A stretch of 64,000 bases of DNA from Halorhabdus sp. BNX81 (GTDB lineage: Archaea > Halobacteriota > Halobacteria > Halobacteriales > Haloarculaceae), in NCBI RefSeq assembly GCF_029229925.1, contig NZ_CP107254.1, positions 1,488,001-1,552,000 of the forward strand, in the 5' to 3' direction. Every line of letters begins with the position of its first letter. Position 1 is the stretch's first letter. Positions 1-64,000 of the stretch are shown here, in pieces. Made by a program: the position numbers and the translations under genes. The notes beneath the pieces are model-generated. The model saw only the letters and a program-made list of their open reading frames with translations, had not been told where the DNA came from and made no database searches.

Positions 1-34
1 CCTGTCGAAGCCGCTGCAAACGGAGGGCGAACCG

Positions 35-1309
35 ATGCCGACTGAGAAATCACCACAGCCCCGTGCGCCCGCAGTGGGCGACGATCCACGGGAAGCGACG
101 ACCGACGTACAGCCACCGGACGGGAAAGTGCGCTTTCGCCACCTCGACGAGGCCGTCATCGAGGCCGATCGGTGTGTGCAGTGTGGCTCGTGTGTTGCCG
201 CCTGCCCCTCGGACTCGATCGGAATCGCCGACAGCGATCGCCGGCCGACCCTCGTGAAAATGTGTACGGGCTGTTCGCGCTGCTGGGACACCTGTCCGCG
301 GGCCGGCCTCCGGTATGAAAGACTGCCGACGCTCGACGGTGCCGATCCCGAAACGGTCGACGGCGGCATCGGTCCGATCGAGGACGGCTACGCCGCAAGC
401 GCGGCCGCCGACGTGGCCGGCGCACAGCACGGCGGGGTCGTCACTGCATTGCTTGCGGCCCTGCTCGAATCCCCCGATGGGATCGACGGGGCCGTTGTCG
501 CCACGGAAGCAACGGACGGCACCGGACTCGCCGAGCCGGCGCTGGCGACCACGCCAGCCGAGGTTCAGGAATACGCCGGGACGTTGTTCACCCAACCGCT
601 GCAACTTGCAGCGCTTGAGGAACTGCTCGCTGCTGCTGACTTGCCGGCGGACCCGAGCCTGGCACTTGTCGGCACGCCCTGCGTGATCGAGGGTGTGGCT
701 GCACTCGACCGGAGTCCCTACCGCGAGGATCGCTTCGACGAATCGCGACCGCTCGATCACGTCGACCTGACGATCGCACTCACGTGCACGCAAGCGCTGG
801 ACGACGAGGGCCTCGAACACGTCCTCTCCCGGGAGTACGACCTCGATCCTGACGACGTGGCGGGCCTGGATCTCGTCGGCCAGGGGATCCGGATCGACCT
901 GACCGATGGCGGAGACGAGCGCGCCCCGCTCGGGGACTTTCGGGGAGCGATCTTAGACGGGTGTCTGGAGTGTGCCGACGCGACGGGGGGGACAGCCGAC
1001 CTCACGGTCGGGACCGTCGGCAGCGCACAGGGGGAGTCGACGGTGCTGGTCAGGACCGAGCGAGGGGCAGCGGCGTTCGACCGTGCTGAGGCTTCACTCG
1101 ACGCCAGGCCACTCGAAGCCCTCGCGCCCGTCGAACAGCTCGCACAGTGGAACGCGGATCGCGCCCGAGAGGCGACGGCCCGCGATATCGACCCCGAGGG
1201 CGACCTGTGGATCCCCTACAGCGCCCACCGGGAAGCGTACGATGACACCGACCGCGCGCCGGTCGCGTTCAACCCGGCACGCGTTCACCAGTACGAGGAG
1301 TGGTGCTAA
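35..1309 (+). CDS. Coenzyme F420 hydrogenase/dehydrogenase beta-subunit family iron-sulfur protein
   Basis: 424 residues. Two ferredoxin-type motifs lie near the N-terminus: C47-x2-C50-x2-C53-x3-C57-P and C77-x2-C80-x2-C83-x3-C87-P, enough for two 4Fe-4S clusters. The rest matches the FrhB/FdhB layout: AQHGGVVTALL at about 128, then LVGTPCVIEGV, then a late C-x2-C followed by ADLTVGTVGS. FrhB proteins bind FAD and pass electrons between iron-sulfur clusters and F420, so a soluble redox enzyme using F420 or a ferredoxin-like partner is likely; no hydrogenase large or small subunit is nearby. GGAGG at 22-26 supports the ATG at 35. The next small gene starts one base after the stop, so the two are probably cotranscribed. 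The real substrate is unknown. Confidence 0.85.
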   Translation: MPTEKSPQPRAPAVGDDPREATTDVQPPDGKVRFRHLDEAVIEADRCVQCGSCVAACPSDSIGIADSDRRPTLVKMCTGCSRCWDTCPRAGLRYERLPTLDGADPETVDGGIGPIEDGYAASAAADVAGAQHGGVVTALLAALLESPDGIDGAVVATEATDGTGLAEPALATTPAEVQEYAGTLFTQPLQLAALEELLAAADLPADPSLALVGTPCVIEGVAALDRSPYREDRFDESRPLDHVDLTIALTCTQALDDEGLEHVLSREYDLDPDDVAGLDLVGQGIRIDLTDGGDERAPLGDFRGAILDGCLECADATGGTADLTVGTVGSAQGESTVLVRTERGAAAFDRAEASLDARPLEALAPVEQLAQWNADRAREATARDIDPEGDLWIPYSAHREAYDDTDRAPVAFNPARVHQYEEWC

Positions 1310-1310
1310 G

Positions 1311-1457
1311 ATGTCCGACACAAAACAGTCGACGACAGACGACGAGCAGACGGACGGAGCACAGTCCACTGAAGACGACCACCTCGAAGATGTCGAGGAC
1401 GGGTGTGGGTGTGCGGAGGTCTGGGAACACCTCTCCGAACAGCGCGAGGACACCTAG
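1311..1457 (+). CDS. Small acidic cysteine-pair protein
   Basis: 48 residues starting ATG one base after the stop of the F420-type protein, which argues for translational coupling. The first 30 residues are acidic and disordered (many D, E, T, S); the last part is compact and carries a C-G-C pair followed by AEVWEHLSEQR. The closely spaced Cys pair and the tight coupling to an iron-sulfur flavoprotein suggest a metal- or redox-linked accessory peptide, but no named function can be given. The composition fits a haloarchaeal protein, and the CGCAEVW-type core looks like the part that would be conserved. Confidence 0.6.
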   Translation: MSDTKQSTTDDEQTDGAQSTEDDHLEDVEDGCGCAEVWEHLSEQREDT

Positions 1458-1531
1458 GGGCGTCTCTGGAACGAAGGGGACACGGCAAACCGCTCGACAC
1501 CATTATCAGCACACGGAACATATCCTCAGGT

Positions 1532-1738
1532 ATGGGAAAGCGAATCGAAAAAGCGGTCAGTCGGGCAAAGTTCGCAGCCATCGGCGGGGCCATTGGGGCC
1601 GCTGTCGGCGGGTTCGTGAGCCGGAAGGCTGCCAGTACCGGAGCCGGCATCGGCGCGCTCGTCGGTGCGTCGATCGGTGAGAAGCGCGTCGACCTCGGCG
1701 AAATGGCCGAGAAGGTGACGGATCGCTCGGGCGAGTAA
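1532..1738 (+). CDS. Small glycine-zipper protein
   Basis: 68 residues from the ATG at 1532. A basic start (MGKRIEK) is followed by a central stretch of about 35 residues rich in GxxxG-type repeats (GGAIGAAVGG, GAGIGALVGASIG), which is the pattern of glycine-zipper membrane-associating proteins. The C-terminus is charged. A peripheral or integral membrane role is likely, but the target is unknown. The frame is open further upstream to 1403, but that part overlaps the preceding small gene and has no protein-like character, so the internal ATG was chosen. It lies between an F420-type redox gene and aroC with no obvious operon link. Confidence 0.6.
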   Translation: MGKRIEKAVSRAKFAAIGGAIGAAVGGFVSRKAASTGAGIGALVGASIGEKRVDLGEMAEKVTDRSGE

Positions 1739-1802
1739 CAGGGTTCACGAGAGAACCCCGGCATCTCAAAGCCTAAATGCGCCCGCGCCTCACACCGGAA
1801 CA

Positions 1803-3002
1803 ATGAACGGTAACAGCTTCGGTCGGCTTTTTCAGGTGACCACGTACGGCGAGTCACACGGTGAGGCGATGGGGTGTACGGTCTCGGGCGTCCCGGCGGG
1901 CGTCGAACTCGACGAGGACGACATCCAGCACGACCTCGACCGGCGCAAACCCGGCCAGTCGATGATCACGACCTCGCGGGACGAACCCGACGCCGTCACG
2001 ATCAACTCGGGCCTGCAGGACGGCTACACCACTGGCACGCCGATCGGGATGGTCATCCAGAACAAGGATTCGCGTTCGGGCAAGTACGAGCCCTTCGTCA
2101 CGGCCCCCCGCCCCTCCCACGGAGACTTTACCTACTCGGCGAAGTTCGGCACGCGCAACTGGGGCGGCGGTGGCCGGTCCTCGGCCCGGGAGACGGTCAA
2201 CTGGGTCGCCGCGGGTGCCATCGCCAAGCAGGTCCTCGACCAGAGCGAGTACGATGTCCAGATCAAAGCTCACGTCAACCAGATCGGCGACGTCGAGGCC
2301 CCCGAGGTTTCCTTCGAGGAGATGCTCGAACACAGCGAAGAAAACGACATCCGGTGTGCTCACCCGGAAACTGCCGAGGAGATGCGCGATCTGGCCGAAC
2401 AGTACCAACAGGAGGGCGATTCCATCGGCGGGTCGGTCTACTTCGAATGCCAGGGCGTCCCGCGGGGACTCGGCGCGCCCCGCTTCGACTCCATCCCTTC
2501 GCGACTGGGACAACTCATCTACTCGATCCCGGCGGTCAACGACTTCGAGTACGGGGTCGGCCGCGACGCCCGGACGATGGCCGGTAGCGAGTACAACGAG
2601 GACTGGGAATTTGATGAGAACGGAGACCCAACGCCCGTCGGCAACGACCACGGCGGGATCCAGGGCGGGATCACGACCGGCGACCCCATCTACGGCGAGA
2701 TCACCTGGCATCCGCCGGTCTCGATCCCGAAAGCCCAGGAAACGGCCGACTGGGAAACGGGCGAGCGCAAGGAGATCCAGGTCGTCGGCCGCCACGATCC
2801 GGTCCTTCCGCCGCGTGCCGTCCCCGTCGTCGAAGGGCTCCTGTACTGTACGGTACTTGACTTCATGCTGCTCGGTGGCCGGATCAACCCCGACCGACTC
2901 GACGGCCGGCCCGGCGAGTACGACACCGACTACCATCCGTCGAGTCCCGTCAACGACCCCGACGACGCCGCGACGCAGGCCGAGACGATCGACGACGAGT
3001 GA
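1803..3002 (+). CDS. aroC: Chorismate synthase
   Basis: 399 residues, usual length for the family. It converts 5-enolpyruvylshikimate-3-phosphate to chorismate with reduced FMN, the last common step of aromatic synthesis. Family signatures are clear: GESHGEAMG near residue 19, RRKPGQS near 49, RPSHGDFTY with GGGGRSSARET around 105-130, and GNDHGGIQGG near 280. The C-terminal 15 residues are acidic, a common haloarchaeal extension. The ATG at 1803 follows a weak TATA-like CCTAAATG about 30 nt upstream. It stands alone here; shikimate kinase and chorismate mutase are at 49.6-50.7 kb. Confidence 0.97.
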   Translation: MNGNSFGRLFQVTTYGESHGEAMGCTVSGVPAGVELDEDDIQHDLDRRKPGQSMITTSRDEPDAVTINSGLQDGYTTGTPIGMVIQNKDSRSGKYEPFVTAPRPSHGDFTYSAKFGTRNWGGGGRSSARETVNWVAAGAIAKQVLDQSEYDVQIKAHVNQIGDVEAPEVSFEEMLEHSEENDIRCAHPETAEEMRDLAEQYQQEGDSIGGSVYFECQGVPRGLGAPRFDSIPSRLGQLIYSIPAVNDFEYGVGRDARTMAGSEYNEDWEFDENGDPTPVGNDHGGIQGGITTGDPIYGEITWHPPVSIPKAQETADWETGERKEIQVVGRHDPVLPPRAVPVVEGLLYCTVLDFMLLGGRINPDRLDGRPGEYDTDYHPSSPVNDPDDAATQAETIDDE

Positions 3003-3014
3003 CGGCGACTCCTG

Positions 3015-3227
3015 TCACTCTCCAGCCGACGCGTCCCCAGCGACCAGCGACCCGTCCAGCGAGCGCCACCGACGGATCGCACACACCAGCGCGTCCAGGC
3101 CAACGATCGCGACGCCGACCATTCCGACCGCTTCGAGTGTCGGGTACTGGGCAAAAATGGACGTGAATTGCTGGATGGCGATGAACGCGACGAGGGACGC
3201 CACGCGGCCGATGCGACGCAGATTCAT
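3015..3227 (-). CDS. Small membrane protein, unknown
   Basis: 70 residues from ATG at 3227 (a TTG nine codons upstream is the alternative). Two hydrophobic segments are visible, about residues 8-25 (VASLVAFIAIQQF) and 34-52 (AVGMVGVAIVGLDALVCAI), followed by a basic RRWRS and a small polar tail, so a two-pass membrane protein is likely. It converges on aroC, with stops 12 bases apart. No family was recognised. Coding is supported by the membrane-like pattern and acidic tail rather than by homology. Confidence 0.5.
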   Translation of the reverse strand: MNLRRIGRVASLVAFIAIQQFTSIFAQYPTLEAVGMVGVAIVGLDALVCAIRRWRSLDGSLVAGDASAGE

Positions 3228-3329
3228 GGTCCAGTGTACGCGCGACAGAGCCAAGAACGTGTGGACTCCGGCAGCAGGCCGTTCGCCGCGACCGCGCGCG
3301 TTTTGAGTGGCCCGCCCTATCGACCACCC

Positions 3330-3962
3330 ATGAGCCCAGACCTCCCGGATCCACGGAACCCCTACAGCATGGACGAGGACTGTACCAACTGTCCGGCACT
3401 GGTCGAATCACGGACCCAGGTCGTCCATGGCTACGGCGATCCGACGGCGGACGTGATCGTCCTCGGGTCGGCTCCGACCCCGGGTGCAGACCGGACCGGC
3501 ATCCCGTTCACTGGCGACGAGACCGGCGAGACAATACAGGAAATTCTCGGGGCGGTCGGACTCAGTGATTCGCCACCCGACACCACTGAACCTGACCTCA
3601 CGGAGGTCTATCTCACCTACGTCACGCGGTGTCATCATCCGGAGCGGGGGGCAACCGAGGAGGAACGGCACAACTGCGAGGGGTACCGGACGGCGGAACT
3701 CCGCCGAATCAATCCGGAACTGATTGTGGCTGTCGGGCAGGAGCCACTGGAAGCATTGGCGTTCGAGTACACGATGGAAAGCGCCGACGAACTTGACGTG
3801 ACGGCCGAACACGCCACGACGATTCAGGGTCGCGGGTTCGAGATTCTGCCGCTGATCGAACCGGCGACAGCCAGCGAAGCCGAACTGACGGCCTTCCGCG
3901 AACATTTCGCCGACGAACTCGACCGGGACTACCGACAGACGAAAGGGCAGCGTCGGAAGTAG
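3330..3962 (+). CDS. Divergent uracil-DNA glycosylase superfamily protein
   Basis: 210 residues. The four cysteines expected for the 4Fe-4S cluster of family 4/5 glycosylases are present: C18-x2-C21, C101 and C116. The first active-site motif is altered (GSAP at 46-49 with PGADRTGIPFTG, where GEAPG is usual), and the second motif reads LIEPAT around 175-180, with Glu at the position where a His-Pro is expected. The fold and cluster are therefore likely kept, while uracil excision is uncertain. Start is the ATG at 3330. The open frame extends upstream but lacks protein character. It is a single gene between a small membrane gene and a glycosyltransferase-like gene. Confidence 0.75.
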   Translation: MSPDLPDPRNPYSMDEDCTNCPALVESRTQVVHGYGDPTADVIVLGSAPTPGADRTGIPFTGDETGETIQEILGAVGLSDSPPDTTEPDLTEVYLTYVTRCHHPERGATEEERHNCEGYRTAELRRINPELIVAVGQEPLEALAFEYTMESADELDVTAEHATTIQGRGFEILPLIEPATASEAELTAFREHFADELDRDYRQTKGQRRK

Positions 3963-4105
3963 GTGTTCGCAGTTACCCGAACGAGCGAGCGTCCTTGACC
4001 GGAGGACCTCATACTCAAGCAGAACTCGGCCAGTGATGCATCGACGACCCAACACGAGCCTCGGGAACCAGCGCATACAAGAGCGCGAGTCACTCACCTA
4101 CGCAC

Positions 4106-4846
4106 ATGGCCACCGTCGTCGTTCGCGCTGACGCACCGATTCCGGGGAGTGTGCTGCCACGACTCGTCGAAGGGACGCCACTGACTGAAGGTGACGTCGC
4201 CGACCTCTATCGGAGTGCACTACAGGACGTCTGTGAAGCTGTCGCCGGAAGCGGTGGGGACCTGCTCGTGAACTATCGCGAGCGCGAGGACCGCGACGAG
4301 GACGTCGAGGAAGTCCTTCGGGACGTGGTACCGACGGCGCTTGCCGATCCCGAGGCGGCACGCTTCGAAGTCCAGGTCGGCTCGACGCCCGGCGCCCGAA
4401 TCGGCAATACAGTCACCCATCTGCTCGAATCGGAAGGCGAGTCCTCAGTCGCCATGCTGGATCCGACGGCCGTGCTGGCTCCCCGGCCCCGACTCGATCA
4501 GGCGTCGATGCAGCTTCGACGCAACGAGGTCGTCGTCGGGCCGGCGGTAAACGGCGAAGTATTCTACGCCGGCTTTACCGAACCGATCGATTTCAGCGAC
4601 GTTGGGACTCGTCTGGGCATCGAAACGACCGTCGAGCGGGCAACCGACGCCGGCCTCTCGGTGAGTACCCTCGAGATGGCGCCGACGCTGCGAACGCCCG
4701 CACAGTTGCGTTCGGCCCTGCCGATTTTGCGCGCACGACGGGACGGCGGCCTCCCGGTTCCAGAACGGACGGTCGCGTGTCTCGACGCCCTCGGTCTCCG
4801 GACAGTCGAGACAGCGGACGGAGAAAACAGCATCGAACGAGCGTAA
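4106..4846 (+). CDS. DUF2064-like glycosyltransferase-fold protein
   Basis: 246 residues. The protein looks like a divergent member of the DUF2064 (CofC/MobA-like nucleotidyl- or glycosyl-transferase fold) group: GARIGNTVTHLLE near residue 96, a central VAMLDPTAVLAPRP stretch where the family has its GSDSP metal site, and VVVGPAVNGEVFYAGF, which corresponds to the family GPA-DGG-Y block. The metal-binding acidic site is degenerate, so enzymatic activity is uncertain. It converges with cdc48, with stops 12 bases apart. Function unknown; the family placement is my reading of motif order, not an alignment. Confidence 0.6.
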   Translation: MATVVVRADAPIPGSVLPRLVEGTPLTEGDVADLYRSALQDVCEAVAGSGGDLLVNYREREDRDEDVEEVLRDVVPTALADPEAARFEVQVGSTPGARIGNTVTHLLESEGESSVAMLDPTAVLAPRPRLDQASMQLRRNEVVVGPAVNGEVFYAGFTEPIDFSDVGTRLGIETTVERATDAGLSVSTLEMAPTLRTPAQLRSALPILRARRDGGLPVPERTVACLDALGLRTVETADGENSIERA

Positions 4847-4858
4847 TCGTCGGCGGCG

Positions 4859-7123
4859 TTACTGGAAGGTCTTGCCGACCTCGGGTTCGTCGAGTTCGTT
4901 CTCGCGTTTGTCGAAGCGCTGTTCGATCTCCTCGTATTCCTCACGGGTCTCTTCGTCGACGCTGGGGCCGACCTCGTTTAAGGCATGTTCGAAGTGGCTC
5001 TCGTCGATGAGGACGTTCCCCACACTGTCGTCGACCTCCTCGGGGTCGACGCTGTGGATGAACTCCCGGGTGGCAGCCATCGCGGCCTCGCGGGCGACCG
5101 CTTCGATGTCGGCACCGACGTACCCGTCCATACGGGCCGCCAGGTCGTCGAGATCGACACTCTCGGCCACCGGCTTGTCGCGGGTGTGAACCTCGAGGAT
5201 CTTTCGGCGTGCTCCCTCGTCGGGTACCGGGACGTGAATGTGCCTGTCGAGCCGGCCGGGGCGGATGAGTGCGGCGTCGATGAGGTCCGGGCGGTTCGTG
5301 GTCGCCACCACGACGACGTCCTCCAGATCCTCGAGCCCGTCGAGTTCAGTCAGGAGCTGGGAGACGACGCGTTCGCCGACGCCCGAATCGCCCATGTTAC
5401 GGCCGCGCTCGCCCGCGATCGAGTCGATCTCGTCGAAGAACACCACCGTGGGTGCGTTCTCCCGGGCCTTCGAGAAGACCTCGCGGACGCCCTTCTCGCT
5501 TTCCCCGACGTACTTGTTCAGGAGTTCGGGCCCCTTCACCGAGATGAAGTTGCTCTGGGCCTCGTTGGCGACGGCCTTCGCGAGCAAGGTCTTGCCGGTC
5601 CCGGGTGGGCCGTACAGGAGCACGCCCTTGGCGGACTCCATGTCCATCTGCTCGAAGACCCCCGGGTACTCAAGGGGCCACTGGATGGTCTCTCTGAGAC
5701 GTTCGGTGGTGTCTTCGAGTCCACCGACGTCCTCCCAGGAGACGTCCGGGACTTCGACGAACACTTCCCGGAGCGCGGAGGGTTCGATGCCCTTCAGCGC
5801 CGCTTTGAAGTCGTCCCCGGTGATCTCCAGGTTTTCGAGGATCTCGGCGTCGATCTCGTCGGCTTCGAGGTCGATCTCCGGACGGATGCGCCGGAGGGCG
5901 TTCATCGCGCTCTCCTTTGCGAGTTGCTCGATGTCAGCACCGACGAAGCCGTGGGTCCGCTCGGCGTACTCGTCGATGTCGATCTCGTCGTTCAGCGGCA
6001 TCCCGCGGGTGTGGACCTGCAAGACCTCCTTGCGACCCTTTTTGTCGGGCACGCCGATCTCGATCTCGCGATCGAAGCGACCGCCACGACGGAGGGCGGG
6101 GTCGAGCGCATCCAGGCGGTTGGTCGCGCCGATGACGATCACGTCGCCGCGCTCTTCGAGGCCGTCCATCAGGCTGAGGAGCTGGGCGACGACGCGACGT
6201 TCGACGTCGCCGCTGGTGTCGTCACGCTTGGGGGCGATGGAGTCGATCTCGTCGATGAAGACGATCGACGGGGCGTTCTCCTCGGCCTCGTCGAACATCT
6301 CCCGGAGCTGCTCTTCGCTCTCGCCGTAGTACTTCGACATGATCTCCGGGCCAGAGATCGTCGTGAAGAACGCGTCGATCTCGTTGGCGACGGCCTTGGC
6401 CATCAGCGTCTTGCCGGTCCCCGGTGGGCCGTGCAGTAGCACACCCTTCGGCGGCTCGATGCCCAGCTGGTTGAACAGCTCGGGATGGCGCATCGGCAAC
6501 TCGATCATCTCCCGGACCTGCTCTAACTCGTCGTCGAGCCCGCCGATGTCCTCGTAGGTCACGTCGGGCGTCTGGCGGGCGTCCTCGGGTGCCTCACCGG
6601 TGATCTCCTCGGCCGGCTGCTGGCTAACCTCGATTTCGGTCTGCTCGGTGACGACGACCGTCCCTTCCGGGTCAGTCTCGGCGATCTTCAGCGGGATCTT
6701 CTGGCCACCGACACTGGAGACCGGGCCGAGCCCGAGCGAGAAGGGGACCGTCTGGCCGGTCGTCACGGCCTGCCCGGAGAGTTTGTTCCGGACGTGGGGG
6801 CCGATATTTCCGCGGACCCGGAGGTTCTGGGGGAGGGCGACCGAGATCGAGCGGGCGGGCTTGACGTCGGCCTTTTCGACGTCGATTCGATCGTCGATGC
6901 CGACGTCAGCCTCCTGGCGGAGTTGGCCGTCGATCCGGACGACGCCGTCGCCGGTGTCTTCGGGATAGCCGGGCCAGACTCGCGCGACGGCGCGGCCCTC
7001 GCGCCCTTCGAGAACCACGTAGTCGCCGTTCTCCAGGTCGAGTTGCTCCATCGCCGCGCGATCGATCGCGGCCAGCCCGCGGCCGGCGTCCTTCTGCTTG
7101 AGTGGCTTGACGGTGAGTTTCAT
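4859..7123 (-). CDS. Cdc48/VCP-type AAA+ unfoldase
   Basis: 754 residues, full length for archaeal Cdc48 (VAT). Order: N-terminal double-psi barrel and four-stranded barrel (to about residue 185), then D1 and D2 AAA domains. Both P-loops read GPPGTGKT; Walker B motifs are [15 protein letters not shown] in D1 and [15 protein letters not shown] in D2. Arginine-finger regions [14 protein letters not shown] and [14 protein letters not shown] are intact. It unfolds proteins as a hexamer and probably feeds the proteasome. The start codon overlaps by four bases the end of the Hsp20-like gene upstream, so both are made from one mRNA. A shorter paralogue lies at 46642-48741. Confidence 0.96.
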
Positions 7124-7347
7124 CGTTTCACCTCGATAGTAAGGACGCCGTTTTTCATAAACGCTGTCACGTCATCGTGGTCGGGAACGGCCACGTCGTA
7201 CTGCTCGTCGTCAGTGACGACGATTGCCGTGTCGCCGACCACGTCAACGGCGCCGTCGCGGCCGATATCGGCCACAAAGGTCGTCGCATCCTCGTAGTCG
7301 AACCGGCGGATCGCCGCATCGCCGACCGTCTGCTGTTCGAGTTCCAT
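7120..7347 (-). CDS. Small Hsp20/alpha-crystallin-like protein coupled to cdc48
   Basis: 75 residues, nearly all beta-strand-forming and acidic. The end, [13 protein letters not shown], matches the late beta-strand signature of alpha-crystallin domains (NGVLTI-V), and the preceding [17 protein letters not shown] fits the strand before it. The N-terminal arm and part of the domain found in full sHsps (usually 130 or more residues) are missing. Its stop overlaps the cdc48 start (ATGA), and a TATA box at 7372-7381 lies about 29 nt upstream of its ATG. It could be a substrate adaptor or mini-chaperone for the unfoldase; this is inferred from coupling and fold resemblance. Confidence 0.65.
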
Positions 7348-7371
7348 GCTAACCTTGAGTTAGTTCTAGTA

Positions 7372-7381
7372 GTATTTAAAC
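7372..7381 (-). promoter_or_regulatory. TATA box of the Hsp20-like/cdc48 operon
   Basis: GTTTAAATAC on the minus strand, centred about 29 nt before the ATG at 7347. This spacing is what a leaderless haloarchaeal transcript needs. The surrounding 30 bases are AT-rich compared with both flanking genes. Confidence 0.6.
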
Positions 7382-7483
7382 TTGTCGCCAAATTCGACTC
7401 CACGTGGGGGCATATTCGAAGTTGAGTGGAAAAGCGGTTCACACCATACAGTCAGTGGAGATCGGGGTCCACTGCAACGGAGG

Positions 7484-8290
7484 TCAGTCGAGATCGAGAT
7501 CCTCCGCAACGTGGCTGTGTTCCCCGGATGGGAACTGTCCGTCCTCGACGGCAGCAACGTAGTCATCGAGTGCGTCGGTGTAGGCCTCACGGACGTTGCC
7601 GAACGCCTCGGCGAAGGGAGGAGTCGACTCGCTGAGACCCACCGCATCGTCGACGACCAGCACCTGGCCATCACAGTCCGGGCCGGCACCGATCCCGATC
7701 GTCGGAATGTCGAGTGCGTCGGTGACAGCCGCCGCCAGGTTCGCGGGGACGTGTTCGAGCACGAGTGCGAACGCGCCGGCGTCCTCGTGGGCCGCCGCGA
7801 GATCGCGGATCTCCTCGGCCGCGTCCTGGGAAGTGCCCTGACGGGTGTATCCCAGCCGGTTGACGTGCTGGGGAGTCAACCCGAGGTGGGCCATGACCGG
7901 GATGCCGAGATCAGTCAGGCGCTCGGTCAACTCGACAGTATGGGGGCCGCTCTCGAGCTTGACCGCGTTCGCCCCCGCTTCCTTGAGCAGCCGGCCGGCG
8001 TTCTCGATCGAGTCGCCACGGTCGGCGCCGATACTTAAAAAGGGAAGATCCGTGACGACCAGCGCGTCGTCGGTTCCCCGGACGACCGCCGCCGTGTGAC
8101 TTGCCATTTCTTCCATCGTCACCGGGAGTGTCGAGTCGTGGCCCAGTACCACGTTCCCGAGGCTATCACCGACCAGAATCACGTCGACGCCGCTCTCTTC
8201 GACCAGTTCGGCCGTCGTCGCGTCGTAGGCAGTGAGCATGGTAATCGGGTCCTCACCGGCCATCGCCCGGAGATCTCGCACCGTGGTCAT
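7484..8290 (-). CDS. panB: 3-methyl-2-oxobutanoate hydroxymethyltransferase
   Basis: 268 residues, usual length. It transfers a hydroxymethyl group from methylenetetrahydrofolate (or an archaeal pterin) to 2-oxoisovalerate, giving ketopantoate for coenzyme A synthesis. Motifs: MLTAYDATTAEL near 18, VGDSLGNVVLGHDSTLPVTM around 40-57 with the metal-binding Asp, AVKLESG near 115, and VMAHLGLTPQ. The ATG at 8290 gives the expected N-terminus (TTVRDLRAMAG). No other pantothenate gene is adjacent. It faces away from the small DUF5822-like gene that follows. Confidence 0.95.
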   Translation of the reverse strand: MTTVRDLRAMAGEDPITMLTAYDATTAELVEESGVDVILVGDSLGNVVLGHDSTLPVTMEEMASHTAAVVRGTDDALVVTDLPFLSIGADRGDSIENAGRLLKEAGANAVKLESGPHTVELTERLTDLGIPVMAHLGLTPQHVNRLGYTRQGTSQDAAEEIRDLAAAHEDAGAFALVLEHVPANLAAAVTDALDIPTIGIGAGPDCDGQVLVVDDAVGLSESTPPFAEAFGNVREAYTDALDDYVAAVEDGQFPSGEHSHVAEDLDLD

Positions 8291-8367
8291 GCGTAGTATT
8301 CCGTCACGGCTCGCTATTACGCCTTCGGGTCAGCCAGAACGATCCGCTCGGCCGGACCAAGCTGTCG

Positions 8368-8640
8368 GTGACCGACAGACGCAAGAACACGGCCGACACA
8401 AACGAAATTGTGGCCGAACCGAGTGCGCGTACGGATCCGGATGGTGTCGATTACGGGTGGGTCCTTCAGACAACGTTCGTCGTCACCATCGTCGTCGGCG
8501 CGCCGATCGTCGCCGTCCTCTCGCTCGACCAGTCACTGCCGACGTGGACGACGCGGGCGACCTTCGCCATCCGTGTGGGTGCGGTCATCTGGTTTCTGAC
8601 CGCAGTCGGCGTCTTCGCGTACGCACGGCATCAATCCTGA
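8368..8640 (+). CDS. Small two-TM haloarchaeal membrane protein
   Basis: 90 residues from a GTG at 8368. The first 25 residues are polar; YGWVLQTTFVVTIVVGAPIVAVLSL and ATFAIRVGAVIWFLTAVGVFAYA form two clear membrane spans. It resembles a haloarchaeal family I recall as DUF5822, whose members share the YGW-QTTF-T-VVGAP core; that assignment is from memory and needs a search. Function unknown. It converges with the HAD phosphatase gene. Confidence 0.65.
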   Translation: MTDRRKNTADTNEIVAEPSARTDPDGVDYGWVLQTTFVVTIVVGAPIVAVLSLDQSLPTWTTRATFAIRVGAVIWFLTAVGVFAYARHQS

Positions 8641-8659
8641 GTCGCGGAATCGTTATCGC

Positions 8660-9196
8660 CTACCCGTCGATCCGGTCTGTGACATACTGAAACGCCATCC
8701 CGGCTCGCTGGGCTGTCCGCTCGTCTTTCGCCGAATCGCCGACGAACAGGGTCCGACTGGGCTCGACATCGAGCCGGTCCGCGATAGCCAACAGCGGCTC
8801 AGGATCGGGTTTCTGGGCCGAAAGCGTATCCCGGCCCACGACGGTATCGACGGCGTCGAGCAGATCGTGCCGTTCCAGCGCCGTGCGAACCGCCGCCTCG
8901 GCGTTCAGCGAGCAGACGCCGACCGGCACGTCGAGCGGAAGTTCGGCCGCGGCGGGCAATCGTTCCGCCGTCCGTGCGCCGACACGTTCGTGCGTCGCGA
9001 CGACGTCAGTTGCCACGTCCAGTATCCCGGCAACTTCGGCGCGTTCGAGTAACTCCCAGAGACTCGCCCCCGTAGTGTCGATCCCCCGATCGCTGAGGCG
9101 GGACGCAACCTTCTGGGTCACCAACGTCCAGTCGACATCGAGCTGAACGAGGGTCCCGTCGAGGTCATAGATCACCGCCTCGTGCACCACTGTCAT
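8660..9196 (-). CDS. HAD-family phosphatase (phosphoglycolate phosphatase-like)
   Basis: 178 residues from ATG at 9196 (a TTG nine codons upstream also keeps the frame). All four HAD motifs are visible: DLDGTL with the nucleophile and acid Asp, VCSLNAE for motif II, QKPDPEPL with the motif III Lys, and FVGDSAKDERTAQRAG for motif IV. The cap between motifs I and II is helical, as in the Gph/PGP subgroup. The likely reaction is hydrolysis of a small phosphorylated metabolite; the substrate cannot be read from sequence. It is short for the family (usually 210-230), the cap being compact. Confidence 0.85.
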   Translation of the reverse strand: MTVVHEAVIYDLDGTLVQLDVDWTLVTQKVASRLSDRGIDTTGASLWELLERAEVAGILDVATDVVATHERVGARTAERLPAAAELPLDVPVGVCSLNAEAAVRTALERHDLLDAVDTVVGRDTLSAQKPDPEPLLAIADRLDVEPSRTLFVGDSAKDERTAQRAGMAFQYVTDRIDG

Positions 9197-9240
9197 GCCA
9201 TTGCATACGTCACCACGTCCCAAAATTGCTTCGTCACAGT

Positions 9241-9885
9241 TCAGCGGCCGAAACGCCGCTGACGCCGCTGGTAATCCCGAATGGCTCGAAGATAATCTCG
9301 CTCCCGGAAGTCCCGCCAGTTGACGTCGGTGAAGTACAGTTCCGAATAGACGGATTGCCAGATCATGAAATCGGACAGTCGTTCGGCTCCCGTCTTGATC
9401 ACGAGATCCGGGTCCGACCGGAAGACCAGCCGGCGTTCGATTTCGGCTTCGTCGATGTCCGCGGGATCGAGTTCGTCAGCCTCGACCTCCCGGGCAAGTC
9501 CCTGGACGGCGGTCGCAAACTCGTGTTTTCCACCGAGTCCGATGCTGATCTGAATCGGCGCGTCGGCCCGGTGGTCGTCGCCGGGACCGCGGACCGCCAT
9601 GTCCCGCGAGACGTCGATCGATTCGAGTTGCCGACGCAACGTGGGCACGGCGGCTTCATCGAGCACACTGACATAGAGGATAAGCTCCCGGGCACCGTAT
9701 TCAAACGCCCACTCCAGGACGGATTCGAGGATGTCGTAGGCTCCCTGTTCCAGGAGATCCTGCTCTGTCAGAACGATCGCGACGCGTTCCGGGATTGCAG
9801 CGTCGCTCAGCCGGATTCGCGTCGCGAGATAGCGGTCGTACAACCCCACGACGACGGGTTGGCTGCCGACCAGTAAGAAGGTCAC
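9241..9885 (-). CDS. Degenerate cis-prenyltransferase (UppS-like) homologue
   Basis: 214 residues, GTG start. The C-terminal half is plainly UppS-like: DLVIKTGAERLSDFMIWQ at 160-177, SELYFTDVNWRDF, then YQRRQRRFG at the end. At the place of the catalytic DGN-R-A motif it has VAIVLTEQD (about 35-43), so the essential Asp is missing. Family knowledge: eukaryotic Nus1/NgBR subunits lost the same N-terminal site but keep a C-terminal RxG used by the catalytic partner; here RFG lies at 211-213. A regulatory or partner subunit for a catalytic UppS elsewhere in the genome is therefore plausible. It is divergent (66 bp apart) from a DUF92 gene. Confidence 0.8.
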   Translation of the reverse strand: MTFLLVGSQPVVVGLYDRYLATRIRLSDAAIPERVAIVLTEQDLLEQGAYDILESVLEWAFEYGARELILYVSVLDEAAVPTLRRQLESIDVSRDMAVRGPGDDHRADAPIQISIGLGGKHEFATAVQGLAREVEADELDPADIDEAEIERRLVFRSDPDLVIKTGAERLSDFMIWQSVYSELYFTDVNWRDFRERDYLRAIRDYQRRQRRFGR

Positions 9886-9951
9886 GGGATGGGATAGCGA
9901 GGACGACCGCGGGTCGGAACTGGTAAGTAGCTCTCGGGGAAACCGCCGGTA

Positions 9952-11295
9952 GTGACTTCCGCGCTCCGACGTGCGTCAGCGTTCGCACTCGTCGGGTTCG
10001 CGAGTGTGATCGCTCCCGTTGCGAACCGATTGTTCTCCCCGAACATCGGGACACTTCTGGCTGTCTCGCCGTTTTTGCTCCTGGCTGGGGGGTTGCACTT
10101 CGTCGAGTCGGGCGTCGTCTTCGAGCTGTTCGCGCGACCTGGCGACCGCCGGGATGGACAGCTCTACGGGCTGGCCGGCTTTTCGCTCTCGATCGCCGCA
10201 CTCGTTTTGCTGGCGTTACAGTTCGACATGCCAGTGGCCGTTCCGGTGGCGGCCACGATGATCCTAAGCGTCGGCAATGTCGGCGCACGGCTGGTCCGGG
10301 CCACTGGCCGGGAACCGATCGCGGCGACGGCCGGTTTTGTCGTCGGTGGGTTCATCGCCGGTCTGGGCGGATTCGTGCTCTCGGGGTCGATCAGCGGCGT
10401 GCTCCCCTCGTTCCCGGTGCTCGTCTTTCTTGCAGCAAGCGGTGCCTTGCTCGCCGCATTGCTCCGCTCGATGCTGTTCGAGCGCGACGATCCGCTGGTA
10501 ATCCTGTCGGTTGGACTCCTCCTGTGGCTGTTTGCGGACCTTTCGATCTCGGTGACGACAACCGGCATCGCGATCGCACTCGGCATCACGGTCGCACTCG
10601 GATACGTTTCGTATGCCCTCGAGACGGCGTCGCTCCCGGGCATGCTGACCGGCGTCCTTCTGAGCCTGTTGACGATCGTCATCGGTGATTACGGCTGGTT
10701 CGCCATGCTCATCACCTTCTTCGGCGGCGGCGGACTCGCGAGCAAGTTCAGGTACGACGAGAAGGTTACCCGGGGCATCGCCCAGGAAAACGAGGGTGCC
10801 CGAGGGAGCGGCAACGTGCTCGCGAACTCGCTGGTCGCGCTCTTTGCTGTCCTGGCTGCCGCGGCAAGCCCGCGACTGACTGGTGTCCATCCAGACCTGT
10901 TTCTGTTCGTCTTCGCTGGCTCGGTCGCGGCAGCGATGAGCGATACGCTATCGAGTGAGTTCGGTGGTCTCTACGACGCGCCGCGACTCATCACCACGTT
11001 CGAGCCGGTCGAACCGGGCACCGATGGCGGCGTGACGTGGCAGGGTGAACTCGCCGGCCTCGCCGGTGCCGCCGTCATTGCCGCCATCGCGTTCGTCGCC
11101 TTCGACACGATCACCGTCGGTGGCGCCGGCGTGATTGTCGCCAGCGGATTCATCGGCATGACCGTAGACAGCGTGCTGGGAGCGACCATCGAAGGGCAGT
11201 GGGTTGGCAACCAGGGCGTGAACTTCCTCGCCACGCTTTCGGCCGGGGTCGCCGGGGCCGCCCTTGCACTCGCCACGAGTATCGTGGTGGTGTGA
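9952..11295 (+). CDS. DUF92 multi-pass membrane protein
   Basis: 447 residues from a GTG at 9952, with about 12 hydrophobic segments. The C-terminal half has the DUF92 signatures: FFGGGGLASKFRYDEK near 255, ENEGARGSGNVLANS near 280, AGSVAAAMSDTLSSEFG around 325, and a C-terminal GFIGMTVDSVLGATIEG. Plant DUF92 protein VTE6 phosphorylates phytyl phosphate, so a polyprenyl-(phosphate) kinase role is possible. The divergent neighbour is a cis-prenyltransferase homologue, which supports work on polyprenyl phosphates; this is inference. The N-terminal half is an extra membrane domain of unknown role. Confidence 0.8.
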   Translation: MTSALRRASAFALVGFASVIAPVANRLFSPNIGTLLAVSPFLLLAGGLHFVESGVVFELFARPGDRRDGQLYGLAGFSLSIAALVLLALQFDMPVAVPVAATMILSVGNVGARLVRATGREPIAATAGFVVGGFIAGLGGFVLSGSISGVLPSFPVLVFLAASGALLAALLRSMLFERDDPLVILSVGLLLWLFADLSISVTTTGIAIALGITVALGYVSYALETASLPGMLTGVLLSLLTIVIGDYGWFAMLITFFGGGGLASKFRYDEKVTRGIAQENEGARGSGNVLANSLVALFAVLAAAASPRLTGVHPDLFLFVFAGSVAAAMSDTLSSEFGGLYDAPRLITTFEPVEPGTDGGVTWQGELAGLAGAAVIAAIAFVAFDTITVGGAGVIVASGFIGMTVDSVLGATIEGQWVGNQGVNFLATLSAGVAGAALALATSIVVV

Positions 11296-11298
11296 CGA

Positions 11299-11742
11299 AT
11301 GGTGGCCCAGCCCACTGTGGACCTCAGAGACGTGCGACCCGAGGATCACGAACACCTTCGCCCAATCCAGAACGCTGCGATCGACGAACCGTCGCCCCAA
11401 CTCCTCAGGGCCGCGGTCGACGGCCTCGGGATCGGCCTCGTTGCCGTCATCGATCGGCCGGTGGGATACGTCTTCGCGCTGGTTGGCGAAACCGCGGCGT
11501 ATGTCCCCGAGATCGCCGTCGATCCGGCCCACCAGCGGCGGGGCATCGGGACTGCCCTTCTCGACGGCGTCGCCGAGCGAACGGCCAAAGCGGGGGCTTC
11601 GGCGCTTCGAGTGACTGTTCGCGTCGACGACGAGCGCGCGCAGGCCTTTTACCGGACACACGGCTTCCGCGAACACGAGCGCTTGCCGGAGTACTACGGG
11701 ACGGAGCCGGCGGCCGGAATGGTTCTCTCCCGTCCGCTTTAG
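11299..11742 (+). CDS. GNAT-family N-acetyltransferase
   Basis: 147 residues. Acetyl-CoA binding motif A is clear: EIAVDPAHQRRGIGTALLDG around 71-90, with the Q/R-x2-G-x-G/A core. DDERAQAFYRTHGFREHERL near 115-135 is the usual GNAT motif B. It resembles RimI-like enzymes but the acceptor (protein N-terminus or small amine) cannot be decided. It starts three bases after the DUF92 stop and overlaps the last four bases of dnaG, which is on the other strand. Confidence 0.85.
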   Translation: MVAQPTVDLRDVRPEDHEHLRPIQNAAIDEPSPQLLRAAVDGLGIGLVAVIDRPVGYVFALVGETAAYVPEIAVDPAHQRRGIGTALLDGVAERTAKAGASALRVTVRVDDERAQAFYRTHGFREHERLPEYYGTEPAAGMVLSRPL

Positions 11743-13253
11743 GCCGCTCCGGGAATCGTCACACGGACCGACGCCGGCTGCTTGACGAGATCGCCACGCT
11801 CGCTGGCGACGATCCGGGAGACCCCGCGTTGTGCGGAGACATCCAGTAGACGCTGAGTCACCGGGCCGTCGATGACGACCGTCCCGGGAACCGGGTCGGC
11901 GTCACGGATCGTGCCGAACGCCTCCTCGACCGGGGCTTCCGATAAGGTTGCCAGTGATTCATCGAGTAATCTGACCGCGCCGGAGGACTCGCCGATGACA
12001 GTCCGGACGTGATCTTCGAGTGATTCCGCGACGGTGAGCACCTCGTCAGTCTCCTCGGTATCCGACTCGGGCGTGACTTCGGTTCCGTCAATCTCCTTGC
12101 TTTCCGTGTCATCCTCGGAGAGAGTCCCATTGCCCGTCGTCGTTTCGACGACTGCCTCCCCGTCGCTGGGAACGGGCACCGCTTCGCCACCCTCCGTCGT
12201 GATCGTGTCATCCGTCACATCATCGCCGTCGGCTGCTGTCCCGTCGAGGGCCGGAGGATCCTCGCCAGTACTGTCAGTACCCGAGCCATTCGCTTCAGCG
12301 TCCGCGATGGCTTCCGGTGATTCGTCGCTCCCGCCTGACGTGCCAGTTTCATCCGGGGACGGCTCCTTCGATGAGTGCTCGGCCGTTTCTCCCGTTGTAG
12401 AACCCTCGTTGTCGGGGCTGTCGGGGGCAATATCCTCGAGGGACCCCTCGCCATCGGTGACAGACTCGTAGGGGACTTTCTCCCGAAGGGCGTCGGTAAC
12501 GTCAGTCCGCGAGAGGTCCTCGACCGACCGGCCGGCCGGAGCAAAGGCGACGTAATCGACGCTGCCGACCTGTGCGAGTTCCTTCAGGATGAGATCGCCG
12601 CCGCGGTCGCCGTCGAGGAATGCCGTCACCGTCCGATCGTGAGTTAGTTCGGCGATCGGGTCCGGGACGTTCGTCCCCTCGACGCCGACAGCGTTCTTGA
12701 TCCCGTACTGGAGAAGCGTCAAGACGTCCGCTCGGCCCTCGACGACGATGATCGCATCGCCGTCGGCGACTCTCGGACCTGCCGGGTATCCCTTGTACTC
12801 GGTAATACGTTCGACGCGGGCCCGGCGGCGGACCTCCTCGACGAGTTCGTGACTCGACATCACTTCCTCGTCGAAGCGCGCGAGCAACTCCTCGGCACGG
12901 TCGACGATCTGACGACGTTTTGCTGTCCTGACATCTTCGAGCTGCGTGATTTCCAAGGTCGCGCGACAGGGACCGACCCGATCGATCGCTTCCAGGGAGG
13001 CTGCCAGGATCGAGGTTTCGACGCGGTCGAGTCCGCTGGCGATCGTCACCTCGCCGATCGAGCGACCGCTTTCGGAATCGATCGTGACGTCGATGCGGCC
13101 GACCTTCGAGGATTCCTGTAACGTCCGGAGGTCGAGTTCGTCGCCGAGCAATCCTTCGGTCTGGCCGAAGATCGCGCCGACGACGTCACTCCGCTCGACC
13201 ACCCCGTTGGCTTCGATCTGTGCGTGGATGAGATATTTCGCTGAATCTTGCAT
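11739..13253 (-). CDS. dnaG: Archaeal DnaG primase-like protein (Toprim)
   Basis: 504 residues from ATG at 13253; the frame is open further upstream but MQDSAKYLIHAQI is the standard archaeal DnaG start. The Toprim domain has E172-G-R-A-D and DGDRGGD at 214-220. The last 100 residues (from about 405) form the conserved C-terminal domain. Between them lies an insert of roughly 135 residues (about 268-405), almost entirely D, E, S, T, G, which is unstructured. Archaeal DnaG has been linked to priming and to the RNA exosome. The expected partner genes are not here. Confidence 0.93.
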   Translation of the reverse strand: MQDSAKYLIHAQIEANGVVERSDVVGAIFGQTEGLLGDELDLRTLQESSKVGRIDVTIDSESGRSIGEVTIASGLDRVETSILAASLEAIDRVGPCRATLEITQLEDVRTAKRRQIVDRAEELLARFDEEVMSSHELVEEVRRRARVERITEYKGYPAGPRVADGDAIIVVEGRADVLTLLQYGIKNAVGVEGTNVPDPIAELTHDRTVTAFLDGDRGGDLILKELAQVGSVDYVAFAPAGRSVEDLSRTDVTDALREKVPYESVTDGEGSLEDIAPDSPDNEGSTTGETAEHSSKEPSPDETGTSGGSDESPEAIADAEANGSGTDSTGEDPPALDGTAADGDDVTDDTITTEGGEAVPVPSDGEAVVETTTGNGTLSEDDTESKEIDGTEVTPESDTEETDEVLTVAESLEDHVRTVIGESSGAVRLLDESLATLSEAPVEEAFGTIRDADPVPGTVVIDGPVTQRLLDVSAQRGVSRIVASERGDLVKQPASVRVTIPGAA

Positions 13254-13472
13254 TGATGATCTGCCCGTCGTGCGGGCGTGATGTGATTGCCATGACCGAA
13301 TCCATGGACGAAACAAGGTACGTGACGAGCCAGCAAATACCTGTCGGGAGAAAGACAGACGGCGGATGAAGTGTCTGCATGCGGGACTATCGGAGCCCCG
13401 CCCCCGTGGACCACCCCTCTCAACCATAATATGACAACTGAGTGTGAAAAGCGGTACCGGGTTTTGAATAGG

Positions 13473-13481
13473 TATTTTTAT
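13473..13481 (+). promoter_or_regulatory. TATA-like element upstream of the DUF3311/symporter operon
   Basis: TATTTTTAT in an AT-rich stretch of the 293-bp dnaG upstream gap. It lies 66 nt before the ATG at 13547, so a transcript from here would have a leader of about 40 nt. No other feature was found in 13254-13546. Confidence 0.4.
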
Positions 13482-13546
13482 CAATAGTCTACATTGATGG
13501 GTGGTAGTAACTGTTAAGCCACTCTATCGGCAACACACGTCTACAG

Positions 13547-13759
13547 ATGGCCGAACGGACCGTCGCGTTGTTTTGGGGGGTCGTGACACTCGTCCTGAGT
13601 GGACTTGCGATCCCGTGGTTCCTGTGGGGCACCGACAATATCGTTGCCGGCCTGCCAGTGTGGCTGTGGTGGCACGTCGGCTGGATGTTCCTGACGTCGC
13701 TCGTCTTCTACACATTCACCAGACACGCGTGGGGTGTCGGCGTCGAAAGGGGTGTCTGA
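13547..13759 (+). CDS. DUF3311-type small membrane protein, symporter partner
   Basis: 70 residues with two membrane spans (about 6-26 and 41-60): VALFWGVVTLVLSGLAIPWF and WWHVGWMFLTSLVFYTFT. This is the size and layout of the DUF3311 family, commonly found directly upstream of sodium:solute symporters. Its stop is one base before the symporter ATG, so the pair is translated together. It probably acts as a small accessory subunit of the transporter; no substrate information. Confidence 0.75.
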   Translation: MAERTVALFWGVVTLVLSGLAIPWFLWGTDNIVAGLPVWLWWHVGWMFLTSLVFYTFTRHAWGVGVERGV

Positions 13760-13760
13760 G

Positions 13761-15239
13761 ATGGCGAACGTCGCCCTGCAACTCGGGATCGTCGTCGGCT
13801 ACTTGCTGCTCGCTCTGGGCGTCGGGTTGGTCGCGTATCGGCTGACCGAGCGCTCGGCGGAGGACTACTACCTGGCGAATCGGACGATCGGAACGGTCGT
13901 CCTCCTCTTTACGACCTTCGCGACGCTGCTGTCGGCCTTTACGTTCTTTGGCGGTCCCAATCTGGCGTTCTCGGCCGGGCCGGAATGGATCCTCGTCATG
14001 GGGCTGATGGACGGCGTCATCTTCGGGATCCTGTGGTACGTGATGGGGTACAAGCAGTGGCTGATCGGTCGGAAACACGGGTACGTCACGGTCGGGGAGA
14101 TGCTTGGCGACCGCTTTGACTCCCGGACACTGCGCGGCCTGGTCGCCGGGATCAGCCTCTTCTGGCTACTGGAGTACGTCATGCTCCAGCAGGTCGGGGC
14201 CGGCCGGGCGCTGGAATCGCTCACTGAAGGGGCGATCCCGTACTGGGCGGGCGCGACGTTGATCACCGCATTTATGATCGGGTACGTCGTCCTCGCGGGG
14301 ATGCGCGGCGTCGCCTGGACAGACACGTTACAGGGCGTGTTCATGCTCGTCCTCGTGTGGGTTGCCCTCGCCTGGATCGCCGTCTCGGCGGGTGGCCCCG
14401 GCGAGTTGACGGCGGCGATGGGCGAGGCCAACCCCGAGTTCCTCTCGCTTGGCGGCGGGTTGTACTCGCCCCAATACATGCTCTCGATGGCGATCGCGAT
14501 CGGCTTCGGCGTCGCGATGTTCCCCCAGATCAACCAGCGCTTTTTCGTCGCCCGGAGCCAGCGCGTCCTCAAACGGTCGCTGGCACTGTGGCCCCTGCTG
14601 GTCATCCTGCTTTTCGTCCCCGCGTTCATCCTCGGGGCGTGGGCGACGGGACTCGGGGTCACGCCCAACGCCCGGGGGAACATTCTCCCGCCGTTGTTGA
14701 ACGCCTATACGCCGACGTGGTTCGCCGCCCTGGTCGTCGCGGGCGCGATGGCCGCGATGATGTCCTCGAGCGACTCGATGTTGCTGTCGGGATCGTCGTA
14801 CCTGACGCGGGACCTCTACCGGCCGTTCGTCGACCCGGACGCCAGCGACCGCCGGGAGGACCTCGTCGCCAGGCTGGCGGTCGTCGCCTTCGCGCTGATC
14901 GCACTGGCGATGAGCCTCGGGACGAACCTGACGTTGATCGAGATCGGCGCGACGGCCTTCAAGGGCTACGCCCAACTGACTCTGCCCGTGCTGGTCGCGC
15001 TGTACTGGCGCGGGACGACGCGGGCAGGGATGCTCGCGGGCGTCGGTATCAGCCAGGCGTTCTACCTGCTTGCGACGTTCACCGACCCCGTCCCGGCGAC
15101 CTACGGGGGTTGGCAGGCCGGGCTGATCGGGATGGGGATCGGTCTCGTGCTGACGGTCGGCGTCTCGCTGGTCACCCGGGCCGCACCCGAGGAGAACGCC
15201 GATCGGTTCGTCACGCCCGAACGGACCGACGCTGAGTGA
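13761..15239 (+). CDS. Sodium:solute symporter (SSS family)
   Basis: 492 residues, about 13 membrane spans. SSS features: an N-terminal VGYLLLALGVGLVAYRLTERSAEDYYLANRTIG, typical of the first helix and loop, and AAMMSSSDSMLLSGSSYLTRDLYRPF around 330-355, which is the conserved TM8-loop of the family where Ser residues coordinate Na+. Solute is unknown; solute:Na+ symporters paired with DUF3311 proteins include acetate/pantothenate-like carriers. Located in the cytoplasmic membrane. Starts right after the DUF3311 gene; about 215 bp without a gene follow. Confidence 0.9.
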   Translation: MANVALQLGIVVGYLLLALGVGLVAYRLTERSAEDYYLANRTIGTVVLLFTTFATLLSAFTFFGGPNLAFSAGPEWILVMGLMDGVIFGILWYVMGYKQWLIGRKHGYVTVGEMLGDRFDSRTLRGLVAGISLFWLLEYVMLQQVGAGRALESLTEGAIPYWAGATLITAFMIGYVVLAGMRGVAWTDTLQGVFMLVLVWVALAWIAVSAGGPGELTAAMGEANPEFLSLGGGLYSPQYMLSMAIAIGFGVAMFPQINQRFFVARSQRVLKRSLALWPLLVILLFVPAFILGAWATGLGVTPNARGNILPPLLNAYTPTWFAALVVAGAMAAMMSSSDSMLLSGSSYLTRDLYRPFVDPDASDRREDLVARLAVVAFALIALAMSLGTNLTLIEIGATAFKGYAQLTLPVLVALYWRGTTRAGMLAGVGISQAFYLLATFTDPVPATYGGWQAGLIGMGIGLVLTVGVSLVTRAAPEENADRFVTPERTDAE

Positions 15240-15426
15240 AGACTCTCGGCCGTTATCGAACACGGATGGCGTTCCCAGCGTTTCCGCCACCACGAATGTC
15301 CAGAACAACCACCGAGTTCGGGACAGGTAGGCCTGGATTCCGCTGAGCAACCGATTCGGGGATCAGATTCTTCAAAAATTGATTCGACGATACGTTTCCC
15401 CGACATTCCGCGACGTATGAGACTGG

Positions 15427-15434
15427 TTTTTTAT
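15427..15434 (+). promoter_or_regulatory. TATA box of the winged-helix regulator gene
   Basis: TTTTTTAT centred about 27 nt before the ATG at 15458, consistent with a leaderless mRNA. Confidence 0.55.
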
Positions 15435-15457
15435 CAAACCGGCCCGACATAGCGAGT

Positions 15458-16375
15458 ATGCAAACACACATCGTCCCGGTCGGGTTCGACTACGACCGGC
15501 TCATCGCGCCGCTGGTCCGGGAGCAACGTACCGTCGATCGTGCGATCCTGCTGGAGGGAGCCATCGGCAACGAGGCCAACGCCGAATACTCCCGACTCCT
15601 GACGAGTCAACTCCAGAAGGACTTCCAGAACCTGCTGGGCTCGAAGACCGAGCGAATTCTCGTCGAGGACGTCTACGACTACGACGCCGCCTTCGAGCAG
15701 GGCTTCTCGCTCATCAGCGACGAACTCGATCGTGATCCTGACGCCGAAGTCTGGCTCAACATCTCCGCGATGCCCCGGACAGTCAGCTTCGCCTTCGCGA
15801 CGGCCGCCCACTCGATCGCCGTCGAGCGCGAGGGTGACCGTCACCGGATCCACACCTACTACACCGCTCCCGAGAAGTACCTCGAAACGGAACTCGCCGA
15901 GGAACTCCGCAAGCAGATCGACCTGCTCGAGGACCTCTCGGACGACGTCGACGACGATCTCGTCGAGAAGCGCCTGGGAAGCGCACAGGATCTCATCGAG
16001 GAGTTCGACGAGCGTGGAACGACGATCGGAGCCAAGGAGATCAACGGCAGCTACATGGTCGAGATCCCCGTCGCTTCCTTCTCGAACGTCAAGCCCTTCG
16101 AGGAACTCATCCTCTTTACGCTGGGCGAACACGGCGAGTTCGAATCGGTCTCCGAATTGGCCCAGACACTGGCCGAAGACCTCGGCGAGGAGTACACCGA
16201 CAGCTTCCGGTCGAAGGTGCTCTACAACGTCGATCGCCTCGGGCCCGGCGGGAAAGGCTACATCGAGCAAGAAGAGCACGGCAAGTCCTATCGGACGCGG
16301 CTCTCCCGGATCGGCGAACTCTGGGTACGCGCACACTCGGGTGAACGCCCCGATCGTGCGCCAGCAACGAATTGA
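15458..16375 (+). CDS. CARF-like sensor fused to a C-terminal winged helix
   Basis: 305 residues. The N-terminal ~135 residues (MQTHIVPVGFDYDRLIAPL, a middle DVYDYDAAFEQGF, then VWLNISAMPRTVSFAFATAA) have the alternating beta-alpha look of the CARF/Csa3-like nucleotide-sensing fold, with an N-I-S segment after strand 4. A charged helical linker follows (about 145-190). The last 100 residues (FEELILFTLGEHGEFESVSELAQTLA and following) form a winged helix. It resembles the haloarchaeal HFX_2341 regulator family (recalled, unverified). No CRISPR or cas genes are in this window. Ligand and regulon unknown. Confidence 0.75.
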   Translation: MQTHIVPVGFDYDRLIAPLVREQRTVDRAILLEGAIGNEANAEYSRLLTSQLQKDFQNLLGSKTERILVEDVYDYDAAFEQGFSLISDELDRDPDAEVWLNISAMPRTVSFAFATAAHSIAVEREGDRHRIHTYYTAPEKYLETELAEELRKQIDLLEDLSDDVDDDLVEKRLGSAQDLIEEFDERGTTIGAKEINGSYMVEIPVASFSNVKPFEELILFTLGEHGEFESVSELAQTLAEDLGEEYTDSFRSKVLYNVDRLGPGGKGYIEQEEHGKSYRTRLSRIGELWVRAHSGERPDRAPATN

Positions 16376-16401
16376 GGCGAACGCGTTTCGGCACGGTCGG
16401 C

Positions 16402-16737
16402 TTACGCCGTCAGTGTCTCGGCGAGGTCGCCGCTCTCTTCGTGTTCTGCGAGAATGTCGCTGCCGCCGACGAACTCACCGTCGACGTACGTCTGTGGAAT
16501 GGTCTCCCATCCGCTCTGTGCTTCCAGCGCAGCCCGGTACTCCGGGAGCGCATCGAGGACGTCGACAGTCTCGAAGTCGTCACGGTGGGCACGTATCAAC
16601 CCGACCGCTCGCTGGGAGAAGCCACATTGCGGACGCTGCGGTGTTCCCTTCATGAACAGCACGACGTCATTTTCTTCGATCACGCGCTCGACGTATTCAG
16701 TGACAGTTTCGGCGTCAGTGGGAGTCTCAGTTGACAT
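16402..16737 (-). CDS. Monothiol glutaredoxin
   Basis: 111 residues from ATG at 16737. The active site reads PQCGFSQ with a single Cys (C38), which is the CGFS class. KGTPQRPQCGF and a later WETIPQTYVDGEFVGGSD complete the glutathione/iron-sulfur binding groove; QRP before the Cys is normal for the class. CGFS glutaredoxins carry 2Fe-2S clusters and often pair with BolA; the next gene (16845-17084, same strand) is a BolA homologue. Haloarchaea use gamma-glutamylcysteine, not glutathione, so the cluster ligand thiol is probably that; this is inference. Confidence 0.92.
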   Translation of the reverse strand: MSTETPTDAETVTEYVERVIEENDVVLFMKGTPQRPQCGFSQRAVGLIRAHRDDFETVDVLDALPEYRAALEAQSGWETIPQTYVDGEFVGGSDILAEHEESGDLAETLTA

Positions 16738-16844
16738 CGTCGGATTCAGCGCATCGGTCCGCCTATGACTTGGGGAACAGTCAAGGCATGCCTCTTTCTG
16801 CGACGTGCTATCAAATGACGTGTGGCGTTGGCTTGCGAGACGTC

Positions 16845-17084
16845 TCACTCAGCTTCTTCAGGCGTCCGGGTCGTCACCTTCAGGGCGTGGATCTCGGTCG
16901 TCATCGCCTCCCCCAAGGCGTCGTAGACCATCTCGTGTTGCTCGACGAGTGTTTTCCCGGCAAAGGCAGGCGAGACGACGGTGGCGGCCAGATGTTCCGT
17001 GTCGTTCGGCCGCGGATGGGTGACGGTCGCCGTCGCATCGGGGATCGCGTCCTCGATGCGGCGCTCGACTTCAGCGGATTCCAT
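16845..17084 (-). CDS. BolA-family protein
   Basis: 79 residues. MESAEVERRIEDAIPDATATV begins like BolA, EHLAATVVSPAFAGKTLVEQHEMVYDALG forms the central helix-turn region, and HALKVTTRTPEE closes the domain with the conserved H-A-L. BolA proteins form a heterodimer with CGFS glutaredoxins around a 2Fe-2S cluster, and the glutaredoxin gene is 107 bp downstream on the same strand. Upstream 270 bp to valS hold no other gene. Confidence 0.9.
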   Translation of the reverse strand: MESAEVERRIEDAIPDATATVTHPRPNDTEHLAATVVSPAFAGKTLVEQHEMVYDALGEAMTTEIHALKVTTRTPEEAE

Positions 17085-17281
17085 GTCCGTGCTGGCCGAC
17101 GGGCGGCCAAAGGAATTGCGCTCGTGACAATCTGTGACGGACCGGCCGCCCCGGCCAGCGGCCGATCAAACACGAAACACTCAATCCGGATGAACTCACA
17201 GGGAAAGATATGTCACGCGTCCCGTCCGGCGTGGGCTCCGGATCGACGAACACGCAGTCTGCTCGCACCCCTCCTGTAGTA

Positions 17282-17297
17282 GGGGCGGTATAGCCCC
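17282..17297. other. Small GC hairpin upstream of valS
   Basis: GGGGC and GCCCC face each other around a six-base loop (GGTATA), 58 bp before the valS ATG. It could be part of a 5' leader or a site for the divergent bolA side; there is no TATA box at the usual distance before valS. Weak evidence. Confidence 0.25.
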
Positions 17298-17354
17298 ACA
17301 GCTCCTTCTCACAGTCACGGACGGATCGCACGACGACCACTGACGCCACAAACC

Positions 17355-20039
17355 ATGAGTACGGAACACGAAACTGACGACGAGCCGACCGACGAATCGA
17401 CAGCCGAACCGTCGCTCGACGGGAGGTACGATCCCCGCGAGACCGAGCCCAGATGGCAGGACTACTGGGTCGACAACGACGTCTTCGCCTACGAGGAAAG
17501 CGAGACGCCCGACGCCGACACCCAGTTCACCATCGACACGCCGCCGCCGACCGTCTCGGGCAGCCTCCACATGGGCCACCTCTATCAGTTCACCCTCCAG
17601 GACTTCGTCGCCCGGTTCCGGCGGATGACCGACGACACCGTCTACTTCCCCTTTGGCTACGACGACAACGGCATCGCCTCCGAGCGACTCACCGAGCGCG
17701 AACTCGGGATCCGCCACAGCGACTTCGAGCGCCGCGAGTTCCAGGAGAAGACCCGCGACGTCTGTGCCGACTACGAGGACGCCTTTACCGAGGACGTCCA
17801 GTCACTCGCCATCTCGGTCGACTGGGATAACACGTACAAGACGATCGAACCCCGCGTCCAGCGCATCTCCCAGCTATCGTTCCTGGACCTCTACGAGCAG
17901 GGCAAGGAGTACCGCCAGCGCGCGCCGACGATCTGGTGTCCCGACTGTGAGACGGCCATCTCACAGGTCGAACAGGAGGATACCGAACAACACACCACAT
18001 TCAACGACATCGAGTTCCCGCTGGTCGAGGACGGGAACGGCGAAGCCGACGACGGCGAGACGCTGACGATCTCGACGACGCGGCCCGAACTCCTGCCGGC
18101 CTGTGTCTCGATCTTCGTCCACCCTGATGACGACGCGAACGCTCACCTCGTCGGCGGGACCGCCGAAGTCCCCCTCTTCGGCCAGGAGGTCCCGATCATC
18201 GAGGACGAGCGCGTCGACTTAGAGACCGGTAGCGGCGTCGTCATGTGCTGTACCTTCGGCGACCAGACTGACATCGAGTGGTACCAGGCACACGACCTGC
18301 CCCTGCGGATCGCCATCGACGAATCGGGAACGATGACCGACCGCGCCGGCGAGTACGAGGGACTGTCGACGACCGAGGCCCGCGAGGCCATCATCGCCGA
18401 TCTCGACGACGCGGGACACCTCCTGGAGAGTCGCGATCACCACCACTCGGTCCAGGTCCACGAGCGCTGTGAGACCGAAGTCGAGTATCTCGTGACCGAG
18501 CAGTGGTACGTCGACATGCTCGACTCGACCGACGACTATCTCGAGGCCGGCCGGGAGATGGACTGGTACCCCGAGAAGATGTTCACCCGGTACAAACACT
18601 GGATCGAGGGACTCGAATGGGACTGGTGTATCTCCCGCCAGCGTGACTCGGGTATCCCCTTCCCGGTGTGGTACTGCGAAGACTGTGGCGAACCCGTCTT
18701 CGCCGACCGCGAAGACCTGCCTGTCGATCCACTCAGTGACGACCCCCCCGTCGACACCTGTCCGGAATGTGGCGGCTCGGACTTCGAGCCGGAGAGCGAC
18801 GTCTTCGACACGTGGGCGACCTCCTCGCTGACGCCGCTGATCAACGCCGGGTGGGATTGGGATGCGGACACGGAGACCTTCGAATTCGACAACCCGGAGC
18901 TCTATCCGATGAACCTCCGGCCACAGGGCCACGACATCATCTCCTTCTGGCTGTTCCACACCGTCGTGAAGTGTTACGAGCACACCGGTGAGATCCCCTT
19001 CGATACGGTGATGGTCAACGGGATGGTACTCGACGAGAACCGCGAGGCGATGTCGAAATCGAAGGGCAACGTCGTTTCGCCGGAGGCAGTCCTCGAAGAC
19101 TTCCCCGTCGACGCCACGCGGTACTGGGCCGCCGGAACCTCGATCGGCGACGACTTCCCGTTCAAGGAAAACGATCTCGAGGCCGGCGAGCGCCTGCTAC
19201 AGAAACTCTGGAACGCCTCGAAGCTCGTCGATCAGCTCGCACCCGGAAACAATTACGAGGAGCCCGAGGACCTCGCCGCGATCGACGAGTGGTTGCTGGC
19301 CAAACTCGACGCAACGGTCGGGAGCCTGACCGAGAAACTCGATACCTACGAGTTCTCGAAGGCCCGCAACGAACTCCGGACGTTCTTCTGGAATACGTTC
19401 TGTGACGACTACCTCGAAATCGCGAAACAGCGCAACGACGAGTCGGCGGCTTACACGCTTGTGACTGCCCATAGAACCTTCCTCAAGCTGTTCGCGCCGT
19501 TCCTGCCACACGTCGTCGAAGAGATCTGGCAGGCGAAATACGCCGAGCAGGTCGACGCGGCGTCGATCCACACGACCGACTGGCCCGAACCTCGCGGCTA
19601 CGACGCCGACCTTGCCGCGGGCGAGACGGCGATGGCGACGATCGCCGCGTTGCGGTCGTACAAAACCGACCACGACATGGCGCTGAATGCGGATCTCGAC
19701 CGCGTCGAAGTCTACGGCGACGTGACCGGTTTCGAATCGGCCATCCAGCAAGTCATGCACGTCGACGAGATCGCGGTCGTCAAGGACGATCCCGAGATCA
19801 GTACCGAGATCGCGGATATCGACCTCGATTACGCCACCGTCGGACCGAAGTACGGCGAGAAAGTCGGCGACATCGAAGGCGCCCTCGCGACCGACGAGTA
19901 CGAACTCGACGGCGAGCAGCTCCGCGCCGGCGACGTGACGCTCGAAGCCAGCGAGTTCGAGGTGCGCGAGGAGCACACCTACGCTGGCGAGGGCGAACTC
20001 GTCGAAACCGAGGACGTAGCCATCGTCGTCCAGGCATAG
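17355..20039 (+). CDS. valS: Valyl-tRNA synthetase
   Basis: 894 residues, standard length. Class I signatures: SGSLHMGH (HIGH box) at about residue 62, and AMSKSKGN (KMSKS box) near 560. Zinc-type Cys pairs CPDC and CEDC/CPEC occur in the connective region. The editing domain and the C-terminal anticodon-binding domain are complete. The first 20 residues are an acidic haloarchaeal extension. It charges tRNA-Val, one copy of which (CAC anticodon) lies at 52333. No T-box or other leader regulation was seen. Confidence 0.97.
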   Translation: MSTEHETDDEPTDESTAEPSLDGRYDPRETEPRWQDYWVDNDVFAYEESETPDADTQFTIDTPPPTVSGSLHMGHLYQFTLQDFVARFRRMTDDTVYFPFGYDDNGIASERLTERELGIRHSDFERREFQEKTRDVCADYEDAFTEDVQSLAISVDWDNTYKTIEPRVQRISQLSFLDLYEQGKEYRQRAPTIWCPDCETAISQVEQEDTEQHTTFNDIEFPLVEDGNGEADDGETLTISTTRPELLPACVSIFVHPDDDANAHLVGGTAEVPLFGQEVPIIEDERVDLETGSGVVMCCTFGDQTDIEWYQAHDLPLRIAIDESGTMTDRAGEYEGLSTTEAREAIIADLDDAGHLLESRDHHHSVQVHERCETEVEYLVTEQWYVDMLDSTDDYLEAGREMDWYPEKMFTRYKHWIEGLEWDWCISRQRDSGIPFPVWYCEDCGEPVFADREDLPVDPLSDDPPVDTCPECGGSDFEPESDVFDTWATSSLTPLINAGWDWDADTETFEFDNPELYPMNLRPQGHDIISFWLFHTVVKCYEHTGEIPFDTVMVNGMVLDENREAMSKSKGNVVSPEAVLEDFPVDATRYWAAGTSIGDDFPFKENDLEAGERLLQKLWNASKLVDQLAPGNNYEEPEDLAAIDEWLLAKLDATVGSLTEKLDTYEFSKARNELRTFFWNTFCDDYLEIAKQRNDESAAYTLVTAHRTFLKLFAPFLPHVVEEIWQAKYAEQVDAASIHTTDWPEPRGYDADLAAGETAMATIAALRSYKTDHDMALNADLDRVEVYGDVTGFESAIQQVMHVDEIAVVKDDPEISTEIADIDLDYATVGPKYGEKVGDIEGALATDEYELDGEQLRAGDVTLEASEFEVREEHTYAGEGELVETEDVAIVVQA

Positions 20040-20114
20040 AGACTGGGTGGTTTCGGGGGACACAACGAGGGCCGATTTTTCGATTGTCGGTGTGACCGCT
20101 GGACAGTCCGGACG

Positions 20115-20121
20115 TTTATAT
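20115..20121 (+). promoter_or_regulatory. TATA box upstream of the TrkA-C-like gene pair
   Basis: TTTATAT, 160 nt before the ATG at 20278. This is long for a leaderless gene; either there is a leader of about 130 nt or translation begins earlier (a GTG at 20188 is in frame, but that part has no protein-like pattern). Confidence 0.45.
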
Positions 20122-20277
20122 CCGAAAGTCAGGCGAATAGGTTCTGTTAGCGACGGAGGGCAACACGGACCTTCCGTCGTCAGTTGGGTGAGCGATGCAT
20201 ATCGAACAAACCTCTCCGATGGCCGGGCGACAGGACCGACGAAAGGACGAATCACGATCGAAGCGAGACTCCCGCCG

Positions 20278-21729
20278 ATGACGGCGACCGCGCTTGCGAT
20301 ACTGCTGGGCGCAGGCTTCGGTCTCATTGTCGGGACCATCGTCGCCGGCACAACGGGAAGCATCGGGTTCGCCAGTCGATACGACAGGGGACATCAGCTG
20401 TCGACCGGTGCCGTCGTCGTTGTGGCGGGTTTGCTCGTCGGCGTCCTGTCTCTCCTGATCGTGACCGTCTCGCCGGGGATCGAATTCACTGCGACCGAAC
20501 AGTACCACCTGTCATTCCCAACAGTTCGGGCGATGGTGGGTTTCGGTGTCGAACACGCGCCGTTTGTAGGCGTATTCGGGGTCGTGTCGACGCTGCTTGG
20601 AGTGTACGGGTACAGCCAGGGTGACCGGATCGCCGGCGATATGCCGGCAACCGAGACGTCCCCGGGATACAATCGACGAGCACTAGCTCCGAAGACAGTG
20701 GCCTCGGCTGACGCGACCGGAAACATCTCTCTCGACGTGACCCGCGATAACCGGCATGTCGAGAACGGCTACTCACTTTCGCGGGAACAGTGGCATGCCA
20801 TCGAATCCCGGGCCTGGACAGTCCCGGTCGATCTGCCGATCGTGGAACTCGAATCGAGACTTGCGGCTCGTATTCAAACGACGGTCGGCGTCGATGTCTC
20901 CGCCGTTTCGATAGACCAGCAGGGACGAGCAACGGTTACCGCCGAACACTCCTCGAAATCGGTCGGGTCACAGTTGTCCGACGGGCAACGGGCAGTCACG
21001 GTGCGGACAGTCGTCCCCGCCGAACTGCAAGCCGGCGATCAGGTTACCCTTGTCAGTGACGCAGACGCTGTCGACGGTGTCGTTCTCGGGGTCGGTTCCG
21101 CTGGGAATCTGATCGATCCACCAGCGACCCAGCAACCGGAGACGTACCACGCCGGACCAGGGTCGCCGTCCGCTGGCCGGGCTGATCGAAGCGAAACCAC
21201 CATCGAACAATCGGATCCCGCGACCGGCGAGGACCGTCGGGTTTCGGTTGCCGTCGATGTCGATGACGTCACCACGATCCTGACGTCGACGGGCGTCGAT
21301 CTGTACGTGAACTCGTGTGATTCGAACGGGGCCTGCGGCGCATTTAGACAGTTGCAGCGCGCCGGACTGATTGTCCAGCACGTGACGGTCGACAAGCGGA
21401 CCCGGGAACAGCTCGACGACCACGCCGGCGATATCGAGATCCTTGCATATCGTCGCCCGGCGGAATCGGGGGACCCAACTGCCTGGCAGTTCCGAACCGG
21501 CGAGCAGTCCGCACGCGTTGACGAATCCGACAGACCGATAGCTGAAAGTGAAGCCGACGGTGTGTCAGATCACTCCGAGAACCCACAACCGTCAGCAGCC
21601 GATACGACTGCGGGCGATATCGAGCCATCTATTCCGCCAGGAACGGAGGTATTCGTGATCGGCAACGAACGTGTCCTGGCTCGACTCGGTGAAGGCAAAC
21701 CGGAGCTAGCCACGGGGGAAGCCCAATGA
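20278..21729 (+). CDS. Membrane protein with TrkA-C-like domain, first of a pair
   Basis: 483 residues from ATG at 20278. Three membrane spans near the start (ALAILLGAGFGLIVGTIV; STGAVVVVAGLLVGVLSLLIV; APFVGVFGVVSTLLGVYG) are followed by soluble regions with alternating beta/alpha pattern. The C-terminal part (about 345-480) carries a Cys pair (SCDSNGAC) and ends with EVFVIGNERVLARLGEG, close to the end of an RCK_C/TrkA-C domain. TrkA-C domains gate potassium transport by binding nucleotides, but no K+ pore is encoded. It overlaps the next gene by four bases (ATGA). Role unknown. Confidence 0.65.
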   Translation: MTATALAILLGAGFGLIVGTIVAGTTGSIGFASRYDRGHQLSTGAVVVVAGLLVGVLSLLIVTVSPGIEFTATEQYHLSFPTVRAMVGFGVEHAPFVGVFGVVSTLLGVYGYSQGDRIAGDMPATETSPGYNRRALAPKTVASADATGNISLDVTRDNRHVENGYSLSREQWHAIESRAWTVPVDLPIVELESRLAARIQTTVGVDVSAVSIDQQGRATVTAEHSSKSVGSQLSDGQRAVTVRTVVPAELQAGDQVTLVSDADAVDGVVLGVGSAGNLIDPPATQQPETYHAGPGSPSAGRADRSETTIEQSDPATGEDRRVSVAVDVDDVTTILTSTGVDLYVNSCDSNGACGAFRQLQRAGLIVQHVTVDKRTREQLDDHAGDIEILAYRRPAESGDPTAWQFRTGEQSARVDESDRPIAESEADGVSDHSENPQPSAADTTAGDIEPSIPPGTEVFVIGNERVLARLGEGKPELATGEAQ

Positions 21730-22928
21730 CGGTTGCGTTGCTTCCTGTGATCGGCGGACTGCCGGGAGAACCCGCGCAACTCTCGGCGCTCGTCTCGCCG
21801 ACCGTGCGCTCCGCAGCGATCAGTCTCGTCGGCTTCGCCGTTCTCGCAGTCCTCACAGCCGGCATCGGAGCGGTCGCCTATCGACGTCTCACATCGCGAC
21901 CGATACCTCTCGGCACGGCCATCCTCCTTGGCTGGGTGTCCGTGGCAACCTGGCTTACGGCCCGAATTGCGGCCGGGAGCGCCATCGTGTCCGATCTATC
22001 GATCGTTCTCGATGCAACCGGCTATTTTCTGCTCGCGGCGTTCGGACTGAGTGGCGCTGTGTCGGTCGGCGGCCGACGACTTGGGGATGCCATCGCCGGT
22101 GAGGTCGCCGAGAGTCCACCCGACGAGCAGTCCGAACAGACGGCAAAGAGACGGCGCTCGGCGAAACAGGCTACAAGCGTTGAGCTGCCTGACAGGATCC
22201 GAACTCGATCCGGAAGCGAGCCCGTCGAAGAGGATCTGAAACGCGAACTCGAAGGGGATACGTGGCTGTTTCCGAGTGGACTCCCACCCGCAGCACTCGA
22301 ATCGCGCTGCCGAGAGCGACTTGAACGGGACTACGGGATCGACCGTGTTGGGATTGAACTATCCGAAGACGGTGATATACGACAGCTCGCTATCGGGTAT
22401 GAGCCGTCCGGGTTGAGTGTCACCCTCCCTCCCCGAACAGTCGGTGTCGCGATCCGAAAGGCAATGGTTCCGGACGCGGCACCTGGCGATCCGATCGAGC
22501 TATGGACGGCCGACGAGGAACGCGTCGAATTCGCCGGCAGCGCCACACTCCATTCGACACCTACCGATACCGCGACGCTCGTCCTTCCGGAACAGGCAGC
22601 CCGGACACTCGGCGATATCGATGGGTACAGCCTCACGACGAAACCGGCAGTCCCAGACGACGTCACTGATTTCCTGTCCGTCCTGCGGGCCTGTGACCAC
22701 TCGATTACGATGCTATCGATCAGTTCGGGAGAACCACTGGAGGGCGAATTCGTCGGCTGGGTGGCTGTCGACGTGCTCGCGATTGTCAGGGACAGTACGG
22801 TACTCCCATTCCCTGACGAAACCGAAACACTTCGAAGCGGCGACGACATCTACGTCTTCGGCGGCCCGGCCGCGTTCGAATCGCTTGGGACGTTCGAGCG
22901 TGAGCGCCGATCGGAACTTCGGGATTGA
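21726..22928 (+). CDS. Membrane protein with TrkA-C-like domain, second of a pair
   Basis: 400 residues, overlapping the preceding gene by four bases. Three hydrophobic segments at about 24-50, 58-76 and 84-104 are followed by a basic linker (KRRRSAKQ) and soluble domains. The C-terminus, EFVGWVAVDVLAIVRDSTVLPFPDETETLRSGDDIYVFGGP split over 345-385, matches the TrkA-C beta-sandwich with its D-x-L-x-GD-x-I-V-G ending. The pair has the same layout and probably arose by duplication. Without a transport pore they may sense ions or act as anchors for the MinD-type gene that follows 41 bp later; this is inference. Confidence 0.65.
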   Translation: MTVALLPVIGGLPGEPAQLSALVSPTVRSAAISLVGFAVLAVLTAGIGAVAYRRLTSRPIPLGTAILLGWVSVATWLTARIAAGSAIVSDLSIVLDATGYFLLAAFGLSGAVSVGGRRLGDAIAGEVAESPPDEQSEQTAKRRRSAKQATSVELPDRIRTRSGSEPVEEDLKRELEGDTWLFPSGLPPAALESRCRERLERDYGIDRVGIELSEDGDIRQLAIGYEPSGLSVTLPPRTVGVAIRKAMVPDAAPGDPIELWTADEERVEFAGSATLHSTPTDTATLVLPEQAARTLGDIDGYSLTTKPAVPDDVTDFLSVLRACDHSITMLSISSGEPLEGEFVGWVAVDVLAIVRDSTVLPFPDETETLRSGDDIYVFGGPAAFESLGTFERERRSELRD

Positions 22929-22939
22929 GACGGCTGTAG

Positions 22940-22947
22940 TTTATATT
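22940..22947 (+). promoter_or_regulatory. TATA box of the MinD-KaiC fusion gene
   Basis: TTTATATT centred about 26 nt before the ATG at 22970: a leaderless start, so this gene has its own promoter in addition to any readthrough from the TrkA-C pair. Confidence 0.6.
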
Positions 22948-22969
22948 CCGAAACGAACCCATAGGCCCC

Positions 22970-24250
22970 ATGCTCGCAGTCGCAGGGACAAAGGGAGGCT
23001 GTGGAAAGACCACAACAGCCATCGGCATCGCCGAGGGGTTCGCTCGGGCGGACATCCCGGCAGTCGCCATCGACGCGGATCGACAGCTGCCGAACATCCA
23101 CGTCATCGGTGGGGTCGACCGGGAGCCGACGTTCGCTTCCCTCGCTGACGGCGACGGACTCTCAACGGTGTCACCGAGTCCCCGGGAACCGACGGCCGGC
23201 CTGCTTCCGGCACCGTTACCCACCGAGGACGTCGCGCTCGAATCCGTGCTCGATCGCCTCGCAAACAGCTCGGTTCGGACCGTCGTCGATTGCCCATCGG
23301 GCGCTGGCCCGGACGCCGTCGATCCCCTCTCAGCCGCCGACCGTGTCATCGTCGTCACGACGGACACGACCCGAAGTATCGAAGGGGCAAAAGCGACGAT
23401 CGACATGGCCGACCGTCTCGACGTCCCCGTCGCCGGGATCGTCCTCAATCAGTGTGATCGTGTGTCGCCGTCGCTTGTCGAAGCCATTGACCAGCCGATT
23501 CTGGCAGCGATCCCTGACAGGGAATCACCACTCGAACATCCGGAGACGTGCGAGGCCTACGATCGGATCGCATCGGAACTCAGCAACCGATGGGCTGAAA
23601 CGAACGGGTCACCGGCAGCAGCCGATCGGCTCACGACCGGTATCGAACCACTCGATGCAGCACTCGGCGGTGGCATTCCACACGGCAACGTCGTCGCCGT
23701 ACTCGCGGAGCCACCGAGCCAATCCGAGCAGCTTCTCTACGCGCTGACGGCCGCCCGCGGCACGTTATATCTCACCGTCGAACGCTCACGGTCGCATATC
23801 GAAGAATCGATCGACACAGCCCCTGTCACCGCCGGGAATCCGTCGATTCGACAGCTCGATGCCCCTGCTGTCTTGTCCGAGGCGAACGACTACGTCGAGA
23901 GCCTGCCGGATGGTGCCAATCTCGTCATCGACTCGATGGATGCCTTCGAGCGAACCGATCGCAAGCAGTTTCAGGCGTTTATGAACGGACTCGCCGAGCA
24001 CGTGAGACGGACTGAGTCGGTCGCGTTCTTGCATTGCCTCGACAGCGAAAACCCGCCCGATCTCAGACCGCTGACGATCCACGTTGCAGATCTGGTCCTC
24101 GAGTTCGAGGCGTCGATGGACGTCACCGGAATCTCCCAGCAGGTGACCGTGCCCAAGGTCCGTGGCGAGCCACTCCCTGCGGAAACGATCGATCTTGATC
24201 TCGTCGCCGAATCAGTCCTCCCAACTCGAAGTCCCTCTCACGGGGACTGA
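22970..24250 (+). CDS. MinD-KaiC fusion protein with a degenerate second P-loop
   Basis: 426 residues. Residues 1-210 are a MinD/ParA ATPase: deviant Walker A KGGCGKTTT at 8-16, DADRQLPN at 35-42, VDCPSGAG at 107-114, and VIVVTTDT. Residues about 220-420 look like KaiC/RadA: TTGIEPLDAALGGGIPHGN at 222-240, but the expected GxxGxGKT is AEPPSQSE (246-253), with no Lys or Gly triplet. The second Walker B, NLVIDSMDAF (317-326), is kept. So the first half can bind ATP, while the second probably cannot. MinD proteins sit on the membrane and position other machines, and a secretion-like island follows. Confidence 0.8.
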   Translation: MLAVAGTKGGCGKTTTAIGIAEGFARADIPAVAIDADRQLPNIHVIGGVDREPTFASLADGDGLSTVSPSPREPTAGLLPAPLPTEDVALESVLDRLANSSVRTVVDCPSGAGPDAVDPLSAADRVIVVTTDTTRSIEGAKATIDMADRLDVPVAGIVLNQCDRVSPSLVEAIDQPILAAIPDRESPLEHPETCEAYDRIASELSNRWAETNGSPAAADRLTTGIEPLDAALGGGIPHGNVVAVLAEPPSQSEQLLYALTAARGTLYLTVERSRSHIEESIDTAPVTAGNPSIRQLDAPAVLSEANDYVESLPDGANLVIDSMDAFERTDRKQFQAFMNGLAEHVRRTESVAFLHCLDSENPPDLRPLTIHVADLVLEFEASMDVTGISQQVTVPKVRGEPLPAETIDLDLVAESVLPTRSPSHGD

Positions 24251-24279
24251 ATAGGGGGTCGGATCCGGAATCCGGCAAA

Positions 24280-24975
24280 TCACTGAACCCACCGGCCGTC
24301 GATCCGATGGCGACACTCCGCTAGACTCGCTGCGAGTTCCTCAAATCGTTCGACTGGGAAACTCTCGGGAAACGCATCACGAACGGGCACCCAATCTTCC
24401 TGAGCCCTGTGAATAGTCGTCCGCTGGGGGACGTAAGTCACAGGAGCGTTGAATCGTTTCCGGACCTCGGTCCGGCGTCGTTCGTACGTGGATTCGTCGG
24501 TCTGATTGAGAACGACGGCAACCACTGGGGTCTCGAGCTTGACGGCGAGGTCGCGCGTCCGCGCTGCGTTGGCCAGTGCCGCCTCGCTCGGGTTCGTTAC
24601 GAGCACCACAACGTCCGCACTCGCGATCTCACTGCCGACGTCTCGCGCCAGGCCGGCGGGGCAATCGATGACGACCGGACCAGACATCCGTTCGAGTCTT
24701 CCGACGACCGTCTCGAATGCCTGGAGATCAACTGCACGAGCCCCCTGAACAGTTCTCCCACAAGGAAGCAACTCCACGTTCCAGAACTCCTCGACCGCAT
24801 CCATTGGATCGGCACGGCCAGCAAGCACGTCGTGAAGATCCGGACCGGTGCCACGAGGCAGGTCTGCAGTCGAGAGATCCCCATCGACCACGACGGCATC
24901 CAGTTCCGCAGCCAGATTCAGTGCGACCGTCGACTTGCCGACGCCGCCCTTGCCACCAGCGACTGCAACGATCAT
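24280..24975 (-). CDS. MinD/ParA-type ATPase
   Basis: 231 residues from ATG at 24975. Deviant Walker A is KGGVGKST (9-16), followed by DGDLSTADLP, then VVIDCPAGLARDVGSEIASADVVVLVT split around 105-130. It matches the MinD family, although the C-terminal amphipathic membrane helix is not obvious. It overlaps the small gene upstream by four bases (ATGA) and is last in a minus-strand operon with the surface-protein genes, so a role in placing the apparatus is likely. It is separate from the MinD-KaiC fusion on the other strand; the two end 29 bp apart. Confidence 0.88.
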   Translation of the reverse strand: MIVAVAGGKGGVGKSTVALNLAAELDAVVVDGDLSTADLPRGTGPDLHDVLAGRADPMDAVEEFWNVELLPCGRTVQGARAVDLQAFETVVGRLERMSGPVVIDCPAGLARDVGSEIASADVVVLVTNPSEAALANAARTRDLAVKLETPVVAVVLNQTDESTYERRRTEVRKRFNAPVTYVPQRTTIHRAQEDWVPVRDAFPESFPVERFEELAASLAECRHRIDGRWVQ

Positions 24976-25340
24976 TGCCGATTTCGGACGATGTCCCTGG
25001 GCGGCCGCCACTCGTCAAGGTCACGAAGTACCGCCCCGGCGTCGTTTTCGAAGTCTGCTGGCGTTGCTCTGCGGATATCGACGACGGCTATCGGCGGGTC
25101 AGATGGTGTCGTCGGACTCGCAAAGCCAACTCCACGGGACTCTCCGGGCCGTAAAGCCGACTCCCAGCGGTCCCCATCCCATTGGGGCGCAGACACAGTC
25201 CCGTACTGGGGGTGCCAGGTTGGGCCCGCAAGTTGACTCGCAAGCCGGATTACCTGGGCTGTCCCGCGCGTGTTCGTGACTGTCGCCTGGACGAACGTAA
25301 CTCCCTGTTCAACCGTCGTGTCGGCGTTCAATTCGACCAT
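24972..25340 (-). CDS. Small beta-rich protein coupled to minD
   Basis: 122 residues from ATG at 25340 (an upstream in-frame start at 25403 is possible but overlaps the PGF-CTERM gene). The sequence has mostly beta pattern: VTFVQATVTNTRGTAQVIRL resembles a CARDB-like or immunoglobulin-like strand order, then short loops and an acidic C-terminal helix. No signal peptide, so it is cytosolic. No family was recognised with certainty. The stop overlaps the minD start, so the two proteins are made together, and it could be an adaptor of MinD. Confidence 0.6.
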   Translation of the reverse strand: MVELNADTTVEQGVTFVQATVTNTRGTAQVIRLASQLAGPTWHPQYGTVSAPQWDGDRWESALRPGESRGVGFASPTTPSDPPIAVVDIRRATPADFENDAGAVLRDLDEWRPPRDIVRNRQ

Positions 25341-25371
25341 GTGTGAGTGAAATCTCCGGCCGATAACCGGG

Positions 25372-27669
25372 TCATTGCTGTCTGGCGACCACCAGCCCCC
25401 CACCCAGGAGCGCCACCAGTGCGACGGTCACCCCGAAGCCAGGGCCGTTGGTTGTTGTCGTCCCGTCGCCGTCCGGTGGGCCGGCAGTAGTCGCTGCGCT
25501 GTTGGAGTCACTGTCGCCACCAGCGGAACCGGTGGCTGTGGTGGTGTGGCTACCGGCATCCGACTGTACGGTTACCGCCTCGGTCAGGGAATCGTCGCCG
25601 GCTGTGACACCGAATTCGAGCGTTCCGGCAGCGCCTGCGGTCACGTCAATATCGATTTCCTGAGTTTCGCCGGCTTCGAGACTCGTGTTTTCAACCGTCC
25701 GCTCGTCGCCAGCAACGTCGAGGCTGACCGCCGTCGACCCACCGATATCACCGGTATTCCGCACGGTGGCAGTCACCGTCATCGTCTCACCCGTATCGAC
25801 TGTTTCGGGCACGTCCAAACCAGCAACTTCGAACGTCGCTGGGGCGAGAATCGTCGTATTGGCCCGCCGCGTTGTCTCACCAAGCGACACCGCGTGTGTG
25901 ATGGTGCGACCGGTGGGCTTCGATGCGTTCACGTCAAAGGTCTGGGTCGTTTCACCCGGTTGGACGCGAAGTCGATCCGCAACGATCTGTCCGTCGCCAC
26001 GGAAAGTGACCGGAACCGAGACGGCAGTATCGGCGGTGTTCTCGAAGATCGCTTTCACGGCGTAGGTACCGCCGGGCGTGACGGTCTTCGGCGCGATGAC
26101 GTCCCGGAGCCTGACGCTGTCGTTGTCGACGACAGTCAGCTCACCAACATCGTGATCGCCGAGAGTGATATCGTATGAACCCGCTTGTCCAACGGACCAC
26201 GAGAACGTCGCTGTTGTCTCGTCGTGGCCGCCGACATGGACGGTATCCGAATGGACCGTCTCACCTTCGACGGTGGTCGAGATCGGCTCACTGCCGGGCA
26301 TCCCACCGTCGTTTTCGAGCGTGGCTGTGACAGCAGCGGTCGAGTTGGCGAGGATCGCCGACGTGTCGAGTGCCGCGTCGGTCATGGAGATGTCTGCAGG
26401 CGTGCGAACGTCGAGCGTCGCCGTGTCGGTTTTGCCGTTGACGGTCACTGAAATGTTGGTTTTGCCCGTCTCGGCCGGGGTAAGGGTTCCATCTTCGATG
26501 GTGACGGCGTTGCCGTCGAGATTGTAGTCGGCAGTTGTCGTGGCCGTCGTCGTCGAGCCATCGTAGAGATCCAACCGGACGGTGATATCGGTCGTGTCCT
26601 CGACGCTGACGAGCGAATTCGTCAGCGAGACGTCGACGTCTTTGACGTGCTGTTCGAGAACCGGATAGCTATCCGTCGTCATGAAGTCCGTCCCGACGAA
26701 CAGATACTCCATGTGCTCTTTCGCGGCTGAGCCAGTCATCTGCTCCGTCGTGAGGCCGGTAACGCTTCCCGGTCCCGCTCCGATTCCTTCTTCGATGCCG
26801 CTCTGTTCCGTGTCCCAATATGAAGATGAAATCTTGGGTGACCTAAATTCGTTAACTCGACCAACTAACCCGCCAATATCTTCACCACCTTGGACAGTAC
26901 CGGTTGCATATGATCTTTGTACATTTTTCGAACTTTTACCGAGCATCCCAATTAAACCGCCTGCCGAAATGTCAGTTGACTCTATATTACTATGAGAAAC
27001 GGATGAAGTGACGACACCACCAGTGCCAACATATCCAACCACTCCGCCAACATCTTCATCTCCCGTAACCCGGCCGTAAGTACTAGAACCGTGGAGGTTG
27101 GATTGATAAAGATCACCAACAATCCCACCAGTACCCCTTGATCCGCGTATCTCACCTGTTACAATTGACGAATTTATCTTTCCGTTTCTAAGGTGGCCAA
27201 CAAGACCTGCAGTTAGAATATCTCCTTGAATGTCTACATTCTTAAGATGGACTGAACGAATAGAACCACCGTTAATCACTCCAAACAGACCAATATGATT
27301 TTCCGACATCCGCATTATTGTTAATTCATTGATTATATGACCATTACCATTAAATGACCCTTGAAAGGGTTCGTTCAAATCTGATCCAATTGGATCAAAT
27401 CCTTTTCCACTGTTCCACTTTTCTGTCGAATTTGCCGCAATATCACTTCCAAGGACATAATTCGCTTCAAGATCCTCTTCCATGGCCTGTAATTCTTCCA
27501 CATTATTAATTATATAAGGGTTATCTTGGGTTCCCGATCCATTCATTTTTTCAAGGGGAGTTTCTCCCGCTCCAAAGACAATCCCAGAACTCACTATGCA
27601 TATCAAACAGATTCCGATGATAGCGATTGGAAGAGTTGTGGGAACCACTTTTGTGATTATATCGTTCAT
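25372..27669 (-). CDS. PGF-CTERM surface protein with GLUG repeats
   Basis: 765 residues. A signal peptide (about 1-33: TTLPIAIIGICLICIVSSGIVFG) is followed by a beta-helix region with GLUG-type units such as GLFGVINGG, GGIVGDLY, GGVVGYVG, GGLIGMLG, GGLVGRVN (about 130-290), then several CARDB-like beta-sandwich domains (about 350-690), a Thr/Ser/Gly-rich stalk, and a C-terminal GPGFG-VTVALVALLGGG-LVVARQQ segment (742-765), the PGF-CTERM sorting signal of archaeosortase A substrates. It would be cleaved and lipid-anchored on the cell surface. The N-terminal ~280 codons are AT-rich, the C-terminal part GC-rich, so the gene is a composition mosaic. Confidence 0.9.
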   Translation of the reverse strand: MNDIITKVVPTTLPIAIIGICLICIVSSGIVFGAGETPLEKMNGSGTQDNPYIINNVEELQAMEEDLEANYVLGSDIAANSTEKWNSGKGFDPIGSDLNEPFQGSFNGNGHIINELTIMRMSENHIGLFGVINGGSIRSVHLKNVDIQGDILTAGLVGHLRNGKINSSIVTGEIRGSRGTGGIVGDLYQSNLHGSSTYGRVTGDEDVGGVVGYVGTGGVVTSSVSHSNIESTDISAGGLIGMLGKSSKNVQRSYATGTVQGGEDIGGLVGRVNEFRSPKISSSYWDTEQSGIEEGIGAGPGSVTGLTTEQMTGSAAKEHMEYLFVGTDFMTTDSYPVLEQHVKDVDVSLTNSLVSVEDTTDITVRLDLYDGSTTTATTTADYNLDGNAVTIEDGTLTPAETGKTNISVTVNGKTDTATLDVRTPADISMTDAALDTSAILANSTAAVTATLENDGGMPGSEPISTTVEGETVHSDTVHVGGHDETTATFSWSVGQAGSYDITLGDHDVGELTVVDNDSVRLRDVIAPKTVTPGGTYAVKAIFENTADTAVSVPVTFRGDGQIVADRLRVQPGETTQTFDVNASKPTGRTITHAVSLGETTRRANTTILAPATFEVAGLDVPETVDTGETMTVTATVRNTGDIGGSTAVSLDVAGDERTVENTSLEAGETQEIDIDVTAGAAGTLEFGVTAGDDSLTEAVTVQSDAGSHTTTATGSAGGDSDSNSAATTAGPPDGDGTTTTNGPGFGVTVALVALLGGGLVVARQQ

Positions 27670-27895
27670 TATTAATGTTACAAAAATGTCCTTAGATAGT
27701 TATCGAATAACAACCAGTTTTTTCGTCTCTTCACTTGACTTATAATTTGAATCAGATGGAGGAACCACCTCGAATTCAAGATCTCCTCTAAATTGATCCG
27801 CCCGAAAGTCAACTTTTGGCTTTTTAGTACCAGTGTTATAAATTATGAATTTCTCCGAGCCACCCGTAGTATTAAGAACAGTTGGCTCATCCTTT
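26815..27895. other. AT-rich block crossing two genes
   Basis: Base composition drops sharply here. Hand counts: 27301-27360 is 20/60 G+C, 27181-27240 is 25/60, 27781-27840 is 23/60, against 39/60 for 25681-25740 in the same gene. The block covers the N-terminal part of the GLUG surface-protein gene, the 30-bp gap, and the C-terminal part of the pilin-like gene. Both edges are inside coding sequence. Recent exchange from a low-GC donor or relaxed selection on a surface region would explain it. Edges are by eye (within about 30 bases). Confidence 0.7.
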
Positions 27896-28173
27896 AGAGT
27901 CAGACTCCCGCTCCGAACCAGAACGCGTGCACCCTCAACTGGCTCACCCTCGCTCGTCACGACACTCACGTTCGTGGATTCTCCGACTTCTACAAGTTCG
28001 TCACTGAACTCCACGGTCACCGTTTCGTCCTGAAAGCTGTCGTCGAACTGTCCAAGGACGTTCATCATGAGCGAGAGGGCGGCGACGCCGACGACCAGTG
28101 CGATGACTAGTCGGATCGGTAGCCCCTCGATCGCCCGTTCGTCCCCCGCAAAATCGTCGTTTCTCCGTCGCAT
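27700..28173 (-). CDS. Pilin-like single-TM protein with a beta-sandwich ectodomain
   Basis: 157 residues from ATG at 28173. The N-terminus MRRRNDDFAGDERAIEG is followed by one long hydrophobic helix (LPIRLVIALVVGVAALSLMM), then an extracytoplasmic beta-rich domain with VEVGESTNVSVVTSEGEPVEGARVLVR, which looks like a carboxypeptidase-regulatory or invasin-type fold. The short charged leader and long helix recall archaeal type IV pilins, but the class III motif (Q-S/T-E after Gly) is absent. It is first in a minus operon with the GLUG surface gene and minD. The C-terminal half is AT-rich, unlike the N-terminal half. Confidence 0.7.
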   Translation of the reverse strand: MRRRNDDFAGDERAIEGLPIRLVIALVVGVAALSLMMNVLGQFDDSFQDETVTVEFSDELVEVGESTNVSVVTSEGEPVEGARVLVRSGSLTLKDEPTVLNTTGGSEKFIIYNTGTKKPKVDFRADQFRGDLEFEVVPPSDSNYKSSEETKKLVVIR

Positions 28174-28196
28174 ACCATTCGTGGCTGCGCTATCTC

Positions 28197-28202
28197 TTAT
28201 AA
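28197..28202. promoter_or_regulatory. Shared bidirectional TATA element
   Basis: TTATAA, a palindrome, lies about 27 nt before the minus-strand ATG at 28173. On the plus strand it is about 52 nt before the HerA-like ATG at 28252, and no other TATA box is nearby. One element may therefore fire both operons of the island. Confidence 0.5.
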
Positions 28203-28251
28203 ACTCCCGGACGCCCGGCCGTTCAAGTGCGATGGCGCGGCCACCGTCGCC

Positions 28252-29355
28252 ATGACCTTCGTCATCGGCCGCGGGGAAGCGACCGACGAAGCACTGCCGA
28301 AAATGCGACTCGGTGCCTACAGAGCGCTCGACGGCAGTCACGGGGCCGACCTCTATCTCGATCTGGACGGCCCACACTCGATACTGGTCGTCGGCAAGCG
28401 CGGCTACGGGAAGTCATACACGCTTGGCGTCATCGCGGAAGGACTCTCGCGGACGGCTGGCGTCGCACCGACGGTTATCGATCCGATGGGGGTGTTCACC
28501 TCCCTGGCGAGCGATTCGAGCAGCGACTCGGGCCACGATTCGATTGCCGGGACAGTCATGGACGATCCAGCAGTCATCCCGGATTCGCTTGATCCTCGGT
28601 CGTGGTGTGCGCTTCTGGGTCTCGATCCCGAAAGCGGCGCAGGGAGTCTCGTCTGGCAGGCAGCACAGGAACGCTCGACGCTTGCGGGTATGGCTACCTC
28701 TGTCACCGAGCGCGATGCCCCCGCCCGGGACGAACGCGCTGCGGTCAATCACCTCCGACTCGCCGAATCCTGGGGCGTCTTCGACGAAAACGGCATCGAC
28801 GCCGAGATGCTTTCGAGCGGCGAGATCACCGTCCTCGACGTCTCCGGGCTCGATTCCGCGCCGATGAACGCCGTCTGTCGCGGCGTTGGCGAGGCGCTGT
28901 ACCGCGCCAGCGTGCGTGACACCATCGATCGCCTGCCGTGGCTGCTGGTCGACGAGGCACACACGTTCTTCGACGGCGTTGCCAGGAGTGCCCTCGAAAC
29001 GATACTCACGCGAGGGCGTGCACCCGGCGTGAGCCTCGTCTCGGCGACCCAGCGGCCGAGTGCTGTCCCGGACGTGGGGATCTCTCAGTCGGACGTACTC
29101 GTCTCGCATCGACTGACTGCGGGGGCCGATCTCGATGCGCTCACGCGGGCGCAGCCGACGTATCTGAACGGGTCGCTTTCCGATCGAATGCCGACCGAAC
29201 CCGGCAATGTCGTCATCATCGACGACGCGACAGAAACGGTCCACGCAGCCCAGGTTCGCGACCGCGAGACGCCACACGGCGGCGACAGCCCGTCTGTGAG
29301 CGAAATGGATGTATCGGACGGCAGTCCGTTCGGGAGCAAAACGGCCATGGATTAA
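28252..29355 (+). CDS. HerA/VirB4-like P-loop ATPase
   Basis: 367 residues. Walker A GKRGYGKS at 48-55, Walker B LLVDEAHTFFDG at 231-242, and SATQRPSAVP (264-273) as the sensor strand are those of DUF87/HerA-like motors. The N-terminal strand-rich part (MTFVIGRGEAT) fits the HAS barrel start but the whole barrel is short. HerA-like ATPases pump DNA or proteins as hexamers; those with TadA/TadC neighbours may be a secretion motor. No NurA nuclease is nearby, which argues against the DNA end-resection HerA. It is first of the plus-strand genes and separated by 173 bp from the next. Confidence 0.8.
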   Translation: MTFVIGRGEATDEALPKMRLGAYRALDGSHGADLYLDLDGPHSILVVGKRGYGKSYTLGVIAEGLSRTAGVAPTVIDPMGVFTSLASDSSSDSGHDSIAGTVMDDPAVIPDSLDPRSWCALLGLDPESGAGSLVWQAAQERSTLAGMATSVTERDAPARDERAAVNHLRLAESWGVFDENGIDAEMLSSGEITVLDVSGLDSAPMNAVCRGVGEALYRASVRDTIDRLPWLLVDEAHTFFDGVARSALETILTRGRAPGVSLVSATQRPSAVPDVGISQSDVLVSHRLTAGADLDALTRAQPTYLNGSLSDRMPTEPGNVVIIDDATETVHAAQVRDRETPHGGDSPSVSEMDVSDGSPFGSKTAMD

Positions 29356-29528
29356 ATCATGCGGCTGACGCTCGTCCCTCGCGATTCGGCTCCGATGATG
29401 AGAGACAGGCCACTAATCTGTCGGTGCAGAGCGGACAAACTGCGTCGGTCAAATCCGCCGCGTTTCTCGACATACCGGTGGGAACTGTCTCGACAGATGA
29501 TGAATGAGTGTGAGCGTCCCCAGACGCA

Positions 29529-30017
29529 ATGATCCGATACGTTCTCGCGATAATCCTGACCACTGCACTGCTGGGAATCGGCGTTGCAGGCGTCGATCAC
29601 GCCGCGACCGTCAGGAGCGAACAGCAGGTCGAAAATCAGATCGCCAAACTGGAAACGGCGGCGATGTCACTCCTCGAAACCGAAGAGCCGACACCACGGG
29701 GACAGAAGGGGCCACGACGCATCGTCGAACTCGATCTCCCGTCCGCTGGGTTCGCGTCCAAAACAGTCGACACGTTCCGAATCCGCCCGGATCCACGTGG
29801 CGTCTCAATCATCGAATACCGCGTTGACGAGCGAATGACACGAACGGAACACGTTGAGGCCACCATCAGGAACACGGACAGCTCGAACGGGATGACAGCG
29901 TTCGGTGACCACACAGGAACCGTGACAGTCGCCCTCTCACTTTCGCAAGCAAGCGACAGCCCTGACAACGATCGAGAGGTGTACATCGCCCTTCGTGTGG
30001 TGTCGAGAAATGAGTGA
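29529..30017 (+). CDS. Single-TM protein upstream of the secretion ATPase
   Basis: 162 residues. One N-terminal hydrophobic helix with a very short leader (IRYVLAIILTTALLGIGVAGVDHAA, about 2-26) is followed by a helical stretch SEQQVENQIAKLETAA and a beta-rich domain. This is the layout of pseudopilins and TadE-like proteins, but no prepilin peptidase motif is obvious. I recall a haloarchaeal family (DUF7311) at this place before the ATPase gene; that is unverified. It is likely anchored in the membrane with its domain outside. Confidence 0.6.
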   Translation: MIRYVLAIILTTALLGIGVAGVDHAATVRSEQQVENQIAKLETAAMSLLETEEPTPRGQKGPRRIVELDLPSAGFASKTVDTFRIRPDPRGVSIIEYRVDERMTRTEHVEATIRNTDSSNGMTAFGDHTGTVTVALSLSQASDSPDNDREVYIALRVVSRNE

Positions 30018-30071
30018 TTCCAGTGGGGAATCGGCACTGCACCGTCGCGATCTGGACGTGCGGTGCGTGCG

Positions 30072-30079
30072 TTTATAAT
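30072..30079 (+). promoter_or_regulatory. TATA box of the secretion ATPase operon
   Basis: TTTATAAT, centred about 26 nt before the ATG at 30102. This both marks a promoter and decides the start: an in-frame GTG at 30063 lies upstream of the TATA box and so is not used by this transcript. Confidence 0.65.
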
Positions 30080-30101
30080 GGAGTGGGCAGCCAGCATCGC
30101 C

Positions 30102-32036
30102 ATGCCGGATACGCCCGCTGGATCGTCGGCCACAGCCTTCGCCCGGAAGTTGGGGCTCGAAGCACTACTGGAGGTGATATCTGGAGACGGGGCAGACGCG
30201 TGTGACTGCCTGCCGGAACGAGACGGCGACCAGTTGCTCGTCGACGCAAGCGAGTGTGACGGCGATCTCGGGGCATCCCCGAACTGTCGGGAGACCGTCG
30301 TCGGGGAGCTCGTGGCCGATCCTGCCAAGGAGATCCTGGTCCGATCGAACGGCTTTCGCTATCGGTATCGACACGACGCAGCGGCGTTACTATCGGCTGC
30401 AGGTCGGTTTATCGGTCTGCTTGGCGACCGGGAGAACGCCGTCGAACAACGGGTCGTGACTGAGCCGCTCGCGGTCGCTAGCGAGCTCCGTGAGCGAGTC
30501 GATCCGATCGCGGACATCGGCGTCGAATCCGGACTGCTGGAAACGGCCGCCCGAATCGACGACGTACCCGACGTGCTGACGCCGGAACTCGGTCTCACGA
30601 TCGGCCATTACTTCGTCGACAAATCGATCGACGAGGATTCCCGACTCAAGGCGGTCGTCTCCCTCGATACCGGCAGTGAAGCGCGGATATATGCACGTTC
30701 TGACGGCGTCCCTCTGTACGCGGTCGATCCGGTCGACCTCAAGCTGTCTGCGTCAGAGAGAGGGATTCTGCTGGATGGATACGAGCGGATCGCAAACGGC
30801 GAGATAGCCGGTGAGAGAGCCGCCACTCACGCGATCGAAGAGGCAAGCGACGGCGCAGTCGATCCGATGGTGGCGTCGATCCTTCGGAAACACACACAGG
30901 GGTACGGGATTCTCGAAGACCTCTTCGCCGACCCGGAAATTACCGACGTATACGTCACCGCACCGGTATCGCGGAATCCGCTCAGAGTGGTTCGCGGTGG
31001 CGAATCGATGTCGACGAACGTCTTTTTGAGCATCGACGGTGCACACGCCATCGCATCACGGATCAGACGAACGAGTGGGCGGGCGTTCTCGCGTGCGACG
31101 CCAACGGTCGATGCGAAAGCGACACTCGACAGTGAAACGGACGTGCGGGTGGCCGGGGTGACCAAACCGGTCTCCGACGGGATCGCATTCGCGTTCAGAC
31201 AGCAGGCCGCGGACCAGTTCACCCTACCGAAACTCGTCCGGAACGGCACACTCTCTCCGGACGTCGCCGGGTTCCTGTCGGTCGCGGTCGAATCGAGTGC
31301 CGCAACACTCATCGCCGGCACGCGCGGGGCTGGAAAGACCACGCTCCTTGGCACATTGCTGTATGAACTCACAGCGGACACGCGAACTGTCGTGATCGAG
31401 GACACCCCCGAGTTGCCGATCGAATCGTTACAATCCGTCGGGCGGGACGTCCAGGCACTCCGAACGGGCACCGGCCACGGCCCGGAAGTGACGCCAGCCG
31501 AGGCCCTTCGGACGGCTCTGCGACTCGGAGATGGCGCGCTCGTGGTGGGCGAAATTCGCGGTGAGGAGGCCCAGGTGCTGTATGAAGCGATGCGGATCGG
31601 GGCAAACGCCAACGCCGTTCTCGGGACGATCCATGGCGACGGGGCGGACGACGTCTACGAGCGGGTCGTCTCGGATCTCGGTGTCGAACCCTCATCGTTC
31701 GCGGTTACCGATCTGGTAGTCACGACTCAGGCTACACCGACGCCACAGGGGCGTGATCGTCGCGTCTCCCGAATCGAGGAGGTGATATACGATGGCAGTG
31801 ACGTGTGGTTCGAGCCGCTCTACGAGAGCGACGGCACCGCCGCACGACCGACTGGTCGGATCGAGCAGGGCGAGAGTCGATTTATCCATCAGCTGTCCGG
31901 TCCCGAGGAGGCTTACGCCGACGTCAGGGAATCGATCGCCGAGCGCGCCGACCGGTTGGGACGGCTCGCAGGGGACGGCCGAACCAAACCGACAGAGGTC
32001 GCCGGCGCGTACGCCGACCGCATCCGAGCCGACTGA
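30102..32036 (+). CDS. TadA-type type II/IV secretion ATPase
   Basis: 644 residues. Walker A GTRGAGKT at 406-413, ASP-box region VIEDTPELPIESLQ near 431-444, Walker B GALVVGEIRGEEA at 478-490, and the HIS-box GTIHGDGADDVYERV near 508-522 are typical of archaeal GspE/TadA motors that power pilus assembly. The first 65 residues carry four Cys (34, 36, 52, 62), absent from the usual core and possibly a metal site. It would act as a hexamer below the membrane with the TadC-like protein encoded next; the stop overlaps the next start (TGATG). Confidence 0.94.
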   Translation: MPDTPAGSSATAFARKLGLEALLEVISGDGADACDCLPERDGDQLLVDASECDGDLGASPNCRETVVGELVADPAKEILVRSNGFRYRYRHDAAALLSAAGRFIGLLGDRENAVEQRVVTEPLAVASELRERVDPIADIGVESGLLETAARIDDVPDVLTPELGLTIGHYFVDKSIDEDSRLKAVVSLDTGSEARIYARSDGVPLYAVDPVDLKLSASERGILLDGYERIANGEIAGERAATHAIEEASDGAVDPMVASILRKHTQGYGILEDLFADPEITDVYVTAPVSRNPLRVVRGGESMSTNVFLSIDGAHAIASRIRRTSGRAFSRATPTVDAKATLDSETDVRVAGVTKPVSDGIAFAFRQQAADQFTLPKLVRNGTLSPDVAGFLSVAVESSAATLIAGTRGAGKTTLLGTLLYELTADTRTVVIEDTPELPIESLQSVGRDVQALRTGTGHGPEVTPAEALRTALRLGDGALVVGEIRGEEAQVLYEAMRIGANANAVLGTIHGDGADDVYERVVSDLGVEPSSFAVTDLVVTTQATPTPQGRDRRVSRIEEVIYDGSDVWFEPLYESDGTAARPTGRIEQGESRFIHQLSGPEEAYADVRESIAERADRLGRLAGDGRTKPTEVAGAYADRIRAD

Positions 32037-33742
32037 TGTCAGTTGGTTCCATGCTGCTGGTTGGTCTCGCACAGCTGTATCCCGTCGACGTCGATGTGAG
32101 TGCCGAACTCGCCGATTCGGTGACGTTTCTGGATTCGACCCATGCGCCGGAAACCTACGTCAGAGCCGGGTTCGGTGCCGGCATCGTCGGTGCAGTGGCT
32201 CCGGTTACCCTCGTACTCTGGCTGCCATGGTATGGCGCCACGTTCGCCTCGCTAATCTGCTCGCTGTCGGCGATACATGTGATACAGACGCTTCCACACG
32301 TACAGGCAGCGTTCAAACGGACCGAAGCGCTCGGCGACGCACCGAATCTGATCGGCCGGGCTGTCCTGCGAATGCAGATCGAACCCGCGACCGAATCCGC
32401 CGTCAGATTCGCTGCTGACACTGGATCGAGTTCGCTCGCGGCGAATCTGTCGACACATATCGACGCTGCCGTCGGCACACCACGAACTGGGCTGTTATCG
32501 TTCGCGGAAGAATGGGCCGACCGCTTTCCCGCGATGCGACGGTCGGCGTACTTGCTCGCAAGTGCACAGCAGGCCCCGGACGGTGAGCGAGCCCGGACGC
32601 TCGATCGGTCGCTCGCAGCCGTTCTGGATGGGACGCGTGATCGGATGGCCGAGTTCACGAACGCCATCCGTGGGCCGACGACGATGCTGTATGCCTTTGG
32701 CGTGATGGTGCCCCTCGCCCTTGTCGCGCTTGTCCCTGCCGTCGGGTTCGTCGGCTACGATATCAGCATCTGGTATCTCGTCGTGGGGTACGACATCGTC
32801 CTGCCGATTGGGCTTACCGGGGCGAGTCTCTGGCTGCTCAAACGACGCCCGATCGCGTTTCCGCCGCCGAAGGTAACGCGTTCCCATCCGGACGTCCCCT
32901 CTCGGTTGCTCCCGACGCTCCTGTGGGGGGCCATCGGCGTCATCGCCGGGTACACACTCGTGACGGTGCTGGGCGTGACACACCTGGCTCCAGTGACAGC
33001 TGCCGGACTCGGCATCGGAGCCATGTTGATCGCCTACGTCCGTCCGATCCTCCACGTCCGGACGCACGTTCGGGAGATCGAGTCAAATCTCACTGACGCA
33101 CTCTATCTCACGGGACGGCTTGTCGACGACGGCAAATCCGTCGAGACGGCGATCCAGCGGGCTGGCGATCAGGTCCCGGCAGCGACGGGCGAGCTGTTCG
33201 AGCGAGCAGCCGGGCTTCAACGCCGGCTGCACCTGAGCGTCCAAGAGGCCTTCCTCGGGGAGTACGGGGTCGTGAAAGACGTACCCAGCCCGCGGGTCCG
33301 GGCGACCGTCGAACTACTCGCCATCGCGGCCGAGCAGGGCGCACCGGCCGGCCGCGCGATCGTCTCGATGGCCGACCACCTCGACGAACTCAGGGACGTC
33401 GAGGCACAGACGCGGCGACAGCTGTCGACGATTACGGATACGATCGACAATACAGCCACCTTTTTTGGACCGATGGTCGCCGGAGCAACGGTCGGGCTCG
33501 CTGGCGGGCTTTCAAACGATGGAACGGCAGTGCTTGCGGAGGCAACGACGTTGCCGACCGACCAGCTCGGCCTCGTGATCGGCGGCTACGTCATCTCGCT
33601 GTCGTTCATTCTGGTACCGCTCTCGGTCGCCCTCGAAGACGGTCTCGACAGGCCACTCATCGGGTACCGGGTCGGTCGGTCACTCCTCGGGGCCGTTCCG
33701 ATCTACGTCATCACCGTGGTGGTCGTCGGCCTGACATTCTGA
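32036..33742 (+). CDS. TadC/GspF-type membrane platform protein
   Basis: 568 residues, overlapping the ATPase stop by one base. About nine hydrophobic segments are arranged as two T2SSF domains, each a pair or triple of spans after a helical cytoplasmic region (HVQAAFKRTEALGDAPNLIGRA near 85; RTHVREIESNLTDALYLTG near 345). Family role: a rotor or platform in the membrane on which the secretion ATPase acts to add pilin subunits. Length and domain doubling match archaeal TadC homologues. The coupling to the ATPase shows they work together. Confidence 0.88.
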   Translation: MSVGSMLLVGLAQLYPVDVDVSAELADSVTFLDSTHAPETYVRAGFGAGIVGAVAPVTLVLWLPWYGATFASLICSLSAIHVIQTLPHVQAAFKRTEALGDAPNLIGRAVLRMQIEPATESAVRFAADTGSSSLAANLSTHIDAAVGTPRTGLLSFAEEWADRFPAMRRSAYLLASAQQAPDGERARTLDRSLAAVLDGTRDRMAEFTNAIRGPTTMLYAFGVMVPLALVALVPAVGFVGYDISIWYLVVGYDIVLPIGLTGASLWLLKRRPIAFPPPKVTRSHPDVPSRLLPTLLWGAIGVIAGYTLVTVLGVTHLAPVTAAGLGIGAMLIAYVRPILHVRTHVREIESNLTDALYLTGRLVDDGKSVETAIQRAGDQVPAATGELFERAAGLQRRLHLSVQEAFLGEYGVVKDVPSPRVRATVELLAIAAEQGAPAGRAIVSMADHLDELRDVEAQTRRQLSTITDTIDNTATFFGPMVAGATVGLAGGLSNDGTAVLAEATTLPTDQLGLVIGGYVISLSFILVPLSVALEDGLDRPLIGYRVGRSLLGAVPIYVITVVVVGLTF

Positions 33743-33759
33743 GTGTCTGCATCTCCGAG

Positions 33760-33767
33760 TTTAAGTA
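33760..33767 (+). promoter_or_regulatory. TATA-like element before the pilin-like gene
   Basis: TTTAAGTA, about 34 nt before the ATG at 33798, slightly farther than the leaderless norm. It may allow separate expression of the downstream pilin-like genes. Confidence 0.4.
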
Positions 33768-33797
33768 CGATACCCGGGCCAGGGGGTGCAAGCGCAT

Positions 33798-34250
33798 ATG
33801 CAAGAGGACGAATCGCCGACCCGCGGACAGACCGAACCGCTGGCAGCACTCGCGGCAGTCGCACTCGTGTGTACGGCGATCACCCTGTATACCGGGTTGT
33901 ATGGCGAGCTCTTCGACGGGGTCGGTCAGGACCGATCACTCGGTGAGGTCACGACCGAGCGGGTCTGGGAGGCGATCGGGGAGAACGCCATCTACGATAG
34001 TGACGACGATCTACCGACCCTGATCGAAGCCTCAACAGTCCCGCAGGGTGCGACCGTGAAAGTCACGGTAACGCACGTCGGCGACGGGGGTCGGATCGAA
34101 ACAGCCGGGACAGCGACGTTCGACGCCCAGGGTGACGTGATCCGGACGGACCCGCCGACTGCCGCCGAGCGATACAACCGCTCAGTCCCGGTCCGAATCT
34201 CGCCGGGCGACGTCCAGCCGGGGACGCTCACGGTGGTGGTCTGGTCGTGA
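33798..34250 (+). CDS. Pilin-like protein with class III signal peptide
   Basis: 150 residues from ATG at 33798. The N-terminus TRGQTEPLAALAAVALVCTAI fits an archaeal class III signal: a short charged leader ending in Gly, then Q-T-E and a hydrophobic helix, cut by a prepilin peptidase between G and Q. The rest is a short beta-rich domain with VPQGATVKVTVTHVGD and a closing GTLTVVVWS strand. A minor or structural pilin of the island apparatus is likely. It overlaps the next gene by four bases (GTGA). No prepilin peptidase is encoded in the window. Confidence 0.75.
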   Translation: MQEDESPTRGQTEPLAALAAVALVCTAITLYTGLYGELFDGVGQDRSLGEVTTERVWEAIGENAIYDSDDDLPTLIEASTVPQGATVKVTVTHVGDGGRIETAGTATFDAQGDVIRTDPPTAAERYNRSVPVRISPGDVQPGTLTVVVWS

Positions 34251-35242
34251 TCGAGACGGACCGGGGGGTCAGTACTGTCGCGGACGTGACGCTCGCGATC
34301 CTGTTGGTCGTCGCTGCGATGGGCGTTCTCGTGACGGTCGTCGAACGCGAGGAAGCCGGCCACGACCCGATGACGGCGGAGTACACGGCCGAAACGATCG
34401 CGTCCGGGACGATGAACGTCACCTACGATGTCCGAGCGGCGCTCGAAGCGTACGACGGTCCCGGCGCGGCCCACGACGGGACGGACTACACCGACGAAGA
34501 GCTCCGCCGGCTCGCACATCGGCCAATGGTTGCTCACGCTGCAGCAGCCGCCGTGTTGAATCTCGAATTCGATCTCGGGAGGCTTCGAGGGGAAGCCGAT
34601 CATGGGGCCGTCGAACTGTCCACGGAAGCCGCCGCATACGAACGCGCTGTCGATGAAGCATTCCAGACGCGCCTCGTCGAATCGAGTTTCGACACGCAGG
34701 TGATCGCCGTCTGGGAGCCACTCGACGGTGGACCACTGCGCGGGACGGCCGAGTTTGGCCAGCGCCCACCTCCACAGGCCGACGTAAGTGCCTCGACCAT
34801 CACCGTCCCGGTCGACATGCCGTCGGTCCGGGAGCAGACAATCGATCGAGTCGACGATCCGGACGATTTCGACGTCGTCGCGACCGCCCTCGCCCGGTCG
34901 CTGGTCGAGGGATATCTGCCGGCCCGACGATCACAGCGAGCACTCGAAAGCAATGGCGTCGCCCGCGACCTGACGGCGTATCGATACCAGCGGTTTGCAC
35001 AGGTTCTGGAGACTGAGACGAACGACGTCGAATCGACCGTCGCCCCCGCGCTTTCGCGGCGGACTGCCAACGCGACGAAAGCAAACGCGGCGTTGACCCG
35101 GGCCTTGGCGGCCCAGCTCGAAGCCTACCTCGAACCCGATGATTCCACGCAGCCAGCCGCCGGGCCGCTCGGGAACGCAACAACCGCAGCCGAGCGCATC
35201 TCGACCGGGGCAGTGCGTGTGACGGTGAGAACATGGCAGTGA
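34247..35242 (+). CDS. Pilin-like single-TM protein, 331 residues
   Basis: GTG start overlapping the preceding stop. DRGVSTVADVTLAILLVVAAMG at residues 5-26 looks like a pilin N-terminus: a short charged leader, G-V-S-T before a hydrophobic helix. The rest is long for a pilin and mostly helical, with QxxxV-type patches and Asp/Glu-rich surface, ending ISTGAVRVTVRTWQ. It overlaps the next gene by ten bases. It is probably exported through the machine and anchored by its N-terminal helix. No specific family was recognised. Confidence 0.65.
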   Translation: MIETDRGVSTVADVTLAILLVVAAMGVLVTVVEREEAGHDPMTAEYTAETIASGTMNVTYDVRAALEAYDGPGAAHDGTDYTDEELRRLAHRPMVAHAAAAAVLNLEFDLGRLRGEADHGAVELSTEAAAYERAVDEAFQTRLVESSFDTQVIAVWEPLDGGPLRGTAEFGQRPPPQADVSASTITVPVDMPSVREQTIDRVDDPDDFDVVATALARSLVEGYLPARRSQRALESNGVARDLTAYRYQRFAQVLETETNDVESTVAPALSRRTANATKANAALTRALAAQLEAYLEPDDSTQPAAGPLGNATTAAERISTGAVRVTVRTWQ

Positions 35243-38200
35243 GAGACAGCACCAAAAGTCCAAGGGCGCGTCGACAGGCAACTGCGACTCCCCACAGACA
35301 ACTGGGGAACGATACTCGTGGACGGGTGCCGTTCGCGATCATCGGCGTCCTGCTATTGCTCACGAGCGTCACGTTCGTTGGCCACACCCTGACGCGATCG
35401 GCGGTAACTCCGAACGTCGACGCGAGCGTCGCCATCTCCCAGACGGAGGGCGTCACCCAGTCAGCGATCCGGACCGGCGCACAGCATGGGATCGAAACCG
35501 CCGCGTCCCAACCGTTGACCGAGACGAGCGATACCAGGTGGGGAGCGGTCCTCAATGCGAGCGACCCGGACACCGCCAGGGAGTCACCGGACAAACTGGT
35601 CGACGGGAAACTGGCATCCGGGACGTTCCGGAACTATCTCCGGGCGATGATCTATCTCGAAGTCCGATCGTCGCTGGAACGTGCTGGACAGCGGGTTGGC
35701 GACGTCCGGACGAATGTCTCGGTACCGAACGTGGGGAGTCCCGCTGCACTCCGGGCAGCGATCGATCGAGTCTCGCTTGGGGAGCCGGCCGAAGGCGTTC
35801 TCGAAGTGACGATCGAGAACGTGACAATCACCGCTCGGTCCGAGGGCCGGGTGATCGACGACCGCGAGACGGCGATCTCAGTGTCGATCGCAACGCCGAT
35901 CATGCAACTACATCAGCGTGTCGAACGGTTCGAACGTGCCCTCGATGCTGGCGTGACCGAACGCGGTTTTTCACAGCGGTTCAACGCGCGGATCTACGCA
36001 CTGGGCTGGGCACGGGGATACGCCCAGAACTACCAGGCACCGATCGCTCAGGTCCTCGCCAACAGACACATCGAACCCGCCGCAAACGACGCCGTCTACC
36101 GGACCCAAAAAGACGTCTTCGGCGCGGCCGACCCGGAGCTACAGGACGCCAACAGACTCGGCTGGACCTGTATGGCATTGAAAGACGGCGGGGCGATGTT
36201 CGACGAATACATGGGATCGAACGACGTCAGCTACCGGAACAGCACCTATACCGGTGACGAGCTGGTTTTCGATCGTTCGAACGGATCGGATCTCTCGGCC
36301 AGCGTCCCGACTGACGGCAAAGGTGTGGCAGACACACTTTGTTCAGGGGCGGAACTGGCGCTCGGCGATCAGGTGACCGGTGAGCTACCGGAAGCTCCGG
36401 GAACCCGTGACCTCCTCGGGGACGCGCCAGGGATGAACGCGACCGATACCATCGGCGTCAACCAGACTGCCTATGTGCCCCTTGCCAGGATGGCATCCGC
36501 GGATAGTACGCATTCCATCGACAGTGCCATCGACCGGATCTATACGATCGATGGCCGGGCGCATACTCGAAGCACAGTCGTCGATCCGCTTGACCTCTCC
36601 GGGAGCGCCACGTGCAACAACTCGGCCCACGCAGATGGAACGTACACGGTTACCGATCGGATATCAGTCGATGGCGAATCGATAGCAGAAGCTACCCCAC
36701 AGGAAGAGTACTACGAGGCGACGTCGACTGTCGAAGCGAGGGTGACGAAGTACAAAAAATGTCATCCAGAGCCTGAGAACCCGATGATAGCCACTGATAC
36801 CATGGAGCTGGAGGTTACAACGACGTTCGGGGAAGCCGATGCGAATCCGGCCGCCGAGATCGACGCGATACACTCGGTCCCGATCGGCGAGAACAAGTAC
36901 AATCGAGGGAGTCGGATCGCCGGATTGCCGAGTGATTTCAGGAACTACGCCGGTGGGGGCAAAAAGGTGACAGCGTCGTTGCTCGGTGCTGATATCAGCC
37001 CGCACGCACACGCATCGTGGGTCGAATCAGCGGTACCGAACCGGATCGAGAGTGTAGCGGACGTTAGTGCAGGGATCGACGCCGAGTTGAACGTCAAGAA
37101 ACGAGTAACACTCGATCACGAGAAGTTTCTCGACGCGAAACTCGCTGCAGCGATCGCTTCCGATCTCGCCGAGATGCAGCGGGACGCCGCGGCCATCACA
37201 CACGAGTATTCGCGGACGGACTTGCTCAAACGCGGTGAGCAAAGTCCGTTCACCCGCCTCATCGAAAAGACAGAGACAACACTGAGCGAGCAATACCTCG
37301 ACCGAACGAAACCCTACGATAGCGTGGGCCAGAAAGCGATCTACGAGGCTCGGTATGCCTATCTTCAGGCGTTGCTTGCGGAACTCGAAACTGTCGAGGA
37401 CGGCCACGAAAGCGCAGTTGAGGGAATCGACGACAAGTTCGAAGCGGTCGATTTGAGTCTGGACAAAGCGCTGACCTTTCTACAGGCAGGAATCGCAGCC
37501 AAAGAACCCGATCCAGTCCCACTCGATTCATCGAATCTGACCGGGACCATCTCCTACGAGGTCACGGGCGCGCCGACCTACCTCGTCGCGGCAAACCTCA
37601 CCAAACGGGATGTCCCGGCGATCGAGGCAAACACCACGTTCACACCACTTGCAATGCGAAACGAGGAGCTATTCGATTCCCCGCTCGACGACATCGTCGA
37701 CGGCACTGTCGGGGCCGTGCTGAACGCGATCAACCTGGGGGGGCCGGACGCGACAGTCCCCATCAAGACGGCTGGGGATATACTCATGGCCGGGAATCTC
37801 GCAGAAGCCGCCGGCGATAACCCGATCACGAACAGGAGTTTCGAGCGGTCCCTGGACGCCTTCGAAGATAGCGTCAGCGAGTCGGTCAAGACGGTTAGCG
37901 AAACTGTCGCTGAGGACACGGTCCGCCAGTTGTATCCCACAGAAGCCGCAGCCTGCGTCGTGGGTGAGAATACGCGTGGCCGGAGAGTCGCGTGTTCGAG
38001 CCAGTATAGCGAGTCGCTGATCGAGACGATCAGGACTGCTCACGCGGAGATCAAACGGAGCACAGACACGGCCCTGGACAGCTACGACACGACGGCCCAA
38101 CGAGCGGTCGCGATCGGCAACGGCACGGCCACGGAACGGATCGTTACAACGGTCACGCAAACCATCGATTCGGACGCCTATCGCCATCCGGCATTCACCG

Positions 38201-38850
38201 AGTCGTACGATGACGGACAATGGCGTCTGCTGGTCGAATCAGCGCTTCGCCCGGCGATCGAGAACGCCAGTGCGATCGAAGTTGACGTCGGGAAGAACAA
38301 AAACGTCGAAATCATCGAGGAGACGGTCAAGTCGAAGATCGGCGATGTCGCGTCGGAGGCTATCAAAAAACGGCTCGGCGATGTCGCGAAAAAGGCCAGC
38401 AAGCGGGTGAGCGACAAGATGGAGCAGTGGGCCGGATCGTGGTCGAAAAAGGCGAAGCGACCGGCCAGAATCGCAGCGGGGCTGCCGCTGCTGCCGGTTC
38501 CCACTCACTGGTACGCGACGATGAACGCCTGGGACGTCACCATCGCCGGCGAGTACGCACGCTTCGAAGTGACAGCGAACGTCGGGTCGCCAACGGAGAC
38601 GACCGCGACGACGTACGTCCGTGAGAACCGGACCGTTACCGCCGACATCGCCGGTGAGTCACGCAGACTCGGCAGCGTCGAACCGATCAACTTCACTGGC
38701 CGCTCCGTCCTTATCGTCATCACGCCGACCGGCGTCGGTGTCGGTGATACCGACGGTGAGAACCCCGAGTGCTCGCCGACGTATCCGGAAGTGGGCGTCG
38801 TCGATCCGGAGGCCATGTCGTGTGCTCGATTCGGCCTGGGTGGTGGATGA
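35233..38850 (+). CDS. Very large single-TM protein of the pilus-like island
   Basis: 1205 residues. A basic cytosolic start (KSPRARRQ) leads to one hydrophobic segment (about 31-52, VPFAIIGVLLLLTSVTFVG), after which the protein is outside the cell. The ectodomain is mainly long helices (QRVGDVRTNV, heptad-rich stretches near 390-470 and 640-760) with beta-rich parts, many Asn-x-Ser/Thr sequons (NGSD, NRSF, NASA) for N-glycosylation, and a Lys-rich helical region near 1035-1075. Hydrophobic LPLLPVP near the end precedes a beta domain. There is no known homologue I can name. It is the largest part of the island and most likely its exposed or structural component. Confidence 0.8.
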   Translation: MAVRDSTKSPRARRQATATPHRQLGNDTRGRVPFAIIGVLLLLTSVTFVGHTLTRSAVTPNVDASVAISQTEGVTQSAIRTGAQHGIETAASQPLTETSDTRWGAVLNASDPDTARESPDKLVDGKLASGTFRNYLRAMIYLEVRSSLERAGQRVGDVRTNVSVPNVGSPAALRAAIDRVSLGEPAEGVLEVTIENVTITARSEGRVIDDRETAISVSIATPIMQLHQRVERFERALDAGVTERGFSQRFNARIYALGWARGYAQNYQAPIAQVLANRHIEPAANDAVYRTQKDVFGAADPELQDANRLGWTCMALKDGGAMFDEYMGSNDVSYRNSTYTGDELVFDRSNGSDLSASVPTDGKGVADTLCSGAELALGDQVTGELPEAPGTRDLLGDAPGMNATDTIGVNQTAYVPLARMASADSTHSIDSAIDRIYTIDGRAHTRSTVVDPLDLSGSATCNNSAHADGTYTVTDRISVDGESIAEATPQEEYYEATSTVEARVTKYKKCHPEPENPMIATDTMELEVTTTFGEADANPAAEIDAIHSVPIGENKYNRGSRIAGLPSDFRNYAGGGKKVTASLLGADISPHAHASWVESAVPNRIESVADVSAGIDAELNVKKRVTLDHEKFLDAKLAAAIASDLAEMQRDAAAITHEYSRTDLLKRGEQSPFTRLIEKTETTLSEQYLDRTKPYDSVGQKAIYEARYAYLQALLAELETVEDGHESAVEGIDDKFEAVDLSLDKALTFLQAGIAAKEPDPVPLDSSNLTGTISYEVTGAPTYLVAANLTKRDVPAIEANTTFTPLAMRNEELFDSPLDDIVDGTVGAVLNAINLGGPDATVPIKTAGDILMAGNLAEAAGDNPITNRSFERSLDAFEDSVSESVKTVSETVAEDTVRQLYPTEAAACVVGENTRGRRVACSSQYSESLIETIRTAHAEIKRSTDTALDSYDTTAQRAVAIGNGTATERIVTTVTQTIDSDAYRHPAFTESYDDGQWRLLVESALRPAIENASAIEVDVGKNKNVEIIEETVKSKIGDVASEAIKKRLGDVAKKASKRVSDKMEQWAGSWSKKAKRPARIAAGLPLLPVPTHWYATMNAWDVTIAGEYARFEVTANVGSPTETTATTYVRENRTVTADIAGESRRLGSVEPINFTGRSVLIVITPTGVGVGDTDGENPECSPTYPEVGVVDPEAMSCARFGLGGG

Positions 38851-38856
38851 AATCAC

Positions 38857-39372
38857 ATGGACTTCGAAGCACCAGTCGACGCGTGGTATGTCTGGATCGG
38901 CGTCGCCGTCGTGAGCGTGACGCTGGTTGGGTTCGTGCTTGGATTGCCGTCCCAGCCGCCGCCGGACGCAACGAAAGCAGTCAATACGATCGATCGAGTC
39001 GCCGGGGCAACCCAGGAATCAGCAGCGATCTATACCCACGACGCCGCCGAAATCAGGATCGATACCCGACGAGTTGCAATGCGAAACGACGGTGGCACCA
39101 CCCGTGAGTCCGTCGCCTTTGGCTCACTCACACCAGTGAAAGCAGTCGAAAACGCCACTATGCGGGAGGCATTCGACAGAATCGTTCACGGTCAGCGGCC
39201 GGAATCCGTCATCGCAGAATACAGTTTCAACACGACGGCATTGCTCTCGAAAGCCGAGCGGACGCGCAAGCGGATCGACACCAACGGTGTCGCGTGGCGG
39301 CGGACCGACGGCGAGCTCGTCGTGCGTCGGATCGAGATCGACGGGACATCACTCGTGCTCATAGACGCATGA
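38857..39372 (+). CDS. Single-TM protein after the 1205-residue protein
   Basis: 171 residues, starting six bases after the previous stop. One N-terminal span (YVWIGVAVVSVTLVGFVLGL, about 10-30) is followed by PPPDATKAVNTIDRVAG and a mixed domain ending VVRRIEIDGTSLVLIDA. It is predicted to be anchored in the membrane with the domain outside. Its stop overlaps the start of a micro-ORF by four bases (ATGA). Likely another member of the apparatus; family not recognised with confidence. Confidence 0.65.
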   Translation: MDFEAPVDAWYVWIGVAVVSVTLVGFVLGLPSQPPPDATKAVNTIDRVAGATQESAAIYTHDAAEIRIDTRRVAMRNDGGTTRESVAFGSLTPVKAVENATMREAFDRIVHGQRPESVIAEYSFNTTALLSKAERTRKRIDTNGVAWRRTDGELVVRRIEIDGTSLVLIDA

Positions 39373-39443
39373 ACGACAACCGAACTGCAGAGATCAGGGA
39401 CGGACAGGGGACGACGACCAGCAGGGACATGGTGAATATATGA
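39369..39443 (+). CDS. Micro-ORF, 24 residues
   Basis: ATG overlaps the previous stop (ATGA), and its own stop overlaps the start of the next micro-ORF in the same way. The peptide is polar with no hydrophobic stretch. The chain of overlaps suggests translational coupling down to the coiled-coil gene; the peptide itself may have no function. Low confidence as a real gene. Confidence 0.3.
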   Translation: MNDNRTAEIRDGQGTTTSRDMVNI

Positions 39444-39523
39444 AAATTAACACGACAGTTAGCGAGGAAGTGGGAGGGGAACCGCTCAGAGCCGACAGTG
39501 GGGGGACGAACAGCCGTGACTGA
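39440..39523 (+). CDS. Micro-ORF, 27 residues
   Basis: ATG at 39440 overlaps the stop of the previous micro-ORF by four bases; the stop at 39521-39523 lies within the start of the coiled-coil gene. The peptide begins MKINTTVSEEVGG and is hydrophilic. As with its neighbour, coupling rather than the peptide may be what matters. Confidence 0.3.
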   Translation: MKINTTVSEEVGGEPLRADSGGTNSRD

Positions 39524-40043
39524 TATCGACAGCCTCGAACAGCGGCTCGCAGCCATCGAGCGGACCGTCGTCGACGGAGACCACGATGGGACAATGATCG
39601 ATGTAGACGCGACATCGAACGCGGACATCGAACAGCTCGAATCCAGACTCGACGCACTCGATGCACGGGTCGCCGACCTCGAATCGACCGTTCAATCGAT
39701 CGATGGCTACGTTTCGAACGTTGAATCGGTGAACGAGGACGTCGAACGCCGCGCGGATTCGGCGATCGCGACGGTTGATCGACTCGAACACCGGCTCGAA
39801 GAAGTCGAAGAGATGGCGACCGAGACGGCAGAGCGCCTCACGGAAATTCAACGGCATGGAGGGGAAAACGACAGTCCGGAGGCCGACAGAGAAGCTAGCA
39901 ATCTGTCCGACCAGACAGCCCGGAACACCGCCAGCGCAGAGACAGCCACCGCAGAGACAACAAGTCAAGAGGCAAACCCCATTCGTGAATTTGTAGGATC
40001 GATCCAGCGGGGAGTCACATCGATCCGGGACAGGCTCACGTAG
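39516..40043 (+). CDS. Coiled-coil protein ending the island
   Basis: 175 residues from GTG at 39516 (an in-frame GTG at 39498 is the alternative). Heptads are obvious: IDSLEQRLAAIERTV, IEQLESRLDALDARV, ADLESTVQSIDGYV, DRLEHRLEEVEEMA (about 3-110), giving a long parallel coiled coil. The tail is polar and acidic, then FVGSIQRGVTSIRDRLT. It probably oligomerises and could be a cytosolic linker between machine parts. I recall a haloarchaeal coiled-coil family (DUF7310) near such loci; unverified. Confidence 0.7.
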   Translation: MTDIDSLEQRLAAIERTVVDGDHDGTMIDVDATSNADIEQLESRLDALDARVADLESTVQSIDGYVSNVESVNEDVERRADSAIATVDRLEHRLEEVEEMATETAERLTEIQRHGGENDSPEADREASNLSDQTARNTASAETATAETTSQEANPIREFVGSIQRGVTSIRDRLT

Positions 40044-40082
40044 CTGCGTGGGAATCCACACGCTTCGATAGAACAGTCCCCG

Positions 40083-40829
40083 TTATGTCTGGGCTCGATA
40101 CGTCCCAAGCGCGAGTACGATCGCTGCCAGCGTAAGAAAGACTGCGGCGGCGGCAGCCAGATCGTGGGCAACGACGGTGTGATCGAACGCGCCGTCGACG
40201 TACGGCTCAGCACGAAGCACGGTGTGATGGGGCCCGTCCAGTATCGGCCAGAAGTAATCGACCAGGTCGTTGAATCCGTACCAGGCGGTTGCGCCGCCGA
40301 TTGCCGGCAGTGTGAACTGCGCGTAGCGATGAATCAGGAATGCCTCAACAGCCATCGCGAGGTGGCTCGTAATCAAGAATACGTACAGCCAGGTGGCGAT
40401 TCCCTCGGGGCCATTGACGAACAGTTGCACGAACGGCGTCCAGAACCCCAGCTTGATACAGCCAAAGAAGGCGAGCACGTGCAGCCAGTTGGCCTGGAGA
40501 TCCAGCCGCCAGGCGATCAGCGAGAGGGCGATGAGCAGGGTTGCGAGTGGGCTATCAGGGATCAGCGGCCAGGCCGAGAGGGGGGCAGCGCCAAGTTGCC
40601 CCTCGAGTAGGGGCGGCTCGACGTTGAGTGGCCGTCCGGCATAATACCAGAGCCCGAAGACCGTCCCGACGAGGTTGACGATCGCGATCGGCCACGCGAG
40701 CCGGAGGCCGATATCCTCGAGCCAGGTGGGAAGCGGTGCGATGAAGCGTGACCGCTTGTGGGTCGGCGGAAGTTCGACGTCAAAGAAAACTCGGAGAGTC
40801 CGTTCGAGGCGACGACCGACACCTGCCAT
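40083..40829 (-). CDS. DUF1405 multi-pass membrane protein
   Basis: 248 residues from ATG at 40829. Six or seven hydrophobic segments, with LAWPIAIVNLVGTVFGLWYY, then a Trp/His-rich stretch WLYVFLITSHLAMAVEAFLIHRYA and HTVVAHDLAAAAAVFL at the end. Length and the G-WYY and SHLAM-EA blocks fit the DUF1405 family of archaea and Bacillus. Function unknown; conserved His may bind metal or haem. It converges with the island, its stop being 39 bp from the coiled-coil gene stop. Confidence 0.75.
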   Translation of the reverse strand: MAGVGRRLERTLRVFFDVELPPTHKRSRFIAPLPTWLEDIGLRLAWPIAIVNLVGTVFGLWYYAGRPLNVEPPLLEGQLGAAPLSAWPLIPDSPLATLLIALSLIAWRLDLQANWLHVLAFFGCIKLGFWTPFVQLFVNGPEGIATWLYVFLITSHLAMAVEAFLIHRYAQFTLPAIGGATAWYGFNDLVDYFWPILDGPHHTVLRAEPYVDGAFDHTVVAHDLAAAAAVFLTLAAIVLALGTYRAQT

Positions 40830-40910
40830 AGACGCCTGGACGGAAGCCGCGCTCAAAACGATAGCGGTCGCGGGACCGTCTCTCGGGCAGCGTCGAGACG
40901 CCGCTGTGAG

Positions 40911-41060
40911 TCACTCACGCCATTCGTGGCCACAGGACTGACACTCGAAGTAGCGCCAGTCGGTGCCACCGGGGACGATGTCGGTTCGGACGCGATCACG
41001 GTCGTCGCTGCCACATGCCGGACAGCACCGGAGTTGGGATGTTTTCGTCGACATTGACAT
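40911..41060 (-). CDS. Small TFIIS-like zinc ribbon protein
   Basis: 49 residues, ATG at 41060 (a second ATG in frame at 41054). Two Cys pairs, C13-PA-C16 and C40-QS-C43, with a Asp/Arg-rich hairpin between them and a closing YFECQSCGHEW, are the C-terminal zinc ribbon of TFIIS and RpoM/TFS. Full TFS has about 110 residues with a DE-catalytic motif; this is only the ribbon and has no DE pair, so it is probably not a transcript-cleavage factor. It could be a small RNA polymerase- or nucleic-acid-binding protein. Immediately upstream on the opposite strand is mutL. Confidence 0.75.
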   Translation of the reverse strand: MSMSTKTSQLRCCPACGSDDRDRVRTDIVPGGTDWRYFECQSCGHEWRE

Positions 41061-41146
41061 ATCCTTCGACACGATCATTAAAAATTGTTAGAGAAGCGGC
41101 AATCCGCGCACCGTACGTTTTTCCGGGCAGGTGACGGACCAGGAAC

Positions 41147-43243
41147 ATGGACGAGATCCGGGAACTCGATGGGACGACGATCGAGCGTATCGCAGCGGGA
41201 GAGGTGGTCGAGCGCCCGGCCTCGGTCGTCAAGGAACTGGTCGAGAACAGCCTCGACGCCGACGCTTCCCGGCTTCGAGTCGCCGTCGAAGCCGGTGGGA
41301 CTGAATCGATCCGGGTCAGCGACGACGGCGTCGGCATGACTGAAGACGACGTGCGTTCGGCGGTCCGTGAACACACGACGAGCAAGATCCAGGACATCAG
41401 TGATCTGGAATCCGGTGTGGGGACACTCGGATTCCGGGGTGAGGCGCTGCACGCGATCGGTGCGGTATCACGAATGACGATCACGACACGCCCTCGCGGT
41501 GGCGATCGCGGGACCCGACTCCGCGTCGAGGGTGGCGACGTGACGGCCGTTGGGGCCGCGGGCTGTCCCGAGGGAACGACCGTCGAGATCGAGGACCTCT
41601 TTTATAATGTCCCGGCCCGCCGGAAGTATCTCAGTCGGGACGCGACCGAATTCGACCACGTCAACACGGTCGTGACCAATTACGCACTGGCCAACCCCGA
41701 CGTCTCCGTCGCGCTGGAACACGACGGCAGGGAGACCTTCGCCACCACGGGACAGGACTCGCTTCGCGAGACGGTCATGGCCGTCTACGGCCGCGACGTG
41801 GCTGAAGCGATGATCGACGTCGACCCCGGTGAATTGCCAGATGGACCACTCGACGGCATCGACGGACTGGTGAGCCACCCCGAGACCAATCGGGCGGACC
41901 GTGCGTACGTCGCAACCTTCGTCAACGGTCGGTACGTCCGCTCGAACGCGGCACGCAACGCTATCGTCGAAGCCTACGGCAATCAGCTCGCTCCCGATCG
42001 CTATCCCTTCGCTGTACTTGATCTGTCACTGCCCGCGGAGACGGTCGACGTCAACGTTCACCCCCGGAAGATGGAGGTCCGGTTCGCCGACGAAGCGGGA
42101 CTTCGCGAGCAAGTGCGGACGGCCGTCGAGGAAACGCTGCTGGCGGAAGGACTGGTCCGCTCGAGCGCGCCCCGGGGGCAGTCGGCCCCTGAGCAGACTG
42201 AGATCGATCCCACGGCGTCGGCAACCCCCACCAGTTCGCCCGACGATGTGAACGATGACCAAAGCGAGCCCGCAGCGACCAGTCCTGCTGAGGAGGATCC
42301 GGCCCGGTCGACCCCCGGGCAGTCGACTGATTCGGCTGGAGGCGCAGACGAATCAAGAGAGAAGCGGACTACGGATCGCCGCCCGTCCACGGGGACAACG
42401 CCCAGTAGCGGCGACACTGCCGAACACGCATCCGATTGTGACACCGCGACAAGCGCACAGACGGACGATCCGACAGCGGACACCCGGCCACCGACATCAG
42501 CCGGTCGGACCTCATCTCCCGAAGCCGGGGCGTTCCCGAACGGCGCGACAGAGGGGTCGAAAACAATCAACAGCGGTGCACAGACCCGTCTCCAGGCTGG
42601 CGAACAGCCCCTCGATCGGGAGTTCGAGTCACTCCCGTCGATGCGAATTCTCGGCCAGTTACACGGGACGTACGTGATTGCCGAGACCGATACTGGCCTT
42701 GTGTTGATCGATCAGCACGCGGCCGACGAGCGGATCAACTACGAGCGCCTCCGGGAAGCGTTCACTGGGGAAACAACGACCCAGGCGCTTGCCGAACCGG
42801 TCGAAATCGATCTCACCGCGCGAGAGTCGGCCCTGTTTGCGGATTTCGAGCCGGCGCTCGCGCGACTCGGGTTCAGCGCCGAACGGATCGACGATCGGAC
42901 TGTCGCCGTCACGGCCGTCCCCGCACTGGTTGCCGAGACTGCCGACCCCGAACTGCTTCGGGACGTGCTCTCGTCGTTCGTCGACACCGACGGTGATCCG
43001 GCGGCAACCGTCGAGGCGGCGGCGGACGAGGTCCTCGCTGATCTCGCCTGCTATCCGTCGATCACTGGCAACACGTCGTTGACCGAGGGATCGATCGTCG
43101 ACCTCGTCGACCGCCTCGATGCATGTGAGAACCCGTATGCGTGCCCACACGGTCGCCCAGTCATTGTCGAGATCGACGCCGACGAACTCGCCGAACGCTT
43201 CGAGCGGGACTACCCCGGGCATACGACCAGGCGCCTGGATTGA
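41147..43243 (+). CDS. mutL: DNA mismatch repair protein MutL
   Basis: 698 residues. The GHKL ATPase domain is complete: VVKELVENSLDADAS at 28-42, SDDGVGM near 60-66 and GFRGEALHAIGAVSR at 93-107. After an acidic, disordered linker (about 335-490), the C-terminal domain holds the endonuclease motif DQHA-AD-E-RINY-E near 525 and CPHGRP near 665. It should therefore nick DNA after mismatch recognition by MutS; mutS is not in this window. The linker is unusually long and Asp/Glu/Ser/Thr-rich, as usual for haloarchaea. Confidence 0.96.
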   Translation: MDEIRELDGTTIERIAAGEVVERPASVVKELVENSLDADASRLRVAVEAGGTESIRVSDDGVGMTEDDVRSAVREHTTSKIQDISDLESGVGTLGFRGEALHAIGAVSRMTITTRPRGGDRGTRLRVEGGDVTAVGAAGCPEGTTVEIEDLFYNVPARRKYLSRDATEFDHVNTVVTNYALANPDVSVALEHDGRETFATTGQDSLRETVMAVYGRDVAEAMIDVDPGELPDGPLDGIDGLVSHPETNRADRAYVATFVNGRYVRSNAARNAIVEAYGNQLAPDRYPFAVLDLSLPAETVDVNVHPRKMEVRFADEAGLREQVRTAVEETLLAEGLVRSSAPRGQSAPEQTEIDPTASATPTSSPDDVNDDQSEPAATSPAEEDPARSTPGQSTDSAGGADESREKRTTDRRPSTGTTPSSGDTAEHASDCDTATSAQTDDPTADTRPPTSAGRTSSPEAGAFPNGATEGSKTINSGAQTRLQAGEQPLDREFESLPSMRILGQLHGTYVIAETDTGLVLIDQHAADERINYERLREAFTGETTTQALAEPVEIDLTARESALFADFEPALARLGFSAERIDDRTVAVTAVPALVAETADPELLRDVLSSFVDTDGDPAATVEAAADEVLADLACYPSITGNTSLTEGSIVDLVDRLDACENPYACPHGRPVIVEIDADELAERFERDYPGHTTRRLD

Positions 43244-43340
43244 ACGACAGAACGGGAGATTGGATTCGGGTATCCGCCGGGGGCGGCCCCGTAATTTCGT
43301 CCGGTCGTCCCGTCGGAAAATGTGCTCGCCGTCTGAAAAC

Positions 43341-43348
43341 AATTAAGC
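43341..43348 (+). promoter_or_regulatory. TATA-like element of the PfkB kinase gene
   Basis: AATTAAGC, about 27 nt before the ATG at 43372. The spacing supports that ATG as the start although the frame stays open well upstream. Confidence 0.45.
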
Positions 43349-43371
43349 ATGATGCCTCGGATGACTACGTT

Positions 43372-44310
43372 ATGTCTACTCTCATCACGGTCGGTGAAAC
43401 GCCACTCAGACTGAGTCCGCCCGGAAACCGCCGATTCGTCGGCAGTGAGACGGCCCGGATGACTGCGACAGGGACCGAAAGCAACGTGGCGATCGCGGCT
43501 GCCGCGCTGGATGCGGACGCAACCTGGGCGTCGAAGCTGCCGGCGACCCAACTTGGCAAACGCATCGTCAGCGAACTCAGGGAATACGGCATCGAAACTG
43601 ACGTCTCCTGGACTGATGAGGGGCGTGTCGGACTCGAATTTCGACAGCCGGGTGTCCCGCCGAGAGAGCCCGTGATCATTCACGATCGTGCGGGGGCAAC
43701 GGCCGAATCGATGACGCCGTCGGACATTCCGATGGACGCTGTCGAGACGGCCGACGGCGTCTTCGCATCCGGGAGTACGGCAGCACTGTCGGAGACGGCA
43801 GCAGAGACGATCTCGGCCGTTCTCCGGGCCGGTGGCAACGGCGATGATCTGGCGGTCTTCGAACTCGACTATCGGCCGCGTCTCTGGTCGCCGGAGGCGG
43901 CCAACGACGGGCTGACGCCGTTGCTGGAGCACGTCGACGTCTTGATCGCCACAGAGGACGAGTTGCGGACCGTCTTCGGACGGACCGGTGACCCGCGCGA
44001 GATAGCCCATGGAATCGCTTCAGAGTGGGACCTCGACATGCTCGCGATGACGCGGGGCGAATACGGTGCACTCGTCATCGACGACAGCGTCGTCCACGAA
44101 ACCGAGAGCGTCGAGGCGGAGACCGTCGATGCCGCCGGGCAACACGACGCCTTCAGTGGGGCGTTCGTCCAGCGGCTTCTCGACGGCGATCGTCCGGACG
44201 AAGCACTCGCCTATGGCGTCGCCGCAGCCACATTGACCCGGACGACCCCGGGACCGATCCCCGCGTTCGACCGAGCGGACGTCGAAGGTGTCGTGGAACA
44301 ACTGCAATAG
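43372..44310 (+). CDS. PfkB-family sugar-acid kinase (2-keto-3-deoxygluconate kinase-like)
   Basis: 312 residues. N-terminal VGETPLRLSP-GNRRFVGSETARMTATGTESNVAIAAAALDADATWASKL and FELDYRPRLWSPE around 163-175 are typical of ribokinase-family KDG kinases. The C-terminal motif, normally GAGD, is GQHD (256-259): the catalytic Asp is kept but the anion-hole Gly is replaced by His. KDG kinase phosphorylates 2-keto-3-deoxygluconate in the semi-phosphorylative Entner-Doudoroff pathway of haloarchaea. No aldolase or dehydratase is adjacent. The family is sure, the exact substrate is a best guess. Confidence 0.85.
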   Translation: MSTLITVGETPLRLSPPGNRRFVGSETARMTATGTESNVAIAAAALDADATWASKLPATQLGKRIVSELREYGIETDVSWTDEGRVGLEFRQPGVPPREPVIIHDRAGATAESMTPSDIPMDAVETADGVFASGSTAALSETAAETISAVLRAGGNGDDLAVFELDYRPRLWSPEAANDGLTPLLEHVDVLIATEDELRTVFGRTGDPREIAHGIASEWDLDMLAMTRGEYGALVIDDSVVHETESVEAETVDAAGQHDAFSGAFVQRLLDGDRPDEALAYGVAAATLTRTTPGPIPAFDRADVEGVVEQLQ

Positions 44311-44341
44311 GCGGTTCCCATCTGAGGGGTCGACTGGCCGA

Positions 44342-45424
44342 TCAACGTGAGAGGAGTGCGCGCAACTGGGCACGCGAGAACAGCGAGGATGGCTCGTCCA
44401 TGTGAACGCCGATTTCGCCGGCGAAAAGTCCGAGTCCGACACGCTGAATCGGTCTCGGCAGTGAGTAGCCACGACGGACCCAGGTTCCGAGGCGGATTTC
44501 CCGGCCCAGATCCCGCCGCCAGGCGCGTTCGTAGTCAGCCAGCGTGGCGGGGTCGGCTGGATCTATCTCACGTGCGGCGTGATCGGCAGCCGTCATCCCG
44601 TAGCGGATCCCGCCGCCGGTGAACGGCTTGGTCTGGGCGGCCGCATCGCCGAGCAGAAACGCCCGATCGCTCGTGACTGACTCCGGCGGGCCGATCGGGA
44701 TCAGTCCGGAACACCGGCGATCCGTCTTTACGCCGTAAGAGTCGGTAAAGGTCTCGAAGCGCTCGCTTGCGGCTTCGCCCGGCGGCACCGCAAGCCCGTA
44801 CTCGACGCCGGCGTCGCCACGGGGGATCCGCCAGGCGAAAAACCGGGGGACAGTCAGGTGAACGTCCACGAAGTCACCCCCGTCGGGATCATCGTCGAAT
44901 CCCAGGACCCCGTGGAGAAGTTCGGCAGGGTCCGGGAGAGAGACGGCGTCCCGAACCCGGGACTGTGGGCCGTCACAGCCCGCAACCATCCGAGCGCGAT
45001 GGGTTTCGACGCCATCCGGGCCGGAAACCGTCACGACGACGCAGTCGGTGCGTTCCGCAACGTCGGTGACCGTGTGTTCGTCCCTGACCTCCGCGCCAGC
45101 CTCGCTTGCAGCGCGGGCGAGCACCTTGTCCAGTTCGACGCGATCGATGACGTGTGAAATGACGGCATCCTTATAAAACGGGTACGCACGGCTGTCCGGG
45201 CCGCCGAGATGAAAGCGCGCGCCGTGTATCTCGTTTTGATGCAGCTGATCGCGGTCCTCGGGCGGCACGAACTCCAGGACGTCCGTACTGACGTGGCCCG
45301 AACAGGCCAGTGGCTCGCCGATTTCGCCCTGTTCGAAGACCAGGACATCGTGTCCATCACTGGCAGCCTGGCGGGCATAGCGACTGCCCGCGGGTCCCGC
45401 ACCGACCACGATCACGTCACGCAT
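44342..45424 (-). CDS. Geranylgeranyl-reductase-family FAD-dependent oxidoreductase
   Basis: 360 residues from ATG at 45424. The N-terminal GxGxxG dinucleotide site is VIVVGAGPAGSRYA (4-17), followed by FEQGEIGEPLACSGHVS, which matches the G-x4-CSG/H block of the family, and FLLGDAAAQTKPFTGGGIRYGM around 265-286, the second FAD site. The family includes digeranylgeranylglycerophospholipid reductase, which saturates archaeal membrane lipids, but the paralogues act on other prenyl groups. It is short (reductase proper about 400). The ATG lies about 26 nt after a CTATAG on the minus strand. Confidence 0.85.
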   Translation of the reverse strand: MRDVIVVGAGPAGSRYARQAASDGHDVLVFEQGEIGEPLACSGHVSTDVLEFVPPEDRDQLHQNEIHGARFHLGGPDSRAYPFYKDAVISHVIDRVELDKVLARAASEAGAEVRDEHTVTDVAERTDCVVVTVSGPDGVETHRARMVAGCDGPQSRVRDAVSLPDPAELLHGVLGFDDDPDGGDFVDVHLTVPRFFAWRIPRGDAGVEYGLAVPPGEAASERFETFTDSYGVKTDRRCSGLIPIGPPESVTSDRAFLLGDAAAQTKPFTGGGIRYGMTAADHAAREIDPADPATLADYERAWRRDLGREIRLGTWVRRGYSLPRPIQRVGLGLFAGEIGVHMDEPSSLFSRAQLRALLSR

Positions 45425-45529
45425 ATACTGGCGAAACAGGTCGATGCCTATAGGTCTTGACGGTCCGGCGCGTTTCGAACCTTCTCCGCCAGGCAAACTT
45501 ACAAACGGGATGGACGCGAATCGAGGACT

Positions 45530-45712
45530 ATGGCAGCCACGATCGACTCCGAGAAGGGCTTCGGGCTGACGATTCTCTTCGGCGTCCTCGCACTCGTCGG
45601 GGCGCTGGTTATGCTTCTGGGCGCAGCCGATAATCTGGTCGCCGCAACGGGTTTTGCCGTCGCGGTCGGTGCCGGATCGGCGGCCGTCGCCGCCCGTCAC
45701 ACCTTCGCGTGA
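45530..45712 (+). CDS. Small two-TM membrane protein
   Basis: 60 residues. Two hydrophobic stretches joined by a short polar turn: GFGLTILFGVLALVGALVML and NLVAATGFAVAVGAGSAAV. It ends AARHTFA. Size and pattern are consistent with a haloarchaeal small membrane family. Function unknown. TTACAA lies about 34 nt before the ATG. Confidence 0.6.
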   Translation: MAATIDSEKGFGLTILFGVLALVGALVMLLGAADNLVAATGFAVAVGAGSAAVAARHTFA

Positions 45713-45720
45713 ACAAACGG

Positions 45721-45728
45721 CTTTTATC
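45721..45728 (+). promoter_or_regulatory. TATA box of the small wHTH gene
   Basis: CTTTTATC, about 26 nt before the ATG at 45750: leaderless start, and it decides the start among upstream in-frame codons. Confidence 0.5.
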
Positions 45729-45749
45729 GCTACAGCCGTACTTTCGAGT

Positions 45750-45974
45750 ATGGTCGAGTTGAGCGAGGAGGAACGGCGCATCCTGGAGTACCTGCGCACG
45801 CAGGTCGCCAGCGGTGACAGTTACTTCCGCGCGAAGAACATCGCCGAGAGCATCGGGCTCTCGGCCAAGCAGGTCGGCGTTCGGCTCCCACATCTCGCCG
45901 AGAAGGCCGACGAAGTCGACATCGAGAAGTGGGGACGAGCGCGTTCGACAACCTGGCGAGTCACTCGAAGCTAA
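45750..45974 (+). CDS. Small winged-helix DNA-binding protein
   Basis: 74 residues. ELSEEERRILEYLRTQV, then a helix-turn-helix IAESIGLSAKQVGVRLPHLAEKA with a typical wing, EVDIEKWGRARSTTWRVTRS. This resembles haloarchaeal stand-alone wHTH repressors (I recall DUF7123; unverified). It lacks a ligand domain, so it probably acts as a dimer on an unknown target. It could regulate the SRPBCC gene that follows 36 bases later, or the small membrane gene before it. Confidence 0.7.
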   Translation: MVELSEEERRILEYLRTQVASGDSYFRAKNIAESIGLSAKQVGVRLPHLAEKADEVDIEKWGRARSTTWRVTRS

Positions 45975-46010
45975 CGGCGGATTTTTTGGCATCCCGCCCC
46001 AGGGATCGGT

Positions 46011-46436
46011 ATGTCGATCCGTCTGGAGCAGGTAATCGAAGTGTCAGCGACGCCAGAGGAAGTGTGGCGGTTTATCGCTGATCCGGAGCAACGGGCCAAA
46101 TACATCAGCGTCGTCGAAGATTACAGCGTCGACGGCGATCGGTCTGCGACCTGGCACATCTCGCTGCCGATCCCTGTCATCAACCGGACGATCACTGTCG
46201 AAACCGAAGACGTCGAGCGTCGAGAGCCGGAGTTCGTCAAGTTCGTCGGGCGCTCGAAAGCGGTCCGGGTCGTCGGCGAACACGAACTCACGCCGACGGA
46301 GACGGGCACGCGCCTCACGAACACCTTCACTGTCGAGGGGCGGATCCCTGGCGTCGAACGGTTCTTCAAAAAAAACCTCGAAGCCGAGTTCGAGAACCTC
46401 CGGGACGGGCTCGATGCGTTTCTGGACGGCGAGTGA
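46011..46436 (+). CDS. SRPBCC (START-like) ligand-binding protein
   Basis: 141 residues. The SRPBCC pattern is clear: VIEVSATPEEVWRFIADPEQRAKYISVVEDY (first strand, two short helices), then four or five strands and a long C-terminal helix FFKKNLEAEFENLRDGLDAF. The family binds hydrophobic ligands such as quinones (COQ10-type), polyketides or steroids in a helix-grip cavity. Haloarchaea use menaquinones, so a quinone or membrane lipid is a reasonable ligand, but this is a guess. It is 205 bp from the next, convergent gene. Confidence 0.85.
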   Translation: MSIRLEQVIEVSATPEEVWRFIADPEQRAKYISVVEDYSVDGDRSATWHISLPIPVINRTITVETEDVERREPEFVKFVGRSKAVRVVGEHELTPTETGTRLTNTFTVEGRIPGVERFFKKNLEAEFENLRDGLDAFLDGE

Positions 46437-46589
46437 GTGAAATCGCCATGAGTGACTGGGTTTCTCGGGATCGGGATGCAGACATTTATTTGTCCAGAGA
46501 TCGAAAATCCGGGTGCCGGCGCGGCGCTTTTCTCGCCTAGCCGGCAACGCCCGCCACGCATCCGCCACGCTGCTCGGCCGCAAGTCGAC

Positions 46590-46611
46590 GCCGGTTGTCC
46601 GGACAACCGGC
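46590..46611. repeat. 22-bp perfect palindrome between convergent genes
   Basis: The 11-base arm GCCGGTTGTCC is followed directly by its exact reverse complement. It sits between the stops of the SRPBCC gene and the second cdc48 gene (46436 and 46642). It may form a cruciform or RNA hairpin acting as a terminator for both sides, or be a site for a dimeric regulator. Confidence 0.7.
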
Positions 46612-46641
46612 ACCCGCCTCCTCGTCGGCCATCGGCCCGGA

Positions 46642-48741
46642 TTAGACCTGTGACGGCTCGATCCGCTCGCGAGCCGCCGCGAAGTCCTCGCTCTGGATCA
46701 TTACCTCCTCAGCGCGTTCGTTGGCGACGGCTGGCATCTGGTCGTCAGCGACCCGCCTGATCGCGCGCATCGACGCATCCCGGACCAGCGCGTCGAGATC
46801 CGCCCCGGAGTAGCCGTCGGTCGCTGCCGCGATCTCATCGAGATCGACAGCTTCTCCCAGCGGCTTCTCAGCCGTGTGCACCTCGAGGATCGCCCGCCGA
46901 GCCGCCTGGCTGGGCGCGGGGACTTCGATATGGGTTTCGAGCCGTCCGGGCCGGAGGAGTGCGTCGTCGAGTGCCTCCCGGCGGTTGGTCGCCGCCAGGA
47001 CGACGAGGTTCGGATCCTCGCCCGCGGCGTCGAGTTCGGTGAGCAATTGGGAGACCACACGCTCGGTTACCTCGTGACCCTCGCCACGTCGGGCGGCGAT
47101 CGCGTCGATCTCGTCGAGAAAGACGATCGTCGGCGCGGTCTGGCGGGCGCGCTCGAACAGTTCCCTGACTGCCTTCTCGCTCTCGCCGACGTATCGGTCC
47201 AGTAACTCGGGACCAGCAACGCGAATGAAGTTGACGTCGGTCTCTCCAGCCAGCGCACGAGCCAGTAACGTCTTGCCGGTGCCCGGCGGACCATAGAGGA
47301 GGACGCCTGTTGGTGGGTCTGTATCGGTCGCTTCGAACAGCGGGCCGTACTGGAGCGGCCATTCGACGGCTTCCCTGAGTGTGTCTTTGACGTCATCGAG
47401 ACCGCCGACGTCTCCGAAGTCGACGGTCGGCGACTCGGCGACGTAGGCCCGCATCGCCGATGGCTCGACGGCTGCCAGCGCCTGTTCGAAGTCAGCCCAG
47501 GTGACAGAGGGATCCTCGCGTTCGCGCTGGAGGGCGGCCATCGCGGCCTCAGTGACCACCGACGCCACGTCTGCCCCGACGAACCCGTGCATCCGGCCGG
47601 CGAGGCGATCGAGATCCACGTCATCGGCGAGCGGAACGCCACGGGTATGGACTTCGAGAATCTCCTCGCGACCCTCTCGATCGGGGACGCCGATTTCGAT
47701 TTCGCGATCGAAGCGTCCCCCGCGCCGCAGCGCCGGATCCACGGCATCGACGCGGTTGGTCGCGCCGATGACGACGACCTGGCCGCGGGATTCCAACCCG
47801 TCAAGCAGGGTGAGCAACTGCGCAACCACGCGGTTTTCCATGTCGCTGTCGTCGTCGCGCGCGCCGGCGATGGAGTCGATCTCGTCGATGAACAGGATCG
47901 ACGGGGCCTCGTCGTCGGCCCGTTCGAAGGCGTCCCGGAGCTGTTCGGCACTTTCGCCCTTGTACTTCGAGACGATCTCCGGCCCGGAGATGGCCTCGAA
48001 GTACGCGTCGACTTCGTTAGCGACGGCACGGGCGATCAGTGTTTTTCCCGTGCCCGGCGGACCATAGAGCAGGACGCCCTTCGGCGGGTCGATCCCGAGG
48101 CGGGTGAACACGTCGGGCTCGGATAGCGGGAGTTCGATCATCTCCCGGACCCGGTCGAGTTCGTCGTCGAGTCCACCGATGTTTTCGTAGGTGACGTCGC
48201 CTGGTTCGTTCGTCTCTCCCGACCCCTCGGTCCCGGTATCGGGACTGTCGTCGGCAGCCATCGGCTGTCCCACGGAGATCGTGGTCCCATTGACAACCCT
48301 GACGGTCCCCTCCGGGTCCGTGTCTTCGACGTGGAAGGTCCCGACCTCCGGGACGGTCACCCGGTCACCGACCTGGACGGGGGTGTTCCCGAGTCGATCG
48401 TCGATCGTCGACTCGATGCTGCCTTCGATCGTGCCGTCGATCGGTCTCAGGTCGACTCGGTCGGCGTCCTGCAGCGATGCTCGCCGGAGCGTCACCTCCG
48501 AACCGACGGTCACCTCGGCGTTGGATCGCGTGTCGGCGTCGATGCGAACGTACGACCCAGTACCGTCCTCGGGCCAGACTTTCGCGACAGTCTGGCCGTC
48601 ACCCTCGATGCGGACCGGGTCGCCACTCAGGACGCCGAGTTGGTTTCGAACTGGTTCGGGAAGCCGGGCGATACCCCGGCCCGCGTCGCGCTTTTTCGCC
48701 CCCTTGACGGTGGCCGAGATCCCGTCGTCGGCGTCTACCAT
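46642..48741 (-). CDS. Second Cdc48/VCP-like AAA+ ATPase
   Basis: 699 residues. N domain (about 1-185), then two AAA domains with GPPGTGKT P-loops; Walker B are [15 protein letters not shown] and [15 protein letters not shown]. It is 55 residues shorter than the other Cdc48 (4859-7123), the loss being mostly at the C-terminus, which ends ERIEPSQV and lacks the charged tail. Haloarchaea usually have several Cdc48 paralogues. It is monocistronic here, so there is no coupled Hsp20-like partner. Confidence 0.93.
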
Positions 48742-48815
48742 GCAGGCTCATTTGAGTCGCTGGCCCTTGAGAATTCCCACCGCGTGATCGTATAACCGAC
48801 AACCACGAAAACGCC

Positions 48816-48822
48816 TTTATTC
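48816..48822 (+). promoter_or_regulatory. TATA box of the small zinc-finger gene
   Basis: TTTATTC, about 25 nt before the ATG at 48844; it supports that short ORF being a real leaderless gene. Confidence 0.55.
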
Positions 48823-48843
48823 ACGCACAACGGACGCATACAT

Positions 48844-48978
48844 ATGGTAACAGAAACCGAGCGCGACGGCATGACCTGGTACCAGTGTGAGGGCTGCGGG
48901 ATGCTCTTTGACAGTCGCGAGGACGCCCAACAACACGAGGACAACTGCGACGCCGAGGACCCTTCGTACATCCAGTGA
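48844..48978 (+). CDS. Small zinc-finger protein
   Basis: 44 residues. TWYQCEGCGMLFDS-REDAQQHEDNC has C15-x2-C18-x12-H31-x3-C35, a C2HC finger of the kind common in haloarchaeal micro-proteins. I recall a family with the same DGMTWYQCE-CG-LFD start and a D-AED/E-PSY-Q end (DUF7128; unverified). Small zinc-finger proteins of this type are often implicated in regulation, but no target is known. It is divergent from the second cdc48, 102 bp apart, and converges with the next gene. Confidence 0.75.
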   Translation: MVTETERDGMTWYQCEGCGMLFDSREDAQQHEDNCDAEDPSYIQ

Positions 48979-49053
48979 CGGCGGCACCGACAGCGGATCT
49001 GTCGATGGCACCTCGGTTGTCGGTCATGCACCGATCTCCCAGTGTTTGCCGGA

Positions 49054-49491
49054 TCACTCGCCGTCTTTCGCCGGGGTGAGTTCGAATGATCGCTCGCCCA
49101 TTTCGTTCTCCTCGAAGACGAACACCCGGCCGTCGACAGCCTCGAAATCCGCTTCGATGACGATACGCTGGGCCTCGTTGCGCGCTCGTACCCCGGGGAA
49201 GACGGTCGTCTCCTCGCCCGGTTCGAGCACGACGCGGCCGACGCCGGTCGATTCGAGAATTTCGGCTTCGGTGATTCGATCGTTGACGTACACCAGGACA
49301 CCCTCCGTCTCGCTTTCGGCCGTCACGAGGACGTGGACCTGTTTGCCAGGCATCGTCCGTATCGATCCTTCCTGTCGGTTCGGAATCCCGTGATAGAACG
49401 TCTCTCGCCCGTCGACGTACTCGACGACGACCCCCTCCTCGGTCAACTCGACACCGACAGTCTCCGGTGGGACATCCGCTCGAATGCTCAT
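49054..49491 (-). CDS. Beta-rich haloarchaeal protein (DUF5796-like)
   Basis: 145 residues from ATG at 49491. The sequence is all strands and turns: VGVELTEEGVVVEYVDGRETFYHGIP, VHVLVTAESETEGVLVYVND, GRVVLEPGEETTVFPGVRARNEAQRIVIEADFEAVDGRVFVF in three blocks. It resembles a haloarchaeal family I recall as DUF5796. No catalytic residues stand out and no signal peptide is present. It is divergent from the shikimate kinase gene (86 bp) and converges with the zinc-finger gene. Confidence 0.65.
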   Translation of the reverse strand: MSIRADVPPETVGVELTEEGVVVEYVDGRETFYHGIPNRQEGSIRTMPGKQVHVLVTAESETEGVLVYVNDRITEAEILESTGVGRVVLEPGEETTVFPGVRARNEAQRIVIEADFEAVDGRVFVFEENEMGERSFELTPAKDGE

Positions 49492-49577
49492 ATCGGGGCT
49501 GGGAACCGTGGATGGAAAAACGCCCCGCTGTGGGCGAACCAGCACACGTAAATATCGCCGCGGAGACCACAGCGTAC

Positions 49578-50429
49578 ATGGACGGGACGGCTGTCGCGCC
49601 GGCCGCCGGGACGGTCCTCAATGCGCTGGCGACGGGGACGGGATCGGCGTTCGCCATCGACGCGGAATTGCGCGCCGAGGTGAGCCTCGAACCCGACGGG
49701 CCGGTCACCGGGACGATCGCGGGCGAGCCCGACGGCGACACGACGTTGATCGAACGCTGCGTCGCGTTGGTCACCGATCGGTTCGGGGACGGCGAGGGTG
49801 GGACAGTCCGCACAGAGAGCGACATTCCGCTGGCTGCCGGCCTGAAGAGCTCAAGCGCTGCGGCAAATGCGACGGTTTTGGCGACGCTATCAGCACTTGA
49901 CGCGACGTCGGAAGTATCCCGGGCGGACGCCGCACGCATCGGCGTTCAGGCGGCCAGAGAGGCCGGCGTCACCGCGACGGGAGCGTTCGACGACGCGAGC
50001 GCGAGCATGCTCGGGGGCGTTACGGTGACGAACAACCACGAGGACGAGCTGCTCGCCCGCGACACTGTCGAGTGGGACGTGCTGGTGTGGACGCCGCCCG
50101 AGCGAGCTTACAGCGCCGAAGCCGACATCGAACGCTGCCAGCAGGTCGCGCCGATGGCTGACCTGGTTGCCGACCTCGCGCTCGATGGCGCATACGAGCA
50201 AGCGATGACCGTCAACGGCCTGGCGTTTACGGCAGCGCTTGGGTTCTCCCCGGAACCGCTGATCGAGGCGATGCCCCACGCCGCCGGGGTCTCGTTGTCG
50301 GGGACTGGCCCGAGCGTCACGGCAGTCGGAAACCGGGATGATTTAGAGCGCGTCCGCGAAATCTGGGAACAACGAGAGGGCACGACATGGCTAACGACGA
50401 CACAGACCGACGGTACCCGGACGAGATGA
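49578..50429 (+). CDS. Archaeal (GHMP-type) shikimate kinase
   Basis: 283 residues from ATG at 49578. GHMP motifs: VAPAAGTVLNALATGTGSAF at 6-25 and the P-loop-like PLAAGLKSSSAAANATVLA at about 84-102, and ISLSGTGPSVTAVGN-type motif near the end. It phosphorylates shikimate in the aromatic pathway; the bacterial AroK P-loop fold is not used by archaea. Its last 43 bases overlap the chorismate mutase start in another frame, so the two are coupled. Short of a family name, the archaeal shikimate kinase assignment is well supported. Confidence 0.93.
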   Translation: MDGTAVAPAAGTVLNALATGTGSAFAIDAELRAEVSLEPDGPVTGTIAGEPDGDTTLIERCVALVTDRFGDGEGGTVRTESDIPLAAGLKSSSAAANATVLATLSALDATSEVSRADAARIGVQAAREAGVTATGAFDDASASMLGGVTVTNNHEDELLARDTVEWDVLVWTPPERAYSAEADIERCQQVAPMADLVADLALDGAYEQAMTVNGLAFTAALGFSPEPLIEAMPHAAGVSLSGTGPSVTAVGNRDDLERVREIWEQREGTTWLTTTQTDGTRTR

Positions 50430-50692
50430 GTCTCGACGAGCTCCGCGAGGAGATCGAATCCATCGATCGCGAGCTCGTGGAATTGATCGCGCGACGGACG
50501 TACGTCGCCGATACGATCGCGGCAGTCAAGGAGGATCGAGACCTGCCAACGACGGACGAAAAACAGGAACAGCGCGTGATGGACCGTGCCGGCGAGAACG
50601 CCGAACAGTTCGACGTCGACGCCAACCTGGTAAAGGCCATCTTTCGGCTGTTGATCGAGTTGAACAAGGTCGAGCAGCGGGAAAGTCGATAG
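50387..50692 (+). CDS. Chorismate mutase (AroQ type)
   Basis: 101 residues, all-helical. SLDELREEIESIDRELVELIARRTYVADTIAAVKEDRDLPTTDEKQEQRVM carries the AroQ pattern: R in helix 1, R and K in helix 2 and E in helix 3, which form the active site. It makes prephenate from chorismate, the branch to Phe and Tyr. Overlap with the shikimate kinase gene by 43 bases, in another frame, is unusual. Monofunctional: there is no prephenate dehydratase or dehydrogenase domain. Confidence 0.95.
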   Translation: MANDDTDRRYPDEMSLDELREEIESIDRELVELIARRTYVADTIAAVKEDRDLPTTDEKQEQRVMDRAGENAEQFDVDANLVKAIFRLLIELNKVEQRESR

Positions 50693-50710
50693 CGGCTGGT
50701 TGGGAGTTTT

Positions 50711-51100
50711 TCACTCCTCGACAGCGGATCGGATCTCGGCGGCGAGTTGTGCGTACTGCTCGGTTCCGGCTCCTTTTTTGATGTATCCGGTGAACGACTC
50801 CTCGTCGAGTTGGGCTTCGACATCCTCACGTTCTCGGCCGCTGAAGACGAAAAACGGCATGTCCGAATCCACCCCGCGAACAGCCTCCAGAAATGCCGCT
50901 CCAGACAGTTCCGGCATCGTATAATCGCTGATAACGCAGTCCGCAACAGTCGGGTCTGACTCGATCGTGCGGAGTGCCTCAGTTGCGCTCTGGTAGATCC
51001 TGACGTCGAGGTCGTCATCGGCCCGTTCGAGAAACGTCGCCGTAATGTCGAGGATATCGCGATCTTCGTCGACGAGGAAGACTGTGATTTCGTCTGGCAT
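50711..51100 (-). CDS. Stand-alone response regulator receiver
   Basis: 129 residues, one receiver domain and nothing else. Acidic pocket D11/E12/D13, phosphoacceptor D59 (ISDYTMPE), Thr/Ser at 87 (FSGRE), and Lys at 108-109. Without an output domain it may act by protein contact, like CheY. A hybrid histidine kinase with a similar receiver is encoded 1.5 kb away (52595). It converges with chorismate mutase. Confidence 0.9.
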   Translation of the reverse strand: MPDEITVFLVDEDRDILDITATFLERADDDLDVRIYQSATEALRTIESDPTVADCVISDYTMPELSGAAFLEAVRGVDSDMPFFVFSGREREDVEAQLDEESFTGYIKKGAGTEQYAQLAAEIRSAVEE

Positions 51101-51152
51101 CGCCGTACGTCCCCCTTCATGCGCTATCCTATGTAATGTATCGGACTAAAAA

Positions 51153-51169
51153 TCAAATATGATAATTAG
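51153..51169 (+). repeat. Direct repeat copy 1 (17 bp)
   Basis: TCAAATATGATAATTAG; 16 of 17 bases match the copy 188 bp downstream, in the same orientation. It is 53 bp upstream of the response regulator start and may be an operator. Confidence 0.6.
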
Positions 51170-51340
51170 GAGGGCTCGCGACCCGGCGATGCCAGTGGCA
51201 CCCACACTGTCGAGGACCGGGGACCGATGACAACCGGAATGGGGACTTTCGGCTGCTGCAATCGGCGATTCATCTGATTCCATCCAGGGCGGCGGATACG
51301 CAGGTGTCCCGGGGTTGCAGACACGACTGCTCAGCCCCAT

Positions 51341-51357
51341 TCAAATATGAGAATTAG
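51341..51357 (+). repeat. Direct repeat copy 2 (17 bp)
   Basis: TCAAATATGAGAATTAG, matching copy 1 except for one base. It lies 78 bp before the adenosyltransferase ATG, upstream of its TATA-like element. Confidence 0.6.
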
Positions 51358-51434
51358 TACCGATACCGCCCTCATTACCTGGGAGCGTCCAGAGTCGCTC
51401 CAATATTCAAGGGCGTCGACACCGTAGCAATGCT

Positions 51435-51974
51435 ATGTCACTCTACACTGGCCGTGGCGACGAGGGAAAGACAGACCTCCACTCCGGCGACCGGGTCTCC
51501 AAAACGAGTCCCCGCATCGAGGCATACGGAACAATCGACGAACTCAACGCACTCATCGGGACGATCCACCCGACCGAACACGACGACGTGGCGGAGGTCC
51601 TTCGGAGCGTGCAAAATGATCTTCACGTGGTACAGGCGGAGTTCGCCACGCCAGCGGCGACTGACGACGATCCACTGATCGAAACTGAACACGTCGCGCA
51701 ACTCGAAGCCTGGATCGACGGGTTTGATGCTGATCTACCGACGCTTGAATCGTTTGTCCTGCCTGGCGGGGGCGACGGCGCGAGCGCTCTCCATCACGCC
51801 CGGACGGTCTGTCGACGTGCGGAACGCCGCGCCATCGCGCTCGCGGAGACAGCGGACGACGGCGTTCGGAAGCCGCCGCTGGTCTACCTCAACCGGTTGT
51901 CGGACCTGTTGTTCGTCCTCGCCCGGACGCTCAACGACCGGGCGGGGGGTACGGAACCGACCCCGACATACTGA
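51435..51974 (+). CDS. PduO-type cob(I)alamin adenosyltransferase
   Basis: 179 residues. The N-terminal MSLYTGRGDEGKTDLHSGDRVSK is the ATP-binding motif, then AYGTIDELNALIG; FVLPGGGDGASALHHARTVCRRAERRA around 105-132 and LNRLSDLLFVLART near the C-terminus bind the corrin. It adds a 5'-deoxyadenosyl group to cob(I)alamin, giving coenzyme B12. It is a stand-alone form as in archaea. A TATA-like CAATATTCAA lies about 29 nt upstream. No other cobalamin gene is adjacent. Confidence 0.96.
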   Translation: MSLYTGRGDEGKTDLHSGDRVSKTSPRIEAYGTIDELNALIGTIHPTEHDDVAEVLRSVQNDLHVVQAEFATPAATDDDPLIETEHVAQLEAWIDGFDADLPTLESFVLPGGGDGASALHHARTVCRRAERRAIALAETADDGVRKPPLVYLNRLSDLLFVLARTLNDRAGGTEPTPTY

Positions 51975-51997
51975 CTCCTCCGGGACCGCCACAATGA

Positions 51998-52003
51998 TTT
52001 TAT
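51998..52003 (+). promoter_or_regulatory. TATA box of the small helical protein gene
   Basis: TTTTAT, about 26 nt before the ATG at 52027. Confidence 0.5.
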
Positions 52004-52026
52004 CGCTGGTCCCCGTATCAATAGAT

Positions 52027-52284
52027 ATGAACAAGCACTTCGAAGACGCACGGTACTACCTCAAGCGAGCCGGCGAAACCGCAAAGAAGGGCGTCGAGGA
52101 AGAACTCGAACCCGTCCGGGAACGATTCACGGAGCTGACCGGCGAAGACGAACCCGAGCCGGAACCTGGTCGCTTAGAGAAGATACGTACAGACCTCAAG
52201 GGGGTGCAGGAGAACGCCGAGGGGGAGGCCAAGGAAGCTATCAAAGACGCCCGGAAAAAGATCGACGACTACCGGACGGAGTGA
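52027..52284 (+). CDS. Small acidic helical protein
   Basis: 85 residues. The first part is an amphipathic helix with basic residues (FEDARYYLKRAGETAKKGVEEELEPVRE), the middle is acidic (GEDEPEPEPG), and the last 35 residues form another helix (LEKIRTDLKGVQENAEGEAKEAIKDARKKI). It is close in look to haloarchaeal families of small DUF7553-type proteins (recalled, unverified). A structural or DNA/RNA-associated role is possible. It is 48 bp upstream of tRNA-Val on the same strand. Confidence 0.65.
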   Translation: MNKHFEDARYYLKRAGETAKKGVEEELEPVRERFTELTGEDEPEPEPGRLEKIRTDLKGVQENAEGEAKEAIKDARKKIDDYRTE

Positions 52285-52332
52285 GAGCGCTAAAGCAATT
52301 CTTAAGTTCGCCCTGCCAGTAGCGGGTGATGC

Positions 52333-52407
52333 GGGTTGGTGATCTAGTCCGGTTATGATACCTCCTTCACACGGAGGAAGTCGGCAGTTCGAATCTGCCC
52401 CAACCCA
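52333..52407 (+). tRNA. tRNA-Val (CAC)
   Basis: 75 bases, no intron and no encoded CCA. Acceptor GGGTTGG (52333-52339) pairs with CCAACCC (52400-52406) with discriminator A. D stem ATC (52342-52344) pairs with GAT (52357-52359). Anticodon stem CCTCC (52361-52365) pairs with GGAGG (52373-52377) around loop TTCACAC, giving anticodon CAC at 52368-52370, which reads GUG. T stem GGCAG (52383-52387) and CTGCC (52395-52399) enclose TTCGAAT. Confidence 0.97.
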
Positions 52408-52564
52408 CTTTTGCCGCGAACAATCCGTGAGCGGATGTAATGTAGGCAGATTCGAATGCAATAATGTACCCAGTGAGATCGACTGGTCATCGGATATTGC
52501 ACTGCGAAGAGTACTATCTCCCGATTAGAACGAAGAGTATCGGATTCGAGAACCTCGGAGGCAG

Positions 52565-52572
52565 ATATATTA
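52565..52572 (+). promoter_or_regulatory. TATA box of the hybrid kinase gene
   Basis: ATATATTA, about 26 nt before the ATG at 52595: leaderless start. Confidence 0.6.
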
Positions 52573-52594
52573 CCGTCTCTATGCTAGGCGGGGT

Positions 52595-54046
52595 ATGAAT
52601 GAGCCGTCGTCGATCGACGTGTTACTCGTCGACGACAGTGGATTCTTTCGGACTGTCGTCTCGGATAAACTGGCCGGTTGGGAAGGGTTATCGGTCCGAA
52701 AGGCGAGTTCAGGGCCGGAAGCCCTGGAAGTGTTGGAACGTGAAGCGATCGATTGCGTCGTGAGTGACTTCGAAATGCCGGAGATGACCGGCCTCGAACT
52801 GTACGAACGCGTCGAAGCGGCGTACGGTTTGCCGTTCGTGTTGCTGACCGGCCAGGGCGACGAGGAAACTGCGAGCCGCGCGATCGGCACCGGTGTCGAT
52901 GACTATCTGCGGAAAGCGGAAATCGCCGAGAGCGGACAACTGGACCTGCTGGCGAACCGCATCCGGAACGTCGTCGCACAGCGCCAGGCACGCGAGAAGT
53001 ACGAACTGTTGGTGAACAACACGCCCGACGAGATATCCCAGGTCGGCAAGGACGGGACGATCATGGCAGCCAACGAGGCGACGGCACGGTCGTTCGACAC
53101 AACGCAATCTGCGCTGGTCGGAAAACACCTGACGGATATCCTCCCGAAGGAGACGGCGGCCAGCCGCCTAGAAGAGGGGCGGAGAGCCCTGACGATCAAT
53201 TCGGCAGTCACATTCCAGGACAGCGTCGGGTATCGCCACTTCCACAACGTCGCCGTGCCAGTGAGCGTCGGCAGCGAAGCGGACTCCTTCCAGTTGATCA
53301 CGCGGGACATCACCCAACAAAAGCGACGCGAACAGCAACTCGAAGAGCGGACCGAGAAGTTAGCGGTCATCAATCGGCTCGTCCGCCACGACATCAACAA
53401 CGACATCCAGTTGCTCATCGGGTGGGCCGATGGCGTCAGCGACCACGTCGACGAGGAAGGCCAGGCGTATTTAGACCGCATCCAGAACACCTGCGACCAC
53501 ATATCGGAGTTGACGACGATCGCGCGTGACTTCGTCGAGTCGATCGGGAGCGACACCGATCTGGAGTACTCAAGCGTGAATCTGCGGTACATCCTCCAGT
53601 CCGAAGTCGAAAAGGCCGAACGGCGACACGAGAATCTCGTCGTTTCGGTCGACGGTGAGGTCCCAAAAGCAACCGTGAGAGGGAACGAACTCCTGTCGTC
53701 GGTGTTCGGCAATCTCCTGAGCAACGCTGTCCGTCACAACAACGGGAGCGAACCGCGGGTAAACATCCGCGTCGAGGAGGGCGAGACGGACGTACGAGTC
53801 CACGTCGCGGACAACGGCCCCGGTATCCCTGAAGCGACTATCGACGGGATCTTCGGCAAAGGTGAAATGGGTCCCGAAAGCCCCGGAACCGGGATCGGTC
53901 TCTATCTGGTTCACACCATCGTCGATCGCTTTGGCGGGCAGGTCAGCGTCGAAAACACTTCAGATGGACTCGCTGGCGAGAAAGCGGCTGTGGCCGCGGA
54001 CTCCACCGGCTGTGTGTTCACGGTCGAACTCCCGAAATACGTCTGA
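52595..54046 (+). CDS. Hybrid histidine kinase: receiver, PAS and kinase
   Basis: 483 residues, no membrane span. Receiver 1-125 with D58 (VVSDFEMPEM) and K107. A PAS domain follows (about 133-245) with the SFQLITRDITQQK ending. HisKA-like region has H265 in RHDINND, the haloarchaeal variant of the dimerisation histidine. HATPase: NLLSNAVRHNN near 371, DNGPGIP near 408, GPESPGTGIGLYLV near 427. It senses an intracellular signal or redox ligand and can also be controlled through its own receiver. The stand-alone response regulator at 50711 is a possible partner. Confidence 0.93.
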   Translation: MNEPSSIDVLLVDDSGFFRTVVSDKLAGWEGLSVRKASSGPEALEVLEREAIDCVVSDFEMPEMTGLELYERVEAAYGLPFVLLTGQGDEETASRAIGTGVDDYLRKAEIAESGQLDLLANRIRNVVAQRQAREKYELLVNNTPDEISQVGKDGTIMAANEATARSFDTTQSALVGKHLTDILPKETAASRLEEGRRALTINSAVTFQDSVGYRHFHNVAVPVSVGSEADSFQLITRDITQQKRREQQLEERTEKLAVINRLVRHDINNDIQLLIGWADGVSDHVDEEGQAYLDRIQNTCDHISELTTIARDFVESIGSDTDLEYSSVNLRYILQSEVEKAERRHENLVVSVDGEVPKATVRGNELLSSVFGNLLSNAVRHNNGSEPRVNIRVEEGETDVRVHVADNGPGIPEATIDGIFGKGEMGPESPGTGIGLYLVHTIVDRFGGQVSVENTSDGLAGEKAAVAADSTGCVFTVELPKYV

Positions 54047-54211
54047 GCACTCGGTGTAGGGCAGTTTCTCGGGTACAGCTGGGTATGATGGTGCCTCGAA
54101 ACGACGGACCCATGCAGGGTCGAAGTGTGCTAGCTGCGTCCGGAGTGGTGGCCCAACCAGACTGAATACGTGCCGGATCTGCCGTGTACAGAGAATCGTC
54201 GGCTCCGGAAC

Positions 54212-55159
54212 TCAACCGAGGTGTGGCTCGTTCTCGGGATCGTTGAGAAGTTGGCGGACGCCCTGGCGGATGGCCTGGTCACTCGAAACGGACGGTTCCC
54301 AGCCGAGCGCGGCGAGTTTCTCGATCGAGAGGCGCATCTTGGGCACGTCGCCGGTCCAGCCGCGGTCGCCGCCGGTGTACTCGTAGTCGGGATCGACGCC
54401 CATCTCGTCGCTAATGATATCGGCGATCCGGTTGACCGACGTGGTCGTGCGCGTGCCCAGATTATAGGTGTTGACCGCGTCGTCGGCGTGCTCGACCACG
54501 TAGCACATCGCGTCGATGCAATCGTCGAGCGACATGTAGGATTTCTCCTGGCGGCCGTCGCCGCGAATGGTCAGCGTCTCCGGGTCCTCGGAGAGTTTAT
54601 ATATGAAGTCGGGGACGACGCCTGCACCGTATCGCGGGCCGACGATGTTCGCGAACCGGAAGTTCCAGACCGAGAAGTCATGGCTATGGGCGTACACCGA
54701 CAGGAGACTCTCCTCGGATAGCTTCGCCGCGCCGTACTCGCTGATCGGTTCGAGCGGGGCGAAATCCTCGGGCGTGGGTCGCGGCGCTTCGCCGTAGACA
54801 GTCGAGGAAGACGTAAACGCGATATGCTCGACGCCAACGTCGCCCATGCGTTCGAGAACGTTGTAGGTCATCTCGCCGTTGGCCTCGAACTGCTCGCGTG
54901 GCGCGTCGGCGTTGACGTATTTGTCCGCTGCGAGATGAAAGACAATGTCGACGTCACCCGTAATAGCGTCGGCGACGACCGCCTCGTCGGTCAGATCACC
55001 CTCGATGAAGGTCGCTTCGTCAGGCACGGACGACCGGATGCCGTTCGATAGATTGTCGACGACGGTAACGTCGTTGTCCGCCACCAGTCGCCGGGTGAGT
55101 GCCGCACCGATCAGTCCGGCACCACCGGTCACGACGACCTGCTTGTCAGTCAGCTCCAT
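54212..55159 (-). CDS. NAD-dependent sugar-nucleotide epimerase (GalE-like)
   Basis: 315 residues from ATG at 55159. Short-chain Rossmann start VVVTGGAGLIGAALTRRLV (7-25), FHLAADKYVNADAPREQFEANG, catalytic TSSSTVYGEAPR, then YGAAKLSEE (Y-x3-K) and C-terminal GDRGWTGDVPKMRLSIEKLAALGW. Most like UDP-glucose/GlcNAc 4-epimerases. It is divergent from a galactokinase-like gene (134 bp). Both touch sugar nucleotides or galactose, so a small sugar locus is plausible. A TATA-like element at 55182-55192 lies about 28 nt upstream. Confidence 0.9.
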   Translation of the reverse strand: MELTDKQVVVTGGAGLIGAALTRRLVADNDVTVVDNLSNGIRSSVPDEATFIEGDLTDEAVVADAITGDVDIVFHLAADKYVNADAPREQFEANGEMTYNVLERMGDVGVEHIAFTSSSTVYGEAPRPTPEDFAPLEPISEYGAAKLSEESLLSVYAHSHDFSVWNFRFANIVGPRYGAGVVPDFIYKLSEDPETLTIRGDGRQEKSYMSLDDCIDAMCYVVEHADDAVNTYNLGTRTTTSVNRIADIISDEMGVDPDYEYTGGDRGWTGDVPKMRLSIEKLAALGWEPSVSSDQAIRQGVRQLLNDPENEPHLG

Positions 55160-55181
55160 GTCCCCAAGCCAGGGCATAGCT

Positions 55182-55192
55182 GGAAAAACATA
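55182..55192 (-). promoter_or_regulatory. TATA-like element of the epimerase gene
   Basis: TATGTTTTTCC on the minus strand, about 28 nt before the ATG at 55159, which helps choose that ATG over the one at 55177. Confidence 0.45.
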
Positions 55193-55293
55193 TCGGAGTG
55201 GCCATGGCCGAGGGGGCTTTCCCTGAGCCGTTCGTGCAGTCCGCGAAATTCCCACGGCGGCCTTTTTGCTGGTCGAGTCAAACAGAGAGGTAC

Positions 55294-56379
55294 ATGGTCG
55301 ATTTCGAAGGGGGCTATACCGTCAGTTCCCCGGGTCGCGTCAATCTGATCGGGGGCCACACTGACTACACACTCGGGTACGTGATGCCACTGGCGACGGA
55401 TCTGCAGACGCGACTCGAAGCGACCGTGAGCGAGGACGTACACGTGTCTTCGAGCGCGGTCGAATCGAGCTATTCGTTCGCGACCGACGATCTGGAACCG
55501 GTCGAGGACTGGGTCGACTACGTCAAAGGCTGTTATGCTATCTTACAGGCGGCGGGATACGATCCCGGCGGCTTTCGCGGCGACATCACCACGACACTGC
55601 CGATCGGGGCCGGGTTGAGTTCCTCGGCAAGCCTGGAGCTTGCGGTCATGGCACTGTTGAACGAGGCATACGACCTTGGCCTCTCGCGGGAGCGAATGGC
55701 GCGGCTGAGTCAGCGCGTCGAGAACGACTACGTCGGGGTCGCCTGTGGGATCATGGATCAGTTTGCCGTGGCACTCGGGCAGGACGGCCACGCACTCTCG
55801 ATCGACACTGAAACACTGACGTACACGCCAGTCCCGTTTCCGGACGGAATCGAGATCCTGGTCTTTCACACCGGTGTCTCCCGGGGACTGGTCGAGTCGG
55901 CCTACAACCAGCGTCGGGAGACCGTCGAGGGTGCGCTCGAGAAACTGGACGTCGATTCGTCGACGGCCGTGACCGAGGCCGATCTCGTCGGACTGCCCCC
56001 GCGAGAGCGAGAGCGACTCGGGTACGTCGTCCGGGAGAACGCTCGCGTCCAACGGGCGCAGGCGGCACTCGAAGACGGGGAGATTCAGACGTTCGGGGAG
56101 ATACTTCTCTCCGCACACCAGGACATCGCCGACCACTACGACGCCAGCTGTAAAGAACTGGATTTCGTCGTCGAGACGGCCCTCGAGGCTGGAGCCTACG
56201 GGGCACGATTGACTGGTGCTGGTTGGGGTGGGGCGGCGATCGCCATCGTCGACACTGAAACCGTCGAATCGGTCGCCACGTCCATCGAAGCGGCGTATCG
56301 AGAACAGTTCCCGGAACACGATCCCCACTACTACCGCATCGAAGCTTCGGACGGCGTCCGAGTGACACGCACTGGTTGA
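55294..56379 (+). CDS. Galactokinase-like GHMP kinase
   Basis: 361 residues from ATG at 55294. SSPGRVNLIGGHTDYTLGYVMP is the galactokinase signature near residue 12 (an extra G replaces the usual E in IGEHTD), TTLPIGAGLSSSASLELAVM is the P-loop-like motif near 102, and AYGARLTGAGWGGAAIA near 313 closes the active site. It phosphorylates galactose at C1, or a related sugar. The epimerase gene runs divergently. The E-to-G change at a sugar-contacting site may signal another sugar. Confidence 0.9.
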   Translation: MVDFEGGYTVSSPGRVNLIGGHTDYTLGYVMPLATDLQTRLEATVSEDVHVSSSAVESSYSFATDDLEPVEDWVDYVKGCYAILQAAGYDPGGFRGDITTTLPIGAGLSSSASLELAVMALLNEAYDLGLSRERMARLSQRVENDYVGVACGIMDQFAVALGQDGHALSIDTETLTYTPVPFPDGIEILVFHTGVSRGLVESAYNQRRETVEGALEKLDVDSSTAVTEADLVGLPPRERERLGYVVRENARVQRAQAALEDGEIQTFGEILLSAHQDIADHYDASCKELDFVVETALEAGAYGARLTGAGWGGAAIAIVDTETVESVATSIEAAYREQFPEHDPHYYRIEASDGVRVTRTG

Positions 56380-56415
56380 CCGACAGCCCTACCGTGATCG
56401 ATCGTGTGGGCGACG

Positions 56416-57261
56416 TCACTCACCGTCAGGTTCACGGACCGTAAGTACCGGGACGTCGGCTGTCCGAACCAGTTTCTCGGTGACGCCACCGAAGAGATAC
56501 CGGTCGATCCCGGTCCGGCCGTGGGTTCCGACGACGATCAGATCGATCGGGTTCGCCGCGACGTACGAATCGATCTCTGCGTGGACGGAGGAACCGCGAA
56601 CGACGGTCGTCGAGACGTCGGAAATCGACGCCTCCCTTGCCACCTCACCAGCGGCCTCGACGGCGTCGTGGGCACGCTCGTCCATTCGATCCCGGCTGGC
56701 CGTCGAGCGGACGTTGGCGTCGTGACGTGAGGGTTCGACGACCGAGAGGGCGGTCAGCGGGACGTCGGCCACGCTGGCGAGGGTAACGGCAACGTCGAGT
56801 GCCGCTCTGGCAGACCGGCTGCCGTCGGTCGGCACCAGCACTCGACGGTAGGGATAGCGCAACTCGGCGTCAGGACAGGCAGTCAGCACGGGAACGTCCG
56901 CAAGCCGGATGACGCGCGCCGTGACACTCCCGAGGAGGAGTCGTTCCAGCCCAGTCCGGCCGTGGGTCGGCATCACGATGAGGTCGACGTCTTCCGCGTC
57001 GGCGTATTCCAGAATCCGCTGATAGGGGCGCCCCGACCGGATCGCCGTCACCGGGTCGAGTCCGCGCTCGCGGACGCGATCGGCCGCCAGCTCGACCAGC
57101 TCGGTCCCGGCAGGCTCCTCCAAGTCGGCCGCCGTCTTCTCGTCCTGAACGGTCAGTACGTGGACGCTCGCATCGTGGTCGGCAGCGAGATCCAGCGCGT
57201 GTTCGAGCGTCGACATCGCCCCCGCGCTCCCATCGGTCGGAAAGAGAACTCGATCCACCAT
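56416..57261 (-). CDS. Tandem universal stress (UspA) domain protein
   Basis: 281 residues, two UspA domains. First: VDRVLFPTDGSAGAMSTLEHALDLA to about 140, with MPTHGRTGLERLLLGSVTARVI. Second: YRRVLVPTDGSRSARAALDVAV to the end, with VVGTHGRTGIDRYLFGGVTEKLVRTADVPVL. Both keep the G-x2-G-x9-G-S/G ATP-binding motif. UspA proteins bind ATP and respond to stress; targets vary. ATG at 57261; it converges with the galactokinase gene. Confidence 0.93.
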   Translation of the reverse strand: MVDRVLFPTDGSAGAMSTLEHALDLAADHDASVHVLTVQDEKTAADLEEPAGTELVELAADRVRERGLDPVTAIRSGRPYQRILEYADAEDVDLIVMPTHGRTGLERLLLGSVTARVIRLADVPVLTACPDAELRYPYRRVLVPTDGSRSARAALDVAVTLASVADVPLTALSVVEPSRHDANVRSTASRDRMDERAHDAVEAAGEVAREASISDVSTTVVRGSSVHAEIDSYVAANPIDLIVVGTHGRTGIDRYLFGGVTEKLVRTADVPVLTVREPDGE

Positions 57262-57340
57262 GTGTCTACGAGAACTGACAGCGGGAGGTGCCAAAAGTGT
57301 GCGTGCCGAAGGTGCTTGAAGGCCGTGGCCGACGCTCCGC

Positions 57341-58438
57341 TCAGAACGCCCGATCGTACTGTGGCGGTACGTCGACGCGATCCAGCGCGTCGAGTTGGTC
57401 GGCAGCGCGGATCGTGAAGTACGGGTCCCGAAGGTGCTCTCGGCCTACGATCGCGAGATCTGCCCGACCGTTGGCGACGATGCCGTCGGCCTGTTCGGGC
57501 GTCGTGATCTTGCCCACGGCCCCGACGAGCAGGTCCTCGGGCGTGCCGTCGCCGATCCGCTCGGCGTGCGGGACCTGATAGTTCGGTCCCGCTTCGTCGG
57601 GATACGAGGCGGGGGCAATCCCGCCGGAACTCACGTCGATCAGATCGACGCCCGCCTCATAGAGGCCCCTCGCCAGTCGGACCGACTGCTCGACTGTCCA
57701 GGACTCGCCATCGTCGATCCAGTCAGTCGCGGAAATCCGAACGAAAACGGGTTTCTCGTCGGGCCAGACGTCCCTGACTGCGGAGACAACCTCCCGAAGG
57801 AATCGCGTTCGGTCCTCGAAGCTCCCACCGTATTCGTCGGTCCGGTCGTTCGTCGCCGGCGAAAGAAACTCGTGGAGGAGATACCCGTGAGCGGCGTGGA
57901 TCTCTGCAATCTCGAACCCGGCCTCGAGTGCGCGTTCGGCCCCGGTCCGAAACGATTCGATCACGGTCTCGATGTCGTCGTGATCCATCCGCCGATGGGG
58001 CGGGGCTTCGCCGTCGTACGGCCAGGCGTTGCCGCTCGGGCCGATCGTCTCCCAGCCGCCCGAATCGGGCTGGACGGGAGTGCTTCCTTCCCAGGGTCGA
58101 CGCTTGGAGGCCTTCCGGCCGGCATGAGCCAGTTGGATCGCTGGAATCGAGCCTTCCTTGGCGATGAACGCCGTGACCGGCTGCCAGGCCTCGACGTGCT
58201 CGTCCGACCAAATGCCGGTATCCTCGGGTGAAATCCGGCCGCGGGGTTCGACCGCCGTCGCCTCGCTCATGACGATCCCAGCACCGCCGACGGCCCGGCT
58301 GCCGAGGTGGACGCGATGCCAGTCAGTCGGGAGACCGTCCCGATCTTCACAGGAATACTGGCACATCGGCGAAACCATCACACGGTTCGGCGCGGTCGTG
58401 TCACGCATGTCGAGCGGCGAGAAGAGATCGGGTGTCAT
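57341..58438 (-). CDS. NADH:flavin oxidoreductase (old yellow enzyme, YqjM-like)
   Basis: 365 residues from ATG at 58438; the frame runs on upstream but MTPDLFSPLDMRD is the family start. OYE signatures: FSPLDMRDTTAPNRVMVSPMCQYS, IQLAHAGRKASKRRPWEG, IHAAHGYLLHEFLSPATNDRTDEYGG around 185-210 and a C-terminal GREHLRDPYFTIRAA. It holds FMN and reduces activated C=C bonds. It is YqjM-like, with Cys in the CQYS motif at about residue 26, which tunes the flavin. It converges with UspA and is divergent from the RNase H gene; substrate unknown. Confidence 0.93.
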   Translation of the reverse strand: MTPDLFSPLDMRDTTAPNRVMVSPMCQYSCEDRDGLPTDWHRVHLGSRAVGGAGIVMSEATAVEPRGRISPEDTGIWSDEHVEAWQPVTAFIAKEGSIPAIQLAHAGRKASKRRPWEGSTPVQPDSGGWETIGPSGNAWPYDGEAPPHRRMDHDDIETVIESFRTGAERALEAGFEIAEIHAAHGYLLHEFLSPATNDRTDEYGGSFEDRTRFLREVVSAVRDVWPDEKPVFVRISATDWIDDGESWTVEQSVRLARGLYEAGVDLIDVSSGGIAPASYPDEAGPNYQVPHAERIGDGTPEDLLVGAVGKITTPEQADGIVANGRADLAIVGREHLRDPYFTIRAADQLDALDRVDVPPQYDRAF

Positions 58439-58549
58439 CAGACTCGGATTGGGCTCCGGGACTGATGAACGTCCCGACTCGGGTGACACCGGTCCCAGTA
58501 GTGGGACTGCTGGTCGGATATGTTTGGCAATGATTGGCATCCAAGGAAG

Positions 58550-58558
58550 ATTTACAAG
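58550..58558 (+). promoter_or_regulatory. TATA-like element of the RNase H gene
   Basis: ATTTACAAG, about 27 nt before the ATG at 58581. Confidence 0.45.
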
Positions 58559-58580
58559 GGCTCGACCGCGTAGATTTCAT

Positions 58581-59204
58581 ATGGCCGCATACGGCCGGCC
58601 GAACCTGAGAGACCTGTTCGACGATTCTCCGACGCCCCACATCGCCCACCCGCCACGGACTCATCATCGGGATTTCTATCTCGCCACCGACGGGTCCTTC
58701 CACGGGAACACGGGTGGTCTCGGCGTCGTGATCGAGACCCGTGATGGCGAGTGTGTCGCTCGCCTGTCAGTTCCGGATAGCGTTCCGGACAACAACATTG
58801 CGGAATATCGGGCACTCCACTTCGGACTGGATGTCCTGGCTGCCAGGACACCGTCCCGCTCTCGCGTTGGCGTCCTCGTTGATCACGACGAACTGGCGGC
58901 AAACGTCAACGCGGCCATACTGGACTTCGAGACGCCCGACGAGCCGTCCCCACACCGGATGTCGATTCCGCCGTCCATTACCAACCACTGGCGGGGCATC
59001 CAAGCGCGGGTGAGCGGCTTTCACGAACTCAGGGTCGCCCGGATCGAGAGCGACCGTAATCCCGCCCATCCGCTGGCGAACGCGCCGGAAGAATACGCCC
59101 ACGTGAACGACGAATGCGAACAGTGTCTGCGCCCCGAGCCGCCGGCAGATGGCGACCGTCGTATCCCGCCGCCCTCACGCGCAGACCGACCAGCCAGTGA
59201 TTAG
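58581..59204 (+). CDS. RNase HI-like protein
   Basis: 207 residues from ATG at 58581. RNase H fold residues are present in order: D in YLATDGSFHGNTGG (about 34-45), E in NIAEYRALHFGLDVL (about 73-86), and D in GVLVDHDELAAN (about 93-104). A fourth acid is less clear. It removes RNA from RNA-DNA hybrids if active. The first 30 residues are an N-terminal extension, and the C-terminal 60 carry a C-x2-C (ECEQCLRPE), unusual for RNase HI and possibly a metal site. It converges with the malic enzyme gene. Confidence 0.85.
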   Translation: MAAYGRPNLRDLFDDSPTPHIAHPPRTHHRDFYLATDGSFHGNTGGLGVVIETRDGECVARLSVPDSVPDNNIAEYRALHFGLDVLAARTPSRSRVGVLVDHDELAANVNAAILDFETPDEPSPHRMSIPPSITNHWRGIQARVSGFHELRVARIESDRNPAHPLANAPEEYAHVNDECEQCLRPEPPADGDRRIPPPSRADRPASD

Positions 59205-59214
59205 GCGACTATCG

Positions 59215-61470
59215 CTACGTTTCCGACTGTGCGTCGACCACAGCGACACCGGCAAGGTGGACGATATCCTCGACGTCGTCGCCACGCTGGACGACGTGCA
59301 CCGGGCAGTCCATGCCGGCCAGCATCGGCCCGACCGCGTCGGCGCCGCCGAGCTCTTCGAGGAGTTTGTACGCAACGTTGCCCGCTTCGAGATTCGGGAA
59401 GATCAGCACGTTCGCCGGTTCGTCGAGATCGGCAAACTCGTAGGTACCTGTCAGGACCTCTTCTACCAGCGCCGTGTCGGCTTGCATCTCACCGTCGACC
59501 GGGAATGTCACTGAGGGATCGCTCCTGAGGCGGCGAGTTGCTTCCCGCGGAACAGCCGTGTGTTCGTCCTCGACACTCCCGAAATCGCTATAGGATAGCA
59601 ATGCAGCGCGAGGATCGACGTTGAACTGTCGAGCCAGGTCGGCCGTATGCTGGGTCACCTCGGCCAGCACTGCCGCGTCCGGTTCGGGATTGACGGTCAC
59701 GTCGGCGACGAAGATAACTCGATTCCGGAAGGTGAGCATGTACACGCCTGCTGCGTAGTTGGCATCCGGGGCCGTCCCGACGACCTCAAGCGGCGGTCGG
59801 AGCGCGGAAGGATAGTGATCGGTCGCGCCCGTCAGCATGGCGTCCGCATCGCCGGTTTCGACCATCGCACTCGCGAGATAGTTGCCGTCGGTCAACAGTT
59901 CACGGGCCTCGTCCCGGGTGACCCCCTTTCGGTTGCGAAGTTCGTACAGTCTATCCGCATAACAGTCGACGGCATCGCCACCGGGATCGACGATCGTCGG
60001 ATCGAACGAGAGCCCGAGTCTGTCGGTGCTGGATCGAATCTCGGCACGATCGCCGACGAGGATCGGCTCGGCGATGCCGCGGTCGAGAAGTTGGTACGCG
60101 GACCGGATCATCGTATCGTCAGCCCCTGCCGCGAGGACGATCCGCTGTGGGTCGCTTTTGGCTTTGTTGAGAATGATCCGCATCATCTCTCTGGATTTGC
60201 CAAGGCGCGCTTCGAGGGACTCGACGTACGTCCCGAAATCGGGCTCCCGTCGTGCGGCACCGGACTCGACTGCGGCCCTGGCGACGGCCGGGGCGACTTC
60301 GAAGAGAACCCGTGGATCCAGCGGTTTCGGGATCACGTATTCCGGGCCGAACTGGATCGGCTCGCCACCGTAGGCTTTCACGACGGCATCGGGAACGTCC
60401 TCCCGGGCGAGTGCCGCGAGTGCCTCGGCGGCCGCGACTTTCATCTCCTCGTTGATCCTCCGGGCGCGGGCGTCCAGTGCGCCCCGGAAGATGAACGGGA
60501 AGCCGAGAACGTTGTTGACCTGGTTCGGGTAGTCAGATCGGCCGGTCGCAACGATCGTGGTGCCCTCCCCGGCGGCTTTGGCGTCGTCGTAATCGATCTC
60601 AGGGTCCGGATTCGCCATCGGAAACACGATCGGATCCGCGGCCATCGAGGCAACCATCGACCGATCGACGATCCCACTGACCGAGAGGCCAACGAAGACA
60701 TCCGCGCCAGCCATCGCGTCGGCCAGGTCACCCGCCGGCCCTTCGGTCGCAAACTCGGCCTTGTACGCGTTGACGTCGCCGGACTCGGCCCGCACGTCGG
60801 TGACGATTCCGCCGGAGTCGACCATCGTGATCGCCGATCCGGGGACGCCGAGCGATTCGAAAAAGCGGGCGGTCGCGATGGCACTCGCGCCAGCGCCCGA
60901 AAAGACGACCTCCAGCTCCGAAAGGTCCTTCCCGAGGATATCGATGGCGTTCAACAGTGCCGCGCCGGTGATGATGGCCGTCCCGTGTTGGTCGTCGTGA
61001 AACACCGGAATCGACAACGACTCCTGAAGCTTTTCTTCGATGGTGAAACACGCTGGCGCACCGATGTCTTCCAGGTTGACGCCGCCGAACGTGGGTTCGA
61101 GTGCCTCGACGACGTCGATCATCCGTTCGGGATCGTCGGCGTCGACCTCCAGATCGAAGACATCGATGTCGGCAAAGCGCTTGAACAGCACTCCCTTGCC
61201 CTCCATCACCGGTTTGGATGCGAGCGGGCCGATGTCGCCCAGTCCGAGCGTGGCACTGCCGTCCGAGACGACGGCGACGAGGTTGCCCTTTGCCGTGTAC
61301 TCGAAGGCGTCGGCGGGATCCGCGTCGATCTCCCGACACGGCCCGGCGACGCCGGGCGAATACGCGAGGCTGAGATCCCGCTGGGTGTTTGTCGGCTTCG
61401 TCGTGGCGATCTCGAGTTTGCCGGGCGGGTCCCGTTGATGGTAATCGAGTGCGTCCTCTTCGAGGCCCAT
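59215..61470 (-). CDS. NADP-dependent malic enzyme fused to a phosphotransacetylase domain
   Basis: 751 residues. Residues 1-420 are malic enzyme: [76 protein letters not shown] (NADP site) and a later MANPDPEI. The rest, about 430-751, is PTA-like and probably not catalytic, as in MaeB-type enzymes. It converts malate to pyruvate and CO2 for NADPH. The PTA domain may bind acetyl-CoA and allow control by it. The ATG at 61470 is 134 bp from the divergent ctaA. Confidence 0.94.
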
Positions 61471-61604
61471 ACGGGGAACCTCTCAGGCATGGACTAAAAG
61501 GTAGGTGACAGTCGCCAAATCTTGCGATGGCGCGGAAACGACCGGGACGACGTTCGGTCGCCGGAATGACGGAGGCTAAGTGAGTTCCGGACGAAGGGGA
61601 CGCC

Positions 61605-62417
61605 ATGAACCGTCGATTTCGCTCTCTCGTCGCCACGACGCTGCTGTTCGTCTTCGCGACGATATTGCTGGGCGTCGCCACGAAGTCCTACGGCGCTGGG
61701 CTGGCCTGTGAGGCGCGCTGGCCGGTCTGTGACGGCGGACTCCTGAATCTGTTTCCGGAATCGTTCCCGAGTTTCTTCGAGTGGATCCACCGGGTCGTCG
61801 CCGGCATCGGCGGGCTGTTCATCGTCGGGTCCGCCATCGAATCCTGGCGTCGTGAGACGCCCACGAGGATCCGGTACGCACTGACCCTCGGTGCGCTGTT
61901 GACGCCGCTGCAGGTGCTGCTCGGCCAGCAGACGGTGACCAACTTCGGGATGTCCGAAGTGCTGACGGCGCACTTCTGGACCGCTTTCACCATCTTTGGG
62001 GCGTTCGCCTTCGCGTTCGTCGCGACCTGGGCGGACTCGATCCGGTCGACGCATCTCGCCGCCGCTGCGGTCGGGGGGCTCGTGCTCTTTCCGGCCAACG
62101 TCCTGTTGACGCCACCGTTCATCAGCAGCTACACGCCCGTTCTGGGCACCCTGCAGTACGCGGTGTTGCTCGTGTTGGTCCTTGCTGTGCTCGTCCTCGT
62201 CGTCGTGGGCCGCGAGAAATTGTCCGGCACGTTCCGACACGCGCCGCTCGCTTCCCTGGCCGCGTTGCCGGTCGCGGTCTATCTCGGCCGCCATCTGATC
62301 GCCGCCTCACCACTCCACCAGACGGCGTATCTGCTCGCCGGTCTCGTCGTCTATGGCGGATTGGTCGGGAGTACTGTGGGTCTATGGCGGACTGAGAATA
62401 GCGCCGACCGGATCTAG
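61605..62417 (+). CDS. CtaA/Cox15-type haem A synthase family protein
   Basis: 270 residues, about eight membrane spans. N-terminal LVATTLLFVFATILLGVATKSYGAGLACEARWPVCDGG carries the family Cys pair loop. Paired His motifs EWIHRVVAG, LTAHFWTAF and, later, SPLHQTAY are where haem would bind. It oxidises haem O to haem A for cytochrome oxidase; the archaeal version is short. Its stop overlaps that of rfcL by four bases in convergent orientation. Confidence 0.9.
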   Translation: MNRRFRSLVATTLLFVFATILLGVATKSYGAGLACEARWPVCDGGLLNLFPESFPSFFEWIHRVVAGIGGLFIVGSAIESWRRETPTRIRYALTLGALLTPLQVLLGQQTVTNFGMSEVLTAHFWTAFTIFGAFAFAFVATWADSIRSTHLAAAAVGGLVLFPANVLLTPPFISSYTPVLGTLQYAVLLVLVLAVLVLVVVGREKLSGTFRHAPLASLAALPVAVYLGRHLIAASPLHQTAYLLAGLVVYGGLVGSTVGLWRTENSADRI

Positions 62418-63895
62418 ACGAAGTCGCCGAGACCGGTCTGTTGATCGTCGGCCTCATCTTCCTCGACGCTCGTCTCAGCCTCGTCCGGAGCACTGCGTTC
62501 CTCGGCTTCTTGTGAGTCGATCGGTTCCGGTTGGCCGTCCCGTTGCTCACCGTCAGTGCCCTGGGACGACGAATCGCCGGTTTCACCCGGGTCGAACGCG
62601 CCTTCCGAGGCGTCGACGGCGGCCGTTTCCCGGCGTTCTGCCGCGTCCTCGACGATCGAAGCGATCTTGTTCGTGTCCGCACCGCTGCCCGTAATGAACG
62701 CCACGTGGTCGGCGTCGAGATCGTAGGCCGCCGTCATCGAAACCGTCAACTCGCGGTTCTTGCAGTGGTGGGTCATCGTCTCCAGATACGGCAACACCTC
62801 GCGGCGCGCGGTGGACATGCTGACGCCGCTGGTCGTCGCAATGGCGCGGGCGACATCGTCGCGCGTGTCCCGTGCGCCCCTGGTTCGACCGAGCTTCGAC
62901 CAATAGCTCGGCGGGCCATAGCGCGTCCAGCCGCCCTTCTCACCGCTGCGTGCGGCCGCGACACCGGCTGTCATGGCGTCGGACGCATATCGCCAGAAGG
63001 AGTAGTTCTGGGTAGCCCGCACGCGACCGAGCCACCGGTCGGCGTTCGCGAGCGAGCGGTAGGCACGTGCCAGTTCCGCGCCCTCGTAGTCCTTGGGCAC
63101 GTTGTCCTCGATCCAGGAGATGAGGTCGTCGGGCGTCTCGTCGACGTCGTAGGACGCTTCGAGGGTTTCCTGGGCGTCTGCTTCCTTCAGGACGGTATCG
63201 AGAAACGAAAAGATGTCAGTCGTCCGGTCGCGTTCGCTGGTCACGACGTCGTCTTCGGTCACCGTGTCCCGGCCCTCGGCGATGGCCTGCAGATCGTTGA
63301 TCGCTCCCCGAAGATCACCGTCGTTCATCTCCGCGATCTTTCGGAGTGCCTCCTTCTCGAAGCCGACGTCCTCCTGTCGGCAGATATCACGGAGGACAGG
63401 GACGATCGACCGGGTGGAGACGTCCCGAAACTCGATGTCCCGGCAGGCGTTCCGGAGGCCCTTGCTCATCTCGTAGAACTCGTTGGCGATGAGGACGATC
63501 GGCTGTTGGGCCTCCTTGACCAGGGCCGTGATCGCCCGCGTCCCGCCGCGGTCGACGTTGCCGTGGAGGTTGTCGGCCTCGTCCAAGATGACGAGTCGCC
63601 GCCCTGATCCACCCTGGGCGAGCGTGCCGCTTTTGGCAGCCTCGCCCGCGACCTGCTCGATGACGTCTTTGGTCCGGGAGTCACTGGCGTTGAGTTCGAT
63701 CGTCGGCCAGTCCATGTCGTTGGCGAGGGCGTGGGCCGCCGAGGTTTTCCCGATGCCAGGCGAGCCATAGAGGACGACTGCCTCGCGGTGGTCGGGCCAG
63801 GACTCGGCCCACTCCCGGAGGGCGTCGCGGGCCTTGTCGTTGCCCCGCACCTCCGCGAGCGTCGAAGGACGATGAATCTCCGTCCAGTCAGTCAT
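62414..63895 (-). CDS. rfcL: Replication factor C large subunit
   Basis: 493 residues. AAA clamp loader: VVLYGSPGIGKTSAAHALA (Walker A), LVILDEADNL (Walker B), and SDSRTKDVIEQV of the large-subunit class. After the collar domain there is an acidic tail of about 90 residues ending QQTGLGDFV, a PIP box for PCNA binding. It loads PCNA onto DNA with RfcS. The promoter region upstream to 64000 shows no further gene. Confidence 0.95.
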   Translation of the reverse strand: MTDWTEIHRPSTLAEVRGNDKARDALREWAESWPDHREAVVLYGSPGIGKTSAAHALANDMDWPTIELNASDSRTKDVIEQVAGEAAKSGTLAQGGSGRRLVILDEADNLHGNVDRGGTRAITALVKEAQQPIVLIANEFYEMSKGLRNACRDIEFRDVSTRSIVPVLRDICRQEDVGFEKEALRKIAEMNDGDLRGAINDLQAIAEGRDTVTEDDVVTSERDRTTDIFSFLDTVLKEADAQETLEASYDVDETPDDLISWIEDNVPKDYEGAELARAYRSLANADRWLGRVRATQNYSFWRYASDAMTAGVAAARSGEKGGWTRYGPPSYWSKLGRTRGARDTRDDVARAIATTSGVSMSTARREVLPYLETMTHHCKNRELTVSMTAAYDLDADHVAFITGSGADTNKIASIVEDAAERRETAAVDASEGAFDPGETGDSSSQGTDGEQRDGQPEPIDSQEAEERSAPDEAETSVEEDEADDQQTGLGDFV

Positions 63896-64000
63896 TGTCG
63901 GGGGAAGGTGCGACCGGCGTTTAGCTTCTGCGGTGACGGCCGGAAGGGTGAGTCACTCTTCGAGAACTGTCCTCAGATCGAGTCGGGATGTGACTTGATC

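Follow-up and report, generated by a model that had tools for sequence, protein, structure and literature searches.

In this study, we analysed a 64,000-nucleotide stretch of the Halorhabdus sp. BNX81 chromosome (the window, G000:C1:1488001-1552000 of a single-contig genome of 2.83 Mb) and found that two of its genes, A and B, belong to a family of paralogous membrane proteins with two classes of relatives. One class is encoded beside K+ channel genes (class K), and the other, which includes the window pair, is encoded beside a type IV pilus cluster and genes for MinD-type ATPases (class P). B ends in a predicted RCK_C fold, the fold of K+ channel gating subunits. Our preferred interpretation, to which we give about even weight, is that the class-P A-B pair forms a cytoplasm-facing membrane complex serving the pilus machine and the MinD ATPases.

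The island in the window (Table 1) has the make-up of a type IV pilus locus, in which a secretion ATPase, a TadC-like platform protein and pilin-like genes stand together, and from its coiled-coil component we infer that it belongs to T4P subclade 4F. Neither this setting nor the RcpC-D2-like middle domain described below was part of an earlier sequence-only reading of this DNA. A gene for valyl-tRNA synthetase, named from its sequence, ends 238 nt upstream of A.

Table 1. Features of the pilus island, in window coordinates.
Feature	Position	Strand	Properties
Gene A (P0001)	20278..21729	+	483 aa; 3 predicted spans; RcpC-D2-like middle domain ~227-348; probable decayed TrkA_C split by acidic insert ~393-450
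Gene B (P0002)	21726..22928	+	400 aa; 3 predicted spans 25-127; RcpC-D2-like middle domain 230-309; predicted RCK_C/TrkA_C ~313-391
MinD-KaiC fusion (P0003)	22970..24250	+	MinD-type P-loop KGGCGKT; KaiC-like DUF7125 half without Walker A lysine
Second MinD-type ATPase (P0004)	24280..24975	-	KGGVGKS; start codon inferred
DUF7857 protein	24972..25340	-	Overlaps second MinD gene; start codon inferred
Large secreted adhesin-like protein	25372..27669	-	CARDB, M26-N-like stretch
Pilin-like protein	27700..28176	-	DUF7382 match slightly under cut-off; DERAIEGLPIRLVIALVVG near start
HerA-like P-loop ATPase (DUF87)	28252..29355	+	
DUF7311 protein of pilus cluster	29529..30017	+	
Type II/IV secretion ATPase (T2SSE)	30063..32036	+	T2SSE E 1e-20
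T2SSF/TadC-like membrane platform protein	32027..33742	+	Pfam score slightly under cut-off
DUF7285, DUF7284, DUF7286 and DUF7283 proteins of pilus cluster	33786..39372	+	
Coiled-coil DUF7310 protein of pilus cluster	39498..40043	+	

The sequence-only reading described A and B as overlapping duplicates that have three N-terminal spans, have neither a K+ selectivity filter nor TrkA_N, and precede a MinD-KaiC gene, and each of these points was borne out. The two genes share an ATGA on the forward strand, and MinD-KaiC begins after a gap of 41 nt. BLAST found only a short match between A and B (E 4e-6). A comparison of profiles, built from 36 A proteins outside class P (26 channel-linked and 10 unlinked, hereafter non-P) and nine class-P B proteins, aligned 337 columns (prob 99.8, E 1.4e-29), and on these profiles A and B are ancient duplicates. 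Three helices are predicted in each protein, at residues 25-55, 62-82 and 92-127 of B and 2-37, 43-64 and 91-121 of A. A TVGYG-like motif occurs in neither, and Pfam matched neither TrkA_N nor a pore domain in the window's A or B; for A, the Pfam and NCBIfam scans returned no match of any kind. That A and B are the halves of one broken channel was rejected, as each frame is open and conserved, with paralogues of its own.

The same reading had both proteins end in a TrkA-C-like fold, which held for B and, in its regular form, was not found in A. The Pfam TrkA_C match in the window's B scored 18.2 bits, below the cut-off of 27. The family was nevertheless found in all nine class-P B proteins at E <= 1 (best 7.6e-7), two of which (L042 and L061) exceed the cut-off. 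A structure model of B computed from nine sequences (mean pLDDT 71.8, pTM 0.32) shows three helices followed by a middle domain, with an RCK_C domain at the end. As the sequence-only reading had proposed, the prediction was compared with RCK_C domains, and for B solved RCK_C domains matched. The top Foldseek matches were KhtT (E 2.3e-4), BusR, TM1088B and the MthK RCK_C, and the RCK_C rows shown by VIA had Z scores of 6.6-8.1 over residues ~306-392. Searching the PDB by sequence with the class-P B profile gave RCK chains in 18 of 22 rows, at E values of 0.08 or worse. B, as modelled, ends in an RCK_C fold.

For A, the model was weak (pLDDT 60.9, pTM 0.32), with a KhtT row at Z 6.1 over residues 354-474 in VIA. 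Pfam TrkA_C was found in none of eight class-P A proteins, on which ground we reject a normal TrkA_C in A, and the class-P A profile found no RCK_C in a sequence search of the PDB. By contrast, all 36 non-P A proteins match TrkA_C, and their profile matches the KtrA RCK_C at E 4e-9. Since the non-P and class-P A profiles are homologous over their full length (392 columns, prob 100, E 2.5e-85), A most probably ends in a decayed, insert-split TrkA_C; aligned with non-P A proteins, the TrkA_C part of the window's A shows a long insert and a shortened stretch. At the helix of the KtrA c-di-AMP site, D and N, which we take to be the ligand-site motif of that helix, correspond to E and A in the profile of non-P A proteins, to which this comparison was confined.

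Between the helices and the C-terminal part of each protein lies a middle domain resembling D2 of RcpC from the Tad pilus. RcpC was the top VIA row for the B model (Z 8.9, rmsd 1.6, 80 residues, over 230-309) and for the A model (Z 7.7, rmsd 2.9, 84 residues; next row 6.6), and Foldseek ranked it first for the A model (prob 1.00, E 6e-3, with no match at E <= 0.001). These rankings favour an alternative to a MinD-serving complex, namely that A-B serves the pilus as a structural platform, with a ring of RcpC-D2-like domains under the pilus base, an RCK_C dimer clamp and no ligand. VIA Z scores near 8 are common, so that by Z alone the likeness to RcpC is weak, and other barrels follow within ~1.5 Z (Ighmbp2 at 7.5 for B; Ski7 at 6.6, V-ATPase and EF-Tu for A), which counts against the platform. 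A Pfam RcpC search over 43 genomes (12 + 31), with Caulobacter exceeding the cut-off as a positive control, yielded 80 matches with E values of up to 1, and it also tells against the platform that none rose above the family cut-off. Nevertheless, 17 of the 80 fall inside A-B pairs, which make up ~0.1% of the DNA searched, and among the 17 matches that span at least 80 positions, 14 lie in A or B, mostly A, which speaks for the platform. The remaining 63 span fewer than 80 positions. The Pfam model also matches many other long frames, often over positions 7-61; these are perhaps generic beta barrels, and weaken the RcpC reading.

The distribution of RcpC matches between the classes likewise cuts both ways. 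Among non-P A proteins RcpC was the second commonest Pfam match after TrkA_C (10 of 36, best E 9.8e-4), in favour of the platform. Against it, Pfam matched RcpC in none of the eight class-P A and none of the nine class-P B proteins, one class-P B instead matched a different barrel (SMUBP-2 1B, E 0.0039), and the sole wide class-P match in the genome searches was to the A protein of one genome (G005, E 0.35). The RcpC-D2-like domain, moreover, also occurs in class K, distant from pili. Outright membership of the pair in RcpC/CpaB was rejected, as the cut-off was missed and the topology differs (three predicted helices versus the single span of a periplasmic protein). D2 of RcpC does form a twelve-membered (C12) ring, as described in PMC12307814, and this supports the platform, whereas the periplasmic location and single span of RcpC given there do not. 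Overall, we regard a ligand-free platform as rather improbable.

Relatives of B were present in 43 of 59 genomes searched, and sorting 52 B loci by their neighbours gave 32 class-K loci, eight class-P loci and 12 with neither neighbour, some of the latter on short contigs. In one of the 12 (L095 in G031) a short channel fragment adjoins the pair, and in another (L071 in G055) there is a weak channel-like match ~3 kb off. The K+ channel of class K lies within 1.3-3.1 kb of B. In class P, the pilus ATPase lies within 10 kb of B in seven of the eight loci; MinD-KaiC, whose conserved adjacency the sequence-only reading had suggested searching for, lies within 1.7 kb, also in seven of eight. No K+ channel (E <= 1e-30) was found within 5 kb at any of the eight class-P loci, nor any channel match at nine named class-P loci, so that 17 loci were checked in all. 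The description of the pair as having no linked transporter is therefore correct for the window pair and wrong for its sister class K, and a linked transporter, named in the same reading as something that relatives might always have nearby, is a regular neighbour in one class only.

The partner channel of class K has Ion_trans_2 and TrkA_N without TrkA_C in both of the proteins scanned, which end ~30 residues past TrkA_N. With such a channel beside the pair, class K, which is widespread in haloarchaea, looks, from gene order, like a split system in which A-B would bring RCK_C domains to the channel in trans. In a tree of 59 B proteins, a branch supported at 100/100 separates all 16 class-P rows, some of them near-copies, from the 43 others; because the tree is unrooted, it does not give a direction from K to P. 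The B proteins of two genomes of the window's own family (G018 and G025) closely resemble B proteins from Halosimplex and Halorientalis.

Given the homology of the class-P pair to the class-K pair, A-B in the pilus island could still regulate a K+ channel in trans, the channel being encoded elsewhere and the place in the island reflecting shared regulation only. The window's genome does hold one such channel (E <= 1e-30), ~52 kb from A-B, and most of the RCK_C chains matched belong to K+ transport, BusR being an exception. However, a class-K pair already stands beside that channel, class-P A has lost a recognisable TrkA_C, and the link with pilus and MinD genes is kept across families. We therefore consider continued channel regulation unlikely.

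That link was apparent at two scales. Among the 59 genomes, a T2SSE more than 60% identical to that of the window occurs in eight, which are exactly the eight with a class-P pair. Across the order, 39 of 293 genomes have the cognate secretion ATPase at E <= 1e-195; B lies within 12 kb of it in 24 of the 39, MinD-KaiC within 15 kb in 25 (G251 included), and both are near it in 20. Three further genomes (G006, G300 and G257) have B and MinD-KaiC together, more than 150 kb from the ATPase, four (G008, G287, G273 and G217) have B beside the ATPase with no MinD-KaiC within 15 kb, and seven have neither close by. In five genomes, MinD-KaiC, the second MinD and DUF7857 adjoin the pilus cluster, with neither A nor B in the 19 kb examined; the unit therefore does not require the A-B pair. 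Of the 293 genomes, 72 contain MinD-KaiC, mostly without this ATPase and often without the pair.

In seven of the nine named loci, which come from a collection scan with a 5-row alignment, HerA-like and DUF7310 genes adjoin the pair; six of the nine have the second MinD and six have MinD-KaiC (at the far edge of the stretch in L063). Two of the nine, L059 and L067, are found close to the two ends of a single chromosome record and are almost alike in content, so that they may be one island counted twice. Among the MinD-type proteins read, the deviant Walker A KGGCGK[ST] is present in 9 of 9 MinD-KaiC proteins and KGGVGKS in 3 of 3 second MinD proteins.

Chance proximity of genes with no common function would account for the variable gene order, such as the separation of 186 kb between pair and T2SSE block in G006, and for the 15 of 39 genomes in which B is not near the ATPase. 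The 24 close linkages compare with ~0.5 of 39 expected (an estimate assuming two B copies and a 3.8 Mb genome) and span several families, and we consider chance highly improbable. Another explanation is that A-B serves generally to anchor at the membrane those MinD ATPases that position other cargo (archaellum, chemotaxis arrays or CetZ), with the pilus genes incidental. It would suit two genomes (L111 and L112) in which MinD-KaiC, A, B, DUF7857 and the second MinD stand together far from the pilus cluster, and also the report that MinD2 of Haloferax affects archaella, shape and positioning (PMC11588486). It fits poorly with three genomes of one genus (G008, G273 and G287) that have the pair ~4 kb from the pilus ATPase and no MinD-KaiC nearby, and we judge it very unlikely. 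As for the suggestion of the sequence-only reading that the pair senses ions or nucleotides, or anchors the MinD protein, it is the conserved linkage, and this only, that speaks for it.

Returning to a membrane complex that serves both pilus and MinD ATPases, its orientation can be predicted softly. Loop 1 has more lysine plus arginine per row than loop 2 (2.2 versus 0.8 in B; 1.6 versus 0.1 in A), and an N-terminus outside with the soluble part inside the cytoplasm is mildly favoured; the prediction is soft because basic and acidic residues are equally frequent after span 3. A and B would then form a membrane-anchored hetero-oligomer with its soluble parts in the cytoplasm, in which, in class P, the channel link would have gone and the RCK_C of A decayed with that of B kept. 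RCK_C domains dimerise and can bind nucleotides; that of B may sense an ion or a nucleotide, or may merely dimerise. The RcpC-D2-like domains would build the oligomer, as a membrane ring or a dimer array. Such a complex could recruit, hold or switch MinD-KaiC and the second MinD with DUF7857, presumably by contact with MinD, and the MinD-type ATPases so controlled might place or time the pilus.

Comparison with known systems indicates which parts of this arrangement have precedents. The fold of B is already known: RCK/TrkA-type gating subunits (KtrA, KtrC, MthK, GsuK, KhtT and TM1088B) have the RCK_C fold in common with the end of B and with non-P A, and a two-subunit TrkA gating assembly, TM1088A:TM1088B, is deposited in the PDB. 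These subunits differ from A and B, each of which carries three spans and a middle domain and no TrkA_N, and class P is without an adjacent channel gene. KhtT and BusR, the top Foldseek matches of B, are reported as c-di-AMP-binding RCK_C proteins without a pore and, like B, have RCK_C outside a channel; the KtrA-site helix is altered in the profile of non-P A proteins. With regard to c-di-AMP as a candidate ligand, the gene dacZ is reported as essential in Haloferax volcanii (PMC6741144), a paper whose main text does not contain the terms TrkA or RCK. RcpC/CpaB of the bacterial Tad pilus, like class P, occurs with pilus genes and has a D2 resembling the A-B middle domain, and differs in being periplasmic with one span (PMC12307814), in contrast to the three predicted spans, probably cytoplasmic C-terminal part and RCK_C of A-B.

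Haloarchaeal T4P systems described in PMC4858521 have in common with the window a secretion ATPase and TadC-like, pilin-like and coiled-coil components, as well as MinD and KaiC-like ATPases, and FleN/MinD and KaiC-type ATPases are proposed there as archaeal T4P regulators. No TrkA_C protein is named in its main text, in which TrkA and potassium do not occur. The MinD2 gene of Haloferax (HVO_0595) has a small neighbour, HVO_0596, as the second MinD has DUF7857 in the window. The DUF7857 family occurs in Haloferax volcanii; HVO_0596, likened to DUF7857 by gene position only, gave no reported phenotype when deleted, according to PMC11588486. The phrase TrkA-C domain occurs in PMC4236453. Among the titles, abstract openings and open-licence papers searched, none dealt with a haloarchaeal pair of TrkA_C membrane proteins in connection with MinD or pili, and the combination of three spans, RcpC-D2-like domain and RCK_C, the split into channel and pilus classes and the MinD island were not met in the open-licence literature covered.

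The siting of relatives of a channel part with pilus and MinD-type genes suggests that a channel-control module has been reused for the control of a surface pilus. A bolder version, which we offer as a doubtful possibility, is that a module for gating K+ channels became separate, as a membrane-anchored ring of RCK_C and RcpC-D2-like domains, and was recruited to the base of the archaeal T4P, where it couples positioning ATPases of the MinD type to the state of ions or nucleotides. If so, this ring would correspond in archaea to the alignment ring of the Tad pilus, except that it would face the cytoplasm. The class-K loci, for their part, suggest that in many haloarchaeal K+ channels the RCK_C domain may be supplied by separate membrane proteins. 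The findings join two rarely linked subjects, K+ channel gating and pilus control, and offer a pair of proteins on which one can test what determines the place and timing of action of archaeal MinD-type ATPases.

In the window's MinD-KaiC fusion, the KaiC-like half lacks the Walker A motif GK[ST], its site being occupied by an AEPPSQSE-like sequence, and the Walker A lysine was absent from this half in all nine MinD-KaiC sequences compared. This half may be a conserved non-ATPase half.

A MinD gene and a DUF7857 gene also occur as a unit apart from the pilus island (genomes G007, G039, G050 and others), as exemplified by G050:C3:182302, which adjoins a MinD match at C3:182823. In several genomes, matches to the Pfam model of RcpC, a bacterial Tad pilus protein, recur a few kb from this unit, most of them narrow (positions 7–61). 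The pilus block itself is in two parts in G006:C1 (L088, L089), where the pair keeps the HerA-like and DUF7311 genes alongside, and T2SSE, T2SSF and DUF7283–7286 lie ~186 kb from it. Two near-equal islands were found in Haloarcula rara, one towards each end of the record, with a frame break in gene B of one of them; these twins perhaps represent an end-duplication of the assembly.

Between the DUF7857 gene and a pilin-like gene, the window encodes a large secreted protein that is a candidate adhesin of the pilus; two relatives (L043 and L048) have two copies each. Lastly, class-K pairs and their neighboring K+ channels, given the domain content of the latter, possibly constitute a split RCK gating system.

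Coordinates of the features discussed
Feature	Position	Remark
MinD-KaiC fusion gene	window 22970-24250	
Large secreted protein	window 25372-27669	CARDB + M26-N-like stretch
Haloarcula rara islands L059/L067	24-46 kb; 3009-3031 kb	NZ_CP119785.1, a 3035-kb record
K+ channel beside class-K pair	L045:9801-10991	TrkA_N present, TrkA_C absent
K+ channel beside class-K pair	L039:10513-11691	TrkA_N present, TrkA_C absent

Follow-up and report, generated by a model that had tools for sequence, protein, structure and literature searches.

A MinD–DUF7125 fusion protein lacking a second P-loop and its association with a pilus-like machine in Halobacteria

The fusion gene and its surroundings

The window analyzed here is a stretch of 64,000 nucleotides from Halorhabdus sp. 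BNX81 (NZ_CP107254.1, positions 1,488,001 to 1,552,000 of the forward strand). The gene under study encodes a protein in which a MinD-type ATPase is fused to a DUF7125 domain. It is located 5.8 kb upstream of the T2SSE gene of a pilus-like machine and is surrounded by genes for membrane proteins, a second MinD and a DUF7857 protein. Positions below are those of the window.

20047–21729, + strand: membrane protein with two predicted transmembrane stretches, a conserved partner gene
21726–22928, + strand: membrane protein with a weak TrkA_C (RCK_C) domain, 41 bp upstream of the fusion gene
22970–24250, + strand: MinD–DUF7125 fusion protein of 426 aa, ATG start and TGA stop
24280–25011, − strand: second, separate MinD with intact Walker A, a conserved partner gene
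24972–25403, − strand: DUF7857 protein, overlapping the second MinD gene
28252–29355, + strand: HerA/DUF87-like ATPase adjoining the machine
29529–30017, + strand: DUF7311 protein with an N-terminal membrane segment, upstream of T2SSE
30063–32036, + strand: motor ATPase of the island machine, a T2SSE of the TadA/PilB type
32036–33742, + strand: T2SSF platform protein of the PilC/ArlJ type, scoring just below the Pfam cut-off
33786–39372, + strand: DUF7285, DUF7284, DUF7286 (1205 aa) and DUF7283 proteins of the same machine

Within the fusion gene, the following parts can be distinguished.

22970–23527, + strand: MinD/FleN-type half, aa 1–186, with GTKGGCGKTT and conserved K8, K13, D37 and D107
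23528–23623, + strand: linker, aa 187–218, much longer in genome G160
23624–24208, + strand: DUF7125 half, aa 219–413, KaiC/RecA fold by profile
23705–23728, + strand: pseudo-P-loop AEPPSQSE, aa 246–253, in which S252 and E253 stand where Walker A has Lys and Thr
23780–23785, + strand: aa 271–272 (E-R), where KaiC has its catalytic Glu-Glu
23918–23932, + strand: Walker B strand LVIDS, aa 317–321
24155–24163, + strand: K396-x-R398, aligned with the trans-acting K457/R459 of KaiC

The original prediction of a reading frame whose MinD half has an intact deviant Walker A motif was borne out. Residues 2–186 match CbiA/MinD (Pfam, E = 2e-12), the motif reads GTKGGCGKTT, and the closest solved structure is that of an archaeal MinD (1hyq, E = 4e-9). 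The MinD/ParA signature (KGGxGK, the switch I Asp and the Walker B Asp) is present in this half, with K8, K13, D37 and D107 conserved at 99% or more across relatives. The half ends near aa 212, where it runs into DUF7125, and the C-terminal amphipathic membrane-targeting helix of MinD proper is absent from it. In the fusion of another genome (L044, G212), the Walker A of the MinD half reads GSKGGCGTST with the P-loop lysine replaced, and both halves of that protein may be inactive, judging from these residues.

The second half matches DUF7125 (PF23442) over residues 219–413 with 160.7 bits (E = 3.2e-47), against a curated cut-off of 29.1 bits. A family profile of 43 sequences aligned end to end with KaiC (8zn5, E = 1.5e-15), and its weaker matches were SSO2452 (1e-11), ArlH (4yds, 3e-8) and RadA. 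A KaiC/RadA-like half retaining GGGIPHGN (residues 233–240) and Walker B, with AEPPSQSE at the P-loop, had been described from the letters of the window, and the profile alignment to KaiC confirms it: the AEPPSQSE stretch falls on the KaiC P-loop. This half can fairly be described as a predicted KaiC fold in which the P-loop is replaced; the description is derived from profile comparison and not from a structure, the single-sequence structural model of the fusion (pLDDT 36) being unusable. A sequencing slip can be dismissed, since congeners of 69–71% identity, and the family throughout, have this motif at that position.

Loss of the P-loop throughout the DUF7125 family

DUF7125 domains were gathered from genomes of Halobacteria and of the remainder of the phylum, giving 137 non-redundant domains (78 stand-alone, 42 fused and 17 from outside the core Halobacteria). 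The Walker A signature GxxxxGK[ST] was found in none of the 137, whether fused, free or non-haloarchaeal. The second P-loop is thus absent, as had been claimed, but it was not lost in the fusion itself, since it is missing from every DUF7125 examined. A loss specific to the fusion was rejected on the same grounds, as stand-alone and non-haloarchaeal members share it; the loss is family-wide and of ancestral origin. The check for the same loss in all homologues, proposed with the original prediction, therefore returned no homologue with an intact P-loop. Three proteins that do have one (L205, L206 and L210) were considered and rejected, their scores lying far under those of DUF7125 members; they were read as ArlH- or RadB-like proteins of other families, which is our own reading and not a database match. 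At L203, L200 and L208, a further KaiC-like family of haloarchaea was seen, which differs from DUF7125 and whose P-loop is partly degraded (GEAGAGAREF, for instance).

The motif that replaces the P-loop, PxSQxE, is itself conserved. Nearly all halobacterial domains have xxPASQxE at this site, and AxPxSMxE is common outside Halobacteria. A variant, GEPDGHAE, is found in three fusions of one genus (g7; L110, L115 and L117) with reading frames of 552 aa. Conservation in the family reaches 99% for E253, 95% for P248 and 100% for the Walker B residue D321. The pair of catalytic glutamates that follows strand 2 in KaiC is replaced by x-R, with R272 conserved at 96%, and the KxR motif, which aligns with that of KaiC, is retained (K396 100%, R398 99%).

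In KaiC, the ATP phosphates are held by K294 of the same subunit and by K457/R459 of the next one, and E318/E319 are the catalytic, Mg-binding glutamates (PMC2777353). As Walker A and the catalytic glutamates are gone and KxR is retained, DUF7125 preserves the trans half of a KaiC-type ATP site, and its cis half is lost. The claim that the second half is a pseudo-ATPase is therefore supported at the level of sequence, by the absence of Walker A and of both catalytic glutamates. The preserved trans-acting KxR suggests that this half may be more than a mere platform.

Association with pilus-type motors

DUF7125 is present in 140 of the 145 sampled Halobacteria genomes, and the window genome has one fused and one stand-alone copy. 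Separate MinD and DUF7125 genes adjoin in nearly all Haloferax-like genomes and in many others. In a tree of 81 DUF7125 domains, a clade of 33 rows (SH-aLRT 95) unites the fused ones and three stand-alone proteins, and two changes between the fused and stand-alone states suffice. No relatives were found in a search of a viral collection.

The presence of the fusion was compared with that of a window-type T2SSE, defined by at least 58% identity to the T2SSE of the window. In the uncorrected count, this T2SSE occurs in 43 of 43 fusion genomes versus 1 of 46 supposedly fusion-free ones (Fisher P ~1e-24, phylogeny not being allowed for). The sole exception among the 46, G160, was found on inspection to encode a long-linker fusion (MinD, linker and an ADPASQSE domain) ~12 kb from its T2SSE. 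It was moved to the fusion group after the exception had been seen, which brings the counts to 44 of 44 fusion genomes and none of 45 non-fusion relatives from the same families. Eight genera contain both states, and in all of them fusion and window-type T2SSE agree. The distance between the two genes is below 12 kb in 26 of the 43 genomes (12 of 19 genera); in the other 17, the T2SSE lies far off or on another contig. Twelve of the 45 non-fusion genomes have some T2SSE match, only 46–51% identical. A link between the fusion and the island machine, at first offered as a guess, is strongly supported by the 44 of 44 versus 0 of 45 genomes and by the short distance in 26 of 43. This pairing suggests that the fusion positions or controls that machine. 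A corresponding linkage of separate MinD/DUF7125 pairs was rejected, as none of the 13 genomes had such a pair close to a window-type T2SSE, so that strict pairing is confined to the fused form. The pilus-like machine itself (28252–39372) is largely uncharacterised, and its T2SSE varies between presence and absence within one genus.

Of 24 genomes outside the core Halobacteria, 12, representing at least eight families, have DUF7125 downstream of T2SSF with both genes on one strand. It follows T2SSF directly in eleven of these, and one gene intervenes in G313; a T2SSE is located upstream of the DUF7125-linked T2SSF. An operon of the order MinD-T2SSE-T2SSF-DUF7125 is found at four loci (L214, L216, L217 and L220), and its T2SSE has PilB3 domains (PilB3_N/C) in the three tested. 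The MinD proteins of these basal operons end, as judged by eye, in GFVxKMAKxIFG or similar. For the basal DUF7125 proteins tested, the best NCBIfam model is mostly ArlH/FlaH (E down to 3e-10), with 17–40 bits against cut-offs of 194–215; ArlH was not among the matches for the window protein. In core Halobacteria, a long relative of the basal T2SSE occurs in 27 of 28 genomes with DUF7125 versus 1 of 8 without it, in a table that was read by eye and with BLAST comparisons of relatedness at only a few loci. This association is regarded as a lead. A long T2SSE of this kind (~750–1400 aa), related to the ATPase of the basal MinD-PilB-PilC-DUF7125 operons, can be seen for example at L222 (G000:C1:1698000-1714000).

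Proposed role and comparison with known systems

The fusion is probably a dedicated positioning or control subunit of the T2SSE/T2SSF pilus-like machine, with DUF7125 docking on the motor and the MinD cycle exerting the control. The MinD half would bind ATP and cycle between states like MinD, FlhG and FleN. The DUF7125 half, an ArlH-related pseudo-ATPase of predicted KaiC fold, would dock on the base of the motor (the T2SSE ATPase and/or the T2SSF platform), and the MinD cycle would set where, when or how many machines are active. DUF7125 would be unable to form an ATP site of its own. With its KxR, which would reach the site of a neighbor, it may complete a partner KaiC-fold subunit's ATP site or gate it, a trans action that is speculative. 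We infer the docking from that of ArlH on ArlI (PMC8978795). The direction of control, by which the MinD half would determine place, number or timing, is modeled on FleN/MinD in flagella and on what has been proposed for archaeal pili (PMC4858521).

ArlH is the KaiC-like partner of the archaellum motor ArlI and binds ATP through its P-loop (PMC8978795). Like ArlH, DUF7125 has a predicted KaiC fold and is encoded with a motor of the T2SSE/T2SSF type, and among curated models, most of the basal DUF7125 proteins tested match ArlH best. DUF7125 differs in its missing P-loop, in scores far below the ArlH cut-offs and in its place in pilus rather than archaellum operons. The analogy is incomplete, since ArlH binds ATP via an intact P-loop. 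KaiC-family and FleN/MinD ATPases have been associated with archaeal pili as potential regulators (Makarova 2016, PMC4858521). The pilus KaiC-family ATPases comprise arCOG01171-01175; in Methanomicrobia, some of them may share a transcript with the ATPase/TadC operon. They resemble DUF7125 in their KaiC fold and pilus link but are described as ATPases, and the accessible part of that paper reports neither a dead P-loop nor a fusion to MinD (PMC4858521); DUF7125 may be one of these arCOGs.

The MinD half shares the deviant Walker A, switch and Walker B residues with FleN/FlhG/MinD (arCOG00589; MinD4 and MinD2 of Haloferax), whose cargoes include motility and pilus machines. It differs in being fused to a KaiC-fold domain, in ending before the amphipathic membrane tail and in not being of the MinD2 type (K16/D117). 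That HVO_0596, the operon partner of MinD2, is a DUF7125 protein was considered and rejected: the published MinD2 fingerprint, K16/D117, fits L077, and the next reading frame there matches no Pfam family. L077 (G112:C30, 1489-2858) contains an apparent Haloferax MinD2 (K16/D117) overlapping a gene of 200 aa, which would be the HVO_0596 homologue. A further parallel is found in cellulose secretion, where the MinD-type BcsQ and BcsE, a protein with an N-terminal domain of predicted RecA/KaiC-like fold and ruined Walker A, act jointly in assembling the secretion machine (PMC7439463). There too, a MinD-type ATPase and a ruined RecA-like domain serve a secretion machine, but BcsQ and BcsE are separate proteins, the RecA-like domain of BcsE oligomerises and a different BcsE domain binds BcsQ (PMC7439463); no homology is claimed.

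The positioning role has to be weighed against the nearest conserved neighbors of the fusion, which count against it: the TrkA_C-type pair, DUF7857 and the second MinD. This set may be a membrane anchor or a signal input and is the main rival partner. Relatives of the protein at 21726–22928 reach the Pfam cut-off for TrkA_C; two TrkA_C-type genes recur beside the fusion at L098, L099, L101, L108 and L109, and DUF7857 and the second MinD recur there and at L100, across several genera. The fusion could accordingly serve this membrane module, for example in sensing an ion or nucleotide signal, and merely travel with the pilus genes in one island. This is unlikely, given that L100 and L107 are without the TrkA_C pair in the 14–15 kb examined and have T2SSE/T2SSF 2–3 kb away, and that the linkage of DUF7125 with T2SSF extends to fusion-free lineages, in which no TrkA_C-type gene was seen next to it. 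That the MinD half positions chromosomal or cytoskeletal cargo, DUF7125 being a dimerisation module with no machine as partner, would fit the many cargoes of the MinD family; the strict co-occurrence with one T2SSE and the basal operons with pilB/pilC make it highly improbable.

Other readings concern the replaced loop. DUF7125 might be the donor of a half-site, joined in a hetero-oligomer to ArlH or some other active KaiC-fold ATPase on whose ATP K396/R398 would act, as suggested by the 99–100% retention of the trans-side KxR next to the loss of all cis-side residues (roles as in PMC2777353). No active KaiC-fold partner adjoins in the loci read, and KxR could be kept for reasons of fold or oligomerisation alone. 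This idea, which is compatible with the positioning role and does not exclude it, is less likely than not. The conserved rather than decayed replacement motif and the invariant D321 would also fit a new ligand site, in which E253, R272 and the PxSQxE loop bind a nucleotide or another ligand and DUF7125 is an unusual sensor instead of a dead enzyme. With the Walker A signature positions and both catalytic glutamates gone, such a site is improbable.

DUF7125 was named in no paper found by literature search. That KaiC-like and MinD-like genes occur near archaeal pili was already known. What appears to be new is the dead P-loop, together with the fusion and its strict pairing. ArlH has hitherto been regarded as a dedicated part of the archaellum. 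A broader and rather doubtful proposal is that DUF7125 might be an archaea-wide pilus counterpart of ArlH, one-sided in that it binds no ATP and extends a KxR finger to the site of a partner, and here wired to MinD so that pilus placement would be coupled to the state of the motor. Taken with the tie to pilus motors, a pseudo-ATPase with a preserved trans half-site that is fused to MinD would connect positioning ATPases to the surface machines of archaea in a concrete way that genetics can test.
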